A stretch of 63,289 nucleotides of DNA from an uncultured Christensenella sp. (GTDB lineage Bacteria; Bacillota; Clostridia; Christensenellales; Borkfalkiaceae). A program made the position numbers and the translations under genes. The notes beneath the pieces were generated by a model. That model had not been told where the DNA came from. It did no database searches and worked only from the letters and a program-made list of their open reading frames with translations. The stretch is taken from the NCBI GenBank assembly GCA_949878495.1, contig CATLAR010000002.1:1-63289 (forward strand). Reading direction: 5' to 3'. This document shows, one piece after another, positions 1 through 63,289 of the stretch (positions are counted from its first letter, which is position 1; every line of letters starts with the position of its first letter).

Positions 1-459
1 GCAAAGGGCGACAAGGCGGACGCGGCAACGGCGGCTGGCGCCGATTACGTAGGCGCGGAAGAGACCATTCAGCGCATTCAGTCGCAGAACTGGTTCGACT
101 TCGACGTTATGATTACCACCCCCGATATGATGGGTATGGTAGGTAGAATAGGTCGTATCCTCGGACCTAAGGGCTTAATGCCCAACCCCAAATCGGGCAC
201 GGTTACGATGGACGTTGCAAAAGCGGTTAAGGAAGTTAAGGCAGGTAAAGTTGAATACCGTCTTGATAAAACGGCTATTATCCACGTTCCCATCGGCAAG
301 AAGTCTTTCGGCGCCGAAAAAATCAACGAAAACTTCAACGCGCTTATGGACGCTATCGTCAAGGCGAAACCCGCCGCGGCGAAAGGTCAGTACATTAAGA
401 GCGTAACTATGTCGGCGACTATGGGACCCGGCGTAAAAGTAACCTATAATAAGGGCTAA
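1..459 (+). CDS. rplA: Ribosomal protein L1 (5' truncated by window)
   Basis: C-terminal two thirds of ribosomal protein uL1, which binds 23S rRNA at the mobile L1 stalk near the E site. The frame is open from base 1, so the start lies outside the window; the tracked start at 109 is only an internal ATG. The signature [19 protein letters not shown] is present and the protein ends VTYNKG. An upstream rplK would be expected but is outside. A GC-rich hairpin follows directly. In many bacteria L1 represses its own operon. Confidence 0.97.
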
Positions 460-466
460 AAGAATC

Positions 467-493
467 ACCCCGCGGACTTCCGTCCGCGGGGTG
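467..493 (+). terminator. Hairpin after rplA
   Basis: Strong inverted repeat (CCCCGCGGAC / GTCCGCGGGG, 4-nt loop) starting 8 nt after the rplA stop. No T-run follows, so it may be an mRNA-stabilising or processing hairpin instead of a complete intrinsic terminator. Confidence 0.6.
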
Positions 494-555
494 GATACGA
501 TTTGTCGCCCGAAAGATTCAATTTCGTTGAAAACGACCTTAAATTGATCAAAAAA

Positions 556-577
556 CTTGCCGAAAAGCGGTAAAAAG
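556..577. repeat. Left flanking direct repeat of XRE island
   Basis: CTTGCCGAAAAGCGGTAAAA at this position recurs at 1170-1191 with 20 of 22 bases identical. The two copies bracket the XRE/small-protein island between rplA and rplJ. The left copy lies in a short open stretch (about 500-572) that may be a decayed coding remnant. Confidence 0.55.
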
Positions 578-597
578 TATCGGGTAAAAAAATTAAA

Positions 598-626
598 GCG
601 GCTCGCGTCCAGCGAGTCGCTTTTTT
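598..626. terminator. Intrinsic terminator
   Basis: Stem GCGGCTCGC / GCGAGTCGC (one wobble pair) with a 5-nt loop followed by six T. It terminates rightward transcription from the rplA side and lies immediately beyond the 3' end of the minus-strand XRE gene. Confidence 0.8.
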
Positions 627-851
627 CTATTCAAAAATATCTTCGTAATTTGCTTGAAGAATTTGTTTAATTAAAATTATTTCGTCGGGATAAAGGTGTC
701 GCTGTCCGACCTCGATTTTTGCGACGGCGCTCCGCGTTAAATCGCAGCCGCTCAGCTGCAACTTTACAGCCAAGCCTTCCTGCGTTAGTCCCGCTTTTTC
801 CCTTAACGCTTTTATATTTTGACCGATACGCTTTTCAATTTCAAAATTCAT
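627..851 (-). CDS. XRE-family transcriptional regulator (74 aa)
   Basis: Small DNA-binding protein that is essentially one HTH_3 (Cro/CI) domain: QNIKALREKAGLTQEGLAVKL forms the first helices, and RSAVAKIEVG is at the recognition helix. I prefer the ATG at 851 to the tracked TTG at 869 because the protein then begins directly before the domain. No clear Shine-Dalgarno is visible. It is divergent from a 67-aa gene; the space between holds a near-consensus promoter and two long direct repeats, as expected for an autoregulated pair. Target unknown. A similar arrangement occurs at 40.0-40.9 kb. Confidence 0.85.
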   Translation of the reverse strand: MNFEIEKRIGQNIKALREKAGLTQEGLAVKLQLSGCDLTRSAVAKIEVGQRHLYPDEIILIKQILQANYEDIFE

Positions 852-861
852 AGATATAAAT

Positions 862-941
862 GCACCCAATTAAGCACAAAATGCTTGACACAATTATACG
901 TTCTGATTATAATAAGTACGCACCTATATAAGCGCAAAATG
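862..941. promoter_or_regulatory. Candidate XRE operator: paired direct repeats
   Basis: Two copies of GCACC-NATN-TAAGCRCAAAATG (about 862-883 and 920-941) flank the small-gene promoter, one overlapping its -35 region and one in the 5' UTR. The spacing suits binding of a small XRE repressor to both. This is inferred from repeat placement. Confidence 0.5.
885..913 (+). promoter_or_regulatory. Sigma-70 promoter for the 67-aa gene
   Basis: TTGACA (885-890), 17-bp spacer, TATAAT (908-913): consensus at both hexamers. Predicted start near 920, about 43 nt upstream of the ATG at 963. Confidence 0.85.
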
Positions 942-962
942 AAAATTATGGAAGAATATATT

Positions 963-1166
963 ATGAGTAAAAAACCATTGAACGATGAAGTAATTGCAAA
1001 TTTAATCGAAAGCATAGAAAATTCAGAAAAAAGACAACTAATCCACGATTATATTAGCGAAGTAACGCAAACTTGTGTAAGTCTCTGTAGCAAAGGGGAA
1101 AACGTAAGGGTTTTAAACGAATACAAAATTATGATTAAAAACATAAGAAAGCATTTAAATTTTTAA
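963..1166 (+). CDS. Small protein paired with XRE regulator (67 aa), paralogue of 40622-40903
   Basis: Unknown family; no domain recognised. The sequence is mostly helical in character and hydrophilic, with no signal peptide or membrane segment. Residues from about 15 to the end align without gaps to the C-terminal half of the small protein at 40622-40903 (22 identical of 53; shared SKG-N, L-EY and MI-N blocks). I chose the ATG at 963, preceded by GGAAG; ATGs at 939 and 948 are in frame but lack a ribosome binding site. It has its own consensus promoter divergent from the XRE gene. A partner, antitoxin or anti-repressor role is possible but not shown. Confidence 0.7.
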   Translation: MSKKPLNDEVIANLIESIENSEKRQLIHDYISEVTQTCVSLCSKGENVRVLNEYKIMIKNIRKHLNF

Positions 1167-1169
1167 AAT

Positions 1170-1191
1170 CTTGCCGAAACGCTGTAAAAAG
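1170..1191. repeat. Right flanking direct repeat of XRE island
   Basis: CTTGCCGAAACGCTGTAAAA matches 556-577 at 20 of 22 positions. It lies just after the small-gene stop and just before the rplJ promoter, so the XRE island sits exactly between the two copies. Confidence 0.55.
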
Positions 1192-1193
1192 CG

Positions 1194-1222
1194 TTGACAA
1201 AGCCGCGAGAAAAATATATACT
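1194..1222 (+). promoter_or_regulatory. Promoter of rplJ-rplL
   Basis: TTGACA (1194-1199), 17-bp spacer, TATACT (1217-1222). It drives the L10 leader and rplJL and so separates this operon from rplA. Confidence 0.85.
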
Positions 1223-1228
1223 AATCGG

Positions 1229-1397
1229 GTAAAAAGATTTGTGTGCCAAAGACGGCGGGCGCTTAAACGGCTTAATTTCCCGCTCAGGTGACGGGTTTAT
1301 TCTTACTTAGAGTTTTTCTATTCCCTGTGTCACTATGCGCACGGGGAATTTTTTTAACGTTTCCGCACGTTAAGCGTACGGTAAAGGAGGTAAAAAT
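1229..1397 (+). ncRNA. L10 leader (ribosomal protein autoregulatory 5' UTR)
   Basis: Long structured leader between the rplJ promoter and its start, carrying several short inverted repeats and ending in an intrinsic terminator-like hairpin. Position and layout fit the Firmicutes L10 leader, which the L10(L12)4 complex binds to reduce rplJL expression. Family assignment rests on position and architecture; I did not fold it. Confidence 0.75.
1320..1355 (+). terminator. Attenuator hairpin in L10 leader
   Basis: Ten-base stem (ATTCCCTGTG with CGCACGGGGAAT, one G-T pair) followed by seven T, upstream of the rplJ ribosome binding site. Terminator placed inside a 5' UTR, as in transcription attenuation. 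Confidence 0.75.
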
Positions 1398-1925
1398 TTG
1401 TCAGCTAATTTCGAAGCTAAAAAAGTAGTGGTAGAAGAAATTACCCAAAAAATCAAAGAAAGCAAATCGGTCGTGCTCGTTGATTACAACAGGCTTACGG
1501 TTGCGGAAGTTTCCGCGCTCAGAAAGAAGTGCAAGGAAGCTAACTGCGAATACAAAGTCTATAAAAACACGCTCGTAAGAAAGGCTTTGAACGATTTGGG
1601 TTACAAAGATTTCGACGCGGACCTCAACGGACCTACGGCGGTTACGTTCGGCGCGGACGAAACGGGCGCGGCTAAGGTGATGGTTGCGGCGGCTAAGGAT
1701 TACGAAGATAAAGTCGTAATCAAGAGCGCGTTCGTGGACAACGCTTATGTGGACAAGGCGGGGGTCAAAGCGCTCGCTTCCATGCCTTCGAGAGAGGAAC
1801 TCGTTGCAAAGATGCTTGGCTCTATGCAGGCTCCCCTTTCCAATTTTGTCGGAGTGCTTAACAACCTCGTTGCAGGGGTCGTTCGCGTACTCGGCGCAAT
1901 AGCGGACCAAAAGTCGGCAAACTGA
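1398..1925 (+). CDS. rplJ: Ribosomal protein L10
   Basis: uL10 anchors L7/L12 dimers to the ribosomal stalk base and recruits translation factors. The length of 175 aa is normal. The N-terminal rRNA-binding domain includes VVLVDYNRLTVAEVSALRKK, and the C-terminal helix (APLSNFVGVLNNLVAGVVRV) is the L12-docking segment. The start is TTG at 1398, fixed by AAAGGAGG seven bases upstream; no in-frame ATG fits. It is cotranscribed with rplL 87 nt downstream and probably autoregulated through the leader. Confidence 0.97.
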   Translation: MSANFEAKKVVVEEITQKIKESKSVVLVDYNRLTVAEVSALRKKCKEANCEYKVYKNTLVRKALNDLGYKDFDADLNGPTAVTFGADETGAAKVMVAAAKDYEDKVVIKSAFVDNAYVDKAGVKALASMPSREELVAKMLGSMQAPLSNFVGVLNNLVAGVVRVLGAIADQKSAN

Positions 1926-2012
1926 TTGAGTTTCCGCTCTTAAAACGGAAGTGGCGGGCGAGGCCTTTAAGCGCAAATTAAAAATTTTTAAAAATTCAGG
2001 AGAATAAATAAA

Positions 2013-2390
2013 ATGGCAGACGTTAAAAAGTATATTGACGAAATCAAAAACATGACGGTTTTGGAACTCAACGAGCTCGTTAAGGCTCTCGAAGAAGAAT
2101 TCGGCGTAAGCGCGGCAGCTCCCGTAGCGGTTGCGGCAGCTCCCGCAGCAGGCGCAGCTCCCGCAGCAGCGGCTGAAGAAAAGACGGAATTCAACGTCGT
2201 TCTTAAAGACGCAGGCGCTAAGAAAATCGACGTTATCAAAGTTGTTCGCGCTTTCACGGGTCTTGGACTTGTTGAAGCTAAAGCGGCAGTTGAAAAGGGC
2301 GGCGTTCTTAAAGAGAACGTTGCTAAAGAAGACGCTGACAAAATCGTTGCAGACCTCAAGGCTGCAGGCGCTACCGCGGTTTTGGAGTAA
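2013..2390 (+). CDS. rplL: Ribosomal protein L7/L12
   Basis: bL12, the multicopy stalk protein that stimulates GTPases such as EF-G and EF-Tu. The 125 aa include an N-terminal dimerisation domain (about 1-33), an unusually pure Ala/Pro hinge (about 34-55), and the C-terminal factor-binding domain with KTEFNVVL and the conserved [20 protein letters not shown] helix region. The ribosome binding site is AGGAG. The gene is followed at once by a strong terminator. Confidence 0.97.
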
Positions 2391-2401
2391 TTTAAAAACC
2401 A

Positions 2402-2435
2402 ACCGCCCCCGACTTACCGTCGGGGGCGGTTTTTT
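2402..2435 (+). terminator. rplL terminator
   Basis: Perfect stem ACCGCCCCCGAC / GTCGGGGGCGGT with a short loop and six T, 12 nt after the rplL stop. Confidence 0.95.
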
Positions 2436-2510
2436 CGTGCAACGGCTAAAAATGCCTGTCGTGCCGCAAGCGGTTCTATCGTCTGGAAGGAAAAATTGCT
2501 TGTCGCAGTG

Positions 2511-2544
2511 CAAGCATTTTTCGTCTTGAGACGAAAAATGCTTG
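2511..2544. promoter_or_regulatory. 34-bp perfect palindrome overlapping a -35 box
   Basis: CAAGCATTTTTCGTCT and its exact reverse complement are separated by two bases (16+2+16). The right end overlaps the TTGACT -35 of the downstream promoter. It may be a dimeric repressor operator or, as a transcript, a hairpin. Confidence 0.6.
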
Positions 2545-2570
2545 ACTTGCCCGTATTTTCAAAGTAAAAT
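2542..2570 (+). promoter_or_regulatory. Promoter of cyclophilin-like gene
   Basis: TTGACT (2542-2547), 17-bp spacer, TAAAAT (2565-2570). The predicted start falls about 8 nt before the ATG at 2585, and no Shine-Dalgarno is visible. A second TATAAT (2578-2583) abuts the ATG. Confidence 0.65.
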
Positions 2571-2584
2571 AAAGTAGTATAATT

Positions 2585-3526
2585 ATGAAACGTTTTAAAT
2601 TAGGAAAAATTGCAGTATGCATTGCGTCGGCAGTCGCTATGACTTTCGCGGTATCTGCGGCGAGCGCGTGCAATATCGAAACCGCCCACCCCGAAGCTGA
2701 AATAACCTACTCGTTCAACGGAAAGACTTACGCCGTCAAGTACACCCTTTACAGGAATATGTACCCGCACACCGTAAGGCATTTTATCGAGCTTGCGAAC
2801 AACGGTTTTTACGATAACACCGTAGTTCACAGCTATACGACCAACGATTGGTTCACGGGCGGCTATTCTTACGACGCGGACGACTACTCGGCTAAAATGT
2901 CTAGCGGCAGCCAGATGTCGGAATACTTCGACGGACAGTCCAAAGAGGACGCTTACGTTCAGCTTTTCAACGAAGGCAAGCTCTCGCGTTCGGTATACGC
3001 CAACCTCAACTATTCGGGCGAGGATCAGACGGTAAACAAGGACAGCGCGCTTTACACGGTAATGGGCGAGTTCTACAACAATATCCATCAGACGATCGAA
3101 AAAGGCAAGCTGACCGCGGAATACGGTTGTCTTAAAATGTACTATTACGAAAAGGAAACCACCAAAAAAGTAATAGTAACGCCCACCGAGGACCAGCCCA
3201 CGCTTGCCGACTACAAGTACAACAGCGCGACTTCCGTCTACGCCGTTCAGGTAGGAACGAGTTCGTCTTACAACGAAAATAACTACACCGTGTTTGCAAG
3301 GCTGAGTTCGACGGATACTTTCGATTCGTTCGTAACGGCTATCCGCAACTATATTTCCGATAACCACGGCGGCACGACGAGCGAGTTCTACACCGAAACG
3401 AGCGTGCGTGTAGACAATAACGAGAATTTCTCCGACAAGCTCGAAGCGGACAAGGGCACTACGGTTACGTTCAACGCGCCGAAAACGCCCGTCGTAATCG
3501 AGTCGGTTAAAATAACCAAGTACTGA
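2585..3526 (+). CDS. Secreted cyclophilin-like peptidyl-prolyl isomerase
   Basis: The N-terminus MKRFKLGKIAVCIASAVAMT is a signal peptide. Ala-Ser-Ala-Cys at about residues 26-29 suggests a lipoprotein, although the lipobox is poor. The following segment, PHTVRHFIELANNGFYDNTVVHS, matches the start of the cyclophilin fold (P-TV-NF--L---GFYD---FHR). The canonical catalytic arginine position is not obvious and the middle is divergent, so activity is uncertain. At 313 aa it is longer than a bare cyclophilin. It would act outside the membrane, perhaps in folding of exported proteins. It is transcribed alone, with a terminator after it and a near-leaderless promoter before it. Confidence 0.75.
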   Translation: MKRFKLGKIAVCIASAVAMTFAVSAASACNIETAHPEAEITYSFNGKTYAVKYTLYRNMYPHTVRHFIELANNGFYDNTVVHSYTTNDWFTGGYSYDADDYSAKMSSGSQMSEYFDGQSKEDAYVQLFNEGKLSRSVYANLNYSGEDQTVNKDSALYTVMGEFYNNIHQTIEKGKLTAEYGCLKMYYYEKETTKKVIVTPTEDQPTLADYKYNSATSVYAVQVGTSSSYNENNYTVFARLSSTDTFDSFVTAIRNYISDNHGGTTSEFYTETSVRVDNNENFSDKLEADKGTTVTFNAPKTPVVIESVKITKY

Positions 3527-3541
3527 TACCAATTAAACGCG

Positions 3542-3573
3542 CCGCGCTCCCGAATACGGGGGCGCGGATTTTT
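3542..3573 (+). terminator. Terminator after cyclophilin-like gene
   Basis: Stem CCGCGCTCCCG / CGGGGGCGCGG with loop AATA, then ATTTTT. Confidence 0.85.
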
Positions 3574-3592
3574 CGTGATTTTATAATTTTAC

Positions 3593-3621
3593 TTGCTTTT
3601 AGAGTGTTTTTGTTATACAAT
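3593..3621 (+). promoter_or_regulatory. Promoter of DUF2188/CobW genes
   Basis: TTGCTT (3593-3598), 17-bp spacer, TACAAT (3616-3621). The 5' UTR of about 28 nt carries GAGGTG before the ATG at 3656. Confidence 0.6.
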
Positions 3622-3655
3622 ACTGGGTATAAATATAGTAAATATGAGGTGTTAA

Positions 3656-4186
3656 ATGCATTTGCTGTTCAGTTTTTCCGAAATACCGCTCTGGTCGTGG
3701 ATAACCGCCGCCGTAATAATCGTTTTAGCGGTAATAGCTATCGTCTGTATCGTTTTGTGGGCGAACAAAAACTCCGCAAAGTCCAAAAAAGAACAGGCTG
3801 CGCCCGCAAAGCGCGAACAGTCGGAATCCGTGGAAACCAAACCGGCGGCAAAGCCCGTTGAGAAGAAAACCGAGCCTAAGCCAGCAGAAACCAAGCCCGC
3901 GGCTAAACCTGCGGAAGCCAAACCGGCGGCAAAGCCCGCGCAAAAACCCGTTGCCGGAAAAGAGGAGCTTTCGAACACTATGCCCAAAGCCGACAAGGTA
4001 TACCATATTTCCAAGCGCAAGCAGGACGGCAAGTGGCAGGTCAAGGCAGCGGGCGGCGCAAAGGCGATAAAACTTTTCGATACCCAGAAAGAGGCTATCG
4101 CGTACGCAAAAACGCTTGCGGACAATCAGGACGCGCGCGTAGTCGTACATAAAATGGACGGTTCGTTCAAAAAAGACAGTTATTAA
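3656..4186 (+). CDS. Membrane-anchored DUF2188 protein
   Basis: Three parts are visible: a single transmembrane helix (about residues 14-35, WITAAVIIVLAVIAIVCIVL); a low-complexity Lys/Pro/Ala linker (about 42-105) with repeated KPAAKPAE-type units; and a C-terminal domain of about 60 residues (KVYHISKRKQDGKWQVKAAG... DTQKEAIAYAKTLADNQ... VVVHKMDGSF) matching the DUF2188 family, whose function is not established. The domain most likely faces the cytoplasm. The start is set by GAGGTG. The following CobW gene begins 10 nt after the stop, so the two are probably cotranscribed. Confidence 0.8.
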   Translation: MHLLFSFSEIPLWSWITAAVIIVLAVIAIVCIVLWANKNSAKSKKEQAAPAKREQSESVETKPAAKPVEKKTEPKPAETKPAAKPAEAKPAAKPAQKPVAGKEELSNTMPKADKVYHISKRKQDGKWQVKAAGGAKAIKLFDTQKEAIAYAKTLADNQDARVVVHKMDGSFKKDSY

Positions 4187-4196
4187 GAGGTGAATT

Positions 4197-5297
4197 ATGA
4201 CTAAAATAGATATATTTTCGGGTTTTCTCGGCGCGGGTAAAACCACGCTAATAAAAAAACTCATTGCCGAAGCGTACGCGGGCGAGAAGCTCGTTCTTAT
4301 CGAAAACGAATTCGGCGAAATCGGCATAGACGGCGGCTTTTTGCAGGACGCGGGCATTAAGGTAAACGAGCTTAACTCGGGTTGCATTTGCTGTTCGCTC
4401 GTCGGCGATTTTTCCAACGCGCTCAAAAAGGTTTACGACGAATACCGCCCCGACAGAATTTTAATCGAGCCGTCGGGCGTGGGCAAACTTTCCGACGTTA
4501 TCCGCGCGGTCGAGAACGCGAACTTGCCCGACTGTAAAATCAATTCGTATACCGCCGTCGTAGACGCGGCGAAATGTAAGTCGTATATGAAAAACTTCGG
4601 AGAATTTTTCAACGACCAGATAGACAGCGCGGCGTGTATCGTATTCAGTCACGCCGACGTCGCAGGTTCGGACAAGCTGGCTGCCGCGGTCGAACTCGTC
4701 CGCAAGCGTAACCCCGCCGCAACGGTCGTAACCACGGAATGGGACAAGCTCGGCGGCAAAGAAATTCAGGCGGCTATGGAGCATTCCCATACCCTCGAAT
4801 CCGAGCTTGACGAGCTTGAGCAAGAGCATCACGGCGAATGCGGTTGCGGACATCACCACCACGAGCACGAACACGACGGCGAATGCGGCTGCGGACATCA
4901 CCACCACGAACACGGGCACGACGGCGAATGCGGTTGCGGACATCACCACCACGAACACGGGCACGACGGCGAATGCGGTTGCGGTCACCATCACCATGAC
5001 CACGAGCATCACCACCACGCCGACGAAGTGTTTACGAGCTGGGGCGTTGAAACGAGCAAAACTTTCACGCGCGAGGGTTTGAAAGCCGCTCTCGGCGCGC
5101 TGTCCGACGAAAAGAAATTCGGCACGGTTCTGCGCGCAAAGGGCATTGTGCCCTGCGAATGCGGAAAGTGGTTGCATTTCGACTATATCCCCGGACAAAT
5201 CGATATTCGCGAGGGCTCGGCTCTGTATACGGGCAGACTTTGCGTAATCGGCGCTAAGCTTAACGAAACGGCGCTCGCAGAATTATTCGAAGTATAA
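4197..5297 (+). CDS. CobW/COG0523 GTPase with His/Cys-rich repeat tract
   Basis: G3E-family P-loop GTPase of the CobW/ZNG type, a metallochaperone family that delivers zinc or cobalt to client proteins. Visible motifs are the Walker A GFLGAGKTT (residues 9-17), the metal-binding CICC (63-66) and IEPSGVG (Walker B/switch region). A tract of four 15-residue repeats (core ECGCGHHHHEH) is inserted at about 212-272 between the GTPase and the C-terminal CobW_C domain, which contains CECGKWLHFDY. This gives dozens of His/Cys ligands. The ribosome binding site is GAGGTG. No Zur-type operator was recognised upstream. Metal identity is unknown; zinc is most likely. Confidence 0.92.
   Translation: MTKIDIFSGFLGAGKTTLIKKLIAEAYAGEKLVLIENEFGEIGIDGGFLQDAGIKVNELNSGCICCSLVGDFSNALKKVYDEYRPDRILIEPSGVGKLSDVIRAVENANLPDCKINSYTAVVDAAKCKSYMKNFGEFFNDQIDSAACIVFSHADVAGSDKLAAAVELVRKRNPAATVVTTEWDKLGGKEIQAAMEHSHTLESELDELEQEHHGECGCGHHHHEHEHDGECGCGHHHHEHGHDGECGCGHHHHEHGHDGECGCGHHHHDHEHHHHADEVFTSWGVETSKTFTREGLKAALGALSDEKKFGTVLRAKGIVPCECGKWLHFDYIPGQIDIREGSALYTGRLCVIGAKLNETALAELFEV
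4833..5012 (+). repeat. Four tandem 45-bp coding repeats (His/Cys tract)
   Basis: Units begin at 4833, 4878, 4923 and 4968, each starting GGCGAATGCGG and encoding a GECGCGHHHH block. The copies are nearly identical at the DNA level, so copy number may vary by slippage. The last unit diverges. Confidence 0.95.
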
Positions 5298-5403
5298 TCG
5301 CCTCATCGGTCCGAAAACGGACAGCTTCCCCTTAAGGGGAAGTCAAGGGGGTTAATAAATATTTATCTTGCTCTCCCCTTGAGGGGAGGGGTAGGGGTGA
5401 TGT
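5298..5403. repeat. Dispersed palindromic intergenic element
   Basis: Carries both halves of the dispersed element: CCTCATCGGTCCG...CGGACAGCTTCCCC and CTCCCCTTGAGGGGAGGGGT. It lies directly upstream of the next CobW-like gene, whose GTG follows the repeat end (GGGGTGATGTGTG), so the repeat supplies the translation initiation region. Confidence 0.75.
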
Positions 5404-6351
5404 GTGGAAGATATATCCGTCTATTTGTTTCTCGGTTTTCTCGACTCGGGAAAGACTAAATTCATACAGGAAACGCTTGAAGACCCGAGAATGGATACGG
5501 GCGAAAACGCGTTGCTTTTAGTGTGTGAAGAGGGCGACGAGGAATACTCGCCCGAAAAATTCAAGGTGCGCAAAGTCACGAAAGTCACCCTTGAAAGCGA
5601 GGACGAGCTGACGATAGAAAACCTTCGGACCGTCACCGAAAAGCACGGTATACAGAGAGTCGTCGTAGAATACAACGGAACTTGGACGTTGCAGAAGTTT
5701 TTCGACGCAATGCCCGAAAGCTGGGTTATAAACCAGATTATGACTTTCTTCGACGCGTCGACTTTCCTCAACTATAATAAAAATATGCGCCAGCTCGTAT
5801 TCGATAAGATACAGATGACGCAAATGGTCGTTTTTAACCGTTTCAAGGGCGAAAACGAGAAAATCGAGTTTCATAAAGCTGTGCGCGGAATTTCGCGCCG
5901 CCCCGATATAGTTTACGAGTATATCGGCGGCAAAGTCGAGTACGACGAAATCGAGGACCCGATGCCGTTCGACGTGAACGCGCCCGTAATCGAGGTCGAC
6001 GACCGTGATTTTGCTTGGTTCTACCGCGACCTTGCCGAGAAAACCGACGAGTATATCGGCAAAAAAGTTAAGTTCAAGGGTATGGCGGCGGTTTCAAAGC
6101 GCGTGCCTAAGGGTTGTATAGTACTCGGCAGACACATTATGACCTGTTGCGAAGCCGATATCGCTTACGACGGATTCGCCGTCAAGATCGGCAATCTCAT
6201 AAGCGGCGTAAAAACCCGCGATTGGCTAACCGTTACCGCAAAAATTGCGTTCGAGTACAACGACGTTTACCGTGCGGCGGGACCCGTGTTGATTGCGGAG
6301 GAAGTGGAGAGGGCGGAGGCGCCCGAGCAAGCCGTGGTTACTTACTACTGA
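5404..6351 (+). CDS. CobW-like GTPase fused to a DUF1980 (YcgQ C-terminal) domain
   Basis: The N-terminal half is a G3E P-loop GTPase with Walker A GFLDSGKT (residues 11-18). It lacks the CxCC motif of its neighbour and has VEYNG where IEPSG is expected. From about residue 205 the sequence (EYIGKKVKFKGMA...LGRHIMTCCEADI) matches the C-terminal domain of the YcgQ/TIGR03943 permease-partner family, with its conserved CC. Such GTPases usually accompany a YcgR/YcgQ permease pair; none is seen here. The start is GTG at 5404; no in-frame ATG lies nearby. Function is inferred to be metal-related. Confidence 0.75.
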   Translation: MEDISVYLFLGFLDSGKTKFIQETLEDPRMDTGENALLLVCEEGDEEYSPEKFKVRKVTKVTLESEDELTIENLRTVTEKHGIQRVVVEYNGTWTLQKFFDAMPESWVINQIMTFFDASTFLNYNKNMRQLVFDKIQMTQMVVFNRFKGENEKIEFHKAVRGISRRPDIVYEYIGGKVEYDEIEDPMPFDVNAPVIEVDDRDFAWFYRDLAEKTDEYIGKKVKFKGMAAVSKRVPKGCIVLGRHIMTCCEADIAYDGFAVKIGNLISGVKTRDWLTVTAKIAFEYNDVYRAAGPVLIAEEVERAEAPEQAVVTYY

Positions 6352-6650
6352 GTTACGCTTGGCTTATAAGCGGCGCATTACTTCGTTGCGCTCCGCATCG
6401 CCTCGGTCACCGTTCGCGCGTAGAAATGCGCTCGCTCATCTCGCGTTGAAGCGACGGCGCACCGTGCCGTCGCAAAGAAATCAATGCTCGTCCTCAAGGT
6501 GAAGCCAAGAGAATGCTCGCGCGAGGTGAAGCCAACGGGAGTAGCCACGCTCGTTTTCAAAGGGAAACCAAGACTTGCCTTTCCCCCTTGGGGGAAGGTG
6601 GACCGACCGTAAGGTCGGTACGGATGAGGGGGGTAGAATAACTCGCCGAT
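6352..6650. repeat. Composite repeat-rich spacer
   Basis: Holds two dispersed elements: one of about 103 bp (6397-6499) that recurs inverted at 58682-58784, and a copy of the CTTCCCCC/CCTCATC palindromic element (about 6571-6640, with CCGACCTTACGGTCGG-type arms). No gene is credible here, although the tracked EF-G frame reads back through it. Confidence 0.8.
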
Positions 6651-6654
6651 ATTT

Positions 6655-6681
6655 AAAAAACCTCTTTTCGGAGGTTTTTTT
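6655..6681. terminator. Terminator upstream of EF-G-like gene
   Basis: Stem AAAACCTC / GAGGTTTT with loop TTTTCG followed by T-rich sequence. It insulates the next promoter from upstream transcription. Confidence 0.75.
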
Positions 6682-6691
6682 GTTTTTGCTA

Positions 6692-6720
6692 TTGAAATGC
6701 TTTGAATTATATATTATAAT
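6692..6720 (+). promoter_or_regulatory. Promoter of EF-G-like gene
   Basis: TTGAAA (6692-6697), 17-bp spacer, TATAAT (6715-6720). Transcription would start near 6727, which rules out the tracked start at 6575. Confidence 0.8.
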
Positions 6721-6775
6721 GTTTATAATCACCGCCCGCGGGCAAACTTCGCGCGGCGGTACGGGGGACACTATT

Positions 6776-8824
6776 ATGATTACTTCAAAGGAAATTAGGA
6801 ATATCGCCGTCATCGGACACAGCGGCGAGGGCAAAACGACGCTTTGCGAGGCAATGCTGTTTAACGGCGGTGTTATAGACCGAATGGGCAAAGTCGAGGA
6901 CGGCACGACCGTAATGGACTTCGACGAGCTGGAAAAAGCCAAGAAAACGTCCGTGTACACTTCGGTCGCGTATCTTATGTGGCGCGGAGTTAAGATAAAT
7001 CTTATCGATTTGCCCGGTTTTTACGACTTCGAGGGCGAGCGCCACGAGGGGCTTGCGGCTTGCGGCGGCGCGATACTCGTTATCGGTGCGAACGGCGTTT
7101 TGCCGATAGGCGCGGAAAGCGTAGTCGAATATTGCCTAAAACTCGGCAAACCGCTGATTATTTTTATTAACGGAATGGACAAACAGAACGCCGACTACGC
7201 GGGCACGTTGCGCGCGCTCCGCGAAAAGTACGCCGGCAGGCTCGCGCCCATTCAGCTTCCCATAATTTCGGGCGGGAAAATGACGGGCTATGTCAACGCC
7301 ATTCAGGAAAAAGCCTATAAATTCTCCACGCAGGGACCGCAGGAAACGGAAATTCCCGCCGAACTCAAAGCGCAAATGGATGAAATGCAGGCAAGCCTTA
7401 TGGAAACCGCTGCCGAAAACGACGAAATTTTGCTTGATAAATACTTTGAAACGGGCAAGCTCACCAAGGACGAAGCCGTTCACGGCGTAAGAAAGGGTAT
7501 TGCGACGGGCAACGTTATCCCCGTAATGGCGGGCAGCGCGTTGCAGAACAGGGGCGTTATCAACCTGCTTGACGAAATCGTCCGTTATATGCCCACCGCG
7601 AACGAGCGCAGAAACACGCTTGCGACCGACCTTCTTGCCGACGAACTTATAAACGTCGAATGCGAGGAGGACGGCGCGTTTGCCGCGCAGGTTTTCAAGA
7701 CCGTTTACGACGCGTATTCGGGCAAGCTCAACTACATAAAGATTTTCCGCGGCGGGCTTAAAACGGGTCAGGTCGTCTACAACGCCAACTCGGGCGCGGT
7801 AGAGAGAATAGGTCAGATTTTCGCGCTCCGCGGCAAGAAATGCGAGCTTGTGAACGAGCTTTCGGCGGGCGATATAGGCGCGGTCAACAAACTCACTTCC
7901 ACCGACACCAACCATACCCTCTGCGCTACGGGCACGTCGATAGTTTTCGATCCCATCCGTTTCCCGCACCCGACTATTTCTCTTGCGGTCAAAGCCGTCA
8001 ACAAGGGCGACGAGGATAAGATTTTTGCGGGCTTCAATAAAATGCGTGAGGAGGACTACGCTTTCACCGTCGGCAAGAACGCCGAAACGGGCGAAATGAT
8101 TTTAAGCGGTCAGGGCGAAGTCCACCTTGAAATGCTCGCCAAAAAGCTAAAACAACGCACGGGCGTGGACGTGATTTTGTCCGAGCCGAGAATACCCTAC
8201 CGCGAAACTATCCGCGCAACCGCCGTTGCCGAGGGCAAGCACAAAAAACAGTCGGGCGGTCACGGTCAGTACGGACATTGCAAGGTTCGTTTCGAGCCGT
8301 GCGAAGCCGAGTTCGAGTTCGGCGACGAAGTAGTCGGCGGAGCGGTGCCCCGCCAATACATTCTCGCGGTAGAAAAGGGTCTTAAAGAATGCACCGTCAA
8401 GGGCGTACTTGCGGGCTATCCCGTAACGGGCGTGCGCGCCGTGCTCTTCGACGGCAGTTATCACGACGTCGACTCGTCCGAAATGGCGTTTAAAGCCGCA
8501 GCCGCGCTGGCGTATAAAGAGGGTATGAAAAACGCTAAGCCCGTGCTTCTGGAGCCCGTCGTCAAACTTAAAGCGTTGGTCGCGGGCGAGTACCTCGGTG
8601 CGGTTATGGGCGATATTTCAAAGCGCCGCGGAAGAATTTCGGACAGCGCCCAGGACGGCGCACTGACTACGGTTACCGCCGAAGTGCCGCTTGCCGAAAT
8701 AACCAAGTACGCTACCGACCTGCGCGGAATGACCCGCGGTCAGGGCAGGTTCTCAACCGAGTTTTTAAGATACGAGGAAGTTCCCCCTCAGATAGCCGAA
8801 AAAATAATCAGCGAGAATAAATAA
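6776..8824 (+). CDS. EF-G-like translational GTPase paralogue
   Basis: 682-aa protein with the five-domain layout of elongation factor G, but with diverged G motifs: Walker A GHSGEGKT (14-21) replaces AHIDAGKT, DLPGF replaces DTPGH, and NGMD replaces NKMD. Domain IV retains GGHGQYGHCKVRFEP. It resembles the FusA2/EF-G-like subfamily, not the essential fusA or the Tet(M) proteins; its role is uncharacterised (ribosome rescue, recycling or stress have been suggested for relatives). I placed the start at the ATG at 6776, downstream of the promoter and weakly preceded by GGGGGA. It is monocistronic. Confidence 0.88.
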   Translation: MITSKEIRNIAVIGHSGEGKTTLCEAMLFNGGVIDRMGKVEDGTTVMDFDELEKAKKTSVYTSVAYLMWRGVKINLIDLPGFYDFEGERHEGLAACGGAILVIGANGVLPIGAESVVEYCLKLGKPLIIFINGMDKQNADYAGTLRALREKYAGRLAPIQLPIISGGKMTGYVNAIQEKAYKFSTQGPQETEIPAELKAQMDEMQASLMETAAENDEILLDKYFETGKLTKDEAVHGVRKGIATGNVIPVMAGSALQNRGVINLLDEIVRYMPTANERRNTLATDLLADELINVECEEDGAFAAQVFKTVYDAYSGKLNYIKIFRGGLKTGQVVYNANSGAVERIGQIFALRGKKCELVNELSAGDIGAVNKLTSTDTNHTLCATGTSIVFDPIRFPHPTISLAVKAVNKGDEDKIFAGFNKMREEDYAFTVGKNAETGEMILSGQGEVHLEMLAKKLKQRTGVDVILSEPRIPYRETIRATAVAEGKHKKQSGGHGQYGHCKVRFEPCEAEFEFGDEVVGGAVPRQYILAVEKGLKECTVKGVLAGYPVTGVRAVLFDGSYHDVDSSEMAFKAAAALAYKEGMKNAKPVLLEPVVKLKALVAGEYLGAVMGDISKRRGRISDSAQDGALTTVTAEVPLAEITKYATDLRGMTRGQGRFSTEFLRYEEVPPQIAEKIISENK

Positions 8825-8834
8825 ATACCTGAAA

Positions 8835-8859
8835 CGCCCGCGTTATCGCGGGCGCTTTT
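8835..8859. terminator. Terminator, left of XRE pair
   Basis: Stem CGCCCGCG / CGCGGGCG then CTTTT, after the EF-G-like stop. Nearly identical (23 of 25) to the terminator at 9406-9430 on the other side of the XRE pair. Confidence 0.85.
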
Positions 8860-9067
8860 ACACACCCAGAATGTAATAAAGGGTTACGTTAAAGTAATCG
8901 GCAAAATTTACGATATACAATGATTTTGCACGTTTGATTTTGCCTTTTTCCCATCGCTGTAAGGTCGCGGCGGAAATTCCCAATTCTTTGGCAAGTTCCG
9001 CTTGCGTTAAATTACGGCTTAATCTTAATTCTTTCATAGTTTTGCCTATTTCTTCATACGGTTTCAT
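8858..9067 (-). CDS. XRE-family regulator (69 aa)
   Basis: Single helix-turn-helix domain protein: MKELRLSRNLTQAELAKELG, then ISAATLQRWEKGK at the recognition helix, ending in NVTLYYILGV as in small Cro/CI repressors. The start is fixed by GAGGTG eight bases before the ATG. It is divergent from another XRE gene across an 80-bp control region with a perfect operator palindrome, reminiscent of a CI/Cro switch. The A+T-rich character differs from the ribosomal neighbours and suggests acquisition. Target unknown. Confidence 0.88.
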   Translation of the reverse strand: MKPYEEIGKTMKELRLSRNLTQAELAKELGISAATLQRWEKGKIKRAKSLYIVNFADYFNVTLYYILGV

Positions 9068-9079
9068 AATTCACCTCAA

Positions 9080-9098
9080 TTACGCTTATTAAGCGTAA
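9080..9098. promoter_or_regulatory. Operator palindrome 1 of the XRE pair
   Basis: TTACGCTTA-T-TAAGCGTAA: perfect 9-bp arms, 1-bp centre, located before the minus-strand XRE gene. A related, weaker palindrome (TTTTAC...GTAAAA) lies at 9107-9129 before the plus-strand gene. Confidence 0.65.
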
Positions 9099-9106
9099 GT
9101 CAAGCA

Positions 9107-9129
9107 TTTTACGCGCATTAGGTGTAAAA
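9107..9129. promoter_or_regulatory. Operator-like palindrome 2 of the XRE pair
   Basis: Imperfect inverted repeat with TTTTAC / GTAAAA arms sharing the TTACRC half-site of 9080-9098. It lies just upstream of the start region of the plus-strand XRE gene. Confidence 0.45.
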
Positions 9130-9147
9130 TGGTTATGAGGTGTTTTA

Positions 9148-9360
9148 ATGGCAGAAATAGGTGTTATAAAAAAACGTATTGCTGAAGTAATCAATAATTG
9201 TGGTTATTCCCAAACAGCTTTAGCGAAAATGATTGGTGTTTCTCAACAGACAGTTTCACATTATTCTAAGGGGGATATAACTCCGTCGCTTGAAACTTTG
9301 TCTAAATTGTGTAAAATTTTAGATGTTGACGGTAATTATATTCTTGGGTTAACGGAATAA
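9148..9360 (+). CDS. XRE-family regulator (70 aa)
   Basis: Single HTH domain: IKKRIAEVINNCGYSQTALAKMIG then VSQQTVSHYSKGD as recognition helix and the common ending DVDGNYILGL. The ribosome binding site is GAGGTG. It is divergent from the XRE gene at 8858-9067, from which it differs in the recognition helix, so the two may compete for the same operators as CI and Cro do. No toxin, integrase or other effector lies beside them. A+T-rich relative to neighbours. Confidence 0.88.
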   Translation: MAEIGVIKKRIAEVINNCGYSQTALAKMIGVSQQTVSHYSKGDITPSLETLSKLCKILDVDGNYILGLTE

Positions 9361-9405
9361 AGGTACAACGAAAAAACCGTTAAAGAAAATAAGTAACTAT
9401 AAAAG

Positions 9406-9430
9406 CGCCCGCGTTTACGCGGGCGCTTTT
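9406..9430. terminator. Terminator, right of XRE pair
   Basis: CGCCCGCG TTTA CGCGGGCG CTTTT. Differs from 8835-8859 at only the two loop bases. Confidence 0.85.
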
Positions 9431-9468
9431 CTTGCCTTCCATTGCGTGAGCGTTAGCAACCACTTTCT

Positions 9469-9567
9469 TGCCCTCCCCTTGAGGGGAGGGGTAGGGGTGA
9501 GGTGTTAAATTATCACCTCATCAGTCTGCTACGCAGACAGCTTCCCCTGAGAGGGGGAGCCAAGGAA
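9469..9567. repeat. Full-length dispersed palindromic element (about 100 bp)
   Basis: Clearest copy in the window. In order it has: CCCTCCCCTTGAGGGGAGGG hairpin, GGTGAGGTG facing ATCACCTC, GTCTGC-TAC-GCAGAC hairpin, then CTTCCCC...GGGGGAG, with ends CTTGCCC and GAGCCAAG forming imperfect terminal inverted repeats. It has no coding capacity. It is MITE-like or REP-like. Confidence 0.8.
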
Positions 9568-9642
9568 TGCAACGGTTTACATACAAAATGCGGGAAAAAG
9601 CGCAAAAAGATTAAAAAAGTGCGAAATTCGGGCGTATTTCCG

Positions 9643-9671
9643 TTGACTTTTACGTTTTATGTCTTTATAAT
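9643..9671 (+). promoter_or_regulatory. Promoter of the S10 operon
   Basis: TTGACT (9643-9648), 17-bp spacer, TATAAT (9666-9671), about 230 nt upstream of rpsJ. Confidence 0.85.
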
Positions 9672-9677
9672 TAAAAG

Positions 9678-9906
9678 GCGCGTTTAATGCGGGCGTATTG
9701 GGATGAAGTGCGAAGTTACTGAAAAATCGCGGCTCCGCGACAGATAATTTGCACCGACAACTGTGAGGGCGCGACCCTTGCGACTAACCGTGGCTTACCT
9801 ATTTTAAATCGCCGCCATGCGGTGTTTTTTAACGGGGGTCCGCGATACGCCCGGTAAAGTTGACGTGAAAATTAAATTTTTTTGTTAGGAAAAAGGAGTT
9901 AAAAAA
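9678..9906 (+). promoter_or_regulatory. Long S10-operon leader with attenuator-like hairpin
   Basis: About 230 nt of untranslated leader. It includes GCGGCTCCGC-type inverted repeats and a terminator-like hairpin at 9810-9831 (CGCCGC CAT GCGGTG followed by six T) upstream of the rpsJ ribosome binding site AAGGAG. An autoregulatory ribosomal-protein leader is plausible; the ligand (L4 in some bacteria) is not shown here. Confidence 0.5.
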
Positions 9907-10206
9907 ATGGCAGGACAGAAAATCAGAATCAAACTTGCGGCTTACGATCACGAGTTGGTAGATTTGGCGGCTTCGAGAATCGTTGAAACGATGAAAAAAA
10001 GCGGCGCTAAAATTTCGGGACCTATTCCCCTTCCCACCGAGAGAGAAATCGTAACTATTCTCCGCTCGCCCCACAAATACAAGGATTCCCGCGAGCAGTT
10101 CGAGCAGAGAACTTATAAGAGAATTATCGACATCTACACCCCCAACGCTAAACTTTTGGATACGGTTCATCTTCCCGCGGGCGTAGATATTAAGATTAAA
10201 CTGTAA
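9907..10206 (+). CDS. rpsJ: Ribosomal protein S10
   Basis: uS10, a small-subunit head protein that also acts as NusE in antitermination complexes. At 99 aa it is full length; [23 protein letters not shown] and the [17 protein letters not shown] loop are typical. The start is fixed by AAGGAG. It is first gene of the S10 cluster; rpsL-rpsG-fusA-tuf, often upstream in Firmicutes, are absent here and replaced by the EF-G-like and XRE genes. A repeat-bearing gap of about 250 bp separates it from rplC. Confidence 0.98.
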
Positions 10207-10320
10207 CACCTCATCAGTCCGCAAGCGGACAGCTTCCTCTTTGCGTAATATAATCTGAAACCTATTATAATAAGGTGCGCAAAGCGTCGCTACGCTCGCG
10301 CGAGGGGAAGCCAAGTTCTA
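10207..10320. repeat. Dispersed element half-copy between rpsJ and rplC
   Basis: CACCTCATCAGTCCG CAAG CGGACAGCTTCC followed by diverged sequence and GAGGGGAAGCCAAG: a degraded copy of the palindromic element with A+T-rich sequence (about 10244-10264) inserted in its middle. Confidence 0.65.
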
Positions 10321-10455
10321 TACCATATAATATATATAATATAAAATTGATTTCTCGATACTCTACGGCGGGCAGACGACGGCTTGATTAAATGGTCGGC
10401 GGGACGGCGCGGCGCGGTATCACAAAATAAAAATTTATCCGGAGGAACTTTATCA

Positions 10456-11085
10456 ATGAATAAAGCAATCATCGGCCGTAAAGCGGGTATGACCCAGATA
10501 TTTACGGCGGAGGGCAAGGTCATTCCCGTAACCGTAATCGAAGCGGGTCCCTGCCCCGTAGTACAAATCAAAACTGTTGAAAAAGACGGCTACGCCGCAT
10601 TGAAACTCGGTTTTGACGAAGCGAAAGAAAAGGCTTTGACCAAGCCCGAACTCGGACAGTTCAAAAAAGCCGGCGTTAAGCCCTGCAAAGTGCTTAAAGA
10701 ATTCCGTCTTGACAACGCGGCTACCTACACGGTAGGCGGCGAAATCAAGGCAGACGTTTTTGCGGCGGGCGACAAGGTAGACGTTCACGGCGTATCCAAA
10801 GGTCACGGTTACAGCGGCGTTATCAAGCGCTGGAACCAGCACCGTCTTAAAGAAACCCACGGCGTCGGCCCCGTGCACAGAGAGCCGGGTTCTATGGGCG
10901 CAAACAGCTCGCCTTCGCGCGTGTTCAAAAACAAACACCTCGCAGGTCAGTACGGCGTCGAGAACGTTACCGTTCAGAACCTCGAAATCGTAAGAGTAGA
11001 CGCAGAGAGGAACTGCCTGCTTATAAAGGGTTCCGTTCCCGGACCCAACGGTAGCGTAGTTACCATAAACGACACCGTTAAATAA
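10456..11085 (+). CDS. rplC: Ribosomal protein L3
   Basis: uL3 organises the 3' end of 23S rRNA near the peptidyl transferase centre. The 209 aa start at the ATG preceded by GGAGG; the tracked upstream extension to 10384 has no ribosome binding site and is not L3-like. Typical segments are [12 protein letters not shown] at the N-terminus, the central loop [15 protein letters not shown], and [11 protein letters not shown]. rplD follows 11 nt downstream. Confidence 0.97.
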
Positions 11086-11096
11086 GGAGTACGAAG

Positions 11097-11723
11097 ATGC
11101 CAAACGTAAAAGTGTATAAAATGGACGGCACTCAGGCCGGAACTATAAAACTGAGCGACAAGGTATTCGGAGTAGAGTACAACGAACCGCTCATTCATCA
11201 GGCAGTCGTAACCCGTCTTGCAAACGAAAGACAGGGCACGAAATCCACGCTTACGCGTACGGAAGTCCGCGGCGGCGGCAGAAAGCCCTGGAGACAGAAG
11301 GGCACGGGCAACGCGCGTCAGGGCTCTATCAGGGCTCCGCAGTGGATTAAGGGCGGCGTAGTATTCGCACCCAAGAGCCGCGACTTCTCGAAAGATATGA
11401 ACAAAAAGGCGAAAATCGCCGCGCTTTTGTCCGCGCTTTCCAAGAAACTTGCAGACGGCGAGATCGTCATAGTAGACGCGCTCGAAGTCAAAGACGGCAA
11501 GACCAAGGAAATGGTGGCGTTCCAGAAGGCGCTCGGTCTGGACAAGACCGCCGTGCTCGTAATGGATAACAGCGACCAGAAAGTTATCCTTGCAGCGAGA
11601 AACGTTCCCGAGCTTTCCACTCTGCCCGTAGCGCAGATTTCGACTTACGAAGTCGTTAAAAACGCAAAAGTCGTCCTTACCAAGGCGGCTGTCAAGAAAA
11701 TCGAGGAGGTCTACGGAGAATAA
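11097..11723 (+). CDS. rplD: Ribosomal protein L4
   Basis: uL4 lines the peptide exit tunnel with its extended loop; RGGGRKPWRQKGTGNARQGS is that loop and marks the family. At 208 aa it is normal length. In some bacteria L4 represses the S10 operon through its leader, which could apply here given the long leader upstream of rpsJ. Its stop overlaps the rplW start (TAATG). Confidence 0.97.
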   Translation: MPNVKVYKMDGTQAGTIKLSDKVFGVEYNEPLIHQAVVTRLANERQGTKSTLTRTEVRGGGRKPWRQKGTGNARQGSIRAPQWIKGGVVFAPKSRDFSKDMNKKAKIAALLSALSKKLADGEIVIVDALEVKDGKTKEMVAFQKALGLDKTAVLVMDNSDQKVILAARNVPELSTLPVAQISTYEVVKNAKVVLTKAAVKKIEEVYGE

Positions 11724-12013
11724 TGTTTGCCGAAGATATAATTTTGAAACCTCTTTTGACTGAAAAAGGTTACGACGGTATTGCTACCAAAAAATACACC
11801 TTCATAGTCAAAAAGACGGCTGATAAGACGCAGATCAAATCCGCAGTCGAAAAACTTTTCGGCGTCAAGGTGGCGAGCGTTAACACCGTAAACTGCCGCG
11901 GAAAGAAGAAGAGAATGGGCAGAAACGAAGGATATACGCCCGCATACAAGAAGGCGATCGTTCAGCTTACGGCTGATTCCAAAACGATTGAGTACTTCGA
12001 CTCGTTATCGTAA
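11723..12013 (+). CDS. rplW: Ribosomal protein L23
   Basis: uL23 sits at the tunnel exit and is the docking site for trigger factor and SRP. 96 aa, starting [14 protein letters not shown] and carrying the rRNA-binding loop [23 protein letters not shown]. The start overlaps the rplD stop by one base, so translation is coupled. Confidence 0.97.
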
Positions 12014-12024
12014 GGAGGAACACA

Positions 12025-12852
12025 ATGGCTATTAAGAGATATAAACCCACCTCCCCCGCGCGCCGTTTTATGACGGTAAGCGCTTACACGGAGCTTACGG
12101 GCGACAAGCCCGAGAGATCGCTCCTGCACGACAAGCGCAAATCGGGCGGCAGAAATAATCAGGGTAAAATTTCCGTTCGTCACATCGGCGGCGGCAACAG
12201 AATCAAATACAGAATTATCGACTTCAAGCGTAACAAGGACGGCATTCCCGCGACGGTCAAGTCCATTCAGTACGACCCCAACCGTTCGGCTAACATCGCG
12301 CTTCTTGCATACGCAGACGGCGAAAAGAGATACATTCTCGCTCCCGTCGGTCTTAACGTCGGCGACAAGGTAGTCTCGGGAGCAGGCGCGGACATCAAGT
12401 CGGGCAACAGCCTTCCCCTTTCGGATATTCCCGTAGGTACCGTCGTTCACGCAATCGAGCTTCAGCCCGGCAGGGGCGCGCAAATCGCAAGGTCGGCGGG
12501 TATGTCGGCTCAGATTATGGCAAAAGAGGGCGCTTACGCGACCATCAAAATGCCTTCCGGCGAAATGCGTCTTATTTCCGTCAAATGCAAGGCGACCGTA
12601 GGTCAGGTCGGCAACCTCGAGCACGAAATCGTGCGCGTAGGTAAAGCCGGTAAAACCAGACACTTCGGTATCCGTCCTACCGTTCGCGGTTCGGTTATGA
12701 ACCCTAACGACCACCCCCACGGCGGTGGCGAGGGTAAGAGCCCGGTGGGCCATGCCGGTCCTATGACGCCTTGGGGCAAGCCCGCGCTTGGTTACAAGAC
12801 GAGAAAGAAGAAGAATCCCACTTCCAAATTCATTTTGAAGAGAATCAATTAA
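12025..12852 (+). CDS. rplB: Ribosomal protein L2
   Basis: uL2 is needed for subunit association and peptidyl transfer. 275 aa, full length; the C-terminal signature [20 protein letters not shown] with its functionally important histidine is intact. The ribosome binding site is AAGGAGG. It lies in the tight rplW-rplB-rpsS series. Confidence 0.98.
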
Positions 12853-12865
12853 GGAGGAATAGACT

Positions 12866-13138
12866 ATGTCAAGAAGCATTAAGAAAGGCCCTTACGCCGA
12901 AGAAAGACTTATGTCGAGAATACTTGCCATGAACGAGGCGGGCGAGAAAAAGGTCGTAAAAACCTGGTCGCGCGCAACGACGATATTCCCCCAGATGGTA
13001 GGACATACTATTGCGGTTTACGACGGCAGAAAGCACGTTCCCGTGTACGTTACCGAGGATATGGTAGGCTGCAAACTCGGTGAATTCGCTCCTACGAGAA
13101 CGTTCAAGGGTCACGCGGCGAAAACCGCTAAGAAGTAA
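12866..13138 (+). CDS. rpsS: Ribosomal protein S19
   Basis: uS19, small-subunit head protein contacting the A-site tRNA region with S13. 90 aa: [15 protein letters not shown] at the N-terminus and [16 protein letters not shown] at the C-terminus are diagnostic. The ribosome binding site is AAGGAGG, and rplV begins 11 nt after. Confidence 0.98.
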
Positions 13139-13149
13139 GGAGCAGGACT

Positions 13150-13539
13150 ATGGCAAAGAATATGAACTTAAAAAAGGAAAGAATCGAAGCAACCAAGGAC
13201 AGACGTCCCTATGCTACGGCTAAATACCTCAGAATTTCCCCCTATAAAATAAGAACCGTTCTTGCGCTTATCCGCGGCAAATCCGTTGACGAAGCGGCGG
13301 GAATTCTCACTTATTGCAATAAAGGCGGCAGCGAAGAGGTTAAAAAAGTACTTTTATCCGCTGCGGCTAACGCAGAGCATAATCAGGGAATGGACAGAAG
13401 CGATTTAATCGTCGCCGAAGCGTTCGCAAACGGCGGACCTCATTTGAAGAGAATGCAGCCCGTTTCCAAGGGCCGCGGTCACGCGATATTAAAGAGAACG
13501 AGCCACGTTACCGTGATACTCGACGCGAAGAAGGTTTAA
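13150..13539 (+). CDS. rplV: Ribosomal protein L22
   Basis: uL22 has a hairpin that reaches the tunnel constriction. 129 aa, slightly longer than usual because of a basic N-terminal extension (MAKNMNLKKERIEATKDRR) before ATAKYLRISPYKIR. The C-terminal beta hairpin carries RMQPVSKGRGHAILKRTSH. Confidence 0.97.
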   Translation: MAKNMNLKKERIEATKDRRPYATAKYLRISPYKIRTVLALIRGKSVDEAAGILTYCNKGGSEEVKKVLLSAAANAEHNQGMDRSDLIVAEAFANGGPHLKRMQPVSKGRGHAILKRTSHVTVILDAKKV

Positions 13540-13549
13540 GGAGAGAGTT

Positions 13550-14221
13550 ATGGGACAGAAAGTTAATCCTCACGGTTTAAGAGTCGGCGTCATTTCCGCT
13601 TGGGACACTCAGTGGTATGCCGACAAAAAGAACTTTTCCGCGTTCATTAAGGAAGACAACGAAATCCGTACCTTCTTAAAGAAGAAGTATTACGACGCGG
13701 CAATCAGCAAAATCACGATTATCAGAGCTGCCAACAAAATCGAAATCGGCATTTACACGGGTCGTCCCGGCGTGCTTATCGGTAAGGCGGGCTCGGAAAT
13801 CGAAGTCATCAAGAAAGACCTTGCGAAACTCACCAAAGGTAAGGTCATCGTTATCAACGTTAAGAAAATCGACAAAATCGATCAGGACGCACAGCTTATA
13901 GCCGAAGCGGTCGCTTCTCAGCTTGAAAAGCGCGTATCTTACAGAAGGGCGGTCAAACAGCAAATCGCAAAAGTTTCCAAAACGGGCGTTAAGGGTGTCA
14001 AAATCACCGTAAGCGGACGTCTTGACGGACGCGAAATCGCGGGCACCGAAAGTTATCACGACGGTTCCATCCCCCTTCAGACTATCCGTGCGGACATCGA
14101 TTACGGCTTCGCGGAAGCGCACACGACGTTCGGCGTTCTCGGCATTAAATGCTGGGTATACAAGGGCGAAGTGCTCGACACGGCTAAACGTCTGATTATA
14201 TCGGAGGGAGGCGAAGAGTAA
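13550..14221 (+). CDS. rpsC: Ribosomal protein S3
   Basis: uS3 forms the mRNA entry channel with S4 and S5. 223 aa with [15 protein letters not shown] at the start, a KH domain around [21 protein letters not shown], and the C-terminal [19 protein letters not shown]. rplP begins 2 nt after the stop. Confidence 0.98.
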
Positions 14222-14223
14222 AT

Positions 14224-14664
14224 ATGTTAATTCCCAAGAGAGTAAAAAGAAGAATGCAGCACCGCGGCAAAATCCGCGGCAAGGCTCAGAAGGGCAATAA
14301 AATCGCTTACGGCGAATACGGTCTCGTAGCGGAAGAGGGCGCAAGAATCACTTCCAACCAAATCGAGGCTGCGCGTATCGCAATGACGAGATTTATCAAG
14401 CGCGGCGGTAAAGTCTGGATAGATATTTTCCCGCACAAGCCCATCACCAAACACCCCGCCGAGTCCCGTATGGGTTCCGGTAAAGGTTCGGTAGAATACT
14501 GGGTGGCAATCGTTAAACCCGGCAGAGTAATGTTCGAAATGGCGGGTGTAAACGAGGATATAGCACGCGAGGCAATGCGTCTTGCAAGCCATAAGCTCCC
14601 CGTAAAATGCAAATTCATTAAAAAAGAAGTAGTCGAAGAAGGCGGTGAAGCCAATGAAAGCTAA
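14224..14664 (+). CDS. rplP: Ribosomal protein L16
   Basis: uL16 positions A-site tRNA and is a late assembly protein. 146 aa: [19 protein letters not shown] and the [20 protein letters not shown] signature are present. Its end overlaps the rpmC start by 11 nt, implying coupled translation. Confidence 0.98.
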
Positions 14665-14848
14665 GGAAATTATAAATTTGAGCGACGAAGAACTCGTAAA
14701 GAAGCTTCAGGAGCTTAAAACCGAACTGTTCAATCTGCGCTTTCGCCACGCCGGCGGTCAGCTTGAAAACCCTCTTGCAATTAACCTCGTCAAAAAGGAC
14801 ATTGCAAGGGTCAACACCGTAATCCGCGCAAGGCAGTTAAAGGCGTAA
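14654..14848 (+). CDS. rpmC: Ribosomal protein L29
   Basis: uL29, a small helical protein at the tunnel exit beside L23. 64 aa from the ATG at 14654 ([20 protein letters not shown]); I prefer this to the tracked GTG at 14645 because L29 proteins begin [22 protein letters not shown] is characteristic. The start lies inside the rplP 3' end. Confidence 0.95.
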
Positions 14849-14860
14849 GGGAGGTTAGAA

Positions 14861-15118
14861 ATGGAAAGAACTACGCTCAGAAAGGAAAGAGTAGGACTTG
14901 TAGTTTCCGACAAAATGGATAAGACGGTAGTCGTCGCAGTCGTGGAAAAGAGCAAGCACCCCCTCTACAAAAAGACCATAACCAAAACCACCCGTTTCAA
15001 GGCGCACGATGAAAACAACGAGTGCTGCGAGGGCGATAAGGTAAGAATAGTCGAAACCCGCAAACTGTCCAAGGATAAGAATTGGCGTGTGGCGGAGATT
15101 ATCGAAAAAGCCAAGTAA
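14861..15118 (+). CDS. rpsQ: Ribosomal protein S17
   Basis: uS17 binds helix 11 of 16S rRNA early in assembly. 85 aa, with [22 protein letters not shown] and KRTT-type loop equivalents. The ribosome binding site is GGGAGG. It is the last gene before a 280-bp repeat-containing gap that splits the cluster from rplN. Confidence 0.97.
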
Positions 15119-15398
15119 TACGCTTGATTTATAAGCGGCGTAATACGGTGTCGCGCTCCGCTTTCCTCGGGTCGTTTACGCTAAGTAAACTCCCTGTCGG
15201 AAGTGCTCGCGCTCCTTGTCTTGCTTGCTTCTGAACCAAGGGCGAAACCCGGAAGGGTTAAATATTAAAACTCAAGATTATTGCGTTTCGGTAATGGAGA
15301 GCAGAGCGCTCATCTTTGCTTATGTGCCGAAAGAATAATCCTCTGTGACGGTCGGAAAATCCGGCAGTTGTAAGTAAACATAATAGGAGAGATATTAT
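15119..15398. repeat. Repeat-bearing gap inside the spc cluster
   Basis: Starts with ATAAGCGGCGTAATAC...CGCGCTCCGC, the same family as sequence after 6352, 21040 and 23515, and includes ACCAAGGGCGAAACCC. No terminator with a T-run and no consensus promoter were found, so read-through into rplN is likely. The gap ends with the rplN ribosome binding site AGGAGAG. Confidence 0.6.
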
Positions 15399-15767
15399 AT
15401 GATACAACCTCAGACGAGGCTCAAAGCCGCGGACAACAGCGGCGCGAAAGAGCTTATGTGCATAAAGGTGCTCGGCGGATCGTTCAGAAGAACGGCCAAT
15501 ATCGGCGACGTTATCGTATGTTCGGTCAAGACCGCCGCCCCCGGCGGCGCGGTTAAGAAGGGCGAAGTCGTCAAAGCCGTAATAGTCCGCACCAGAAAGG
15601 GCATCAGACGCGACGACGGAACGTATATCCGTTTCGACGAAAACGCGGCTGTTATTATCAACACCAACAAGGAACCGCGCGGAACGCGTATCTTCGGACC
15701 AATTGCAAGAGAACTTCGTGAAAAGAACTATATGAAGATAATTTCCCTTGCTCCCGAAGTGCTTTAA
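15399..15767 (+). CDS. rplN: Ribosomal protein L14
   Basis: uL14 forms an intersubunit bridge with h14 of 16S rRNA and is the docking site of the silencing factor RsfS. 122 aa, the standard length: [20 protein letters not shown] and [20 protein letters not shown] are family signatures. Confidence 0.98.
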
Positions 15768-15783
15768 TTAAAGGAGAAAAGCT

Positions 15784-16212
15784 ATGAACGTAAAATTAAA
15801 TGATAATGTATTAGTTATCTCCGGCAAGTATGCGGGAAAGCAGGGCAAAGTTATCGCCACTTCCCCCAAGCGCGGAACGGTAACGGTCGAAGGCGTAAAC
15901 ATTCACAAGAAAGCCAAGAAAGCAAGAAAGGCTAACGAGGTATCGGAAATCGTTGAAATTCCCGCGCCCCTCGACGCGTCCAACGTAATGGTCGTCTGCT
16001 CGGCTTGCGACAAGGCAGTAAGAGTAAAGCATTCCGTAGTCGACGGAAAAAAAGTAAGGGTTTGCCCCAAGTGCAACGCCGTACTCGACGGCGCTTACGG
16101 CGGCAAGTCCAAGAAAGCGGCGAAGAAGGAAGAGGCTCCCAAAAAGCGTGAAAGAAAGCGCGCGAAGAAAGCCGAAACCGTTGAAACGCCCGCTGAGGAC
16201 AAGGCTGAATAA
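15784..16212 (+). CDS. rplX: Ribosomal protein L24 with zinc ribbon and basic tail
   Basis: uL24 starts 50S assembly. 142 aa, longer than the usual 100-110: the KOW domain ([17 protein letters not shown]) is followed by a Cys4 segment (CSACDK...CPKCNA) and then a Lys/Ala/Glu-rich extension of about 35 residues after GGKSKK. The tail is low complexity and probably disordered. The ribosome binding site is AAGGAG. Confidence 0.96.
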
Positions 16213-16223
16213 GGAGGGTAACT

Positions 16224-16802
16224 ATGGCTACGAAGAAAGCATTGAAAAACGAAAAAGTATACAAAACGAGAGTTTTGGAAGCGTACGACAAAGAAGTAGT
16301 TCCCGCCCTCACCGAAAAGTTCGGCTACAAGAACCCTATGCAGGTGCCCAAGCTCGTTAAAATCATTTTAAGCTCGGGTCTCGGCGATATAAAGGACAAC
16401 GCAAAGTCTATTCAGATTGCCCAGAATGAAATGAAGATCATTTCGGGTCAGCAACCCGTCGTCTGCAAAGCGAAAAAGTCGGTTGCAAACTTTAAAGTCC
16501 GCGAGGGAATGCCCATCGGACTTAAAGTAACTCTGCGCGGCAAGATGATGTACGACTTCTTCGATAAATTCATCTCCATAGCTCTTCCCCGCGTTCGCGA
16601 CTTCCGCGGCGTACCCCGCGACAGTTTCGACGGCAAGGGCAACTACTGTATGGGCATTAAGGAACAGCTTATATTCCCCGAAATTCAATACGATCAGGTA
16701 GAGAAAATCCGCGGTATGGATATTTGCTTCGTAACGACTGCCAAGACGGACGAAGAAGCCAGAGAGCTTTTAAGGGCGCTCGGAATGCCCTTCAAGAAGT
16801 AA
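16224..16802 (+). CDS. rplE: Ribosomal protein L5
   Basis: uL5 of the central protuberance, binding 5S rRNA and P-site tRNA. 192 aa, about a dozen more than usual, from the N-terminal [20 protein letters not shown]. Conserved parts are QKPVV-equivalent [21 protein letters not shown] and the C-terminal [15 protein letters not shown]. Confidence 0.97.
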
Positions 16803-16812
16803 GGAGATAATT

Positions 16813-16998
16813 ATGGCAAAGAAAGCAATGATCAATAAGCAGCAGAAGCCTGCTAAATACTCTACGAGAGAATATACGAGATGCTCGATTTGCGGCAGAC
16901 CCCACGCGGTGCTCCGTAAATACGGCGTTTGCCGTATTTGTTTCAGAAATCTCGCATACAAGGGACAGATTCCCGGCGTGAAGAAATCGAGTTGGTAA
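16813..16998 (+). CDS. rpsN: Ribosomal protein S14, zinc-binding type
   Basis: uS14 of the short, zinc-containing type: 61 aa with C-x2-C (CSIC) and C-x2-C (CRIC) ligands and [11 protein letters not shown] at the end. It is part of the 30S head and needed late in assembly. The ribosome binding site is AAGGAG. No zinc-free paralogue is present in this window. Confidence 0.98.
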
Positions 16999-17011
16999 GG
17001 AGAAGATAGAA

Positions 17012-17404
17012 ATGACAGATCCCATTGCAGATATGCTCACCCGCATCAGGAATGCGATAAGAGCAAATAAGGAAACGGTTGAAATTCCTTCGTCGAACAT
17101 GAAAAAAGCGATTGCCGATATACTCCTTTCCGAGGGCTATATTTCCGGCGTAGAGCTTGTAGAGGACGGTTTCAACGGCAAACTCGTCGTCACCCTTAAA
17201 TACGCGGGCAGAAAGAACCCCGTCATCCACAGCCTTAAAAGAGTATCCCGTCCCGGACTTCGCGTCTATTCGGACGTGGAAACTATGCCCAGGGTTATGG
17301 ACGGTTTGGGTATAGCTATCCTTTCCACCAACAAGGGAATTTTGACGGACAGACAGGCAAAAGCTCAGAACGTAGGCGGCGAAGTGCTGTGTTACGTTTG
17401 GTAA
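17012..17404 (+). CDS. rpsH: Ribosomal protein S8
   Basis: uS8 binds the central domain of 16S rRNA; in enterobacteria it represses the spc operon. 130 aa: [15 protein letters not shown] at the start and the C-terminal [31 protein letters not shown] are standard. Confidence 0.98.
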
Positions 17405-17418
17405 GGAGGTAATTTTAT

Positions 17419-17967
17419 ATGTCGAGAATAGGTAAATTACCCGTTGCCATTCCCGCGGGCGTAACCGTTACTTTCGAGAACGGCGTAGTTACGGTCAAAG
17501 GAAGCAAGGGCACGCTCACCCAGCAAATCGTGGGCGATATCGAAATTAAAGTAAACGGCGCCGAAGCTACCGTCGAGAAGACTTCGAACGCGGTCGGCAC
17601 CGACGCTAAGCACGGACTTTACCGCGCGCTTCTTCACAATATGGTAGTAGGCGTTTCTCAGGGCTACACCAAGGCGCTGAAGGTCAACGGCGTAGGCTGG
17701 AAGGTCGCTAAACAGGGCAACAAGCTCGTTATGAACGTAGGCTTCTCGCACCCCGTAGAGTTCGTAGAACCCGCGGGCGTTACGCTTGCTTGTCCCGCTC
17801 CCAACGAAATCACCGTTTCGGGCATCGATAAGGCGCTCGTCGGACAGATCGCGGCGGACATCCGCACCATCAGAAAACCCGAACCCTATCACGGCTACGG
17901 TATCGCGTACAAAGACGAGGTTATCGAGCGTAAGGAAGGCAAGACGGGAGGTAAAGGCAAGAAGTAA
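17419..17967 (+). CDS. rplF: Ribosomal protein L6
   Basis: uL6 lies near the sarcin-ricin loop and factor-binding site. 182 aa, made of two similar folds; MSRIGKLPVAIPAGV opens it and RKPEPYHGYGIAYKDEVI with a basic tail closes it. The ribosome binding site is AAGGAGG. A 66-nt GC-rich gap separates it from rplR. Confidence 0.98.
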   Translation: MSRIGKLPVAIPAGVTVTFENGVVTVKGSKGTLTQQIVGDIEIKVNGAEATVEKTSNAVGTDAKHGLYRALLHNMVVGVSQGYTKALKVNGVGWKVAKQGNKLVMNVGFSHPVEFVEPAGVTLACPAPNEITVSGIDKALVGQIAADIRTIRKPEPYHGYGIAYKDEVIERKEGKTGGKGKK

Positions 17968-18033
17968 TTCCGTGCGCCGCGCGGCGTAACGGAGGAGTGT
18001 TCCCGATAAGGGACGCTTGCCGAAGGAGATATT

Positions 18034-18402
18034 ATGATTAAAATGATAGATAAAAACGAGGAACGTGTAAGACGTCACGCGAGAGTGCGTAAAAAGATTT
18101 CGGGTACTGCCGAAACTCCCCGTCTTTGCGTTTACCGCAGTTTAAATCACATCTATGCTCAGGTCATCGACGATACGAAGGGCGTGACCCTTTGCTCGGC
18201 TTCGACTTTGGAGAAGGACGTCAAGGCTAAAACGGCCAAAATGACCAAGACGGACGCGGCTAAGGAAGTAGGCAAAGCGGTTGCCGAGAAAGCTAAGGCT
18301 CTTAAAATCGAGAGCGTAGTTTTCGACAGAGGCGGCTACATCTACACGGGACGCGTACAGGCAGTGGCAGACGGCGCAAGGGAAGCCGGACTCAATTTCT
18401 AA
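18034..18402 (+). CDS. rplR: Ribosomal protein L18
   Basis: uL18 binds 5S rRNA with L5. 122 aa: [26 protein letters not shown] at the N-terminus and [24 protein letters not shown] at the C-terminus. The start at 18034 is preceded by AAGGAG. Confidence 0.98.
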
Positions 18403-18412
18403 GGAGCGTATT

Positions 18413-18943
18413 ATGGAAGAAAAGAGAGAAAGACCTGCAAGAAGAGATAACAGAAGAAGGCAGGAAGACGACGGACTCATCAAAAAGCTTATCCAGGTAA
18501 ACAGGGTATCCAAGACCGTTAAGGGCGGACGCAATATGCGTTTCGCAGCGCTCGTAGTAGTCGGCGACGGCAAAGGTTCCGTAGGTTACGGTATGGCTAA
18601 GTCGAAAGAAGTTCCCGAGGCTATCGAAAAGGCAAACGCTCAGGCTAAGAAAAATATGAAGAAAGTCGCGCTTCAGGGCACGACCCTTCCCCACGGCGTA
18701 ATGGGCGTGTTCGGCAGAGGCTCCGTACTTATGATGCCCGCTGCGGAAGGTACCGGCGTTATAGCAGGCGGTCCCGTCCGTGCGGTAATGGAAGCCGCGG
18801 GCGTAAAGGACGTAAGAACCAAGTCGCACGGCACTTCCAACCCCATCAACTGCGTAAAGGCGGCTATCTGCGGACTTTACGACCTTAAATCGCCCGAAGA
18901 AATCGCGGCGGCGCGCGGCAAAGACGTCAGCGAGCTTAGATAA
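18413..18943 (+). CDS. rpsE: Ribosomal protein S5
   Basis: uS5 contributes to the mRNA entry site and decoding accuracy. 176 aa with [32 protein letters not shown], the spectinomycin-loop region, and the C-terminal domain [21 protein letters not shown]. Normal length. Confidence 0.98.
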
Positions 18944-18957
18944 CAGGGAGGCTAAAT

Positions 18958-19131
18958 ATGGTAAAAGTAACGTTAGTTAAGAGCACGAACGGCGAAATTG
19001 CTTCCGTAAAAGCTACGGTTGCCGCCCTCGGACTCAAAAAAATCCGTCAATCTAAAACTTTAGAGGAGAACGCTTGCAACCTCGGACAAATCGCCAAGGT
19101 CGCGCACCTCGTAAAGGTTGAGAAGGTTTAA
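18958..19131 (+). CDS. rpmD: Ribosomal protein L30 (too short for ORF track)
   Basis: uL30, 57 aa, reads MVKVTLVKSTNGEIASVKAT... and ends HLVKVEKV. It is the standard partner between rpsE and rplO. The ribosome binding site GGGAGG lies just upstream, and the stop is followed by AAGGAG for rplO. It was missed by the ORF track because of its length. Confidence 0.96.
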   Translation: MVKVTLVKSTNGEIASVKATVAALGLKKIRQSKTLEENACNLGQIAKVAHLVKVEKV

Positions 19132-19142
19132 GGAGAAATACA

Positions 19143-19589
19143 ATGAGAATTGATACTTTATCGCCCGCAGAGGGCGCTAATACGCCCGCCAAAAGACTTG
19201 GCAGAGGCATTGGCTCGGGACTCGGCAAAACGTCGGGCAAGGGTCACAAAGGTCAGTGGGCGCGTTCGGGCGGCGGCGTTCGTCCCGGTTTCGAGGGCGG
19301 TCAGATGCCTCTCGCAAGAAGAATCCCCAAGCGCGGTTTCCACAACAAGTGGGCTACGAACTATACGATTATCAACCTTAGCCAGCTTGAGAACGTTCCC
19401 GCCGGCACGGTAGTAGACTTCGGTTACGTAAGACTTAACGGTCTTTGCAAGGAAGTCAAAAACTCGGCAGGTCTCAAAGTTCTCGGCACAGGCGAGCTTA
19501 AAGTCGCACTTACCGTAAAAGCAGCTAAATTCTCCGCAACCGCAAAGGAAGCTATCGAAAAAGCGGGCGGCACGGCAGAGCAGGTATAA
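19143..19589 (+). CDS. rplO: Ribosomal protein L15
   Basis: uL15, late 50S assembly protein with a long glycine- and arginine-rich N-terminal extension (RLGRGIGSGLGKTSGKGHKG) reaching into rRNA. 148 aa, typical. In bacteria it precedes secY, as here. Confidence 0.98.
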   Translation: MRIDTLSPAEGANTPAKRLGRGIGSGLGKTSGKGHKGQWARSGGGVRPGFEGGQMPLARRIPKRGFHNKWATNYTIINLSQLENVPAGTVVDFGYVRLNGLCKEVKNSAGLKVLGTGELKVALTVKAAKFSATAKEAIEKAGGTAEQV

Positions 19590-19675
19590 ACAGCTTAAAC
19601 CGCGCATAGCGGTTATGCTCCCCAAAAAATTCACCGCATACGCGCTTCGGCGCGCGTGCGTGAGGAGTTATCTTT

Positions 19676-21034
19676 ATGTTTGAAACAATAAAAAATTGTT
19701 TTAAGGTCAAGGAAATACGAAAAAAGATTTGGATAACCCTGCTTTTGTTGCTCGTATTCAGACTTGGCTGTTATATCCCCGTTCCGGGCATTGACCCCAA
19801 ACAGTTCAGCGAAGCTATCGGTACCAACGATTTCCTCGGCATTATGTCGTCGATAACGGGCGGATCGCTTGCCAACGCCACGCTGTTTGCCTTGGGAATT
19901 AGCCCGTATATCAACGCGTCGATTATAATTCAGCTTCTTACCGTTGGTATTCCCGCCCTGGAACGTCTTTCCAAACAGGGTGAGGACGGCAGGAAGAAAA
20001 TCGCGCAGATTACCCGTTATGTGACTATCGCGCTTGCGGTTGCGCAGGCGATTGGTATAATCGTCAACTTCGGTATTCAGGGCGACGCGCTCCGTCTCTC
20101 GCTTTTTGGTGCAGGCGAAGTCAACGTATTGTCTGAAACAGCGGCAAAATGGGTTGCGGGGATTTTCCTCACCGTCGTCTATACTGCGGGTGCAATGCTC
20201 GTTATGTGGATAGGCGAGAGAATTACCGAGTACGGTATTTCCAACGGTATTTCGCTTATAATCTTCATCGGTATACTTTCGACCGCGGGACTTAACATCG
20301 TTGAAAACTTCAAGCAGGGTTTCAGCGGCGATTATTCGAGGTTCTGGGAACTTCTCGGTTTCGTTATCCTTACGGTTGTCGAATTTGCGGCAATCGTAAC
20401 CGTAGACCTTTCCGAAAGAAGAATCCCCGTTCAGTATGCAAAGCAGGTAAAGGGCAGAAGAATGTACGGCGGTCAGTCGTCCGTCATTCCCATCAGAATC
20501 GCGGGTTCGGGCGTTATGCCTCTTATCTTCGCGTTCGCGCTCATTTCCTTCCCCCAGATGATAATCAGCTTGTTCTGGCCCAACAGCGGCGCAAACACGG
20601 GTATCACCAACTGGTTCTCGGGTTCGTCCCCCTATTGGTACGGACAGCTCATCTATATGGTTGCGCTTTGCTTGCTCATCTTCGCGTTTGCATTCTTCTA
20701 TGCGTCGATGCAGTTCAACCCCGAGGACGTTTCCAAGACCATTCAGCAGAACGGCGGCTTTATTCAGGGTATCAGACCTGGCAAACCGACTTCGGACTAT
20801 TTAAAGAAGATTTCCAACAGAATTACGTTGTTCGGAGCGATCTATCTTTCGATCGTAGCGTTTATCCCTTCTATACTGTCGATGGTGCTTTCGTCGCTGG
20901 GAATGGACAATCTCACGCTGCTTTCGGTATTCTCCACGACGGGTATTCTGATCGTCGTTTCGGTTGCGCTCGAGCTTGACAAGCAGCTTGAATCGCAGCT
21001 TATGATGAAGAATTATAAGGGCTTCCTTAAATAA
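19676..21034 (+). CDS. secY: Protein translocase subunit SecY
   Basis: Pore subunit of the Sec translocon in the cytoplasmic membrane. 452 aa with the expected ten membrane helices; DFLGIMSSITGGSLANATLFALGISPYINASI is in the plug/TM2 region and ERRIPVQYAKQVKGRRMYGG in the cytoplasmic C4 loop that contacts SecA and ribosomes. It would export the giant surface proteins and the cyclophilin-like protein of this window. The start follows GTGAGGAG. Confidence 0.98.
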   Translation: MFETIKNCFKVKEIRKKIWITLLLLLVFRLGCYIPVPGIDPKQFSEAIGTNDFLGIMSSITGGSLANATLFALGISPYINASIIIQLLTVGIPALERLSKQGEDGRKKIAQITRYVTIALAVAQAIGIIVNFGIQGDALRLSLFGAGEVNVLSETAAKWVAGIFLTVVYTAGAMLVMWIGERITEYGISNGISLIIFIGILSTAGLNIVENFKQGFSGDYSRFWELLGFVILTVVEFAAIVTVDLSERRIPVQYAKQVKGRRMYGGQSSVIPIRIAGSGVMPLIFAFALISFPQMIISLFWPNSGANTGITNWFSGSSPYWYGQLIYMVALCLLIFAFAFFYASMQFNPEDVSKTIQQNGGFIQGIRPGKPTSDYLKKISNRITLFGAIYLSIVAFIPSILSMVLSSLGMDNLTLLSVFSTTGILIVVSVALELDKQLESQLMMKNYKGFLK

Positions 21035-21100
21035 TATTTCAACGCATATAAGCGGCGCAATACTTCGTTGCGCTCCGTACAGAGAGCAACCATTGATAGA
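21035..21100. repeat. Dispersed element fragment after secY
   Basis: CAACGCATATAAGCGGCGCAATACTTCGTTGCGCTCCG, the same family as at 6362-6397, 15120 and 23516. Confidence 0.65.
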
Positions 21101-21306
21101 GGAACGGCAGTTCTTTCTATTGACAAGAAACTAAGAAATTTAGTTAAGCGGAACGCTTACGTTTGATTGGAACGGCAGTTCGTTCTATTGACAAGAAACT
21201 AAGAAATTTGGTTAAGCGGAACGCTTACGGAACGCTTACGTTTGATTGGAACGGCAGTTCGTTCTATTGACAAGAAATTAAGATACGAGGTTAAGCGGAA
21301 CGCTTA
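21101..21306 (+). repeat. Three tandem repeats forming the adk 5' region
   Basis: Units start GGAACGGCAGTT at 21101, 21169 and 21248 (period 68, then 79 because GGAACGCTTAC is duplicated within unit 2). Each contains TTCTATTGACAAGAAA and ends TTAAGCGGAACGCTTACG. In the last unit CTTACG has become CTTATG, which is the adk start codon. Confidence 0.9.
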
Positions 21307-21926
21307 TGAACATTATTCTTTTAGGCGCGCCCGGCGCAGGCAAGGGCACGCAGGCAAGCAAAATTGCCGCAAAGTACAATCTTTTGCATATCTCCACGGG
21401 CGACATTTTCCGCGCTAACATCAAAAACGGAACAGAAATCGGCAAGCTCGCAAAATCGTATATCGACGCGGGCAAGCTCGTCCCCGACGAGGTAACCTGC
21501 AAAATAGTCGAAGACAGACTGACCTGGGACGACGCCAAAAACGGCTATATGCTCGACGGATTCCCCCGCAACCTGTTTCAGGCTAAAGAGCTTGACAAGT
21601 TCGCAAAGGTCGACCTTTGCCTTAATATCAACGTCGACGAAGGACTGCTTATGGACAGAATTTGCGGCAGACGCGTTTGCGCTTGCGGCGAGAGCTACCA
21701 TATCACTACTCTTAACGGCGCGACGACTTGCGCAAAGTGCGGCGGCGAACTCTATCAGCGTGCGGACGACAACCCCGAGACGGTCAAGTCCCGCCTCGAT
21801 ACTTACAACACCCAGACGGCTCCGCTCATCGATTATTATCAGAAACAGGGCAAGCTCGCTACCGTTACCAGCGGCGAAGGCTCTCCCGACGAAGTGTTCG
21901 CACAAATAGTCAAAATCCTTAAATAA
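21306..21926 (+). CDS. adk: Adenylate kinase
   Basis: Interconverts ATP + AMP and 2 ADP. 206 aa with P-loop GAPGAGKGTQ, AMP-binding FPRN, and a lid carrying four cysteines (CACG...CAKC), a likely structural zinc site although the first pair is C-x-C and not C-x2-C. The usual secY-adk-map order is kept. Its translation start lies in the last of three tandem repeats, with only AGCGGA as a possible ribosome binding site. Confidence 0.97.
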   Translation: MNIILLGAPGAGKGTQASKIAAKYNLLHISTGDIFRANIKNGTEIGKLAKSYIDAGKLVPDEVTCKIVEDRLTWDDAKNGYMLDGFPRNLFQAKELDKFAKVDLCLNINVDEGLLMDRICGRRVCACGESYHITTLNGATTCAKCGGELYQRADDNPETVKSRLDTYNTQTAPLIDYYQKQGKLATVTSGEGSPDEVFAQIVKILK

Positions 21927-21931
21927 TAAGG

Positions 21932-22020
21932 CTCATTCTTGCCCTCTCCTTGAGGAGAGGGATAGGGGTGAGGTGTCAATTCCCGAGGGGAACCAAGTAA
22001 TTGCTTGCTTCTCCGCGTTG
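21932..22020. repeat. Dispersed palindromic element before map
   Basis: CTTGCCCTCTCCTTGAGGAGAGGGATAGGGGTGAGGTGT followed by a shortened right half (GAGGGGAACCAAG): an internally deleted copy. Confidence 0.7.
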
Positions 22021-22040
22021 GGTAGCATGATTCGGTTAAA

Positions 22041-22787
22041 ATGATAACTATCAAAAACGACAAAGAAATCGAATATATGCGTGAAAGCTGCCGAATTGCC
22101 AAGGAAACTCTGGAATTCGTCGGCAGACACATTCACGCGGGTATGACAACCAAGGAAGTCGACGAACTCGTCTATAAATATATAACTTCCTGCGGCGCGT
22201 ACCCTTCCGAACTCGGCTACGAGGGCTACCCCGCGAGTTCGTGCGTATCCGTAAACGAAGTCGTCGTCCACGGCATTCCGTCGGACAGAGTTATCCTTGA
22301 CGGAGATATCGTCAGCGTAGACATAGTAGCCGAGAAAAACGGCTACCACGGCGATGCGGCAAGAACGTTTCTTATCGGTAACGTTTCCGAAGAAAAAAGA
22401 CGCCTCGTCAAAGTAACCGAGGAATGCTTTTTCAAAGCGTTGGAGGACCTGCGCGAAGGCTCGCGCATCGGCGATATAGGCGCCGCAGTCCAAGCGCACG
22501 CCGAGAGCCACGGCTACGGAGTAGTTCGGGCGCTCACGGGTCACGGTATAGGCAAAAGTATGCACGAGGATCCGTCGGTTCCCAATTACGGCAAGCGCGG
22601 CACGGGCGTACGGCTCAGAGCGGGCACAACTATCTGTATCGAGCCGATGATCAATATGGGCACTTACAGGGTGTATATGGACGAGCAGGACGGCTGGACT
22701 ATCGTCACCGCAGACGGCAAACCCGCAGCGCATTACGAAAATACCGTGCTTATAACCAAGGACGGAGTGGAGATATTGACTTTATGA
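22041..22787 (+). CDS. map: Methionine aminopeptidase type I
   Basis: Removes N-terminal Met from nascent proteins; metal-dependent cytoplasmic enzyme. 248 aa. Metal ligands of the pita-bread fold are visible: D in GDIVSVDIVAEKNGYHGDAART, H in TGHGIGKSMHEDPSVPNYG, and E in ICIEPM and near YENTVLIT. No strong ribosome binding site precedes the ATG at 22041. Its stop overlaps the next gene (ATGA). Confidence 0.97.
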   Translation: MITIKNDKEIEYMRESCRIAKETLEFVGRHIHAGMTTKEVDELVYKYITSCGAYPSELGYEGYPASSCVSVNEVVVHGIPSDRVILDGDIVSVDIVAEKNGYHGDAARTFLIGNVSEEKRRLVKVTEECFFKALEDLREGSRIGDIGAAVQAHAESHGYGVVRALTGHGIGKSMHEDPSVPNYGKRGTGVRLRAGTTICIEPMINMGTYRVYMDEQDGWTIVTADGKPAAHYENTVLITKDGVEILTL

Positions 22788-23092
22788 GAGTTACGACTCC
22801 CGAAATCGGAGCAATATGCCAAAGCAGACAGGGCAGGGACAAGGACAGATATTATATAATCTCCGAAGTGCTTTCCGAAGAAAGCGTGCTCGTCACCGAC
22901 GGCAACTTCAAGCGCCTCGCTTCGCCCAAGAAAAAGAACGTCAAGCACCTTAAACTGCTCCCCGAAAAAGCCGAGAGCATCGCGCTCAAACTGATCGGCG
23001 GCGAAAAGGTGTTCGACACGGAAATATATTCCGCGCTCAAAAATTATAATTATCCCAAACCTGCCGAAGAAAATTCGGACGATAAAAAATAA
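22784..23092 (+). CDS. KOW-domain RNA-binding protein (L14e-like)
   Basis: 102-aa protein ([29 protein letters not shown]) with a KOW-like N-terminal half resembling eukaryotic/archaeal L14e/L27e. A gene of this type commonly sits between map and infA in Clostridia and related Firmicutes. The start ATG at 22784 overlaps the map stop; the tracked frame from 22424 is only an upstream extension. A ribosome- or RNA-related role is inferred from domain and context. Confidence 0.85.
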
Positions 23093-23102
23093 GAGGTATC
23101 TG

Positions 23103-23324
23103 ATGTCCAAAGACGACGTTATCGAAACGGAAGGCAAAGTAATAGAATGCCTTCCCAACGCAACTTTCAAAGTAAAATTGTCTAACGGTCACGTTATAAC
23201 GGCTTATATATCCGGCAAACTCCGCCTAAACTATATAAGAATAATCGAGGGCGACAACGTAAAACTCGAAATCAGCCCCTACGACCTCACTAAGGGACGG
23301 ATAATCTGGCGTTCCAAGAATTAA
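23103..23324 (+). CDS. infA: Translation initiation factor IF-1
   Basis: S1/OB-fold protein of 73 aa that occupies the 30S A site during initiation. [30 protein letters not shown] and [13 protein letters not shown] are diagnostic. The ribosome binding site is GAGGT. In Firmicutes infA lies between map and rpmJ, as here. Confidence 0.98.
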
Positions 23325-23382
23325 AATTCAACTACGAAAAGCGGTATCACCGCCCTAAAATAAGTTATTTTGGAGAAAAATT

Positions 23383-23499
23383 ATGAAAGTAAGACCTTCC
23401 GTTAAACCTATGTGCGACAAATGCAAAGTAATCAAAAGAAACGGCAAAGTAATGGTTATTTGCAGCAAAAATAAGAGCCATAAACAAAGACAGGGTTAA
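23383..23499 (+). CDS. rpmJ: Ribosomal protein L36, zinc type (too short for ORF track)
   Basis: bL36, 38 aa, starts [17 protein letters not shown]. The zinc ligands are C-x2-C, then C and H in [14 protein letters not shown] (C-x5-H spacing, as in the 38-aa form). The ribosome binding site is GGAG. It is followed by a long intergenic gap before rpsM. Confidence 0.97.
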
Positions 23500-23509
23500 A
23501 CTCTTTATT

Positions 23510-23720
23510 TACGTTTCAACGCATATAAGCGTCGCAATTCAACGTCAGGCTCGCGCCGCCTCGGTAAGGCTGACGCCTTCGGTACGACACTTACGCATAG
23601 TAAGCTCGCTTGGCGGTGTTCGCTTTCCTTGACTTGCTCGCTTCTCTGCGTTGGGGGAACTCGGGTATGCGCAAACCGGGTGCGTTTGTAAAAAATGTGA
23701 TTTTTGCGCGCTCAGTAAAT
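23510..23720. repeat. Repeat-bearing gap between rpmJ and rpsM
   Basis: Begins CAACGCATATAAGCGTCGCAATTC (family seen after secY). It ends with a copy of the element also at 44190-44235: GGGTGCG...TGTGATTTTTGCG...CAGTAAATATTTA. No credible gene. Confidence 0.65.
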
Positions 23721-23756
23721 ATTTATAATTTTATTATCGCGCGCCCTTAAAATCGT

Positions 23757-23785
23757 TTGCAAACGCAAAAAGTTTGTGGTATAAT
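23757..23785 (+). promoter_or_regulatory. Promoter of the alpha operon (rpsM-rplQ)
   Basis: TTGCAA (23757-23762), 17-bp spacer, TATAAT (23780-23785). Confidence 0.75.
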
Positions 23786-23791
23786 TTACCA

Positions 23792-23955
23792 TAGCATTTT
23801 GTGCAAAAAAGCACGGAATTCCGCTCCGAAACGGGGCAAATGAAAACAATCACGCATTCAATCTCCGCCTGCATTCCAAATTTTAGGGCGGGGATTTAAC
23901 GCGGTTTACACATATAATCACACATTATTAAAGGAATTGGAGGAAATAAATCAAT
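23792..23955 (+). promoter_or_regulatory. Leader of the alpha operon
   Basis: About 165 nt from the predicted start to rpsM. It contains the inverted pair AATCTCCGCC (23859 region) / GGCGGGGATT (23889 region). In many bacteria S4 represses this operon through a leader; whether this leader is of that kind cannot be told by eye. Confidence 0.4.
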
Positions 23956-24330
23956 ATGGCACGTATTGCCGGTGTAGATTTACCCAGAGAAAAGAGAGTC
24001 GAAATCGGACTCACCTATATCTACGGTATCGGTTTAAAAACCTCGCAGCAGATCCTCAAAGCGACGGGCGTAGACCCCGACACGCGCGTTAAGGACCTCG
24101 ACGAGCAGACCGTATCGAAATTAAGAGAATATATCGATCACAATATCAGAGTAGAAGGCGAACTCCGCACGGAAGTTTCGCTGAATATCAAGCGTCTTAT
24201 GGAAATAGGCTGCTACCGCGGAATCCGTCACAGAAAGGGCTTGCCCGTCCGCGGTCAATCCACCAAGACCAACGCAAGGACGAGAAAAGGTCCCCGCCGC
24301 ACCGTAGCCAAGAAGAAGGGCGCGAAGTAA
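23956..24330 (+). CDS. rpsM: Ribosomal protein S13
   Basis: uS13 of the 30S head contacts L5 and the P-site tRNA. 124 aa: [26 protein letters not shown] and the basic C-terminus [24 protein letters not shown] are standard. The ribosome binding site is TTGGAGGA. First gene of the alpha operon. Confidence 0.98.
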
Positions 24331-24342
24331 GGAGGATAGAAT

Positions 24343-24741
24343 ATGGCAGCACAGAAAAGACAAGCTACTACGAGAAAGCGCAGAGAGCTTAAAAAGGTTG
24401 ACAGAGGTCAGGTTCACATTCAGTCCTCTTTCAACAATACGCTCGTTACCGTTACCGATTTACAGGGTAACGCAATAAGCTGGTGTTCGGCAGGCAGCCT
24501 CGGCTTCAAGGGTTCGAGAAAAGGCACGCCGTTCGCAGCGCAGCAGGCAACCGAAACCGCTGTTAAAGCGGCTAAGGAACACGGACTGCGTTCTGCGGAA
24601 GTTTACGTAAAGGGTCCCGGAGCGGGCAGAGAGTCGGCAATCCGCGCAATCGGCGCGTGCGAAGTAGAAATCACGCTTATTTCCGACGTTTCCCCCATTC
24701 CCCACAACGGTTGCAGACCGCCCAAGCGCCGCAGAGTATAA
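24343..24741 (+). CDS. rpsK: Ribosomal protein S11
   Basis: uS11 of the 30S platform, near the E-site mRNA. 132 aa, with [39 protein letters not shown] and the C-terminal [18 protein letters not shown] signature. Confidence 0.98.
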
Positions 24742-24755
24742 GGAGGTATTGATTT

Positions 24756-25385
24756 ATGGCAACTTACAGAGAGGCTAAATGCCGCCTTTGCAGAAGAGAG
24801 GGCGGAAAGCTGTTTTTAAAAGGCGATAAATGTTTCAACGGCAAGTGCCCGTTCGAGAAGAGACCCGTAGCGCCCGGCGCGCACGGTCTTGCATCCGCAA
24901 GAAAGAAGGTTTCGGAATACGGCAAACAGCTCCGCGAGAAACAGAAGGTCAAGAGAATTTACGGCGTTCAGGAAGGTCAGTTCCGCGCTTGTTACGAGAA
25001 AGCCGACAGAATGAAGGGCATTACCGGTGAAAATATGCTCTCCCTTCTCGAGCGCAGACTCGACAACGTAATCTACCGTATGGGCGTAGGCGTAAGCCGC
25101 GCGCAGTCCCGCCAGCTCGTTAATCACGGACATTTCCTCGTAAACGGAAAGAAAGTAAACGTTCCGTCGTACGTAGTCAAGGTAGGCGACGTAATCACCG
25201 TTAAAGAAAGCAAGTCGTCCAACAAATATTTCGAGGCGTTGAAGTCCGTTAAAGGCGGCAACACCCCCAAATGGTTGGAATTCAATCTTGAAAAATTACA
25301 GGGAAAGATTTTGGCATTGCCCGCAAGAGAAGATATTGACAGTCAGATTTCAGAGCATATGATTGTCGAGCTGTACTCCAAGTAA
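24756..25385 (+). CDS. rpsD: Ribosomal protein S4, zinc-binding type
   Basis: uS4, primary 16S rRNA binder and mRNA-entry protein. 209 aa. The N-terminal region holds four cysteines (C9, C12, C26, C31: [15 protein letters not shown]) typical of the zinc form, and an S4 domain follows ([34 protein letters not shown]). Often the autogenous repressor of the alpha operon. Confidence 0.98.
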
Positions 25386-25411
25386 AAAGTAAATAAAAAG
25401 GAGGAAGTTTT

Positions 25412-26365
25412 ATGATCGAAATGGATATGCCCAAAATCGAGGTAACGGAGTCGGACGACAGAGCTTACGCGAAAGTCGTCGTCGAACCGCTTGAAAAGGG
25501 CTTCGGTCTTACGATAGGCAACTGCCTTAGAAGAATACTCTTGTCCGCGCTCCCCGGAGCCGCGGCGCAGGGGATAAGGTTTTTGGACGGCAGTGTCAAG
25601 CACGAATTTTCGGCAATTCCCGGCGTTAAAGAGGACGTTACGGAAATAATCCTTAACATCAAAACGCTTGCTATCAAAACGGCTGTGACCGACGCGGATT
25701 ACGTAAAGGTCGTTCACCTGTACAAGGAAGGTCCTTGCGAAGTAAAGGCAAGCGACGTTTCCGACGACGCGGAGATTGAAATCATCAACGGCGACGCCCA
25801 CATCTGCACCGTGGACGAAGGCGGCAAGATAGATATGGAAATAACGATAGGCAGGGGGCGCGGCTACAAAGGCGCGGATCACACCAAAACGGAGCTTATC
25901 GATTATATTCCCATAGACAGCATTTACACGCCCGTCAAAAAGGTAAACTACTCGGTTGAAAATACCCGCGTAGGACAGAACACCGACTTTGACAAACTTA
26001 CGCTCGAAGTCTGGACGAACGGCGCGTTTGCGGCAAAAGAGATAGTATCTCTCGCGGCAAAGATAATGCAGGACCACATTACGCTTTTCGTAGACCTTTC
26101 TGACACGATCAGGGGACTTGACATTCTCGTTAAAAACGAGGACGACAAGCAGGCGAAAATTCTTGCTATGGCAATCGAGGATATGGACCTTTCCGTCCGT
26201 TCCTACAACTGCTTAAAGCGCGCAAACATACACACTGTGGAAGACCTTACGAAGAAAACCGAAGACGAAATGTTGAAGGTAAGAAACCTTGGCAGAAAGT
26301 CTTTGGACGAGGTAATTCTCAAACTCGAATCGTACGGACTTTCGTTATCAAACAAGGAGGACTAA
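25412..26365 (+). CDS. rpoA: RNA polymerase alpha subunit
   Basis: Alpha subunit scaffolds core polymerase assembly and contacts UP elements and activators. 317 aa: the N-terminal dimerisation domain has [27 protein letters not shown], and the C-terminal domain has [31 protein letters not shown]. The ribosome binding site is AAGGAGG. rplQ follows after 3 nt. Confidence 0.98.
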
Positions 26366-26368
26366 AAA

Positions 26369-26875
26369 ATGCCCGGCAAATTAGGAAGAACAGCGGAGCA
26401 GAGAGAAGCTCTTTTGAGAAATCAGGCGTCGGAACTTCTGTGGTACGGAAAAATCACCACCACTAAGGCAAAGGCGAAAGAACTTCAACCTTACGTTGAA
26501 AAAATAATCACCAAGGCTATTCGCGTTTACGACGACAATATCGCTTTCGAAGTCGTTAAAACGGACAAGAAGGGTAAGGAAGTCAAGGAAAAGAGCACGA
26601 AAGACAGCCCCAGGAAGCTTGCGGTTCGCCGCCAGCTTATGGGCAAACTCCGCGACTTGCAGGAAGTTAAACCCTTCGGTGAGAAGAAGTCTGAATTCAA
26701 GGCGAGGACTGCGGATATCCAGCACCCCCTTATGGAGAAACTTTTCAACGAAATCGCGCCTAAATATGCGACTCGCGCACAGGAAAGCGGCCAGGGCGGC
26801 GGCTACACGAGAATTTATCTTCTCGGACAGCGTCGCGGCGACGGTGCGGAAGAAGCTATCATCGAATTAATCTAA
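26369..26875 (+). CDS. rplQ: Ribosomal protein L17 with insertion
   Basis: bL17 near the tunnel exit. It has the standard MPGKLGRTAEQREALLRNQASELL start and YTRIYLLGQRRGDGAEEAIIEL end. At 168 aa it is about 50 longer than the common 115-125 form because of a charged insertion in the middle (around TDKKGKEVKEKSTKDS and GEKKSEFKARTAD). It overlaps nothing and ends the operon before a strong terminator. Confidence 0.96.
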   Translation: MPGKLGRTAEQREALLRNQASELLWYGKITTTKAKAKELQPYVEKIITKAIRVYDDNIAFEVVKTDKKGKEVKEKSTKDSPRKLAVRRQLMGKLRDLQEVKPFGEKKSEFKARTADIQHPLMEKLFNEIAPKYATRAQESGQGGGYTRIYLLGQRRGDGAEEAIIELI

Positions 26876-26883
26876 AATTACTC

Positions 26884-26917
26884 AAAAATCGGCTCTTTAA
26901 CGGAGTCGATTTTTTTT
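26884..26917 (+). terminator. Terminator of the alpha operon
   Basis: Stem AATCGGCTC / GAGTCGATT (one wobble) followed by eight T, just after rplQ. Confidence 0.9.
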
Positions 26918-26926
26918 GCACAGGTG

Positions 26927-26954
26927 TTGACATATTTATTTTGTATGGTATAAT
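26927..26954 (+). promoter_or_regulatory. Promoter of small membrane protein gene
   Basis: TTGACA (26927-26932), 16-bp spacer, TATAAT (26949-26954). Confidence 0.85.
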
Positions 26955-26986
26955 ATATATAGTAATAAAAAAAGGAGCATTTGGAA

Positions 26987-27208
26987 ATGGCATCTAGGAA
27001 AGGCGATTATTTCGGTCTTAGCTACATCGTCAGCTTGATTCTTGCTATCATTCCCTTTACCGCTTGGATTTGCGGAATGATCACGAGATTCTCCGAGGGT
27101 AAAATCGTTGCCGGTATCATTCGTATATTCGGCGGCTGGCTTATCTGGATTTTTGACTTGATCTGCATGATCGTTAGCAAGCACATTTGCAGAATTTTGC
27201 CCGTTTAA
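26987..27208 (+). CDS. Small hydrophobic membrane protein (73 aa)
   Basis: Unknown function. Two hydrophobic stretches are visible, about residues 10-30 (YIVSLILAIIPFTAWICGMI) and 42-62 (IIRIFGGWLIWIFDLICMIV), joined by a short polar loop RFSEGK, so it is probably a two-helix membrane hairpin. I used the ATG at 26987, nine bases after GGAG; the tracked TTG at 26981 is too close to that site. It is a stand-alone unit with a consensus promoter and perfect terminator, suggesting strong expression. Confidence 0.75.
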   Translation: MASRKGDYFGLSYIVSLILAIIPFTAWICGMITRFSEGKIVAGIIRIFGGWLIWIFDLICMIVSKHICRILPV

Positions 27209-27217
27209 TCAAGGACG

Positions 27218-27253
27218 AAAAAATTCCTTCGGTTGTTCCGAAGGAATTTTTTT
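27218..27253 (+). terminator. Terminator after small membrane protein
   Basis: AAAATTCCTTCGG / CCGAAGGAATTTT perfect stem with 5-nt loop and T-run. Confidence 0.93.
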
Positions 27254-27273
27254 ATTTAATAACACCTTAATAA

Positions 27274-27453
27274 AGTTCGGTAAAACACCGTTCTTTCAGG
27301 GCGGCGGTCCGATTTAAAGACGGCTGGTTGCGTTCCGGCGCTTATAACAAGGCTGAATTGGTATGTAATTTTTATACTACGGGCGATTCTACTAACAACA
27401 GTCCGACTGCTGCTTACGCCGTCCGTCCCGCGCTTCACTCGCTTACAAGTTAA
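27274..27453 (+). pseudogene. Fragment of a DUF6273-type surface protein domain
   Basis: The 60-codon open stretch ends DGWLRSGAYNKAELV...AYAVRPALHSLTS then a stop. This matches the closing part of the WLRS...VRPA(L/F)H(F/L)NL domain repeated in the giant proteins at 46843-58614 (VRPALHFNL) and 58884 onward (TWLRSAAV...MRPAFHLNL). There is no start codon context, ribosome binding site or signal peptide, so it is a remnant of a larger lost gene. Confidence 0.7.
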
Positions 27454-27454
27454 A

Positions 27455-27652
27455 GTAAGTTTTCCCGTATTCCGTTATGCAAATCATTACGGAACAGATA
27501 AGAGTTATGAGATGAAGGGGATCGCCGTCCCGACCGAGCCGTTTTAGTTAATCGGCAAGGGCAAAACCTACTCAACCTTAACTTAACGGAGCCGCTTCAT
27601 ACGGCATCATTTAAGTTATGAGCTTGTATAAGCGGTTGAGTATTTTTTTGCG
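27455..27652 (+). ncRNA. Candidate structured RNA ending in a terminator
   Basis: Gene-free stretch rich in nested inverted repeats: TCCGTTATG/CATTACGGA, GGGGATC...GTCCC, GCCG...CGGC around TTTTAGTTAAT, and a terminal long hairpin closing ACTCAACC with GGTTGAGT before seven T. The density of potential pairs and the intrinsic terminator suggest an independently made small RNA. raiA-type RNA is one possibility I could not confirm; 6S RNA and SRP RNA hallmarks were not seen. Confidence 0.45.
27569..27648 (+). terminator. Long terminator hairpin of the candidate RNA
   Basis: TACTCAACC pairs with GGTTGAGTA, and inside it TTAACTTAA faces TTTAAGTTA and CCG faces CGG arms. Seven T follow. Confidence 0.65.
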
Positions 27653-27654
27653 CG

Positions 27655-28155
27655 TCATAAATTCTTAAATTCGAACTTCCCGTTATCGAAAAGAATATAC
27701 CCGTGCGCGCTGCCCTCTTTGGGGAGGGATACCGAGCCGGGGTTCAAATGCAAAAACCCCTCCGAACGGTCGTTGAGCGGCACGTGCGTGTGTCCCGTAA
27801 TATAAACGTCGTCCGCGCTAAGGGGCGGAACATCTCTGTGCCCGTGCGATAAGTAAATGTTTACGCCGTCGGCGTAAACGGCCGCGTAATCGGCGGTTAT
27901 CGGGAAAGGCAGAACCATTTGGTCGACCTCGCTGTCGCAATTCCCTCGCACGCAAAGAATTTCCGACTTAATTTCGCCGAGCATTTCGGCAACTGCTTTG
28001 GGGGAGTACTCGTCTGGAAGCGGGTTTCTCGGTCCGTGGTATAAAATATCCCCGAGAAGCAGAAGTTTTTCCGCGCCATCGCGCTTGTACGCCGCAATGA
28101 GTTTGCGGCACCATTTCGCCGAGCCGTGCACGTCGGAAGCAATCAAAATTTTCAT
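27655..28155 (-). CDS. YfcE/MJ0936-family metallophosphodiesterase
   Basis: Calcineurin-like phosphoesterase with two-metal-site motifs in order: SDVHG (near residue 8), GDILYHGPRN, GNCD, SHGH, and GHTHVP. The 166 aa match the compact YfcE family, which hydrolyses phosphodiesters; the physiological substrate is unknown. The ATG at 28155 lies one base after the stop of the upstream HAD gene, with GGTGA inside that gene as ribosome binding site, so the two are cotranscribed and translationally coupled. Cytoplasmic. Confidence 0.92.
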   Translation of the reverse strand: MKILIASDVHGSAKWCRKLIAAYKRDGAEKLLLLGDILYHGPRNPLPDEYSPKAVAEMLGEIKSEILCVRGNCDSEVDQMVLPFPITADYAAVYADGVNIYLSHGHRDVPPLSADDVYITGHTHVPLNDRSEGFLHLNPGSVSLPKEGSAHGYILFDNGKFEFKNL

Positions 28156-28156
28156 A

Positions 28157-28951
28157 TCATTCACCCAAAATAACCTTTAATCTCTGCAAAACTCCGTGTT
28201 CCGCGTTTGACGGAATGCGGTTTTTAACTATCTTTTTAATGCCCTCGAACGCGTTTTCCGTCACGAACGGACGCCCGCATACGGACAGCATTTCCACGTC
28301 GTTCATATGGTCGCCGTAAGCCTCGCATTCGTCGGCGGCAACGCCAGCGGCTTGCATAAGCGCGGCAAGCGCCTTGCCCTTGTCGGCTTCGGAAGTAGAA
28401 ACGTCCAGCCAATCGTTGCCGGAAACTATCGTGCGCAAGCCCGTAAGCCGAGGGGCAAGCAACGGTCCGCCGTGCAACGCACAGGGCGGCTGTTTGTCCC
28501 ACACCGATATTTTCAGCACGCTTTCCGTGCGCGCGATTTCGTCAAGATCGGCTACATTTTTCGTGCTCGAATACGAGCCGTGCACCCGCGCTATAAATTC
28601 CTCGTCGTCGTCCTCGTAATAGGAACATTCGGCGCACGAAAGAAGCGGGAACAGCCCGTCCGCGCCGCGTATGACTTTCAGCGCGCGCATAACGTCGCCG
28701 CCGTCCGTAGGGTTGACGTAAATGATTTTTCCGCCGTATTTCACCAGCCCGCCGTTTTCAGCGATAATGGCTATTTTATCGAGCACGGGCGCAAACAGAG
28801 CTTCAAGGTTGGGTAGCTGTCTGCCGCTTGCGGGCGTGAACAGCACGCCCTTTTCGTGTAGTTTTTCAATGGCTTCGAAAATGCCGTCCGGCAGAGTGCG
28901 CTCGGGCGTGAGCAACGTGCCGTCGAGGTCGGAAGCTATAAGTTTTATCAT
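28157..28951 (-). CDS. Cof-type HAD phosphatase
   Basis: Haloacid dehalogenase superfamily, Cof/IIB subfamily: motif I DLDGTLL near residue 9, a C2B cap domain, and motif IV GDHMNDVEML near the C-terminus. 264 aa, normal for sugar-phosphate or flavin-phosphate phosphatases; substrate not predictable. A consensus promoter ends only 6 nt before the ATG and no ribosome binding site exists, so the mRNA is probably leaderless. It forms an operon with the YfcE-type gene. Confidence 0.9.
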   Translation of the reverse strand: MIKLIASDLDGTLLTPERTLPDGIFEAIEKLHEKGVLFTPASGRQLPNLEALFAPVLDKIAIIAENGGLVKYGGKIIYVNPTDGGDVMRALKVIRGADGLFPLLSCAECSYYEDDDEEFIARVHGSYSSTKNVADLDEIARTESVLKISVWDKQPPCALHGGPLLAPRLTGLRTIVSGNDWLDVSTSEADKGKALAALMQAAGVAADECEAYGDHMNDVEMLSVCGRPFVTENAFEGIKKIVKNRIPSNAEHGVLQRLKVILGE

Positions 28952-28957
28952 ACTCCG

Positions 28958-28986
28958 ATTATACCGCGTTTCGGCGCGGTTGTCAA
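28958..28986 (-). promoter_or_regulatory. Promoter giving a leaderless HAD mRNA
   Basis: On the minus strand TTGACA, 17-bp spacer, TATAAT; six bases (CGGAGT) then the ATG. A start seven bases after the -10 box falls on the initiation codon. Confidence 0.75.
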
Positions 28987-28996
28987 CGCGGAGGGG

Positions 28997-30397
28997 CTAA
29001 ATGAGCGGCGCGAAAAAGCGCAGCAAAAAGCCGAGCACGCCTTTGCGCTTAGTCGGCGTAATCTGCGCGGAAAGCGCTAAACATTGGTTGAAATCGTTTA
29101 AAATCTCGTCGCAGACCGTGCCCGAAAGCATTACGCCGCATTCGTAATTGAAGTGGAATGAGCGGAAATCGAAGTTATAACTTCCCATAAACGCGTTACC
29201 GTCGCAGATTACGCATTTGGCATGCATAAACCCCGGCGAATATTCGTAAAATTTAACGCCGCTCGGCGCAAGGCTTGCGGCAAACGCCCGCGATACCGCA
29301 AACGCGTATTTTTTATCGGGAACGTGCGGGATAATCACCCTTACGTCTACGCCGCGTCGCGCGGCGAACGTAAGCGCCGCCGCCGTTTTTTCGCTCACGC
29401 AGAAGTATGGAGTGAGCACGCACACCCGTGTTTGAGCCGAATGTATCGCGTTGACCAACAGGTCCTCGCAAAACGCTTTCGCGCACGGGCTGTCGTAATA
29501 GGGCAGACAGGGCGTTTCTTCGGGCGCGATTTTCGGCGCGGACATCTCGTGCGAGCCGTTCCATACCGAGAGGAACATACCCTCGAAAATCTTCGCCGCG
29601 CTACCGTGCAACGCCACGCCCGTATCTTTCCAGAACCCGTGCGGGCTGGTGAGGTTTACGTATTCGTCGGCGAGGTTTACCCCGCCCGTGAACGCGGTTT
29701 TGCCGTCTACGACTATGATTTTGCGGTGGTCGCGCACGTTGATTTTCGAATGCGGCAGGGGCGTGAGGCGGTGAAAAGTCTTTACTTCGCCCAGCGATTT
29801 AAGCCTTTTTACGTCGCGTTTGGACAGTCTGAACGCCGAACCCACGCCGTCGAAAATAATCTTTATTTCCGCACCGTTTTTCTTTGCCTGTTCGAGCGAC
29901 TGCATTATCGTGTTCATTAAATGCCCCGCGGATATGATGAAAAACTCGATATATACGCTTTTTTTCGCGTTTTTTATCGAGACTTGCGCGGCGTTCCAGA
30001 ACTCGCTGCCCGTAGGGAAATAGGTTGCGTTCGCATATCCCGCCGCGCACGTTCCGCAAAGTTCGCCCGCGGCGGAGGAAAGCCCGTTTTTCGCGCCGTC
30101 CGTCACCGTCAGAACGCCGTAGGGCTTGCGCGGCAGCGAGGCGATAAGATAGACCAGCGCGCCCGCGACGGGCAACGCCGCTATAAACACCATCCACACG
30201 AGTTTTATTTCGGGGCAGCCCTTGCGCGCGAAGAGGATTACGGAGGAAATTGCCGAGAGCAGCCAGACGAGCAAAAGCGCCGCCGCGAGGTTTATCAGCG
30301 ACGGAATAAACAGGCATAAAAAAATAATTGCGGCAAACTGTGCCGCAATTAACGAAATTATCCAGAAATTCAATTTAAAGAAGGGTAAATTGCGCAT
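28997..30397 (-). CDS. cls: Cardiolipin synthase (phospholipase D family)
   Basis: Makes cardiolipin from phosphatidylglycerol at the membrane. Two hydrophobic helices at the N-terminus (IISLIAAQFAAIIFLCLFI and the SAISSVILFA/AALPVAGALVYLIA region) precede two HKD motifs: HSKINVRDHRKIIVVDGKTAFTGG and HAKCVICDGNAFMGSYNFDFRS. About 466 aa. The start is uncertain: the ATG at 30397 is preferred, but a TTG at 30418 overlaps the upstream stop (TTGA) and could give a coupled start; neither has a clear ribosome binding site. It follows the dehydrogenase gene in one operon. Confidence 0.93.
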   Translation of the reverse strand: MRNLPFFKLNFWIISLIAAQFAAIIFLCLFIPSLINLAAALLLVWLLSAISSVILFARKGCPEIKLVWMVFIAALPVAGALVYLIASLPRKPYGVLTVTDGAKNGLSSAAGELCGTCAAGYANATYFPTGSEFWNAAQVSIKNAKKSVYIEFFIISAGHLMNTIMQSLEQAKKNGAEIKIIFDGVGSAFRLSKRDVKRLKSLGEVKTFHRLTPLPHSKINVRDHRKIIVVDGKTAFTGGVNLADEYVNLTSPHGFWKDTGVALHGSAAKIFEGMFLSVWNGSHEMSAPKIAPEETPCLPYYDSPCAKAFCEDLLVNAIHSAQTRVCVLTPYFCVSEKTAAALTFAARRGVDVRVIIPHVPDKKYAFAVSRAFAASLAPSGVKFYEYSPGFMHAKCVICDGNAFMGSYNFDFRSFHFNYECGVMLSGTVCDEILNDFNQCLALSAQITPTKRKGVLGFLLRFFAPLI

Positions 30398-30414
30398 AGG
30401 TTTTATGCGCGGGC

Positions 30415-31434
30415 TCAAAGAATCATTTTAAATACCGTCAGTTTGTTCTGGTATTTAGCGCGGTTTTCGCAAAACTCGTTCAAAATTTTGACGGGATCGT
30501 ACTCGGAAAGGACTTCCTTTTCAAACGGTTGCAGGTTGACCGCGTTATGCACGAGCATATTTATTACCGTGTTCGTGTAATCGTAAGCGTAAGCAACGCT
30601 CGTCACCGTCATATTTTTGCTTATTATATCGCTTGCCGAAAGCGAAGCGTTCATAAGCGAGTTAAAACACAGCACAACGGTTTTGCAGTCCCCTATGACG
30701 TCTTTTACGATTGAAAGGGGTAAAGGCGAAGTCGCGCAATACACCGCCGCGTCGCACATGTTGCCGCCCGTCGCGTTTACGAGGTTGGTTTTAAGCTCGT
30801 CGTCGGCGGGGAAAGCGTAATAAACGCCGCATTTTTTGGCTCTTTCGAGGTTCGCGGGGTTGTTATCTATGCAAATAGGCACTACCTTATGGTATAAAAG
30901 CACCTGCGCGATTAAAAGACCCGCCAAATCCGCGCCGATAACGGCGACTCTCTGACCCGCGGAGAGATTTAGTTTGTCGTAGGTATTTTCTGCAATTCCT
31001 ATTTTTTCTATGCACAAAGCGTAGTTTATGTCCACGGAATCGGGCAGGGGAGAAACGTCTTCCTGCTCGCACACCACGAAATCGCGCATAAACCCGTCGA
31101 AGTCCTTGCCTGCGGAAATGCAGGAAGTGCATTCTTTGGACTTTCCGCTCTTACAAGCGAGGCACTCGCCGCACGCGCGCGTGGGTTGGAGATATACGCG
31201 CATGCCTTTTTCTATTCCGTAGCATTTTTCGCCGACTTCGGTAACTATGCCGATAGCCGCTCTGCCGAGAATTTTGGGATACTTCGCGGATATCTTGCCC
31301 TCGTACAAAAGAGCGTCGGTTTCGGTCAAAAGCAGGTGCGAAACCTTGACTTTTACCTGTGTGGGTGAAGAAATGCTTACGCTTTGGGGTTCGTTGACAA
31401 GCGTTTTAACGCCTTTTAGGATCCAACTTTCCAT
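30415..31434 (-). CDS. MDR-family dehydrogenase-like protein lacking catalytic zinc ligands
   Basis: Medium-chain dehydrogenase fold: GroES-like N-terminal domain, then a Rossmann domain beginning GQRVAVIGADLAGLLIAQ. The structural zinc cluster is intact (CGECLACKSGKSKEC). The catalytic zinc positions are replaced: TETDALLY where C-x-(S/T)D-x-H is usual, and GRAAIG where GHE is usual. It may bind NAD(P)H without alcohol dehydrogenase activity. 339 aa. The promoter is TTGCAA-17-TATAAT with only 11 nt to the ATG and no ribosome binding site. Confidence 0.82.
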   Translation of the reverse strand: MESWILKGVKTLVNEPQSVSISSPTQVKVKVSHLLLTETDALLYEGKISAKYPKILGRAAIGIVTEVGEKCYGIEKGMRVYLQPTRACGECLACKSGKSKECTSCISAGKDFDGFMRDFVVCEQEDVSPLPDSVDINYALCIEKIGIAENTYDKLNLSAGQRVAVIGADLAGLLIAQVLLYHKVVPICIDNNPANLERAKKCGVYYAFPADDELKTNLVNATGGNMCDAAVYCATSPLPLSIVKDVIGDCKTVVLCFNSLMNASLSASDIISKNMTVTSVAYAYDYTNTVINMLVHNAVNLQPFEKEVLSEYDPVKILNEFCENRAKYQNKLTVFKMIL

Positions 31435-31445
31435 AAGTACTATGC

Positions 31446-31474
31446 ATTATACGCCAAATAAACGCGATTTGCAA
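31446..31474 (-). promoter_or_regulatory. Promoter of MDR-cls genes, near-leaderless
   Basis: Minus strand TTGCAA, 17-bp spacer, TATAAT; 11 nt to the ATG at 31434, so the predicted 5' UTR is about 4 nt. Confidence 0.7.
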
Positions 31475-31566
31475 CTGTTTTTCGGCGATTGAACGAAAAT
31501 TGCGGACGCGCCCCCGTCGGCGCCGGCTGCAAACAATTATTTTTTCGCTTTAAAGCCGAAAATTAA

Positions 31567-31595
31567 TTGACTATAATTTTCCGTTGTTATATAAT
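31567..31595 (+). promoter_or_regulatory. Promoter of rpmE
   Basis: TTGACT (31567-31572), 17-bp spacer, TATAAT (31590-31595). Confidence 0.85.
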
Positions 31596-31655
31596 AGTAG
31601 AGCTAACTATGGATTTTAGAGAGCCGAAATTATAATTTAAGCGAGGTGAATAGAT

Positions 31656-31859
31656 ATGAAACCCGAGATACATCCCGATTATCACGAGGTCGACGTCGTT
31701 TGCGCGTGCGGAGCCACGTTCAAAACGGGTACCACGAAAAAGGTAGAAACGTTAAAGGTCGATATCTGCAACAAATGCCACCCCTTCTTCACGGGCAAGC
31801 AGAAGTTGGTAGATACGGGCGGCCGTGTTGAAAAGTTCAACAAAAAGTACAATCTGTAA
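31656..31859 (+). CDS. rpmE: Ribosomal protein L31, zinc-binding type
   Basis: bL31 bridges the central protuberance and 30S head. 67 aa with four cysteines (CAC...CNKC, C16/C18 and C37/C40) of the zinc form, [16 protein letters not shown] at the start, and [20 protein letters not shown]. The ribosome binding site is GAGGTG. It has its own promoter and terminator. In Clostridia it often precedes yqhQ-prmC-prfA, as here. Confidence 0.97.
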
Positions 31860-31863
31860 TCCC

Positions 31864-31891
31864 GAAGCTCCAAATTCGTTTGGAGCTTTAT
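31864..31891 (+). terminator. rpmE terminator
   Basis: AAGCTCCAAA TTCG TTTGGAGCTT then TATT: strong stem, weak T-run. Confidence 0.75.
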
Positions 31892-31960
31892 TGCTAATAG
31901 GTTGAGTTTTATTATCGGGGATTGCCGCAAGGGCAATTCAAAGCGGTTGGAATCGGTATA

Positions 31961-33808
31961 ATGTCAGACAAGAAAGAAAAGAAAACTAAAAAATGCGGAA
32001 CTTACGTCGGCGGTCAGGCGGTTATTGAAGGCGTTATGATGATGGGCAAGACGTGTACGGCAACCGCCGTGCGCGACCCTAGCGGCGACGTCCAGCTCGA
32101 AGCCCAGCGCATTAAAAGAAGCCCCGCCGTTAAAAAAGCGTCGAAAATTCCCTTCGTGCGCGGAATAGTCAACCTCGTTTCGTCCCTGATTACGGGTACG
32201 AAAATTTTGATGCGCTCAGCCGCGGTTTACGGCGACGACGAAGAAGAGGGCGGAAAAATCCAGAAGTGGCTCGCCGAAAAGTTCAAAGTCAGCGCAATGG
32301 ACGTTGTGTCGATTATCTCCGTAATTCTCGGCGTTGCGCTCGCGGTGGGCATTTTTATTTTCATTCCCCGCCTTATCAGCGACGCGGTTATGAAGTTCAT
32401 TCCCGCCGAACACGCGGCGGCTTACGAATGGGTCAGGTACGTGCTTTTAGGCGTGCTCAAACTCGCCATTTTCGTGGGGTATCTCGCGCTTATACTGCTT
32501 TTAAAGGATATCCGCAGGTTATACCAGTACCACGGCGCGGAGCATAAGACCATCAACGCTTACGAGCACGGGCTGGAACTCACCGTCGAAAACGTGCGCG
32601 CAAGTTCGCGCATTCACGACAGATGCGGCACGTCCTTTCTGTTTATAGTGCTTTTCGTCAATATCGTCATAATTTCGGTCGTGACCTGGGCGTTCAAGCA
32701 CTATCTTTTACCCGACTATAACAACAGAATAGTTCTGTTTTTCATTAATATAGCCATAGAACTCGTGCTTTTGCCGCTTATCGCGGGAGTTTCTTACGAA
32801 ACGCTTAAATTTCTGGCTAAGTTCGACAATAAGTTCGTAAACTTTTTCAAAGCGCCGGGAATGCTTTTGCAGAAGACTATGACTACGCGCGAGCCAGACG
32901 ACGAAATGATAGAGGTTGCTATTACGGCTTTCAACAAAGTTCTGGAAATGGACGCCGACGAGAGCGTGCCCGAAACGACTTTCGTCACCGGCGGCATACT
33001 CTCCAAAATGCTTTCGAAAACCAAAGAACAGTTTGCCGAAAAGGGTATCGACGAGAGCGACGCCGAATGGATATATTCTATAGTTCTCGGCGTAAAACGC
33101 AGCGAACTTGCGCACGAACGCACGGTTAAGCCCTCGGAAAGCAAAAAAATACGTGAAATAAGCGAAAAACGCCTTGCGGGCAGACCGCTTTGGTACATAA
33201 TCGGCGACACGGAATTTTACGGTTGTAAAATCAAGGTCGACGAGCGCGCGCTCATTCCCCGCCCCGAAACGGAAATTCTTGCCGAAAGCGTAGTAAAAAG
33301 CGCGGAAGAGGGCGATAAAATTCTCGATATGTGCACGGGTTCGGGCTGTATCGCTGTTTCCGTGGCTAAAGCTCTCCGTAAAAAGCATTGTACGGTAACG
33401 GCGGCGGACCTTTCGGACGCGGCCATAATGCTCGCTCGGGAAAACGCGCGGCTCAACGACGTAAACGTCACTTTCGTGCAGAGCGATTTGTTTTCCAACG
33501 TGCGCGGACGGTTTAACATAATCGTGTGCAACCCGCCCTATATCAAGAGCGGCGAAATTCCCTATATTCAGAAGGAAGTGCGCGAGTACGAACCGCGCGT
33601 CGCTCTCGACGGCGGCGACGACGGGCTGGATTTCTACCGCAGAATCGCCGAAAACGTGAGGAGTTATCTTGCCAAAGACGGAATGCTGATAATGGAATGC
33701 GGCGAAGGTCAGGCTAACGATATATTGCAGATTTTCCACAAGCGCGACTACGCAATCGTTTTGAAGGATCTGGCGGGCGTAGACAGGTTTGTAAAAATCG
33801 CGTTTTAA
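31961..33808 (+). CDS. prmC: YqhQ (DUF1385) - PrmC fusion protein
   Basis: One 615-aa frame holds two proteins usually encoded separately. Residues 1 to about 305 are a DUF1385/YqhQ membrane protein (GGQAVIEGVMMMG near the start, hydrophobic helices, YQYHGAEHKTINAYE). About residues 330-615 are the N5-glutamine methyltransferase that modifies the GGQ motif of release factors (LDMCTGSGCIAVSVA as SAM-binding motif I, VCNPPYI near residue 522 as catalytic motif). The ATG at 31961 is used; the tracked extension lacks support. prfA, its substrate gene, follows directly. Confidence 0.93.
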   Translation: MSDKKEKKTKKCGTYVGGQAVIEGVMMMGKTCTATAVRDPSGDVQLEAQRIKRSPAVKKASKIPFVRGIVNLVSSLITGTKILMRSAAVYGDDEEEGGKIQKWLAEKFKVSAMDVVSIISVILGVALAVGIFIFIPRLISDAVMKFIPAEHAAAYEWVRYVLLGVLKLAIFVGYLALILLLKDIRRLYQYHGAEHKTINAYEHGLELTVENVRASSRIHDRCGTSFLFIVLFVNIVIISVVTWAFKHYLLPDYNNRIVLFFINIAIELVLLPLIAGVSYETLKFLAKFDNKFVNFFKAPGMLLQKTMTTREPDDEMIEVAITAFNKVLEMDADESVPETTFVTGGILSKMLSKTKEQFAEKGIDESDAEWIYSIVLGVKRSELAHERTVKPSESKKIREISEKRLAGRPLWYIIGDTEFYGCKIKVDERALIPRPETEILAESVVKSAEEGDKILDMCTGSGCIAVSVAKALRKKHCTVTAADLSDAAIMLARENARLNDVNVTFVQSDLFSNVRGRFNIIVCNPPYIKSGEIPYIQKEVREYEPRVALDGGDDGLDFYRRIAENVRSYLAKDGMLIMECGEGQANDILQIFHKRDYAIVLKDLAGVDRFVKIAF

Positions 33809-33814
33809 TTGAAT

Positions 33815-34885
33815 ATGATTGAAAAGTTAAAGGATATTTACCGCAGATACGAAGAGCTTACCGCAAAACTCAGCGACCCCGCCGTTATTTCGGACAACGC
33901 CGAGTACACCAAGGCGGCGAAAGCGCAGTCGGAATTGGCCGAAACGGCGCAGAAATACGAGGAATACCGCGGGGTAGAGCTTCGCAAGACTCAGGCGGAA
34001 GAGGCTTTGGGGACGGAAACCGATCCCGAAATGAAGGAACTCTTGTACGCCGAGATCGAGGACTGCAAAAAGGAGCTTGCGGGGCTTACGGAAGAGCTTA
34101 AAATTCTGCTTTTGCCCAAGGACAAGAACGACGACAGGAACTGTATAGTCGAAATTCGCGGCGGCGCGGGCGGCGAAGAAGCCGCGCTGTTTGCATACGA
34201 GCTTTACAGAATGTACCTAAATTATTGCGAGAAACACCGCCTCAGAGCAGAGCTTGTGGACATAAACGAAACGGAGCTTGGCGGGATAAAGGAAGTCGTT
34301 TTCAACGTCAACGGCAGGGACGCGTACAAGCGGCTCAAATTCGAGAGCGGCGTTCACCGCGTTCAGCGCGTGCCCGAAACGGAATCGCAGGGGCGCGTGC
34401 ATACCTCGACGGCTACGGTAGCCGTTCTGCCCGAAGCGGAGGACGTGGACGTCGAAATCAGGGACGAGGATATCCGCGTGGACGTTTACCGTTCGTCGGG
34501 CGCTGGCGGGCAGAAGGTCAACAAAACCGAAACGGCGATACGCATTACGCATTTCCCCACGGGCTTGGTTGTCACCTGTCAGGACGAGAGAAGCCAGCTC
34601 AAAAACAAGGACAAGGCGTTCAAAGTGCTGCGGTCGCGTTTGTACGACTATTACAGTTCGCAAAACCGCTCGGCTTACGACGAGCACAGGAAGAGCCTCG
34701 TCGGCACGGGCGACAGAAGCGAGCGCATCCGCACGTATAATTTCCCGCAGGGGCGCGTGACCGACCACAGAATAGGTTTGTCGCAGTATAATCTCAACGA
34801 GTTTATAATGGGCGATATCGACGGTATGATAGAGGCTCTGACCATTGCCGACCGCGAGAGAATGCTTGCGGGCGGGGACGAGTGA
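33815..34885 (+). CDS. prfA: Peptide chain release factor 1
   Basis: RF1 terminates translation at UAA and UAG. 356 aa with the stop-codon tripeptide region RVPETESQGR (PET at the PxT site), and the catalytic GGQ in SSGAGGQKVNKTETAIRITH, the residue methylated by PrmC. Start at ATG 33815 (MIEKLKDIYRRYEEL), six bases after the prmC stop with no evident ribosome binding site, so coupling to the fused gene is likely. Confidence 0.97.
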   Translation: MIEKLKDIYRRYEELTAKLSDPAVISDNAEYTKAAKAQSELAETAQKYEEYRGVELRKTQAEEALGTETDPEMKELLYAEIEDCKKELAGLTEELKILLLPKDKNDDRNCIVEIRGGAGGEEAALFAYELYRMYLNYCEKHRLRAELVDINETELGGIKEVVFNVNGRDAYKRLKFESGVHRVQRVPETESQGRVHTSTATVAVLPEAEDVDVEIRDEDIRVDVYRSSGAGGQKVNKTETAIRITHFPTGLVVTCQDERSQLKNKDKAFKVLRSRLYDYYSSQNRSAYDEHRKSLVGTGDRSERIRTYNFPQGRVTDHRIGLSQYNLNEFIMGDIDGMIEALTIADRERMLAGGDE

Positions 34886-34898
34886 GGCGTGTTTTAAT

Positions 34899-35261
34899 AT
34901 GAAACGCAATAAATCGGCAGAAGATTATCTTGAATGCATACTGCTTTTATCGCGGGAAAACGAGTTCGTGCACAGGGTTGACGTGGCGAGAAAGGTGGGA
35001 GTATCCCAGCCTGCCGTGCAGAAAGCCGTTAAAATTTTGCAGCACGGCGGTTTAGTCGAATGCGACGGTCTGCATATTTATCTTACCGCCGCGGGCGAGA
35101 GGTACGCTTCGCGCGTGTACGAGCGGCACTGCATTATCCGCGACTTTTTAAAAATGCACGGAGTAGACGCGATTGACGCGGACGACGACGCTTGCGAAAT
35201 GGAGCACGTAGTTTCAGAAGCGACTTTTGAAATGATGAAAAATTTCGTAAATAAAAAATAA
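34899..35261 (+). CDS. DtxR/MntR-type metal-dependent regulator
   Basis: 120-aa protein with the DtxR-family layout: a winged helix (SAEDYLECILLLS...VDVARKVGVSQPAVQKAVKILQHGGLVECDG) and a dimerisation domain with candidate metal ligands (E/D near SAEDYLE, H in ERHCIIRDFL, and CEMEH near the C-terminus). It has no SH3-like domain, as in MntR. Start ATG 34899 replaces the tracked 34845, which lies inside prfA. It could control manganese or iron genes elsewhere; none are adjacent. A bidirectional terminator follows. Confidence 0.88.
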   Translation: MKRNKSAEDYLECILLLSRENEFVHRVDVARKVGVSQPAVQKAVKILQHGGLVECDGLHIYLTAAGERYASRVYERHCIIRDFLKMHGVDAIDADDDACEMEHVVSEATFEMMKNFVNKK

Positions 35262-35285
35262 ACGGCGTCAGCCGTTTATTTTTTT
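35257..35285. terminator. Bidirectional terminator
   Basis: AATAAACGGC GTCA GCCGTTTATT perfect stem, with T-runs on both strands, between convergent genes. Confidence 0.93.
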
Positions 35286-35298
35286 AACTTAAAGTATT

Positions 35299-36228
35299 TT
35301 ATTCCACGGGATATACGTTGGATATTTTGTTGTCGCCGTCAAGGTCTACGGCAAAATATTTTACTTCGAAAAGGTTTTCGGCTTTGGGGTAAACCAGCCC
35401 CGCGGCGCGCTCGGCGGGGTGTTCGGAATAGAACTTCTCCGTCGGCACGGTCACGCTGACGAACCCGCCCAGATAGTCCTTCAAAGCGGCGGCTTTTCCT
35501 TTTAATTCGCCGTCGAGATAGTCGGCGTAATTGCCGTGCGTGAGCACGCTTTCAAAGAACGCGAAATGCAAAATCCCCTGCTCGGGCGGGCGCGTTTCAA
35601 CCGTCTTGCCGTCCGAAAGGGTCAGCTTCTCGCCGTCGTAGGAATAAGTGCAAACGGCTTTTGCGGCTGTGCAGGTTTCAAACGCCGCAACTATTTTAAG
35701 CTCGGTTGAGAACTCCGCGCTTTCCACTTCGTTGAGGAAAATTCTGTTGCCGCCCGCGTCGAGTATTTGCAGTATATTCCCGCCCCAAATCGCCAGAACG
35801 GGGTATCCGCCGAGCATTTTTTCCTCACACCGCGCCTGCGAGAATTTGTTATGTAAGGGAACGAGCGAATAGGAAGAGCCCTCTACCGACATATACACGC
35901 CGCCCTGCTCGAACACAGTCACGAGATTGCCGCAAAAGCGGGTTTGCGCAACTACTTTCAGGTTTACGTTTTTGTTGCCGTATTCGCGCACGAAAATTAG
36001 CGCTTCGCTCTGCATTAAGTATACGTCGAGGAAGGGCGGGGGGGAGGATAGCAGGTGTTCGTTAATGAAAAAATTGACGGGCTGGAGGTTGTCCCCGGGG
36101 ACGATTTCGGCGAGCAGGCTGTCCTTTAAATCTACGTTTATATGGCGTTCGAAAAGGTCTATGCCGCCGACGTAAAGTCCGTTGAGTTTCAAAATGGCGG
36201 GTTTATAGGATAAAAAGTAAATTCGCAT
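35299..36228 (-). CDS. Conserved hypothetical protein (309 aa)
   Basis: I do not recognise a family. No signal peptide or membrane helix is visible; the first 100 residues read as beta-rich (YKPAILKLNGLYVGGIDLFERHINVDL, then EHLLSSPPPFLDVYLM). The C-terminal part includes GILHFAFFESVLTHGNYADYLDGEL and VSVTVPTEKFYSEHP, resembling an NTF2-like or tail domain only loosely. The start is set by AAGGAG nine bases upstream of the ATG. It is expressed from its own promoter divergently from the coiled-coil regulator gene at 36324. Confidence 0.7.
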   Translation of the reverse strand: MRIYFLSYKPAILKLNGLYVGGIDLFERHINVDLKDSLLAEIVPGDNLQPVNFFINEHLLSSPPPFLDVYLMQSEALIFVREYGNKNVNLKVVAQTRFCGNLVTVFEQGGVYMSVEGSSYSLVPLHNKFSQARCEEKMLGGYPVLAIWGGNILQILDAGGNRIFLNEVESAEFSTELKIVAAFETCTAAKAVCTYSYDGEKLTLSDGKTVETRPPEQGILHFAFFESVLTHGNYADYLDGELKGKAAALKDYLGGFVSVTVPTEKFYSEHPAERAAGLVYPKAENLFEVKYFAVDLDGDNKISNVYPVE

Positions 36229-36261
36229 TTGCGTGCGCTCCTTGGCGGTTTAATATTATTT

Positions 36262-36289
36262 AATGTATATCTTCGCAAAATTATGTCAA
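36262..36289 (-). promoter_or_regulatory. Promoter of the 309-aa hypothetical gene
   Basis: Minus strand TTGACA, 16-bp spacer, TACATT, about 33 nt upstream of the ATG at 36228. Confidence 0.6.
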
Positions 36290-36323
36290 TAAGCCTAATA
36301 CAACTTTTTGCGGAGGTATTATT

Positions 36324-36917
36324 ATGAACAAAATAAACGGGTACACTGAAGAGGAAGCTAAACAGCTGGTGGAATACGTATCGTGCGGCAGGCGCGAGGG
36401 CAAGAGCCTTTCGGGGCTGTTCGCTTCTTACGCGCTCAAGTCGGGCAGGGCGAAGGGTAGCGTGCGCAACTATTATTACGCGCTTTTGCGCTCCACGGGG
36501 GACAACAGAGTGCGCGAAATGCTCAAAGACAAGGACCTTAAAGCAGAAAAAATCGTGCCTTTTTCCGACGAGGAAACGGACAGGATTTTAAAGGAGATTT
36601 TAAAGCGCAAATGCGACGGTATTTCCGTGCGCAAAGCCGTGCTGTCGCTTGCGGGCGGCGACGATAAACTGATGCTGAGGTATCAGAACAAGTACAGAAA
36701 CGTTCTTAACAAAGAGCCCGAGCGCATCGAACGACTTATGCGCGAATGCGGGTTTAAAAAGGACGGCGACGAGGCGCGTAAACGCATCGAGGACGAAATA
36801 AACGGGCTTTACGACAAACTGGCGGCGAGCTTAAAGGAAGAAAACAAGCGGCTGACCACGATTATCAAAAGATTGTCGGACGAAAACGCGCTTCTGAAAC
36901 TTCAACTCAGGAAATGA
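36324..36917 (+). CDS. Putative DNA-binding protein with two Myb/SANT-like motifs and a coiled coil
   Basis: 197 aa. Two similar helical units are seen: YTEEEAKQLVEYVSCGRREGKS...SVRNYYYALL (about 7-56) and FSDEETDRILKEILKRKCDGIS...YQNKYRNVL (about 80-127), resembling RsfA-like SANT modules. A Leu/Glu/Lys-rich C-terminal helix (about 152-196) is a likely coiled coil for dimerisation. The ribosome binding site is GGAGG. Divergent from the 309-aa hypothetical gene; regulatory function is inferred only. Confidence 0.72.
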   Translation: MNKINGYTEEEAKQLVEYVSCGRREGKSLSGLFASYALKSGRAKGSVRNYYYALLRSTGDNRVREMLKDKDLKAEKIVPFSDEETDRILKEILKRKCDGISVRKAVLSLAGGDDKLMLRYQNKYRNVLNKEPERIERLMRECGFKKDGDEARKRIEDEINGLYDKLAASLKEENKRLTTIIKRLSDENALLKLQLRK

Positions 36918-36921
36918 GAAA

Positions 36922-36956
36922 ACGCCCCCGCCGCGTGAAGCGGAGGGGCGCTTTTT
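36922..36956 (+). terminator. Terminator after the Myb-like gene
   Basis: CGCCCCCGCCG / GCGGAGGGGCG imperfect stem followed by CTTTTT. Confidence 0.8.
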
Positions 36957-36965
36957 CGTCGCCGG

Positions 36966-37172
36966 TTAGTCGGCGGATTTCTGAGCGGACTTCTTTTGTT
37001 TGTCGGAACCGCTCTGTTCGAGTTCGTCGAGCTTTTTGTCGATATAACTTTCGGCTTTTTGCATTATGTCTTCCTGATTTTTCTTGACTAAATTCAAAAG
37101 TTTGCAGTTATTAGCGACGAGAAGCGCGCCGCCTGCCATACCTATGGCAAGTCCGAGAATAAATTTTTCCAC
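36966..37172 (-). CDS. Small membrane-anchored protein (68 aa)
   Basis: Unknown function. The N-terminal hydrophobic helix (FILGLAIGMAGGALLVANN) is followed by a highly charged cytoplasmic-type tail (KKNQEDIMQKAESYIDKKLDELEQ...KKSAQKS) with helical, possibly coiled-coil character, similar in layout to YtxH-like proteins. The start is GTG at 37172, fixed by AAGGAG six bases upstream. It is convergent with the 36324 gene. Confidence 0.7.
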   Translation of the reverse strand: MEKFILGLAIGMAGGALLVANNCKLLNLVKKNQEDIMQKAESYIDKKLDELEQSGSDKQKKSAQKSAD

Positions 37173-37273
37173 TTTAATCTCCTTACGGGTTGTCCGTCCG
37201 TGCGGTTTTCCCTAAAATCAGTATGCGCGTATGCGGCGGGTTTATGAATGTAAAAAATTGGCTGCGTTATCGC

Positions 37274-37302
37274 TTGATAAGTTGCGCGGCGTGTGTTATA
37301 AT
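37274..37302 (+). promoter_or_regulatory. Promoter of ruvX, near-leaderless
   Basis: TTGATA (37274-37279), 17-bp spacer, TATAAT (37297-37302); nine bases to the ATG at 37312, so a 5' UTR of about 3 nt is expected. No Shine-Dalgarno. Confidence 0.75.
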
Positions 37303-37311
37303 CAAACGGTA

Positions 37312-38016
37312 ATGAGGTACGTTGCTTTCGACATAGGCGATAAAAGAATAGGCGTTGCCGTTTCCGACCCGTTCAACACGTACGCGCTGCCTTCCGAAAC
37401 GTATTTCCGTAAGGGCTTCGCGCAGGACGTAGCGGCGCTTGCGAAAATCGCGAAGGACAAGGGCGCGACGCAGATAGTTTGCGGGCTTCCCGTCAATTTC
37501 GACGGCTCGGAAGCGTTGCAGACGGAAAAAACGCGCAGGTTCATTTCCGCGCTTGAAAGCGCGACGGATATTCCCGTCGTGTGCGAGGACGAGCGGTTCA
37601 CCACTAAAATGGCGCACGAAACGCTGATTTCCGAGGGGATGAGCCGCGAAAAACGCAAAAACCACGTGGACGCGCTTGCCGCCGCCAATATTCTTGACGG
37701 GTATCTTGCAAAACTTAAAAAACAAGGAGAAACCAAAATGAGCGAAGAACTTGAAGAAGAGCTTGACGACGAGCTCGTAGAACTCGTAGACGAAGAAGGT
37801 AACGTCATTAACTTCAAACTTCTCGACGTAACCGAGTATAAGGGCGTAAAATACGCGCTTTTGCTCGCCGCGGAACCCAACGAAGAAATCGCCGAGGACG
37901 AGGTTGTCATCTTCCGTTTAAGCGAGGACGGCACGGCTCTCGAGCCCGTCGAGGACGAGGCGCTTTTGGAGGAAGTTTTCGACTTTTACCAGAGCGAAAC
38001 CGAAGAAGACGAATAA
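37312..38016 (+). CDS. ruvX: RuvX/YqgF nuclease fused in frame to DUF1292
   Basis: Residues 1 to about 140 are the RuvX/YqgF RNase H-like fold, a putative Holliday-junction resolvase and 16S rRNA 5'-end maturation factor (FDIGDKRIGVAVSD, CEDERFTTKMAHETL, DALAAANIL). Without a stop it continues into a DUF1292 (YrzB-like) acidic domain of 92 residues (EEELDDELVELVDEEGNVINF...), normally a separate gene. Start ATG 37312 replaces the tracked 37231, which lies upstream of the promoter. Total 234 aa. The DUF1292 part can also start internally at 37738. Confidence 0.92.
   Translation: MRYVAFDIGDKRIGVAVSDPFNTYALPSETYFRKGFAQDVAALAKIAKDKGATQIVCGLPVNFDGSEALQTEKTRRFISALESATDIPVVCEDERFTTKMAHETLISEGMSREKRKNHVDALAAANILDGYLAKLKKQGETKMSEELEEELDDELVELVDEEGNVINFKLLDVTEYKGVKYALLLAAEPNEEIAEDEVVIFRLSEDGTALEPVEDEALLEEVFDFYQSETEEDE
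37738..38016 (+). CDS. Possible internal start: free DUF1292 protein (92 aa)
   Basis: In-frame ATG inside the ruvX fusion, preceded by AAGGAG at 37724-37729 with eight bases spacing, a better ribosome binding site than the fusion itself has. It would yield MSEELEEELDDELVEL..., a complete DUF1292 protein. Either both products are made, or the stop codon between two ancestral genes was recently lost. The presence of the Shine-Dalgarno is directly visible; use is inferred. Confidence 0.6.
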   Translation: MSEELEEELDDELVELVDEEGNVINFKLLDVTEYKGVKYALLLAAEPNEEIAEDEVVIFRLSEDGTALEPVEDEALLEEVFDFYQSETEEDE

Positions 38017-38033
38017 TTTCAACCATAAAGAAT

Positions 38034-38071
38034 AAATCGGAGGCTCGGATTATGACCGAGCCTCCGATTTT
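38034..38071 (+). terminator. Terminator after ruvX-DUF1292
   Basis: AATCGGAGGCTCGG / CCGAGCCTCCGATT perfect stem with 7-nt loop and TTT. Confidence 0.92.
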
Positions 38072-38126
38072 CGTATGTCACGCGCGCGCGTTATCTATAA
38101 AATTTGATTTAAAACGCTTAAATCGC

Positions 38127-38155
38127 TTTACAAACGCGCGCGTTTCTGTTAAAAT
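38127..38155 (+). promoter_or_regulatory. Promoter of rpsB-tsf
   Basis: TTTACA (38127-38132), 17-bp spacer, TAAAAT (38150-38155). The leader of about 110 nt to rpsB may be a site of S2 autoregulation; GCGGGCGCTCCGTGG and other GC-rich arms are seen. Confidence 0.65.
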
Positions 38156-38269
38156 GTCATAGCTGTAAATTCACACCCGAGAAGCGGGCGCTCCGTGGCG
38201 GTAAATCTTTTATGCCGCTGATAAGCGCCGAATAGCCGCGTTTTCGGGGAGGTAAACGGAGGAATTAAA

Positions 38270-39046
38270 ATGGCAGTAATCACTATGAAACAACTGCTCG
38301 AAGCCGGCGTACACTTCGGGCACCAGACGAGGAAATGGAACCCCAAGATGGCTAAGTACATCTATGCTGCGCGCAACGATATTCATATTATCGATTTGCA
38401 GCTGACCGTAGATTACGTAGAACAGGCTTACAAATTCGTATGCGACAGCGTAAAAGAGGGCAAAACCGTACTTTTCGTCGGCACCAAAAAGCAGGCTCAG
38501 GAAGCCGTTAAGGAAGAAGCCGAACGCTGCGGTATGTACTATGTAAACAGCCGTTGGCTCGGCGGCACTCTGACCAACTTCAAGACCATTCGCACGCGTA
38601 TCGACAGAATGATTAAAATCGAGAAAATGGAGCAGAGCGGCGAATTCGATCTTCTTCCCAAAAAAGAAGTCGCTAAACTCAAAGAAGAGTACGAGAAATT
38701 GCAGACCAACCTCGGCGGTATCAGGGAAATGAACAGACTTCCCGGCGTTATGTTCGTCGTAGATCCCCATAACGAGGACATCGCCGTAGCCGAAGCCCGC
38801 AAACTCAACATTCCCATCGTCGCAATCACCGATACGAACTGCGACCCCGATCTTATAGATTACGTTATCCCCGGCAACGACGACGCTATCAGAGCCGTCA
38901 AACTCATTTCGTCGGTTATGGCAAACGCCGTTATCGAGGCAAATCAGGGTGAAACGCCCGTTCTCGAAGTGGAAGAGAGCGAGCCCGTTTCCATCGAAGA
39001 AGTAGTTGCTGCAAGCGAAGAGCGCGCAGAGGATAAGGCTGAATAA
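38270..39046 (+). CDS. rpsB: Ribosomal protein S2
   Basis: uS2, late-joining 30S protein between head and body. 258 aa: [31 protein letters not shown] and [16 protein letters not shown] are diagnostic. The C-terminal acidic tail ([26 protein letters not shown]) is extended. The ribosome binding site is GGAGG; tsf follows 13 nt later, the usual pair. Confidence 0.98.
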
Positions 39047-39059
39047 GGAGATTAAAACT

Positions 39060-39962
39060 ATGGCATTCACGGCAAAAGACGTAATGGAGCTCCGCGAGAA
39101 GAGCGGAGCGGGTATGCTTGACTGCAAAAAGGCTTTGACCGACGCCGACGGCAATATGGAAAAAGCCGCCGAGCTTTTGAGAGAGCGCGGCATTGCAAAA
39201 GCCGTTAAAAAGGAAGGCAGAATTGCTGCGGAAGGCGCTGTCGGCGCATACGTTTGTGAAAAATGCGGCACGGGCGTGCTCGTTGAAATTAACTGCGAGA
39301 GCGATTTCGTTTCGCGCGGCGACAAATTCCAGGGCATCGTAGCGGCTATCGCCAAAGTTATCGCGGAAAACAAGCCCGCCGACGTAGACGCTTTGAACGC
39401 TTGCGCTTTCGAGGGTGCGACCGTTAAAGATTATATAACTAACCAGACTGCCGTTATCGGCGAAAAAATTTCCATCCGCCGTTTCGCTATTTACGAAACC
39501 GCAGGCAAAATCGAAACGTATATCCATATGGGCGGCAAAGTCGGCGTTATGGTCGACGCGCTCGATTTCATCGCGGGCAGCGAGGAAACGCTTCACGACG
39601 TAGCTTTGCAGATTGCGGCGGCTAAGCCCTCGTATCTGGTAGCGGCTGACGTTCCCGCAAGCGAGCTTGCAAAAGAAAAAGAGATTATGCTCGTTCAGAT
39701 GCAGAACGACGAGAAGAACAAGAACAAGCCCACGGCTATTCTTGAAAAGATTATCGACGGCAAAATGGGCAAGTACTATTCCGAAAACTGTCTTATGGAG
39801 CAGGCGTTCGTAAAGGACGATTCGCAAAAGGTTTCCGCGGTAATCGGCAACAAGTTCAAGGTGGCAAGATTCACGCGCTTCGAAATGGGTGAAGGCATCG
39901 CCAAAAAGAGCGAAAACCTTCAGGACGAAGTTGCAAAGCAAATCGAGGCTTTGAAGAAGTAA
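39060..39962 (+). CDS. tsf: Elongation factor Ts
   Basis: Guanine-nucleotide exchange factor for EF-Tu. 300 aa: FTAKDVMELREKSGAGMLDCKKALTDADGNMEKAAELLRERG is the N-terminal module and EINCESDFVSRGDKF the EF-Tu contact region. The start at ATG 39060 follows AAGGAG; the tracked 39006 start is inside rpsB. Confidence 0.98.
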   Translation: MAFTAKDVMELREKSGAGMLDCKKALTDADGNMEKAAELLRERGIAKAVKKEGRIAAEGAVGAYVCEKCGTGVLVEINCESDFVSRGDKFQGIVAAIAKVIAENKPADVDALNACAFEGATVKDYITNQTAVIGEKISIRRFAIYETAGKIETYIHMGGKVGVMVDALDFIAGSEETLHDVALQIAAAKPSYLVAADVPASELAKEKEIMLVQMQNDEKNKNKPTAILEKIIDGKMGKYYSENCLMEQAFVKDDSQKVSAVIGNKFKVARFTRFEMGEGIAKKSENLQDEVAKQIEALKK

Positions 39963-39995
39963 TCGCGTTAATTAAAGCATATATGCGTACTAATT

Positions 39996-40027
39996 AAACG
40001 GCGCGGGCAATAGCCCGCGCCGTTTTT
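39996..40027. terminator. tsf terminator
   Basis: AAACGGCGCGGGC AATA GCCCGCGCCGTTT TT, perfect stem; its end touches the 3' end of the convergent XRE gene. Confidence 0.93.
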
Positions 40028-40230
40028 CATTTCGGCAAGTCCTCGTAAGACGCGCCGTAAAGTTTAGCAAGTTTTATAAAATTTTGCAAAGTCGGCACCG
40101 TTATCCCCGTTTCGTACGCCTGATACGACTGATAGGTAATGCCGAGTTTTTCGGCAATATACCTTTGCGTGTAGCCGAATTGCTTTCTTAAATCTTTTAA
40201 GTTTTTTGGTAAATTGTATAATTCTTGCAC
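40027..40230 (-). CDS. XRE-family regulator (67 aa)
   Basis: One HTH domain: LKDLRKQFGYTQRYIAEKLG followed by ITYQSYQAYETGI at the recognition helix and GASYEDLP at the end. The GTG start at 40230 lies six bases after the stop of the upstream XRE gene and has no ribosome binding site of its own, so translation is probably coupled. Two XRE proteins in one operon beside a divergent small gene suggests a compact regulatory module. Target unknown. Confidence 0.83.
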   Translation of the reverse strand: MQELYNLPKNLKDLRKQFGYTQRYIAEKLGITYQSYQAYETGITVPTLQNFIKLAKLYGASYEDLPK

Positions 40231-40236
40231 TGTATT

Positions 40237-40518
40237 TTAACTGTTTGATTGTAAGTCTTTAATTAATAAAACGATATGCGCCGTTTCTGATTCGGTAAGA
40301 CCGGTTGCGTCGATATAATTTTTGGTTTCAAGACCAAGCATACAGTCCGTCGACACTTTAAAATATGCGGCAAGTTTAACGAGCATTTCAATAGAAGGTT
40401 GAACGTTATCGTTTTCCCAATTAGAAACGCATTGTTTGCTTACGCCTATTGCATTGGCGAGTTCGATCTGGCTGATTCCCGCAGCTTTTCGCAAATCTTT
40501 TATTTTATCGTTTAACAT
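40237..40518 (-). CDS. XRE-family regulator (93 aa)
   Basis: HTH domain in the first 60 residues (KIKDLRKAAGISQIELANAIG, VSKQCVSNWENDN), then a C-terminal helix of about 25 residues (LTESETAHIVLLIKDLQ). The ATG at 40518 is preceded by AAGGTG; the tracked start at 40569 would run through the operator region. Divergent from the small protein gene at 40622, with two operator-like palindromes between. A+T-rich compared with neighbours. Confidence 0.87.
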   Translation of the reverse strand: MLNDKIKDLRKAAGISQIELANAIGVSKQCVSNWENDNVQPSIEMLVKLAAYFKVSTDCMLGLETKNYIDATGLTESETAHIVLLIKDLQSNS

Positions 40519-40526
40519 AAAACACC

Positions 40527-40547
40527 TTGTCAATATTCTATTGACTA
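40527..40547. promoter_or_regulatory. Operator-like palindrome near XRE start
   Basis: TTGTCAATA-TTC-TATTGACTA: 8 of 9 arm bases pair. It shares the GTCAA half-site with the palindrome at 40585-40601. Confidence 0.55.
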
Positions 40548-40584
40548 TTATATAATTTTTGCTTGACAAATATTAAATATAAAA

Positions 40585-40601
40585 GTCAACTAATAGTTGA
40601 C
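40585..40601. promoter_or_regulatory. Operator palindrome before the small gene
   Basis: GTCAACTA-A-TAGTTGAC, perfect 8-bp arms, about 20 bp upstream of the ATG at 40622 and just before its ribosome binding site. Confidence 0.65.
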
Positions 40602-40621
40602 AAACGACAAAGGAGTAAGAT

Positions 40622-40903
40622 ATGGATAAAGAAAAAATCGTTTACGCGTTTTGCGGACGGGAAAAAGCAAATAAAAGCAGGTCAGACGCGATATATTCGG
40701 GGTGTAACTGTGAAAATTATAGGGATGCTGAACCTGAAGTCATAAATTGCGTTGAAAAATCGGATAAGAAAAAAGTTTACTGCGCTTATATAACCGAAGT
40801 TTTGGTGCGCTGTGAAAAACTATTGTCGAAAGGCAATAACGAAAGCGCGTTAATGGAATATAGATTTATGATAGACAATTTAAAAAAAGAATTTAATATA
40901 TAG
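40622..40903 (+). CDS. Small protein paired with XRE regulators (93 aa), paralogue of 963-1166
   Basis: Unknown family. The N-terminal half (about 1-43) has several cysteines (C11, C28, C30, C43) and the motif AIYSGCNCENY. The C-terminal half (about 41-93) aligns without gaps to the 67-aa protein at 963-1166 (22 of 53 identical), including YI(S/T)EV, SKG-N and EY--MI-N. No signal peptide. AAGGAG sits eight bases before the ATG. Divergent XRE genes and palindromes upstream; a terminator follows. The shared half may be the functional or binding part, the N-terminus a specificity domain; this is inferred. Confidence 0.72.
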   Translation: MDKEKIVYAFCGREKANKSRSDAIYSGCNCENYRDAEPEVINCVEKSDKKKVYCAYITEVLVRCEKLLSKGNNESALMEYRFMIDNLKKEFNI

Positions 40904-40911
40904 CATTAATG

Positions 40912-40945
40912 CCCCCGCCGACTTGAAGTCGGCGGGGTTTATTTT
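40912..40945 (+). terminator. Terminator after the small gene
   Basis: CCCCGCCGAC TTGAA GTCGGCGGGG then TTTATTTTA. Confidence 0.88.
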
Positions 40946-40955
40946 ACGGAAACGG

Positions 40956-40984
40956 TTGCATTTTCGGTAATCGTCTGTTATAAT
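40956..40984 (+). promoter_or_regulatory. Promoter of pyrH-frr-uppS-cdsA
   Basis: TTGCAT (40956-40961), 17-bp spacer, TATAAT (40979-40984). Confidence 0.75.
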
Positions 40985-41017
40985 AAGACAGAATAGAAAA
41001 ATGCGGGGTGTTTTATC

Positions 41018-41728
41018 GTGACTCCAAAGTATAAACGCGTTCTTATCAAACTTTCGGGCGAGGCTCTCGCCGGTAAAAGCGGACACGGCATTGACGAAAA
41101 CGTAATTTCGGGCGTAGTTTCGCAGATAAAAGCCATTCACGATCTGGGCGTGCAGATTGCGCTCGTAATCGGCGGCGGCAATTTCTGGCGCGGGCGTCAG
41201 GGCAAGCAGATGGACAGGACTACCGCCGACCATATGGGAATGCTCGCCACGGTTATGAACTCGCTTGCGATGATGGACGCTCTCGAACAGCGCGGACTTC
41301 CCACCCGCGTTCAGACCGCGCTCATTATGACGAGCGTTGCCGAGCCTTACATTTTAAGAAAAGCCCTTCACCATTTCGAAAAGGGCAGGGTGGTAATTAT
41401 GGCTTGCGGTACGGGCAATCCTTACTGCTCGACGGATACCGCGGCGGCGCAGCGCGCTTGCGAAATTCAGGCGGATTTGCTGCTTATGGCAAAGAATATA
41501 GACGGCATTTACGACAGCGACCCCAAACTCAACCCCGCCGCCAAGAAATACGACCACGTTAAATATCTTGACATTATCAACAACGGCATTAAAGCGATGG
41601 ACACCACCGCTGCGACGATGTGTATGGAAAACGATATTCCCGTGCTTGCTTTCGGGCTTGACGAGGAAAACTCGATTATAAAAGCCGTCTGCGGCGAGCA
41701 TCTGGGCACGCTTATAGACAATAATTAG
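41018..41728 (+). CDS. pyrH: Uridylate kinase
   Basis: Hexameric UMP kinase, ATP + UMP to ADP + UDP, feeding UDP-sugar and nucleic acid synthesis. 236 aa of the amino-acid kinase fold: YKRVLIKLSGEALAGKSGHGID, VIGGGNFWRGRQ, and DGIYDSDPKLNPAAKKYD. The start is GTG at 41018 after GGGGTG. The usual order tsf-pyrH-frr is kept but interrupted by the XRE module. Confidence 0.97.
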   Translation: MTPKYKRVLIKLSGEALAGKSGHGIDENVISGVVSQIKAIHDLGVQIALVIGGGNFWRGRQGKQMDRTTADHMGMLATVMNSLAMMDALEQRGLPTRVQTALIMTSVAEPYILRKALHHFEKGRVVIMACGTGNPYCSTDTAAAQRACEIQADLLLMAKNIDGIYDSDPKLNPAAKKYDHVKYLDIINNGIKAMDTTAATMCMENDIPVLAFGLDEENSIIKAVCGEHLGTLIDNN

Positions 41729-41765
41729 ACTTGTAAATATTTATTAATTTAAGGATATAATTTAT

Positions 41766-42332
41766 ATGATCGAACAGGTAGAAGAGATATTACTCGTACT
41801 CGACGACAAACTTTCCAAGACCGTCAGCGTGCTCAAAGAAGAGTATTCCGCTGTCCGCGCCGGCAGAGCCAACCCCCATATTCTCGATAAAGTTATGGTC
41901 GACTATTACGGCGCGCCCACGCCCGTTCCTCAAACGGCGAACATTTCCGTTCAGGAGGGCAGATGCCTCGTAATTTCACCTTGGGACGTTTCTTTGCTCA
42001 AAGGCATTGAAAAGGCGATTATGCAGTCGAATATCGGCATTAACCCGACCAACGACGGCAAGGTAATACGCCTTGCGTTCCCCCAGCTGACCGAAGAGCG
42101 CCGCCGCGAGCTTTCCAAGCAGGTGCGGAAAATGGGCGAAGATTCCAAGATAGCGGAGAGGAATATCCGCCGCGACGCGTTGGAACAACTCAAAAAACTT
42201 AAAAACGATAAAGCCGTTTCCGAGGACGAGTACGCTTCATACGAAAAGGACGTTGAAAAAGCAGTTGCCGACGCGGTAGCCGCAATCGACGCCGCCGTCG
42301 CCGCCAAGGAAAAGGAGATAATGACCGTTTAA
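41766..42332 (+). CDS. frr: Ribosome recycling factor
   Basis: With EF-G it splits post-termination ribosomes. 188 aa; VRAGRANPHILDKVMVDYYGAPTPVPQTANI and RLAFPQLTEERRRELSKQVRKMGEDSK are the family core. Its stop overlaps the uppS start (TAATG). Confidence 0.97.
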   Translation: MIEQVEEILLVLDDKLSKTVSVLKEEYSAVRAGRANPHILDKVMVDYYGAPTPVPQTANISVQEGRCLVISPWDVSLLKGIEKAIMQSNIGINPTNDGKVIRLAFPQLTEERRRELSKQVRKMGEDSKIAERNIRRDALEQLKKLKNDKAVSEDEYASYEKDVEKAVADAVAAIDAAVAAKEKEIMTV

Positions 42333-43027
42333 TGAAGGCTTTCGACAAACTCCCCGTTCACGTAGGGCTGATAATGGACGGGAACGGCAGGTGGGCGCAA
42401 AAGAAGCATATGCCGCGCTCGTTCGGGCATAACGCGGGTATGAACACTATGATAAAACTCGCGGCGCACGCTTCGGGGCTGGGTATTAAATACCTCACCG
42501 TTTACACGCTGTCTACCGAAAATCTATCTCGCCCGCAGGACGAGTTGGACGGGTTGTTTGCGCTATTCCGCGGCTATTTCAAGACCAACGTAAAAAAGCT
42601 GTATAAAAAGGGCGCGGCGGTCAAAATCATAGGCGATATTTCGCCCCTGCCAGACGACGTTCAGACCCTTTTGAAAGAGGGCGAGAGCGGTTCGCCCGCA
42701 GACGCGGAGTTCACGCTCGTGTTTGCAATCAATTACGGCGCGCGTTCGGAAATCGTACGCGCAGTCAACCTTGCCGTAGAACGCGGCGAAAAGGTGACGG
42801 AAAGCGATTTTGCGGCTACGCTGTATACGGGAGGCATTCCCGATCCCGACCTGATTATCCGCACGGGCGGCGAAGTCCGTCTGTCGAACTTTTTAACCTA
42901 TCAGGCGGCTTATTCCGAACTGTATTTCACCGACGTGCTGTTCCCGGATTTCGGAACGAGGGAATTCGACAAAGCTCTCAAAGAATACGAGCGCAGGGAC
43001 AGGCGTTTCGGAAAAATAAAAAAATAA
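42332..43027 (+). CDS. uppS: Undecaprenyl diphosphate synthase
   Basis: Cis-prenyltransferase making the lipid carrier for peptidoglycan. 231 aa with the catalytic region MDGNGRWAQKKHMPRSFGH and the C-terminal PDLIIRTGGEVRLSNFLTYQAAYSELYF. The RLSNF segment is standard. Translation is coupled to frr. Confidence 0.97.
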   Translation: MKAFDKLPVHVGLIMDGNGRWAQKKHMPRSFGHNAGMNTMIKLAAHASGLGIKYLTVYTLSTENLSRPQDELDGLFALFRGYFKTNVKKLYKKGAAVKIIGDISPLPDDVQTLLKEGESGSPADAEFTLVFAINYGARSEIVRAVNLAVERGEKVTESDFAATLYTGGIPDPDLIIRTGGEVRLSNFLTYQAAYSELYFTDVLFPDFGTREFDKALKEYERRDRRFGKIKK

Positions 43028-43036
43028 GGTAACAGA

Positions 43037-44047
43037 ATGACAGAACAGATACAAAACGGCGGGCAACCCGCCAATAAGAAGTTAACCACTCTTCATAAGC
43101 GCACGCTTACTTCGGTGGTGTACGTCGCCGTCCTTATCGGGCTTTGCGCGATGAAATGGCTCGTGCCCATCGGCAACGTCGCCGGTGGCTGGGGCTCGCT
43201 TGGATTCGACGCGGTTTTCTGTGCGATAGCCGTTATCGGCTCGTTTGAATTTTTGCGCGCGGTAGACGGCTCGAAGGGTTTTAATTGCAGCATATCCCTG
43301 CCCCAACGCGCTTTCACCATTGCTTTTTCGGCGCTCGTCGTGCCCCTTTACGTGATTATGGAAATGATTCCCGAAATGAGCGGCACGGGCTTTTTAGCCA
43401 TTGCCTGCGCGTTTGCGGTGTACGTAATTTTCCTTGCGGGAACTTCGGTTTTCGACCACGACAGAAGCTCCGTTAAGGGTATGATATACTGCGTTTTCTG
43501 TATGTTGTACTGCGGGGTTCTGCCTTGTATGCTCTCTTCGATAAACCATATACGCAACAACTCTATGGCGGCTATACTGTTCTTGTTTATCTGCTCGGTA
43601 TTCACCGACGCGGGCGCGTATCTTATAGGCTCGGGTTTTAAAAAATTCATACCTTTGAAACTCGCTCCCCAGCTTTCGCCCAACAAAACGGTTATCGGCG
43701 CGGTCGGCGGGCTTCTCGGCGGTATTCTCGGCGGTATAATCACCTATTATTTAATGTACGTATTCGGCGGGGTCAACGGCGAAATTTTCGTTTTCGGCAC
43801 CAACGGCGTTTACTTAACGTTCACCAGCGAAGCGATACACCCCGTAGTATCCTTTATTTTAGTGGGTCTGTTCACTTCGGTAGCCTGCCAGATAGGCGAC
43901 CTTTTCGAGAGCGCGGTCAAGCGCGAATGCGGTATTAAGGATATGGGCAACTGTCTGCCCGGACACGGCGGCGTGCTCGACAGGTTCGACAGTATGCTCT
44001 ATTGCAGCGTAGTCGTTCTGTTCTGCTTCGGCACTATAATTATATAA
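43037..44047 (+). CDS. cdsA: Phosphatidate cytidylyltransferase
   Basis: Integral membrane enzyme forming CDP-diacylglycerol from CTP and phosphatidate, the precursor for phosphatidylglycerol and for the cardiolipin made by Cls. 336 aa with several helices; the signature KDMGNCLPGHGGVLDRFDS is near the C-terminus. A hydrophilic N-terminal leader of about 20 residues precedes the first helix. Confidence 0.96.
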   Translation: MTEQIQNGGQPANKKLTTLHKRTLTSVVYVAVLIGLCAMKWLVPIGNVAGGWGSLGFDAVFCAIAVIGSFEFLRAVDGSKGFNCSISLPQRAFTIAFSALVVPLYVIMEMIPEMSGTGFLAIACAFAVYVIFLAGTSVFDHDRSSVKGMIYCVFCMLYCGVLPCMLSSINHIRNNSMAAILFLFICSVFTDAGAYLIGSGFKKFIPLKLAPQLSPNKTVIGAVGGLLGGILGGIITYYLMYVFGGVNGEIFVFGTNGVYLTFTSEAIHPVVSFILVGLFTSVACQIGDLFESAVKRECGIKDMGNCLPGHGGVLDRFDSMLYCSVVVLFCFGTIII

Positions 44048-44189
44048 ACCGTTCAGGGAAATTGCCCGCTATTCTGCGCGGACAATTTCTCTTGATCTGA
44101 GGACTCCTCGTTCTCTTTCCGAAAACGTTAAGGGCAAACCAAAATATATTTTCGGGCATTGACCTCGCTGAGGTCGCGGTTTCGACAAA

Positions 44190-44235
44190 TTGGGTGCGCA
44201 AGCAAAAATCGTGATTTTTGCTTGCGCAGTAATTT
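44190..44235. repeat. 32-bp palindromic element, second copy
   Basis: GCGCAAGCAAAAATC GT GATTTTTGCTTGCGC (44196-44227) perfect inverted repeat. The surrounding GGGTGCG and CAGTAA are shared with the imperfect copy near 23678-23720. The remainder of the 44048-44304 gap has no gene. Confidence 0.7.
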
Positions 44236-44250
44236 AATTAAATATTCCTG

Positions 44251-44270
44251 AGCCGCGGACGCGGCTTTTT
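44251..44270 (+). terminator. Terminator before dxr
   Basis: AGCCGCG GA CGCGGCT followed by TTTTT, so cdsA and dxr are probably separate transcripts. Confidence 0.8.
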
Positions 44271-44293
44271 GTCATTAAATAAAATTTTTAGGG

Positions 44294-44299
44294 TATAAT
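44294..44299 (+). promoter_or_regulatory. -10 box adjoining the dxr start
   Basis: TATAAT ends five bases before the dxr ATG at 44305; upstream TTGTCA lies 19 bp away. No Shine-Dalgarno is present, consistent with leaderless dxr mRNA. Confidence 0.6.
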
Positions 44300-44304
44300 A
44301 AATT

Positions 44305-45408
44305 ATGAAAAACGTTGCGCTTATCGGCAGTACCGGTTCAATCGGCGTTCAGGTCGTCAACGCGGTACGCCGTCATCCTAACACTTTCAAAATAGTCGCG
44401 CTTGTCGCAAACACCCGTTCCAAGGAGTTTGAACGGCAGGTCAAGGAGTTCGCTCCCGAGCTTTCGGCAGTCGCTTCCGAAAACCCCGCCAAGGCGCTTG
44501 CCTGCGCGGAATGTGCAAGCGCGGATATCGTATTTAACGCCGCGGGCGGTTTTGCAGGGCTGGAATACAGTTTAAGGGCGTTAAAAGCCAAAAAAACGCT
44601 TGCGCTTGCCAACAAGGAAACCCTCGTTTGCGGCGGAGAGCTGGTTACGCGGATTGCGGCGGCTAACGGCGTTGAGATTATCCCAGTCGACAGCGAGCAT
44701 TCGGCTATCTGGCAATGCCTCAACTTCAATACCCGCGCGTCGTTCAAAAAGCTGATACTTACCGCAAGCGGCGGCGCGTTCCGCGGCTACACGCGCGAAC
44801 AGCTTGAAAAGGTCACCCCCGCGCAAGCCGTAAATCACCCTAATTGGCATATGGGCAAGAAAATTACCGTAGACAGCGCAACCCTTCTAAACAAGGGTTA
44901 CGAGGTAATCGAGGCGCACGAGCTCTATAAAACGCCCTATTCCAAGATAGAAACGGTCATTCAGCCGACGAGCGTGGTACATTCTTTGGTCGAGTTTGCC
45001 GACGGCGCGGTGCTTGCGCAGATGGGCTCGCCCGATATGGAAGTGCCAATTCAACTTGCGCTGACCTATCCCAAGCGTATGACTACCGCGGCTAAACCGC
45101 TCAGCTTCAAGCAGGCAATGACTTTGGAATTTTTGCCGCTCAACAAAAAAGATTACCCGCTTTACGACCTTGCGTTGAAATGCGGCAAGGAGGGCGGCAC
45201 TCTGCCCTGCGCGCTGAACGCCGCCGACGAAGTAGCCGTGAAGGCTTTCCTTGACGGTAAAATCAGGTTCACAGATATTTATACTATGGTGGAACAGGTT
45301 GTTTCGGCGACCCCGCGCGACGAGATAGCGTCATTTAAACAGCTCGTCGAAGTAGACCGCGCGGCAAGGTGGAAGGCGCAAAAATTAATTTATAAACTCT
45401 CAAAATAA
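44305..45408 (+). CDS. dxr: 1-deoxy-D-xylulose 5-phosphate reductoisomerase
   Basis: Second enzyme of the MEP isoprenoid pathway, NADPH-dependent. 367 aa: GSTGSIGVQ cofactor motif at the start, ANKETLVCGGE, DSEHSAIWQCL, and NHPNWHMGKKITVDSATLLNKG containing metal and substrate ligands. It supplies precursors for UppS. A TATAAT abuts the start codon. Confidence 0.97.
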   Translation: MKNVALIGSTGSIGVQVVNAVRRHPNTFKIVALVANTRSKEFERQVKEFAPELSAVASENPAKALACAECASADIVFNAAGGFAGLEYSLRALKAKKTLALANKETLVCGGELVTRIAAANGVEIIPVDSEHSAIWQCLNFNTRASFKKLILTASGGAFRGYTREQLEKVTPAQAVNHPNWHMGKKITVDSATLLNKGYEVIEAHELYKTPYSKIETVIQPTSVVHSLVEFADGAVLAQMGSPDMEVPIQLALTYPKRMTTAAKPLSFKQAMTLEFLPLNKKDYPLYDLALKCGKEGGTLPCALNAADEVAVKAFLDGKIRFTDIYTMVEQVVSATPRDEIASFKQLVEVDRAARWKAQKLIYKLSK

Positions 45409-45417
45409 AAGGCTTTA

Positions 45418-46545
45418 ATGAATTTTCTTTCCGTTCAAACGGTAATGACCACGATAGGCTCGGTTTTGCTTGCTCTGCTTATTTTGCTTGCAATGATAAC
45501 CGTGCACGAGTTCGGGCATTATCTCGCCGGCAAGGCGCTCAAATTTAAAATCAACGAGTTTGCTATAGGTTTCGGGCCCAAGCTGTTCAAGCGCGCTTCC
45601 AAACGCACGGGCGAGCTGTTCTCGATCCGCGCCTTACCGCTCGGCGGTTTTTGCGCGTTTGAGGGCGAGGACGACGGCGAGGACGAAAACGAAAATTCTT
45701 TCACCCGCAAAGCCCCGTGGAAGCGCATTATCGTGCTTGTCGCGGGACCTTTGATGAACTACGTTCTCGCGCTTTTCCTCATAATAGTTTCAATGTTCGC
45801 GTTCGGTCAGCCCGTTTTCAAGGTCGGCAGCGTAGCCGAATACGAGGGCGACAACGCCGAAGTTTATGCCGAATACTCGCTTGAAGCGGGCGACGATATT
45901 TTAAAAATCAACGGCAAAACCGTGTATATGGTTACCGACGTGGTATCGGCGCTAAAAGGCAATTCGGCGGGGGATATAGTCGAAGTAACGGTGTCGCGCG
46001 GCGGCGAAACGGAGGTCTGCGAGGTAATGCTCCGCGTCGACTGCGATTTTCAGTCGTCGTCGGAAACGAGCAAGGCATGGCGCGCGCTCGGGCTTGGCAC
46101 GACCCTACGCGACGGCGTTGCGTATTGGGATATAAGCTCGGAAAACTATCGCTACGGATTTTTCGAAACGCTGGGGCATTCGTTCGTTTATTCGTTTAAA
46201 ATAGCGGGCACTATCTTCAACGTACTTGGCGAACTTCTTACGGGCAGGCTGGGACTTTCGGCGATGGGCGGACCCGTCACGACGATAAAACTGACTTCGC
46301 AAATAGCCGTGCAAAGTTTCCAGAGTTTCCTTGAAATCGCGGCATATATTGGGGTCAATCTGGCGGTTTTCAATCTTTTGCCCATTCCCGCGCTTGACGG
46401 AAGCAAGATAGTTTTCTGTCTTATAGAATGGATATTCCGCAAGCCCGTGCCGCGGAAAATCGAAGCTGTAATTCATTCCGTCGGGTTCATAATGATACTG
46501 CTTTTTGCGGTGCTCGTGGACGTTTTGCAGTTCGTGCATTGTTAA
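45418..46545 (+). CDS. rseP: Site-2 zinc metalloprotease RseP/RasP
   Basis: Intramembrane protease with the HEFGH zinc motif in TM1 (near residue 28), a PDZ domain (about 130-210), and the second active-site motif NLLPIPALDG near residue 320. 375 aa. It cleaves anti-sigma factors and signal-peptide remnants in relatives. The start at 45418 follows dxr by nine bases; the pair dxr-rseP is typical. Confidence 0.96.
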   Translation: MNFLSVQTVMTTIGSVLLALLILLAMITVHEFGHYLAGKALKFKINEFAIGFGPKLFKRASKRTGELFSIRALPLGGFCAFEGEDDGEDENENSFTRKAPWKRIIVLVAGPLMNYVLALFLIIVSMFAFGQPVFKVGSVAEYEGDNAEVYAEYSLEAGDDILKINGKTVYMVTDVVSALKGNSAGDIVEVTVSRGGETEVCEVMLRVDCDFQSSSETSKAWRALGLGTTLRDGVAYWDISSENYRYGFFETLGHSFVYSFKIAGTIFNVLGELLTGRLGLSAMGGPVTTIKLTSQIAVQSFQSFLEIAAYIGVNLAVFNLLPIPALDGSKIVFCLIEWIFRKPVPRKIEAVIHSVGFIMILLFAVLVDVLQFVHC

Positions 46546-46582
46546 AAGATATAAATTTTTTCAAAAAATTTTGTTATTTTGA

Positions 46583-46611
46583 TTGAAATTGTAGAAACGG
46601 TGTGGTATAGT
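46583..46611 (+). promoter_or_regulatory. Promoter of the giant surface protein gene
   Basis: TTGAAA (46583-46588), 17-bp spacer, TATAGT (46606-46611). TGTGGTA/TACCACA arms flank the -10 box, an operator-like inverted repeat. Confidence 0.75.
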
Positions 46612-46666
46612 AGGTGTACCACATCATTTCATTTTTCATATAACCGTTGTCTTTAACGGGCGTATT

Positions 46667-46690
46667 CTACCCAATTCGGGGTAGATTTTT
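46667..46690 (+). terminator. First leader terminator
   Basis: TCTACC / GGTAGA stem around CAATTCGG, then TTTTT. Confidence 0.65.
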
Positions 46691-46743
46691 GGCTATTGAA
46701 AAATAGTCGGCTTTTTTACGCGCGCCCGATTTTTGACTCATTG

Positions 46744-46778
46744 AAAAGGTGTGGTACTCGGTACTGCGCCTTTTTTTG
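46744..46778 (+). terminator. Second leader terminator
   Basis: AAAGGTGTGGTAC / GTACTGCGCCTTT, 13 pairs counting G-T, then a run of T. It repeats the GGTGTGGTA seen at the promoter. Confidence 0.75.
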
Positions 46779-46842
46779 ATGTGGTTTTAAAACGGCAAGT
46801 ACCCGAATATGACAGACTTTCCAATTTTCAGAGGTGCTTGCT

Positions 46843-49800
46843 ATGAAAATAAAATTCAACAGGTTAAAATTTTCGGCGATAATTGCGCTTGCCGCAAGTT
46901 TCTTGTGCTGCGTTTGTGTAAGCGCGGCGGGACTGTTCGCCTCGCCCGCCAAGGCAAACGCCGTGGGTACGGCGTTTACGTATTCGTTCGGCGGCGACCA
47001 GAGTTCGCGCGTTACGACAGTACGCAATTTAATAACGCGTGTGAACGGCTCGTCAACGACGTACGGTACGTACGCCGAGTTTTCCCGCGCGTTCACGGCG
47101 GCGCGCAACGCCCAGCAAATAAACGCAAATATAAATCTCGGCGGTATTCAGTGGCAAATCGTGTATGCCGAAAAAGCGGCGCATTCTTACGGCAATACCG
47201 AAAAGGGCGACGTTGTAATCACTCTGTTTATGTCAAGTTCGGCTTCTACGCAAAACGCAGTATCGTATAGCCCTTTTACCAGCTCGGATAACACGCTCGC
47301 ATATCCCTCGGGAATGTATTCGTCCAGCTACGTAAGAAGCGTGCTTACGGGCAGTTCCTACGCGGCGAGCGTTGCCGACGCTCAGGCGGGAATACTTACC
47401 GACGGCGAGCAGGGTTCGATATTGTCGGCGCACGAAAGTTTGTACGGCAGGTTTTTAGCAGTGCCCGCAAATATGGGCTATCAGGAAACCGAAAGCGCAA
47501 AGGTGCAGTATAATGCGGCAAAAAACCACGAAAACGAATCCTGGGGAACGCAAACCAACTCCAATACAATACTGAATTACGGTTCCAAAAAGAGTAATAC
47601 CGATTGGAAATACGATAAATTCTGGATTCCGTCCAGAACGGAAACGGGCGGAACTTCCGATACGTCCGCCGGTTTCTGGAATTTAAGCGACTCTATGAGA
47701 AGCTCGACCGTCGGCGGCGATTTCTGGCAGAGAACGACCACTACCGCAGGCAACGCCCACGTTCTGAGTTATACGGGCGTTACAAACTCGAAGGCAACTA
47801 ACGTGACGGGAATGATCCGTCCCGCAATGCATTTGAATTTGCGGCTCTTGTACGAGGACGCGACGACGCAGGTTTCCGAGCTCTATAACGGCAGTTCTGT
47901 CAATCAAAGCGCGCTCTCCGATTTATTGTCGGCGCTAAACTCGGGCAACGGCGGCGACTATAACGCGCTTAAAGCGGCGGTCAACGCCCGCGGCGGCGCG
48001 ATGGACTACACGCAGATTAAAGCCAACAACGGCGGCAAAACGCTGACCGTCACGCTCGGCGGCAGACAGTGGTTCGTGCCCTATGTATCCAAGGATAAGA
48101 CGGGCAACCTTATAGCCACGCTCTGGCTTTCGGGCGGTTCGGACAACGCGCCCTATTCAGATAAATGGGCGTCTGCAAACTCTTCGGGCAGTATAGAGGT
48201 AGTAGGCAACTCGCCGAGAATTTCCTATCCCGCGAATATGTACGGAACAAGCTATCTGCGCTCTTTCCTCGTCGGCTCGCCTTTCGCTGCGGCAACGGGC
48301 GGCACTACGGATACAGACGCGGCATACGGCGATTATACGAAAATAACGGGCGACGGTCAATTATCTCTTAACTACTCGGGCGCGCAGTCGGGAGTGTGGA
48401 AAACCTTCCTTGACAGCGGCGTAACCGACTATCTCGTCAAACCCAAAAACGTAGGCTGGCAGGAGGACGAGGCTTACTGCATAGCCCACGGCAGCGGCAC
48501 TATACTTTGCCCCAACGAGGAGCTGGGCATTCCCGCCGCGGGCGTTCACGTAGGCGGAATGAACTATTCCGACCGCTACGGTTACTACGATTGGGGCGAG
48601 GACTATATCTGGATACCCTCTTTGTACGAAACCAAGCTCGACCAGCGCAACGACAGCGCGGTGACCGACAAAAACAGCGGTTTATGGGCTGCCGATCTTG
48701 CGCTTACCTGTCCCGACGGCGAAACGGGTACCTGGGTGCGCTCGGCGAACTCTCTCAGCGCGAACTTCGGCATTTACCACACCGATACGGGCATGTCGTA
48801 CACGGCGCGAGCGTGTTACGGCGAAGCCAAAGTCCGTCCCGCGTTACATTTCAATCTTACCAAAGCCGCGGGCGGCGACCCCGCGGAAAAAGCTCTTGCC
48901 GAGCTTTGGAACGAAGCCGTGCAGGACAGTATAGACTCGGGCAAACAAGTAGAGTTCATTCTCCCCGAAAACTGGTACGCTTTTGCTGACGAAGCTAACG
49001 GAACGTCGTTCGGCGCGGGCGTAGGCTTTAAAAACGGCGCGCTCTGCGTACCCGCGGGCGCGGACATAAAACTGCGCTTAAACGGCAGGGTTATCGACCG
49101 CAACCTCGCTTCGGCGCATTCGGGCGGCGGAGTAATCTACGTAAGCGGTAAACTCGAGGTAGTAGACCTCACCCACGCGCACAGCGGCAAAATCACGGGC
49201 GGCAACACGACCGAAAGCGGCGGCGGCGTTTGCGTTACGGACGGCGGCGAGTTCACGCTGACGGGAGGACAGATTACGGGCAACCGCTCCAATTCGGGCG
49301 GCGGCGTTTATGCCGCGGGCGCAAACTCCAAGGTAGTCATAAGCGGCGGCGTGATTTCGCAAAACGGCGTTGAAAACTTGGGTGGCGGACTCTTCATCGC
49401 CGACGGCGCGCATTTCGAGCTTAACGGCGGTACTCTAATGCGAAACAGTGCGAAAACGTACGGCGGCGCGGTGTTTATTAATGGCGTTTCGTTTAGAATG
49501 AGCGGCGGCGCGGTTTCCGAAAACCAAGCCGGGTACGGCGGCGGCATTTATATCAACGGTGGAAATGGCGAAGGCTCTAAGGGCACGGTCGAGCTTAACG
49601 GCGGCTTTATTTCGGCGAACAAGGTTACTAACGGTGGTGGCGGCATTGTAGTGGAAAAATGCGCGTTGACCATAGACGGTTGCAATATAGTCGGTAATCA
49701 GGCGGGTTCCAGCGGCGGCGGCTTGTCCGTTTTCGCCGCGACCGCGCGCTTAGTCAGCGGACATATTGACGACAATACGGCTGTCATTAACGGCGGCGGA

Positions 49801-52800
49801 GCGTTTGTCGACGGTATCAAAGTCGGTAGTGCGGAATTTATTGTCGACGGCGGCACCGTTTCGGGAAACAATGCCGCATCCGGCGGTGCAATTCACATTG
49901 CCGACGGCGGTAGCTCGGTAATAAACAACGGCGATATTTCTAATAATAACGCTCATTACGGCGGCGCGCTCCGCGTTGCGGGCTTGGGTTCGGCGCGTTT
50001 AACTTTAAACGGCGGCACCGTTTCGAACAACACGGGTGTTGACGGCGGCGCGCTTCATATCAATCCCGATAGTAACCCCGATGGTGTAGAAAACTTTACT
50101 ATGAACGGTGGGGAAGTTATCAACAACGTTGGCGAGATAGGCGGGGCGTTCTTGTTATGTCGACACACTATTGCGTCCATTAACGGCGGCGTTATATCTA
50201 ATAACACCGCAAAAGTCAGGGGAGGCAGCGTTTACGGCGTGCATTCCGTTGAACTTACTATAACGGGCGGCGAAATCATAGATAACCGTCTTACAGACGA
50301 TCTGTCTTACGGCGGAGGACTTTGTTTAATAGGTCAGTTGTGGGCGACGGAAACTTCGCATTCGGCTAAACTTATTATGTCGGGCGGGTTGATTGCCCAT
50401 AACAGCGCGGGCAGCGACGGCGGCGGTATTTACGTAAACGGCGCGCCCTTTACTATGACGGGCGGCGAAATTATTTATAACGAAACGCGCTTAAACCAAA
50501 ACGGCGGAGGAGGAGTGCGGCTTGCGTATAAAGCCGAAATGACTTTTTCCGGCGGACTCGTCGCGCACAATACTTCGGGCAGTTCGGGCGGCGGCATTTC
50601 GCTTACCGACGCTACGCTGAATATGAGCGGCGGCGTGATTACGGGCAACATGGCTATAGAAAACCGTGACAACCCCGTTAACCCGGGCGGCGGAGGCGGC
50701 GGCGTCAGTCTGTGGGAGTCAACGTTTAATATGACTGGCGGAGAAGTCTCCGACAACGAATCGGGGTGTTACGGCGGCGGAGTTATAATAAGCGGCGGCG
50801 GTACAATATTTTCTACTTTTAATCTCCAAGGCGGCAGGATAATCAACAACCGCACCACGGGACAAAGAGCGGGCGGCGGTATAGCCGTTTCTTGTTCGCG
50901 CGTGTCGGGAGTGTTTAACGGCGCGCCCAACGTTTTAAACGTTTCGGGCGGCGTGGTTACGGGGAATACCGCTATGGGCGGCAGGGTTTCAAACGTATAC
51001 CTCGACGGCACGACAAGCGCAAACCGCGCGAAAATCAATATCATAGGCGCGCTTGCGGACGCAAATGGCAAGACCACTTGCATAGGCGTTACTTCGGCGT
51101 TCTCGGGCGTGTTCACTGCGGGATATTCGGCGAATAACGCGGGCGTAAACGCTTTGACGTACTTCTTCTCGGACGACTCGAGTATGGGCGTTGCAATGAG
51201 CGGGAACGAAGCTGCGCTGAGCGGCTCGGTGGACAGAAAGACTTTAATATGGCAATACCGTGAAAACGGCGGAAGCTGGACGAATATAGAAAGCACGCAG
51301 TTTACGGCGGAGTATACGGGCGGGACTTTCGAGGTACAGGCGGTCTATAACGGCACCGTCGTTATAAGCGCGCCCACTTCCACGAGCGCGGCGGGGGGTG
51401 TTGCTTCGGCGTTCTCGGGCGTAGGCGTTTACGCGTTCACGCTTGCCAACGCGGAAAGCGGCGGCGTGGTGTTTGCCAACCCCGCTTTGATATTCGAAAT
51501 CGTGCCCGCGAGCATTAGCTGGCAGATTGCAGTAACCAAGGACATAGACGGCAACGCGGTTAATCCCGTCTGGGAAGAGGCGCAGGGCAACGCGCTTTTG
51601 TTCACGGGTTGCGAGTACACGGTGCGCGCCGTCAGCGGCGGGCATACGGTCGCGCTCGAAGGCTCGGCGGTAATGCTCGAAGCCAAGGATTACGAATTTA
51701 AAGTAGTCGGCGCGGACGGCGGAAACTACGACGGCGGAACGCTGAATTTCAAGGTAAACGCAAGATATATAGGGGTTAACTGGATTTTCGACGGTTTTAC
51801 GGGCAACGCTTACGCAGGCTATGAAAAGGTTTACGACGGCTTCGGTCACTCGCCGATATTCACCGTGAACAATATAGATAACGTTACCGTCGGTCAGTTA
51901 AAAGTACATAAAGAATACTCGTACAACGGCGGCGTTTACACAACGGCGGAACCGAGAAACGCGGGTGTTTACGATGTGCGCCTTGCGTTCGACGGCGACA
52001 GTCGATTCCTTAAACACCTCGGCAAAAGTATAATATTCACGGGCGAAAACGCACGTTTTAAAATAACGCCCGTATCCCTGCGCGTGGAGTGGCGCAACGG
52101 CGACGGCACGCCGCTTTCGGGCGACGCCGAGTACGTTTACAACGCGGCGGGGCAGGGGCTTTCGTTCAGGCTTTTAACGCCTATGGCGGGCGAGAGCGTG
52201 AACGGCGTGGTTAAGTATTATTACGCTTCGGGTTCGCCTTTAAACGGCGCGCCCGTCACCCCCGGCGAATACCTTGCCCGCGCGGATTTGCCTGCGGACT
52301 GCGTGAACTACGTACTTGCGGACAATTATTCGCATTCGCTCACGATAACGAGGGCTACCATTTCGCCCAAATTCACGGGCAACGCCGACAACGGCGGCGC
52401 GTTCGTATGGTACTATAACGGCAAGGCGCAGGCGCCTTCGGTAACGCTCGTCGGTGCGGACGGAATTGCTCTGGTTGCGGGCGTTGATTACGATATTACG
52501 GGCGACGACAATCTAAACGCCGCCGATTACGTTTTAAGCGTCGCGCTCAAAACCGACGCGGCGGAACTGTATATTTTAGAGGACGCGACGCGTTCGTTCA
52601 CCATAGCCAAAGCGCCCGTCGACGTAGAATGGTCGGGGTATACCGAGCGGGACGGCGCAACGGAAATTTCGGGCGAAAAACGCGTTGACGGCGGGATATA
52701 CTGGACTTACGACAAAAACGCGCACGGCGTTAAAGCCGTTGCCAGGCCCTTGAACGGGCTGGACGAATTCGAGCTTTCGCTCACCGACGCGGGCGGGCTT

Positions 52801-55800
52801 GTAAACGTAGGGTCGCGTACGGCTACGGCGGGGCCGGGCGAGTTTGCGACCAACTTCGAGTTTACCGCTTCGGCAAAACGCACGCAGAATTTCGCAGTTG
52901 AAAAGTTTATAATCGGCAACGTGGTATGGGAGCGCGACGGCAAGACCTATAACTCGGGCGACACTCCACGTTTCGCTTTCGGAAAGGTCACAAGCGAGGG
53001 ACCGGGCTTTACGGTAAGCGCGGTCGGCGCGGCGGGAGAAACGCTTTCGTTCACGGATAAGAGCTTCTCGTGGGCGGCTTCGGGCGAGGTTTACGATTTG
53101 CCCGAAAACACCGTCGACGGATACACGGTTACGGTAACGCTTGCGGACGGGAACTACGCGTTCGCGGCTGGTATTGCAAGCGATACGCAGAGAGTTAAAA
53201 CGCAGATTAAATTCTTTATAGACCCCGTTTATGCGGAAGTCGCCACCGTTGAAGTCGTGTGGTATACTCTCGACGGCGAGGGCAACCGCGTGCCGCTTTC
53301 GGATACTCCCGACAATAAATTCACCTTCGTTTACGACGGCGGCGAGCACGAGATTTACGCCTGGTTCTACGGCGAGGACGGGAATTGGGCTACGGGAGTT
53401 GCGGCGTTTCCCGACGACAGGTTCGACGTTATCTTTACGGGCGACAAGAAGAGCGCGGGCACGCACGTGGCGAGAATTACGCCAAGGCTTGGTTTCGAGT
53501 TCCACGGCTCGGTAGAATGCTCCTACGAAATTACCAAAAAACCGCTTACGATTGAATGGAAAGCGGACGGTAAATACGTTTACGGCGGCAGCGCTTCGGA
53601 AATTATCCCCCACTATACCGTCAAAGACGGCGACAAAACGCTGTTCGTGTACGACGGAACTTCCCTCCCGAACTCGGGCGAACTGTTCGAAGCGGGTTTC
53701 TACGTGACGGGCGCGTATAACGCGGGCCCTCACGAAGCGCTTACGCATATCAGCGATAATTACAGCATTATAAACGGCACGTTCGGGTTCACTATCAGCC
53801 CGTTTGAACTGACGGGCGACATTGTGTGGGATAACCTTGAAATTATTTACACGGGCGGCGTAGCGCAGCCTACGGCGAAGATAGAAACGCCGTACGACGG
53901 CGATCTCGTTCTGCGCGTGCTCGGCGGCGATTCCGCGCTGGGCGAACACACGGCTTTCGCGATTATCGACAGTACGGGCGCGGGGCACAATTACGTGCTG
54001 TCCCCGTCGGTCGATAACGAGAAAACGTTCGTAATCATTCTCAAAAAAATCGACGTCAACTCCGTCTATTGGACGGCGGAAGATAACGCCGACGGCGACA
54101 GAATAACTTACGGCGAGTATACTTTCGCGTTCGACGGCAACGGAGGCGCGGCAGCGGGCTTAACGCAGGGTCCGCACGCGTTCTTCGTGGACGGCGACAG
54201 GGCGTATAAACTCGAGGTCGTAGGGCACGCCTCGAACGCGGGCGGTTACGTTGCGTTCGTTGCGGCGGGTTACGACTTCCGCAACGGCGAAGCGCAAGCC
54301 GCCGCCCCGAGCTGTCCGTTCGTCATCAAGCCCAAAACCGTAACGGGCGCGTGGTCGGATACTACGGCGGTTTACGACGGCAAAGTTCACAAACCCAAGT
54401 TCACGCTCGCGCCTACGGGCAACGTTTTAGAGAGCGAGCAGCTCTCCGGGGCTATCGAAGTCACGGGCTTTGAGAACGCGGGCGTTTACACGGCTTCGGC
54501 TACGTTATCCGAGGGGTATTACCGCACCAATTACGTTTTCGACGACGGAAAAGGCGGCGCTTGCAACACGCTTTCAACGCCTTTCACCGTAAATAAATTC
54601 ACCGTCGGTTCCAAATATTTCGCGTGGAATGGCGAGGCGAGCTGGACTTACGGCGACGAAGTTACGCCGCCCGAGCTTTCGGCGACCGCGCTTTCCGTCG
54701 AGATCGACGGCGAAGCCGTTTCGTTCACTTTCGCGTACACGGGTTTCAGCGGCTACGCGGGCAGTCACAGCGTTACCGCGCGCATTGCTTCGGCAACGCT
54801 CGGCGGCGAGGACGTAAGCGGCAATTTCGCGCTGGATATAGCGGCGTTCGCTTACGTGGTCAACGCCAAAGAGGTTGAAATAGAATGGCGCTGGACGGGC
54901 GCGGACGAGAGCGGCGACAAACCGTCGTTCGCCTACAACGGTCTTGCGCGCGGTCCCGTCGTCGTTATGAAGGTCGGAAGCGACTACGTCACCGACGAAA
55001 ACGGCGAGGAAATCACCCTTAAAGTCCACGACCTCGGCACCACGGTCGGCGGGTATACGGCAAGGGTATTCGCGCCCGACAACTACGTGTTCAAGGGCGA
55101 CAAGTACTCCGCGGAAGCCGAGTACGTCATAGTCAAAGCCGAAATCACGCTCGTCTGGGATAAGAACGGCGGCGAGGAAATTTTCGCCGACGACGGCGTT
55201 ACGCTCACGGGCGTTAAATGGACTTACGACGGACAGTCGCACGCGCCCAAAGCCTTCGTTTACGACGCGGAAGCAGAGAACGGGCGGGGCGGCGAAGTAC
55301 GCGTTACGGGCTCGTCGACGGACGCGGGCACGTTCACGGCGTACGCCGAGGGCAACAACGAAAACTACGAAATCTCGGGCGGAAGCTCGTCGCTTAACTG
55401 CGTTATCGAGGCGGCGGTGGTCTACCTCGTCTGGCGCGGCAACGCCGAAGGCGGGTTCGAATGGCAGTACGACGACGGCAAGGAGTTCGCGCCTACGGCA
55501 GTGCTTGCAACCCGCGACGGCGAAACGGGCGACCTTACCCCGATTATCTCGGGCGGCGACTACCTGTTCGCAACCGTTACGGGCGCAATGGGCGTAGTCT
55601 GCGGCGAGGGCGAGAGCTATACCGCAACCGCCGTTCCCGACAAAAAGAATTACTCGTTCGCGGCGGACGCAGAAGTCACGCACGAGTTCAGAATCGTCCC
55701 CAAAGTCCTCAGCGGCGAGGGCTGGGAGTTCGAATGGAAGAGCGAAACTCAGCCTCAGCTTGGCGGCGAATACGCCGTTTACGGCTTCGTGTATAACGGC

Positions 55801-58614
55801 ACGGCGCAAGCCCCCGTTCCGCACGTCGCGCTGGGAATGCTGTTCGTCGTCGAGTACTACTCGGTCGCGGAGGACGGCACGCTCACTCCCGTATCCGAAT
55901 ACGCGCTCACCGAGGCGGGCAGATACCGCGTAACCGCTTCGTCGGCAGACGGCAACTACGCCGTTCCCGCAGATAAAGCGACGGTAGAGGTCGTAATCTC
56001 CCCCAAAACCGTAAAAGCGGTATGGAGTACGGAAGAAATTATTTATAAGGGCGCGGACGTCAACCAATCGCCTTCGGCGCATTTTTCGGACGTAAACGGC
56101 AACAAAATCATTTTAAACGTTTTGGTCGACGCGGCGGCGTATGCCGAGGTCGGCAAATATTCCGCGACCGCCGCGTTCGTATCCCCGAGCGCGAACTACG
56201 TTCTCGATACGGACAGCACGGCGACCGAGTATTCGATCAGCCCCCGCAAAATCCCCGTAGCGTGGGATTGGACGGGTTGGACGGATAAGTCCGCGGAATA
56301 CGACGGCAAACCCCATGCCCCCGCGGCAACCCCGTCAATGGATAACGCTTACGAAGCCGACCTCAAAGGCGGGCTGACGGTAAGCTCGGCTATAACTCTC
56401 GGCGGTAAAACGGTGGCTTCGGCGGTCAACGCGGGCGCGTACGTTATAACGCTCACTCTCGGCGGCTCGGCGGCGAAAAACTACTCGCTCACCGACGACA
56501 GCGCGGGCTTTACTATAACCAAGCGCGCGCTGATTATAACCGCGCAAAGCGACACGGTGGCTTACGGCTCGCCCGTGCCCTCGTACTCGGCAACGTTCTC
56601 GGGCTGGGCTGACGGCGAAAACGAAAACAGCTTCAACCTCTTAAACGGCGCGGTCAAGGGCAATTGGATTTCCTGCGCGTACAACCGCCGCTCGCAACCC
56701 GGCGAGTACCCCATACGCCTCAACCGCGTATGGCTGGAAAGCACGCTTAAAAACTACAAACTCACTTTAACCGACGGAACGCTCACCGTCACAGCCGTTG
56801 ACAAAACGGTAATCTGGCGGGGCGAGCTTGACGACGTTGGCGCGTATTACAGCGGCGCGGAGTATAAGCCCACTGCGGTTTACTACCCCAACGGCACTAC
56901 GGGCGCGCCCGCTCGGCTTCAGGTCGTTTACGCCGAGTACGACGAAAAAACGGGCGTTTACAAGCCTTTGAACGACCCCGACTTCAAAGCCGTCAAAGCG
57001 GGTACATACCACGTTATCGCGGTTGGCGGCGACGCGTCGGTAGAGCTTACCAACACGGGGCTTACCTACGAGATACATAAGCGCAAAATCACCGTCAATA
57101 TCGAGTCCGTGTCCGAAGAGGAGTTCGGCAGCGTTTATAAAGTAGTCGACGACGGCGAGGAAACCGTCCGTCACAAGTTCCTTGACTGGAGCTACGCCGA
57201 CGGAGTTCGTCCCGTTTCCGGCGACGACCTCGGCATTACGCTAAGCTGTTCGTTCGAGTTCGACGCGCACGGTTACGCACACGCCGGCGAGTATAAAATC
57301 GTAGGAGACTGGAACAGAGCGCAGTACGGTTTCGACTACGAGGTGGTTTTCGCAGGCGACGGCGTGGACGGCGACGGCAACGAAACGTGCGGTACGTACG
57401 AAATCGTCAAGGCGAAAATCAGCATTTTAAAGCGCGACGATATTATGTCCGAGGGCGACTTCACTTACCATATAGGCAACGTTTCCAGCGGCAAGGCGTG
57501 GTATATCCGCCTGGGCGACTACGGCACGGTCGACGGCGTTGAACAGTATCTCTTCATCGGCAGCAAGGGCTACCGCGGCAGGGATAACGTCAAGGTCGAA
57601 TACAGCTTCAAAGCCTATAATATGAACGAGCTCGACCCGTCCGTTCCGCTCACGCCCGAGGAAGAAACCAATTGGATAACCGAGCGCGTAGGGCTGAGGT
57701 TGATAGGTAAATATTTCATTCATTACAGAATAACCATTGAAAACCACGAAACCCTGCTCGGCACCTGGCGCGTGCTCATTCTTCCCGAAAACGAGGTTGT
57801 AAGAATTATCTTCAACAAGCCCTACGAAACGGAGTACGGCAAACCCGTACCCGAAGATCTGGCGCAGTACCTCTATAAAGAGGGTTACGTCACGTTCGAC
57901 AATATCGGCGTAGACGCTTACAACAACCGCGTTACGGCTTCGGTAGACGACGGTTACGGCGGTCGCGTAGACTCGAAAACGGGCGTAGGTAAATACACCG
58001 TAAACTTCAAAATCGACAACACGGGTTCGGATATCGAGTACCATATCGTGTATAACACCCTGCAATCGCTCGAAGAAACCAACGTCGGCGCGTACGTAAT
58101 CGCACCCAAGCGCATTTATATCGAGTGGGGCGAAACGAGTTACGAGTACGACGGCACGCTCAAAGCCCCGTCGTTCGTAATCAGCGGCTTTATCACGGCT
58201 AACAACTACACCGTAACGCCCGATAATCTTCGGTTCGTGACCGAGGGCGACGGCTACGAATACACCGCGATAAAAGTGACCGACAACGGCGCCGAAGTGA
58301 CGGTAATCGTCGCGGCGCGCGGCAACTTTACGGCGGTCGGCGGACATATGCTAAGGCTGACCGTGGAAAACTCCAATTACGATATTAAGACCACTGACGG
58401 CGAAACTGTAGTTTCGATAATTTCACCCGAAATCGAGCCGCCCGTTGTGGACCCTACACCCGCGGAAGGTTTGCCCAAATGGCTTATTTACGTGCTTATA
58501 GGCACGGGCTGCGTAATCGGTTTAATGTTTATTATCATAATTATTCTGGCGGCGCGTAAGCGCAAAGCGGCGGAATACGACGACGAAGGCTTCGGCGATT
58601 ATTACGATCAATAA
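46843..58614 (+). CDS. Giant modular surface protein (3923 aa)
   Basis: Secreted, membrane-anchored, adhesin-like. Signal peptide (about 1-40); two DUF6273-like domains (about 55-335 and 360-670, each closing in RPA(M/L)H(L/F)NL); a right-handed beta-helix of GG-x-I-x-x-N ... GGG(V/I)Y turns (about 750-1460); then some two dozen Ig-like MBG/YDG-type repeats of about 90 residues with motif Y(D/N)G-x-x-H-x-P (about 1465-3860). Near the end EPPVVDPTPAEGLPKW leads into one membrane helix (about 3879-3905) and a short acidic cytoplasmic tail; no LPxTG. Start at 46843 after GAGGTG. Ligand unknown. Confidence 0.93.
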   Translation: MKIKFNRLKFSAIIALAASFLCCVCVSAAGLFASPAKANAVGTAFTYSFGGDQSSRVTTVRNLITRVNGSSTTYGTYAEFSRAFTAARNAQQINANINLGGIQWQIVYAEKAAHSYGNTEKGDVVITLFMSSSASTQNAVSYSPFTSSDNTLAYPSGMYSSSYVRSVLTGSSYAASVADAQAGILTDGEQGSILSAHESLYGRFLAVPANMGYQETESAKVQYNAAKNHENESWGTQTNSNTILNYGSKKSNTDWKYDKFWIPSRTETGGTSDTSAGFWNLSDSMRSSTVGGDFWQRTTTTAGNAHVLSYTGVTNSKATNVTGMIRPAMHLNLRLLYEDATTQVSELYNGSSVNQSALSDLLSALNSGNGGDYNALKAAVNARGGAMDYTQIKANNGGKTLTVTLGGRQWFVPYVSKDKTGNLIATLWLSGGSDNAPYSDKWASANSSGSIEVVGNSPRISYPANMYGTSYLRSFLVGSPFAAATGGTTDTDAAYGDYTKITGDGQLSLNYSGAQSGVWKTFLDSGVTDYLVKPKNVGWQEDEAYCIAHGSGTILCPNEELGIPAAGVHVGGMNYSDRYGYYDWGEDYIWIPSLYETKLDQRNDSAVTDKNSGLWAADLALTCPDGETGTWVRSANSLSANFGIYHTDTGMSYTARACYGEAKVRPALHFNLTKAAGGDPAEKALAELWNEAVQDSIDSGKQVEFILPENWYAFADEANGTSFGAGVGFKNGALCVPAGADIKLRLNGRVIDRNLASAHSGGGVIYVSGKLEVVDLTHAHSGKITGGNTTESGGGVCVTDGGEFTLTGGQITGNRSNSGGGVYAAGANSKVVISGGVISQNGVENLGGGLFIADGAHFELNGGTLMRNSAKTYGGAVFINGVSFRMSGGAVSENQAGYGGGIYINGGNGEGSKGTVELNGGFISANKVTNGGGGIVVEKCALTIDGCNIVGNQAGSSGGGLSVFAATARLVSGHIDDNTAVINGGGAFVDGIKVGSAEFIVDGGTVSGNNAASGGAIHIADGGSSVINNGDISNNNAHYGGALRVAGLGSARLTLNGGTVSNNTGVDGGALHINPDSNPDGVENFTMNGGEVINNVGEIGGAFLLCRHTIASINGGVISNNTAKVRGGSVYGVHSVELTITGGEIIDNRLTDDLSYGGGLCLIGQLWATETSHSAKLIMSGGLIAHNSAGSDGGGIYVNGAPFTMTGGEIIYNETRLNQNGGGGVRLAYKAEMTFSGGLVAHNTSGSSGGGISLTDATLNMSGGVITGNMAIENRDNPVNPGGGGGGVSLWESTFNMTGGEVSDNESGCYGGGVIISGGGTIFSTFNLQGGRIINNRTTGQRAGGGIAVSCSRVSGVFNGAPNVLNVSGGVVTGNTAMGGRVSNVYLDGTTSANRAKINIIGALADANGKTTCIGVTSAFSGVFTAGYSANNAGVNALTYFFSDDSSMGVAMSGNEAALSGSVDRKTLIWQYRENGGSWTNIESTQFTAEYTGGTFEVQAVYNGTVVISAPTSTSAAGGVASAFSGVGVYAFTLANAESGGVVFANPALIFEIVPASISWQIAVTKDIDGNAVNPVWEEAQGNALLFTGCEYTVRAVSGGHTVALEGSAVMLEAKDYEFKVVGADGGNYDGGTLNFKVNARYIGVNWIFDGFTGNAYAGYEKVYDGFGHSPIFTVNNIDNVTVGQLKVHKEYSYNGGVYTTAEPRNAGVYDVRLAFDGDSRFLKHLGKSIIFTGENARFKITPVSLRVEWRNGDGTPLSGDAEYVYNAAGQGLSFRLLTPMAGESVNGVVKYYYASGSPLNGAPVTPGEYLARADLPADCVNYVLADNYSHSLTITRATISPKFTGNADNGGAFVWYYNGKAQAPSVTLVGADGIALVAGVDYDITGDDNLNAADYVLSVALKTDAAELYILEDATRSFTIAKAPVDVEWSGYTERDGATEISGEKRVDGGIYWTYDKNAHGVKAVARPLNGLDEFELSLTDAGGLVNVGSRTATAGPGEFATNFEFTASAKRTQNFAVEKFIIGNVVWERDGKTYNSGDTPRFAFGKVTSEGPGFTVSAVGAAGETLSFTDKSFSWAASGEVYDLPENTVDGYTVTVTLADGNYAFAAGIASDTQRVKTQIKFFIDPVYAEVATVEVVWYTLDGEGNRVPLSDTPDNKFTFVYDGGEHEIYAWFYGEDGNWATGVAAFPDDRFDVIFTGDKKSAGTHVARITPRLGFEFHGSVECSYEITKKPLTIEWKADGKYVYGGSASEIIPHYTVKDGDKTLFVYDGTSLPNSGELFEAGFYVTGAYNAGPHEALTHISDNYSIINGTFGFTISPFELTGDIVWDNLEIIYTGGVAQPTAKIETPYDGDLVLRVLGGDSALGEHTAFAIIDSTGAGHNYVLSPSVDNEKTFVIILKKIDVNSVYWTAEDNADGDRITYGEYTFAFDGNGGAAAGLTQGPHAFFVDGDRAYKLEVVGHASNAGGYVAFVAAGYDFRNGEAQAAAPSCPFVIKPKTVTGAWSDTTAVYDGKVHKPKFTLAPTGNVLESEQLSGAIEVTGFENAGVYTASATLSEGYYRTNYVFDDGKGGACNTLSTPFTVNKFTVGSKYFAWNGEASWTYGDEVTPPELSATALSVEIDGEAVSFTFAYTGFSGYAGSHSVTARIASATLGGEDVSGNFALDIAAFAYVVNAKEVEIEWRWTGADESGDKPSFAYNGLARGPVVVMKVGSDYVTDENGEEITLKVHDLGTTVGGYTARVFAPDNYVFKGDKYSAEAEYVIVKAEITLVWDKNGGEEIFADDGVTLTGVKWTYDGQSHAPKAFVYDAEAENGRGGEVRVTGSSTDAGTFTAYAEGNNENYEISGGSSSLNCVIEAAVVYLVWRGNAEGGFEWQYDDGKEFAPTAVLATRDGETGDLTPIISGGDYLFATVTGAMGVVCGEGESYTATAVPDKKNYSFAADAEVTHEFRIVPKVLSGEGWEFEWKSETQPQLGGEYAVYGFVYNGTAQAPVPHVALGMLFVVEYYSVAEDGTLTPVSEYALTEAGRYRVTASSADGNYAVPADKATVEVVISPKTVKAVWSTEEIIYKGADVNQSPSAHFSDVNGNKIILNVLVDAAAYAEVGKYSATAAFVSPSANYVLDTDSTATEYSISPRKIPVAWDWTGWTDKSAEYDGKPHAPAATPSMDNAYEADLKGGLTVSSAITLGGKTVASAVNAGAYVITLTLGGSAAKNYSLTDDSAGFTITKRALIITAQSDTVAYGSPVPSYSATFSGWADGENENSFNLLNGAVKGNWISCAYNRRSQPGEYPIRLNRVWLESTLKNYKLTLTDGTLTVTAVDKTVIWRGELDDVGAYYSGAEYKPTAVYYPNGTTGAPARLQVVYAEYDEKTGVYKPLNDPDFKAVKAGTYHVIAVGGDASVELTNTGLTYEIHKRKITVNIESVSEEEFGSVYKVVDDGEETVRHKFLDWSYADGVRPVSGDDLGITLSCSFEFDAHGYAHAGEYKIVGDWNRAQYGFDYEVVFAGDGVDGDGNETCGTYEIVKAKISILKRDDIMSEGDFTYHIGNVSSGKAWYIRLGDYGTVDGVEQYLFIGSKGYRGRDNVKVEYSFKAYNMNELDPSVPLTPEEETNWITERVGLRLIGKYFIHYRITIENHETLLGTWRVLILPENEVVRIIFNKPYETEYGKPVPEDLAQYLYKEGYVTFDNIGVDAYNNRVTASVDDGYGGRVDSKTGVGKYTVNFKIDNTGSDIEYHIVYNTLQSLEETNVGAYVIAPKRIYIEWGETSYEYDGTLKAPSFVISGFITANNYTVTPDNLRFVTEGDGYEYTAIKVTDNGAEVTVIVAARGNFTAVGGHMLRLTVENSNYDIKTTDGETVVSIISPEIEPPVVDPTPAEGLPKWLIYVLIGTGCVIGLMFIIIIILAARKRKAAEYDDEGFGDYYDQ

Positions 58615-58860
58615 GTTAAAACACCTCACCCCTGCCCCTCCCCTCAAGGGGAGGGCAAGAGAGGGGATAATCTTGATTTCTCCTTGAGGACGAGCGTTGA
58701 TTTCTTTGTGACGGCACGGTGCGCCGTCGCATCAACGCGAGATGAGTGAGCGCATTTTATCGCGCTAACGGTGACCGAGGCGACGGGTTTTCCTTACCGT
58801 CGCCGAGCCAGCTGTCCCGTAGGGACTGATGAGGTGTGGAAACAACGGAAAGCAAAAAAC
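58615..58860. repeat. Composite repeat between the giant genes
   Basis: Inverted copy of the palindromic element split in two (CACCTCACCCC...CCCCTCAAGGGGAGGG and CAGCTGTCCC GTAG GGACTGATGAGGTG) with a 103-bp unit (58682-58784) nested between. That unit matches 6397-6499 on the opposite strand at 94 of 103 positions. Confidence 0.85.
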
Positions 58861-58883
58861 TATCTTTAAAGAGGTAACGCTAT

Positions 58884-61800
58884 ATGAAAACATTCGGAGT
58901 TAAAAGAAAGCTGGCGATAGCATTTCTCACGGCAACGTGCGCGCTTACCGCGGCTTTCGGCGCGGGCGGTTTTTTCGGCTTTGAAAAAGCTTCCGCAACC
59001 GCGGACTATACTAACGACGGCTTTATCAAAACGGGCAGTCTTTTCACGGGCAGCACGATAAATAAAAGCACGCTTACCGCCCTTTACGACGGGTTGTCGC
59101 CCGAAAAACTTGGCGACTTCCGCGGCGTTGAAGCCGCGCTCGATACGAACGACGGTCACGTAACGGCTCGCAAACTGCGCGAGTACAATCAAAATAAAGA
59201 CCTTATCGTCACCGTTCAGGACAAAGAATGGACGGTGACCTACCTCTCGCGCGACAAGGACGGCAACGTAATAGCCACGCTCTGGCTCAACGACGCGGGG
59301 CATAAACTTGAAATAAGCAACGCTTACGCGCCTTATTCGGGCGGCTATACGGGCGGCTTAAGCACGGCATACCCGTCAAATTACTACGGTTCGGCGTTCA
59401 TTCGCGCTCTGCTTATCGGTGGCGTTTATTCGCACGGCGGCGCGGCTTCCGTGTATAACGGCGCGGTCAATTATACCGCATCAACAAACCCTTCAACTTC
59501 GGTGGTGTCGGCGACGACCACATGGATAACTTTCGGTCAAAGCTACGCCGACTATATTGTCAAGCCCGAAAACGTAAGCTGGCAGATTGCCCCCAAGGAC
59601 GGCTATTCCCAGTCAAAGCGTTGGGGCAACGCCGTTGACCACGCAAACGACTTTCTCGATACTTCGCGCTGTAAGTTCAACGAGGGACTCGATTACTCGG
59701 GCAAGGGCAGTACCTCTAACAAAACAGACTACACTGCCTGGGGAAGCGATTTGTTGTGGTTGCCCTCGTTCGACGAAACGGGCGGCGTAAATCCAAGCGG
59801 TACTACGCTGGCGGGTCTTTGGGGGACTTCCCTGCAGCAAAACCAGAACGACGGCGGAGTCAACAGCGGCAACCTAGATCCAAGCAAAGTAAACGGCACG
59901 TATAACGGAACCTGGCTTAGGTCTGCCGCCGTTGCGGGCGCTCACCCTGTTTATCTTAACGCGGACGGCACTTTCGGCTCGGGATATTCCTACGTTTGCC
60001 GTATGATGCGCCCCGCGTTCCACCTCAACTTAACCAAACTTTACGAGGAAACGAAAAGCGCCCCTTCAACCGAGAACGAGGACCGCATTTCGGCTTGGAA
60101 CGAGGCGATTGAAACCAGTCTCACCAACGACGGCGCACCCGTTACCTTCACGCTCGCGCACGACTGGACGGCTCGGCCCGACGAGGAATATTCAACGGCT
60201 TTCGGTCGCGGCGACAACTTCTTTAACGGCGGACTGCTCGTTCCCCGCGGCGCGAATATAAAACTCGACTTAAACGGCTGTATCCTCGACCGTAATATCA
60301 CCGAGGAAGACGGCGTGGCGGCGGGTCGTGTAATCAACGTAGACGGCGGCACGCTTGAAATTTGCGACGGCAAAACAGGCGGCAAAATTACGGGCGGATA
60401 CGCAAACCGTCCCAACGGCGAAGGCGAACAGCACGCCTACGGCGGCGGCATTTATGCATATAGCGGCGCGCGGCTTATCGTTTCGGGCGGAAGTATTTCG
60501 GGCAACCGAGGCGCGTGGGGCGGCGGCGTTTTCGTCCAGAATTGCACGTTAATAATGACGGGCGGCGCGATTTGCGATAACTATGCTTCTTACGGCGGCG
60601 GCGCGTTCGTTTACGCAAGTCAATTTAATTTGAAAGACGGCGCGGTATACGGCAACCGTTCTCGCAGCAGCGGCGGCGGTATGTATTTAAACCGCGGCAC
60701 TTGTATGACTTTGGACGGAGGCACCGTAAGCGATAACGAAGCCGAAGGCTCGGGCGGCGGTATTTTTGCCAACGCCGATAAAGAAGGCGTGTCCGTAACG
60801 TTTATTATGAACGACGGCAGTATTTCAAACAATAACGCCTCGCACGGCGGCGGTTTTTGCGGAAACGTTGAAAGAGAGGCAACCAAAGTTTCGGTAACGG
60901 TAAACGGCGGATATATACAGGGCAATAACGCTTCAAACTCGGGCGGCGGTATGCTCGTGAACGGCTTGAATACCGATTTTACAATCAACGGCGGGCATAT
61001 CGTCCGCAACTCGGCATACTATTACGGCGGCGGCGTATATTCGGAGTGTCACCTTCAAATGCGCGGCGGCGAAATATCCTACAACAAAATAACTGTCGTA
61101 ACCACTGCCCTCGTAGACGGGTATCTTTATAGCGGCGGAGGGATATACGTGCGAGGTGAGTTCGCCTCGTTCACGATGTATGGCGGTAAAGTCAGTCATA
61201 ACGAATCTTCAAAGAATTTGACTTATATTTTCGGCGGCGGCATTGCCGTTTCATCTGCCAAATTCACAATGTACGGCGGCGAAGTTTCCTACAATTACGC
61301 TTACCGCGCGGGCGGCGGAATTTACCTTGACGGTATTACAAAAGCCGTTATTTACGACGGATTTATTACGAAAAACAGTGTTACACAGGACGGCGGCGGC
61401 GCTATTTGCGCTTTTGGAAACGATGCGTCGGGCAGGGTTGATCTTACTATAAACGGCGGTACTTTTTCGGAGAACGTTGCATATTTTTGCGGTGGAGTAT
61501 ACAGCTATAACTACGCTTACATTAACTTAAACGGCGGCAGAATAATTAATAACGTGAGCACGGGAGATAATCTTAGGGCGGCAGGTTTGCATTTAGCAAG
61601 AGGTGGGACTGCCATCGATATGAAATTGACTATAACTGGCGGTATCGTAGTGGGTAACTTCTGTGTGGACGGTATTATATGTAACGTATCCACGGGTCAT
61701 AACGCAGCTCTATCGATTCCCATCACGATAGGCGGTAAATTAGCTTCCGATACCTGCATAGGACTTTCGGGGTGGACCAACGGCGCGGCGATAACTTCGG

Positions 61801-63289
61801 GGTTCGTGACATCCGGCAACGCGCTTGCGTCTTACTCCACGCATTTCTTTGCGGACAAAGGCTCGCTTGCGACCGCGGGCAACGAAGTAGTGTGGAGAAG
61901 CGGCGGGACTATCAGCATTCAGGAAAACCTGACCTGGACGGTGAGCGACGGCGTTTCTTCGCAGAGCTATAAAGACACGGCGTATTTTAATAAAGAATAT
62001 TCGCCCGCGAAGAACTACACGCTGTCCTGCTCGACCAATATTTATTATATCTGCGACGAAACGGGGCGCAACGTAACGACCATCAACAAAGTAGGCAAGT
62101 ACTACGCTATGAGTTATAACTCGGCTTCGTACGCTAACGGAAATATCGTTTTCGAGGTATTGCCTCTGTCGCTCGACGGCGCGGAGGTCAGTGTTGCAAA
62201 CGGCGTTTACGGCGGCGGCGGGATAAAGCCGAAAACCACGGTTAAGCTGGGCGGCAAAACTCTTACGGAAGGCGTTGATTATACGCCGGAGTATTTTAAC
62301 AACGTGCGTGCGGGCAGCGGGGCTTCGGTGTGTATCGTAGGCAAAGGCAATTACTCGGGCACGGTAAACGCGAGCTTCGAAATAGAGAGTAAGAACGTAA
62401 ACGTGCGCTGGGGCGATCTCACGAAAATGTACACGGGGGATACGCAAAGCGTTTCTGCGGTGCTCGAAGGCGTGGTTGCGGGCGATAACGCGGGCGTTGT
62501 AGTTTCGTATACGGACGCGGAGGGTAATTTCGTGGCCCGTCCCGTGGACGCGGGCGAGTACTACGCGTACGCCAAGCTCTACGCCGCCAACGACTATAAG
62601 TTTGCGGACGGTGCGGCGTACTACAAACTATTTACGATAGCGGCTAAGCCCGTTGATTTAAAGCTGGAAGAAAGTTCGGCGGAATATACGGGCGGCGCGC
62701 AGAGTGCCAAAGCGTATTATCTTGATATAAACGGCGAAAAGAATTACGAAAACAGACTGACTATGACGGGTCAGAACGGCGGCGTTGCCGCCGCGGGCGA
62801 CGCGGACGTTTACGAAGTTAAAATCACGGCTTCGGGGTCTGCGGACGGAAACTACGCTTACACCGCGGTAACGCGCACGCTGTATTACACTATAACGAAA
62901 GCGCCCGTTACGGCAAGCTGGGAAGAAAAAACTTACTCCTATAACGGCTCGGTTATAAAGCCGCAGCTTGTTCTTGACGGCGGCGACGGCGAGATAGTTT
63001 ACAAGTACTATACGGGCGGCGGCGTACGCGAGGAAGAGCGCGACCTCATTCCCGCTATAATCAACGCGGGGTCGTACGTGGTGCGCGCGTACCTCAACAG
63101 CAACAATTACGCGCTGTCAAACGGTTCGGGCGTTGTGGAATATCTGCAAACGACGGTTACGGTAGAAAAGGCGGTTTTCTCGCCCGAGAACTTCGCGCTT
63201 ACTCTCGAAAGGGAGTACACGGGCGGCGGATTGTCGGCGGAGAGTAGTTCAAATCCGCTTGAAAGTAACTTCAAAGTCGCGTACTATAC
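58884..63289 (+). CDS. Second giant modular surface protein (3' truncated by window)
   Basis: Open to the window end, so at least 1468 residues; absent from the ORF track because no stop is present. Signal peptide (about 1-38: MKTFGVKRKLAIAFLTATCA); one DUF6273-like domain (about 55-385, TWLRSAAV...MRPAFHLNLTKL); a helper segment with VPRGANIKLDLNGCILDRN matching VPAGADIKLRLNGRVIDRN of the first protein; beta-helix of GGG(I/V) turns (about 445-950); then Ig-like repeats from about 1000. The ribosome binding site is GAGGT. A tandem paralogue of 46843-58614. Confidence 0.92.
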   Translation, partial: MKTFGVKRKLAIAFLTATCALTAAFGAGGFFGFEKASATADYTNDGFIKTGSLFTGSTINKSTLTALYDGLSPEKLGDFRGVEAALDTNDGHVTARKLREYNQNKDLIVTVQDKEWTVTYLSRDKDGNVIATLWLNDAGHKLEISNAYAPYSGGYTGGLSTAYPSNYYGSAFIRALLIGGVYSHGGAASVYNGAVNYTASTNPSTSVVSATTTWITFGQSYADYIVKPENVSWQIAPKDGYSQSKRWGNAVDHANDFLDTSRCKFNEGLDYSGKGSTSNKTDYTAWGSDLLWLPSFDETGGVNPSGTTLAGLWGTSLQQNQNDGGVNSGNLDPSKVNGTYNGTWLRSAAVAGAHPVYLNADGTFGSGYSYVCRMMRPAFHLNLTKLYEETKSAPSTENEDRISAWNEAIETSLTNDGAPVTFTLAHDWTARPDEEYSTAFGRGDNFFNGGLLVPRGANIKLDLNGCILDRNITEEDGVAAGRVINVDGGTLEICDGKTGGKITGGYANRPNGEGEQHAYGGGIYAYSGARLIVSGGSISGNRGAWGGGVFVQNCTLIMTGGAICDNYASYGGGAFVYASQFNLKDGAVYGNRSRSSGGGMYLNRGTCMTLDGGTVSDNEAEGSGGGIFANADKEGVSVTFIMNDGSISNNNASHGGGFCGNVEREATKVSVTVNGGYIQGNNASNSGGGMLVNGLNTDFTINGGHIVRNSAYYYGGGVYSECHLQMRGGEISYNKITVVTTALVDGYLYSGGGIYVRGEFASFTMYGGKVSHNESSKNLTYIFGGGIAVSSAKFTMYGGEVSYNYAYRAGGGIYLDGITKAVIYDGFITKNSVTQDGGGAICAFGNDASGRVDLTINGGTFSENVAYFCGGVYSYNYAYINLNGGRIINNVSTGDNLRAAGLHLARGGTAIDMKLTITGGIVVGNFCVDGIICNVSTGHNAALSIPITIGGKLASDTCIGLSGWTNGAAITSGFVTSGNALASYSTHFFADKGSLATAGNEVVWRSGGTISIQENLTWTVSDGVSSQSYKDTAYFNKEYSPAKNYTLSCSTNIYYICDETGRNVTTINKVGKYYAMSYNSASYANGNIVFEVLPLSLDGAEVSVANGVYGGGGIKPKTTVKLGGKTLTEGVDYTPEYFNNVRAGSGASVCIVGKGNYSGTVNASFEIESKNVNVRWGDLTKMYTGDTQSVSAVLEGVVAGDNAGVVVSYTDAEGNFVARPVDAGEYYAYAKLYAANDYKFADGAAYYKLFTIAAKPVDLKLEESSAEYTGGAQSAKAYYLDINGEKNYENRLTMTGQNGGVAAAGDADVYEVKITASGSADGNYAYTAVTRTLYYTITKAPVTASWEEKTYSYNGSVIKPQLVLDGGDGEIVYKYYTGGGVREEERDLIPAIINAGSYVVRAYLNSNNYALSNGSGVVEYLQTTVTVEKAVFSPENFALTLEREYTGGGLSAESSSNPLESNFKVAYY

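What the first reader, a model, noticed from the sequence alone, without database searches (positions are those of the whole stretch)
46843..58614. 3923-residue modular adhesin-like protein with membrane anchor
Combines two DUF6273-like heads, a GGG-turn beta-helix and a very long Ig-like MBG-type stalk ending in a membrane helix and acidic tail instead of a sortase motif. The stalk could extend far beyond the cell wall.
Basis: partly seen in the sequence, partly recalled or inferred. Interest (0 to 1): 0.6.

Follow-up and report, generated by a model that had tools for sequence, protein, structure and literature searches.

The report
Giant membrane-anchored gut-bacterial surface fibre
An uncultured gut bacterium that has no detectable sortase enzyme carries a 3,923-residue surface fibre, probably sugar- or protein-binding at its tip, held in the membrane by one helix whose cytoplasmic end carries a short motif shared by most other giant surface proteins of its genus that have the same kind of head.

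Summary
One open frame (46843-58614, 3,923 aa) encodes a Sec signal peptide, two DUF6273 (C-type-lectin-like) heads, a GG-turn beta-helix, about 24 MBG-type Ig-like stalk units, one membrane helix and a 19-residue cytoplasmic tail. It is not chimeric: three relatives from two other genomes are colinear over ~3,900 aa at 41-49% identity with no indel above 24 aa. The best reading is a fibrillar-adhesin-like surface fibre about 0.1 um long (length estimated; adhesion inferred, not shown). New here: (1) a second giant gene of the same architecture follows at 58884, runs off the contig, and sits in the same place in all four copies seen; its three complete homologues lack a membrane helix. (2) Sortase is absent from 60 of 61 genomes of the genus. 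(3) The tail carries an acidic motif ([DEG]GFx[DE], often DDGFYDD) found in 15 of 18 complete, membrane-anchored relatives selected by their heads alone (shuffled tails: 0.5 expected, maximum 5 in 20,000 trials), including proteins with unrelated membrane-proximal domains. No Pfam, NCBIfam or held-literature entry covers this motif. It may be a cytoplasmic docking or sorting signal; that is untested.

The parts
46843..58614 (+). gene A: 3,923-aa giant surface protein
   Evidence: open frame; colinear relatives in two other genomes
46843..46962 (+). Sec-type signal peptide (residues 1-40, ends ..PAKANA)
   Evidence: sequence: basic start, hydrophobic core, AxA-like site; no dedicated predictor run
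46963..47847 (+). head 1, DUF6273 / C-type-lectin-like (residues ~41-335)
   Evidence: Pfam PF19789 24.8 bits, cut-off 23.5; AlphaFold2 model; Foldseek to phage DUF6273 proteins E 2.4e-7
47860..48867 (+). head 2, DUF6273-like (residues ~340-675)
   Evidence: alignment A5 shares YPxxMYxxSxxRxxL, WxxDxxWxPSxxE and RPAxHxNL motifs with relatives; no Pfam hit alone
48913..51042 (+). GG-turn right-handed beta-helix (residues ~691-1400)
   Evidence: GGxxxxN repeats every ~26 aa; all-beta model, pLDDT mostly 80-95 for residues ~690-1270 and lower after; weak beta-helix matches, none significant
51502..58437 (+). stalk: ~24 contiguous MBG/YDG-type Ig-like units of ~98 aa (residues ~1554-3865)
   Evidence: repeat HMM; Pfam MBG_2 at residues 3230-3315, YDG 3144-3220 below cut-off
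56440..58242 (+). membrane-proximal stalk (residues ~3200-3800), the best conserved part
   Evidence: 47-74% identity per 200-aa block to relatives, against 29-54% over the rest
58480..58548 (+). single transmembrane helix (residues ~3880-3902)
   Evidence: hydropathy 2.98 over 19 residues
58555..58611 (+). cytoplasmic tail RKRKAAEYDDEGFGDYYDQ
58579..58599 (+). GF tail motif DDEGFGD
58615..58883 (.). A-B spacer holding a dispersed palindrome (58635-58655)
58884..63289 (+). gene B (incomplete, contig end): one DUF6273-like head, GG beta-helix, MBG-like stalk; 1,468 aa seen

Best explanation
Gene A encodes a membrane-anchored fibrillar-adhesin-like protein. Shown by sequence and models: secretion signal, two C-type-lectin-like (DUF6273) heads and a beta-helix at the outer end, about 24 Ig-like MBG units as a stalk, one membrane helix, and a short cytoplasmic tail. 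Inferred: the Sec pathway exports it, it stays in the cytoplasmic membrane because the genome has no sortase, the stalk (about 0.1 um) carries the heads beyond the cell wall, and the heads bind glycan or protein ligands in the gut. The GF tail motif, shared with most other giant surface proteins of the genus that were examined, most likely serves as a cytoplasmic retention or docking signal. Gene B probably makes a second fibre of the same type that works with A and lacks its own membrane anchor.
For: Frame and domain layout. Head model resembles phage DUF6273 and receptor-binding proteins (best E 2.4e-7); the weak PDB matches are led by the DUF6273-bearing IgA peptidase (E 0.02) and the Legionella Lcl C-terminal domain, a GAG-binding C-type-lectin-like domain (E 0.066). 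Published DALI work places DUF6273 in the C-type-lectin fold (PMC10743442). No sortase in the own genome or in 60 of 61 genomes of the genus. Relatives keep length and order of every segment. Tail motif in 15 of 18 head-selected, membrane-anchored relatives.
Against: No binding data; DUF6273 has no established ligand, and in the IgA peptidase the DUF6273 domain did not significantly change catalysis. The PDB matches of the heads are not significant alone. Head identity between relatives (35-48% per block) is no lower than the stalk's, which is not the fast head evolution seen in many adhesins. The tail motif's function is untested.
Confidence: 0.65

Rival explanations
1. It is a structural envelope fibre (a surface-layer-like or fuzzy-coat scaffold, or a cell-cell spacer) whose heads mainly pair with each other or with protein B; ligand binding to the host or diet is secondary.
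For: Fixed length and module order over deep divergence and a best-conserved membrane-proximal end; conserved A-B pairing.
Against: No S-layer-homology or wall-binding domain was found by Pfam; recognisable lectin-like heads sit at the far end; A occurs in only a minority of the genus.
Confidence: 0.2
2. It is a nutrient-capture or enzyme-like protein: the beta-helix grips or cuts a polysaccharide and the heads hold the substrate near the cell.
For: Parallel beta-helices are common in polysaccharide lyases and phage tailspikes; the model has weak tailspike matches; GH3-like genes lie downstream of B in two relatives (read by eye; not profile-tested).
Against: No carbohydrate-active enzyme profile hit; the downstream neighbours differ between copies.
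Confidence: 0.1
3. The heads are hypermutated by a diversity-generating retroelement, as in phage tentaclins.
For: DUF6273 domains are DGR targets in gut phages (PMC10743442, PMC11792537).
Against: No reverse transcriptase (PF00078) was found in the genome; the assembly is about 92% complete, so absence is not proof.
Confidence: 0.03
4. The frame is an assembly chimera or a set of misjoined repeats.
For: The protein is long and the genome is a 78-contig draft.
Against: Three separately assembled relatives are colinear end to end or to their contig end; no stop or frame break in 11.8 kb.
Confidence: 0.01

Closest known systems
Fibrillar adhesins (FA-like proteins; PMC9210967)
   Same: Great length, presumed adhesive region at the far end, a stalk of Ig-like domains including YDG/MBG types used in that work, and a surface anchor.
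   Different: Membrane helix plus GF tail instead of a sortase motif; DUF6273 heads; stalk units highly diverged rather than near-identical.
Tentaclins of gut phages (PMC10743442)
   Same: N-terminal DUF6273 C-type-lectin domain followed by Ig-like domains.
   Different: Phage proteins of about 570 aa, DGR-mutated, no membrane anchor described; here bacterial, about seven times longer, no RT found in the genome.
Giant1-5 of Apilactobacillus kunkeei (PMC12863079)
   Same: Consecutive giant surface-protein genes in a small genome, with beta-solenoid domains near the N-terminus and a long stalk.
   Different: Their stalks are largely alpha-helical repeats, no transmembrane helix, SH3b-like wall-binding C-termini.
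Periscope proteins (PMC8201768, from its abstract)
   Same: Stalk lifts a binding domain off the surface.
   Different: Periscopes vary in length through near-identical repeats; here length is fixed and repeats are diverged.
C-terminal sorting tags such as PEP-CTERM, GlyGly-CTERM, MYXO-CTERM (PMC1569441, PMC3237569, PMC11980579)
   Same: Short shared C-terminal module with a membrane helix and basic cluster on many surface proteins.
   Different: Those tags have the signature motif before the helix (outside); here the conserved motif follows the helix and basic cluster (inside). NCBIfam's 28-position GG_III-CTERM model covers only the helix.

Membership tests
Fibrillar adhesin | large length | tested here: met
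   3,923 aa
Fibrillar adhesin | stalk of repeated domains | tested here: met
   ~24 MBG-type units; MBG_2 over cut-off
Fibrillar adhesin | known adhesive domain | tested here: inconclusive
   DUF6273, C-type-lectin-like, has no established ligand
Fibrillar adhesin | cell-surface anchor | tested here: met
   C-terminal transmembrane helix with basic stop; not a sortase anchor
Fibrillar adhesin | demonstrated adhesion | not testable with these tools
   needs binding assays
Sortase-anchored surface protein | LPXTG-type motif before the C-terminal helix and a sortase in the genome | tested here: not met
   no such motif in the C-terminus; no PF04203 in the genome or in 60 of 61 genomes of the genus
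DUF6273 (PF19789) | match over the curated cut-off | tested here: met
   24.8 bits against 23.5 for the two-head segment; only the C-terminal half of the profile aligns; head 2 alone has no hit
MBG/YDG stalk families | match over the curated cut-off | tested here: met
   MBG_2 49.4 bits against 25; YDG 24.5 against 25, just below
Tentaclin | phage-encoded, DGR-linked variable region | tested here: not met
   bacterial housekeeping neighbours; no RT in the genome
Periscope protein | near-identical tandem repeats and length variation | tested here: not met
   diverged units; length constant in relatives
GG_III-CTERM (NF041738) | match over 22 bits | tested here: inconclusive
   20 of 29 tails match at E<=1, one of eight shown exceeds 22 bits, and only the helix aligns; the own tail is not among the listed matches

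The most novel reading that the evidence does not exclude
The GF tail motif is a cytoplasmic docking signal: in a genus without sortase, many unrelated giant surface fibres end in a membrane helix followed by the same short acidic motif, which a cytoplasmic partner recognises to place, retain or mechanically couple the fibres, somewhat as animal adhesion receptors couple to the cell interior.
Probability: 0.25. Interest if true: 0.75.

Novelty: new variant of a known kind. Interest (0 to 1): 0.42.

Why it matters
It shows how a group of uncultured gut bacteria without sortase may hold very large surface fibres: by a membrane helix with a recurrent cytoplasmic motif rather than by wall linkage. 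If the motif recruits a partner, it would be a new class of surface-protein sorting or docking signal and a marker for predicting the surface proteins of this lineage. It also gives a DUF6273-headed bacterial fibre whose ligands can be tested directly.

Tried and rejected
Chimera: rejected by colinear relatives. Sortase anchoring: rejected. DGR diversification: no RT. Sequence search of the PDB: no hit for the whole protein. The first genome-contig scan found nothing; the second found only the two genomes already known, deposited as uncultured bacteria from an iMGMC isolate set. The lineage was not named more precisely. A DNA pattern for [DE][DEG]GFY[DE] is not specific by itself: 59 places in 61 genomes, most inside ordinary genes, with 8 recognised at the ends of giant frames. 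The tail model found no clear full-length match in a 391-genome sample of the class outside the genus, but one full match in another family of the order..DDDGFNDDYVNP. Laying out the whole genome was not available, so the tail census rests on searches. Tail alignments A1 and A3 were built from chosen tails, so their invariant GF is partly selected; the head-selected set is the unbiased count.

Full report
Observation. The frame 46843-58614 is uninterrupted and encodes 3,923 aa. It lies after a housekeeping series, rpsB-tsf-pyrH-frr-uppS-cdsA-dxr-M50 protease, on a 63,289-base contig that the window covers whole. The genome is a 1.21 Mb draft in 78 contigs, 92% complete.

Anatomy. Residues 1-40 are a signal peptide by eye. 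Two heads follow. Scanned together they pass the DUF6273 cut-off (24.8 against 23.5 bits), and 13 of 18 head relatives match that family; head 1 alone scores 17.7 and head 2 alone has no hit, so head 2 rests on the alignment. The two-head model has mean pLDDT 73.6. Against viral models its best matches include proteins named DUF6273 and receptor-binding protein (E 2.4e-7 and 2.1e-4). PDB matches are weak, led by the IgA peptidase whose N-terminal domain is DUF6273 (E 0.02) and the Legionella Lcl C-terminal domain (E 0.066, probability 0.98), followed by several C-type lectins at E above 1. Published structure comparison puts DUF6273 in the C-type-lectin fold (PMC10743442).

The beta-helix (about 691-1400) shows GG-turn repeats spaced about 26 residues. 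It models as all-beta with block pLDDT mostly 80-95 over residues 690 to about 1270, lower after that; the whole model, which also takes in the first stalk units, has mean pLDDT 77.0 and pTM 0.67. No solved structure matched significantly.

The stalk: a repeat profile built from units of this protein finds a near-continuous series from 1554 to 3854, about 24 units of ~98 aa, and finds the same series in three relatives that were not used to build it. The unit borders at 3630-3750 are read by eye. Pfam recognises one unit as MBG_2 and nearly one as YDG. At roughly 4 nm per Ig-like unit (general knowledge) the stalk would be about 0.1 um; this is an estimate.

Relatives. Gene A has full-length relatives of 3,941 and 3,915 aa and a contig-truncated one of 3,617 aa, in two other genomes of the genus (G011, G022). 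They align end to end at 41, 42 and 49% identity with no internal indel above 24 aa. The membrane-proximal part is the most conserved. In the genus sample, 21 of 61 genomes have some match to the base profile, but only these copies match at full strength. In a 201-genome family sample the strong matches were confined to this genus. The two genomes are deposited as uncultured bacteria, one as Eubacteriales; the isolate names contain iMGMC, which from my own knowledge is a mouse-gut catalogue.

Gene B. A giant homologue starts at 58884 and runs off the contig after 1,468 aa. All four A copies are followed by a B gene. B has one head here and in G022:C219 and three in the other two. The three complete B proteins have no C-terminal membrane helix; the window's own B end is unknown. 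Downstream genes differ, so the A-B pair is what is kept.

Anchor and tail. No sortase is found in this genome or in 60 of 61 genomes of the genus; the exception is in a genome rated 7% contaminated. The A tail is RKRKAAEYDDEGFGDYYDQ. To avoid choosing by tail, I took complete, membrane-anchored frames fetched because of their heads: 15 of 18 carry [DEG]GFx[DE] after the helix, against a mean of 0.46 and a maximum of 5 in 20,000 shuffles of the same tails. Relatedness among the 18 is not corrected for, so the shuffle count overstates independence. The three exceptions share another C-terminal type. Among the tails found in other giant frames, several (for example G008:C1, G004:C35, G022:C174) are not in the list of base-profile matches, so the tail is not merely inherited with the base. 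Some relatives put the motif at the end of a long cytoplasmic extension (..DVDGFYDNID in G010..VFDVGGFYTPADP in G085 and G023). No Pfam or NCBIfam model covers it: matches are to the helix only. A literature search for the string DGFYDD found nothing.

How it most likely works. Shown: layout, anchor type, lack of sortase, conservation. Inferred: export by Sec, membrane retention, extension beyond the wall, ligand binding by the heads, a role of the tail inside the cell, cooperation of A and B. I put the adhesin-like reading at 0.65 and a docking role for the tail at 0.25.

Novelty. As a giant fibrillar-adhesin-like protein it belongs to a known kind. The combination of DUF6273 heads, fixed-length diverged MBG stalk, helix anchor with a recurrent inner motif in a sortase-less genus, and a partner gene whose complete homologues lack a helix is a new variant.

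Noticed in passing
window 5371, 9470, 21942, 58635: A dispersed palindrome close to CCCCTCCCCTCAAGGGGAGGG occurs at four places in the window, none expected by chance.
   Followed up: no
G076:C11, G006:C1, G014:C20 (genus); G211:C1, G198:C2 (another family of the order): Open frames of 8,183 to 12,732 aa in genomes of 1.1-2.3 Mb.
   Followed up: no
L152, L159, L160, L161: Giant proteins with a long cytoplasmic extension that ends in a GFY motif.
   Followed up: partly
L180, L181: Small predicted proteins beside prfB/tsaD-like genes carry DDDGFYDSIDLS or DEDGFYDTVDLS near their C-termini; the resemblance to the tail motif may be chance.
   Followed up: no
G000:C12 from about 22262 (L040:7263-12255): A further giant frame (1,664 aa, cut at the contig end) with GG-turn beta-helix and Ig-like stalk in the same genome.
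   Followed up: partly
L154: A 2,450-aa relative in G005 ends like the B proteins, without a membrane helix.
   Followed up: no
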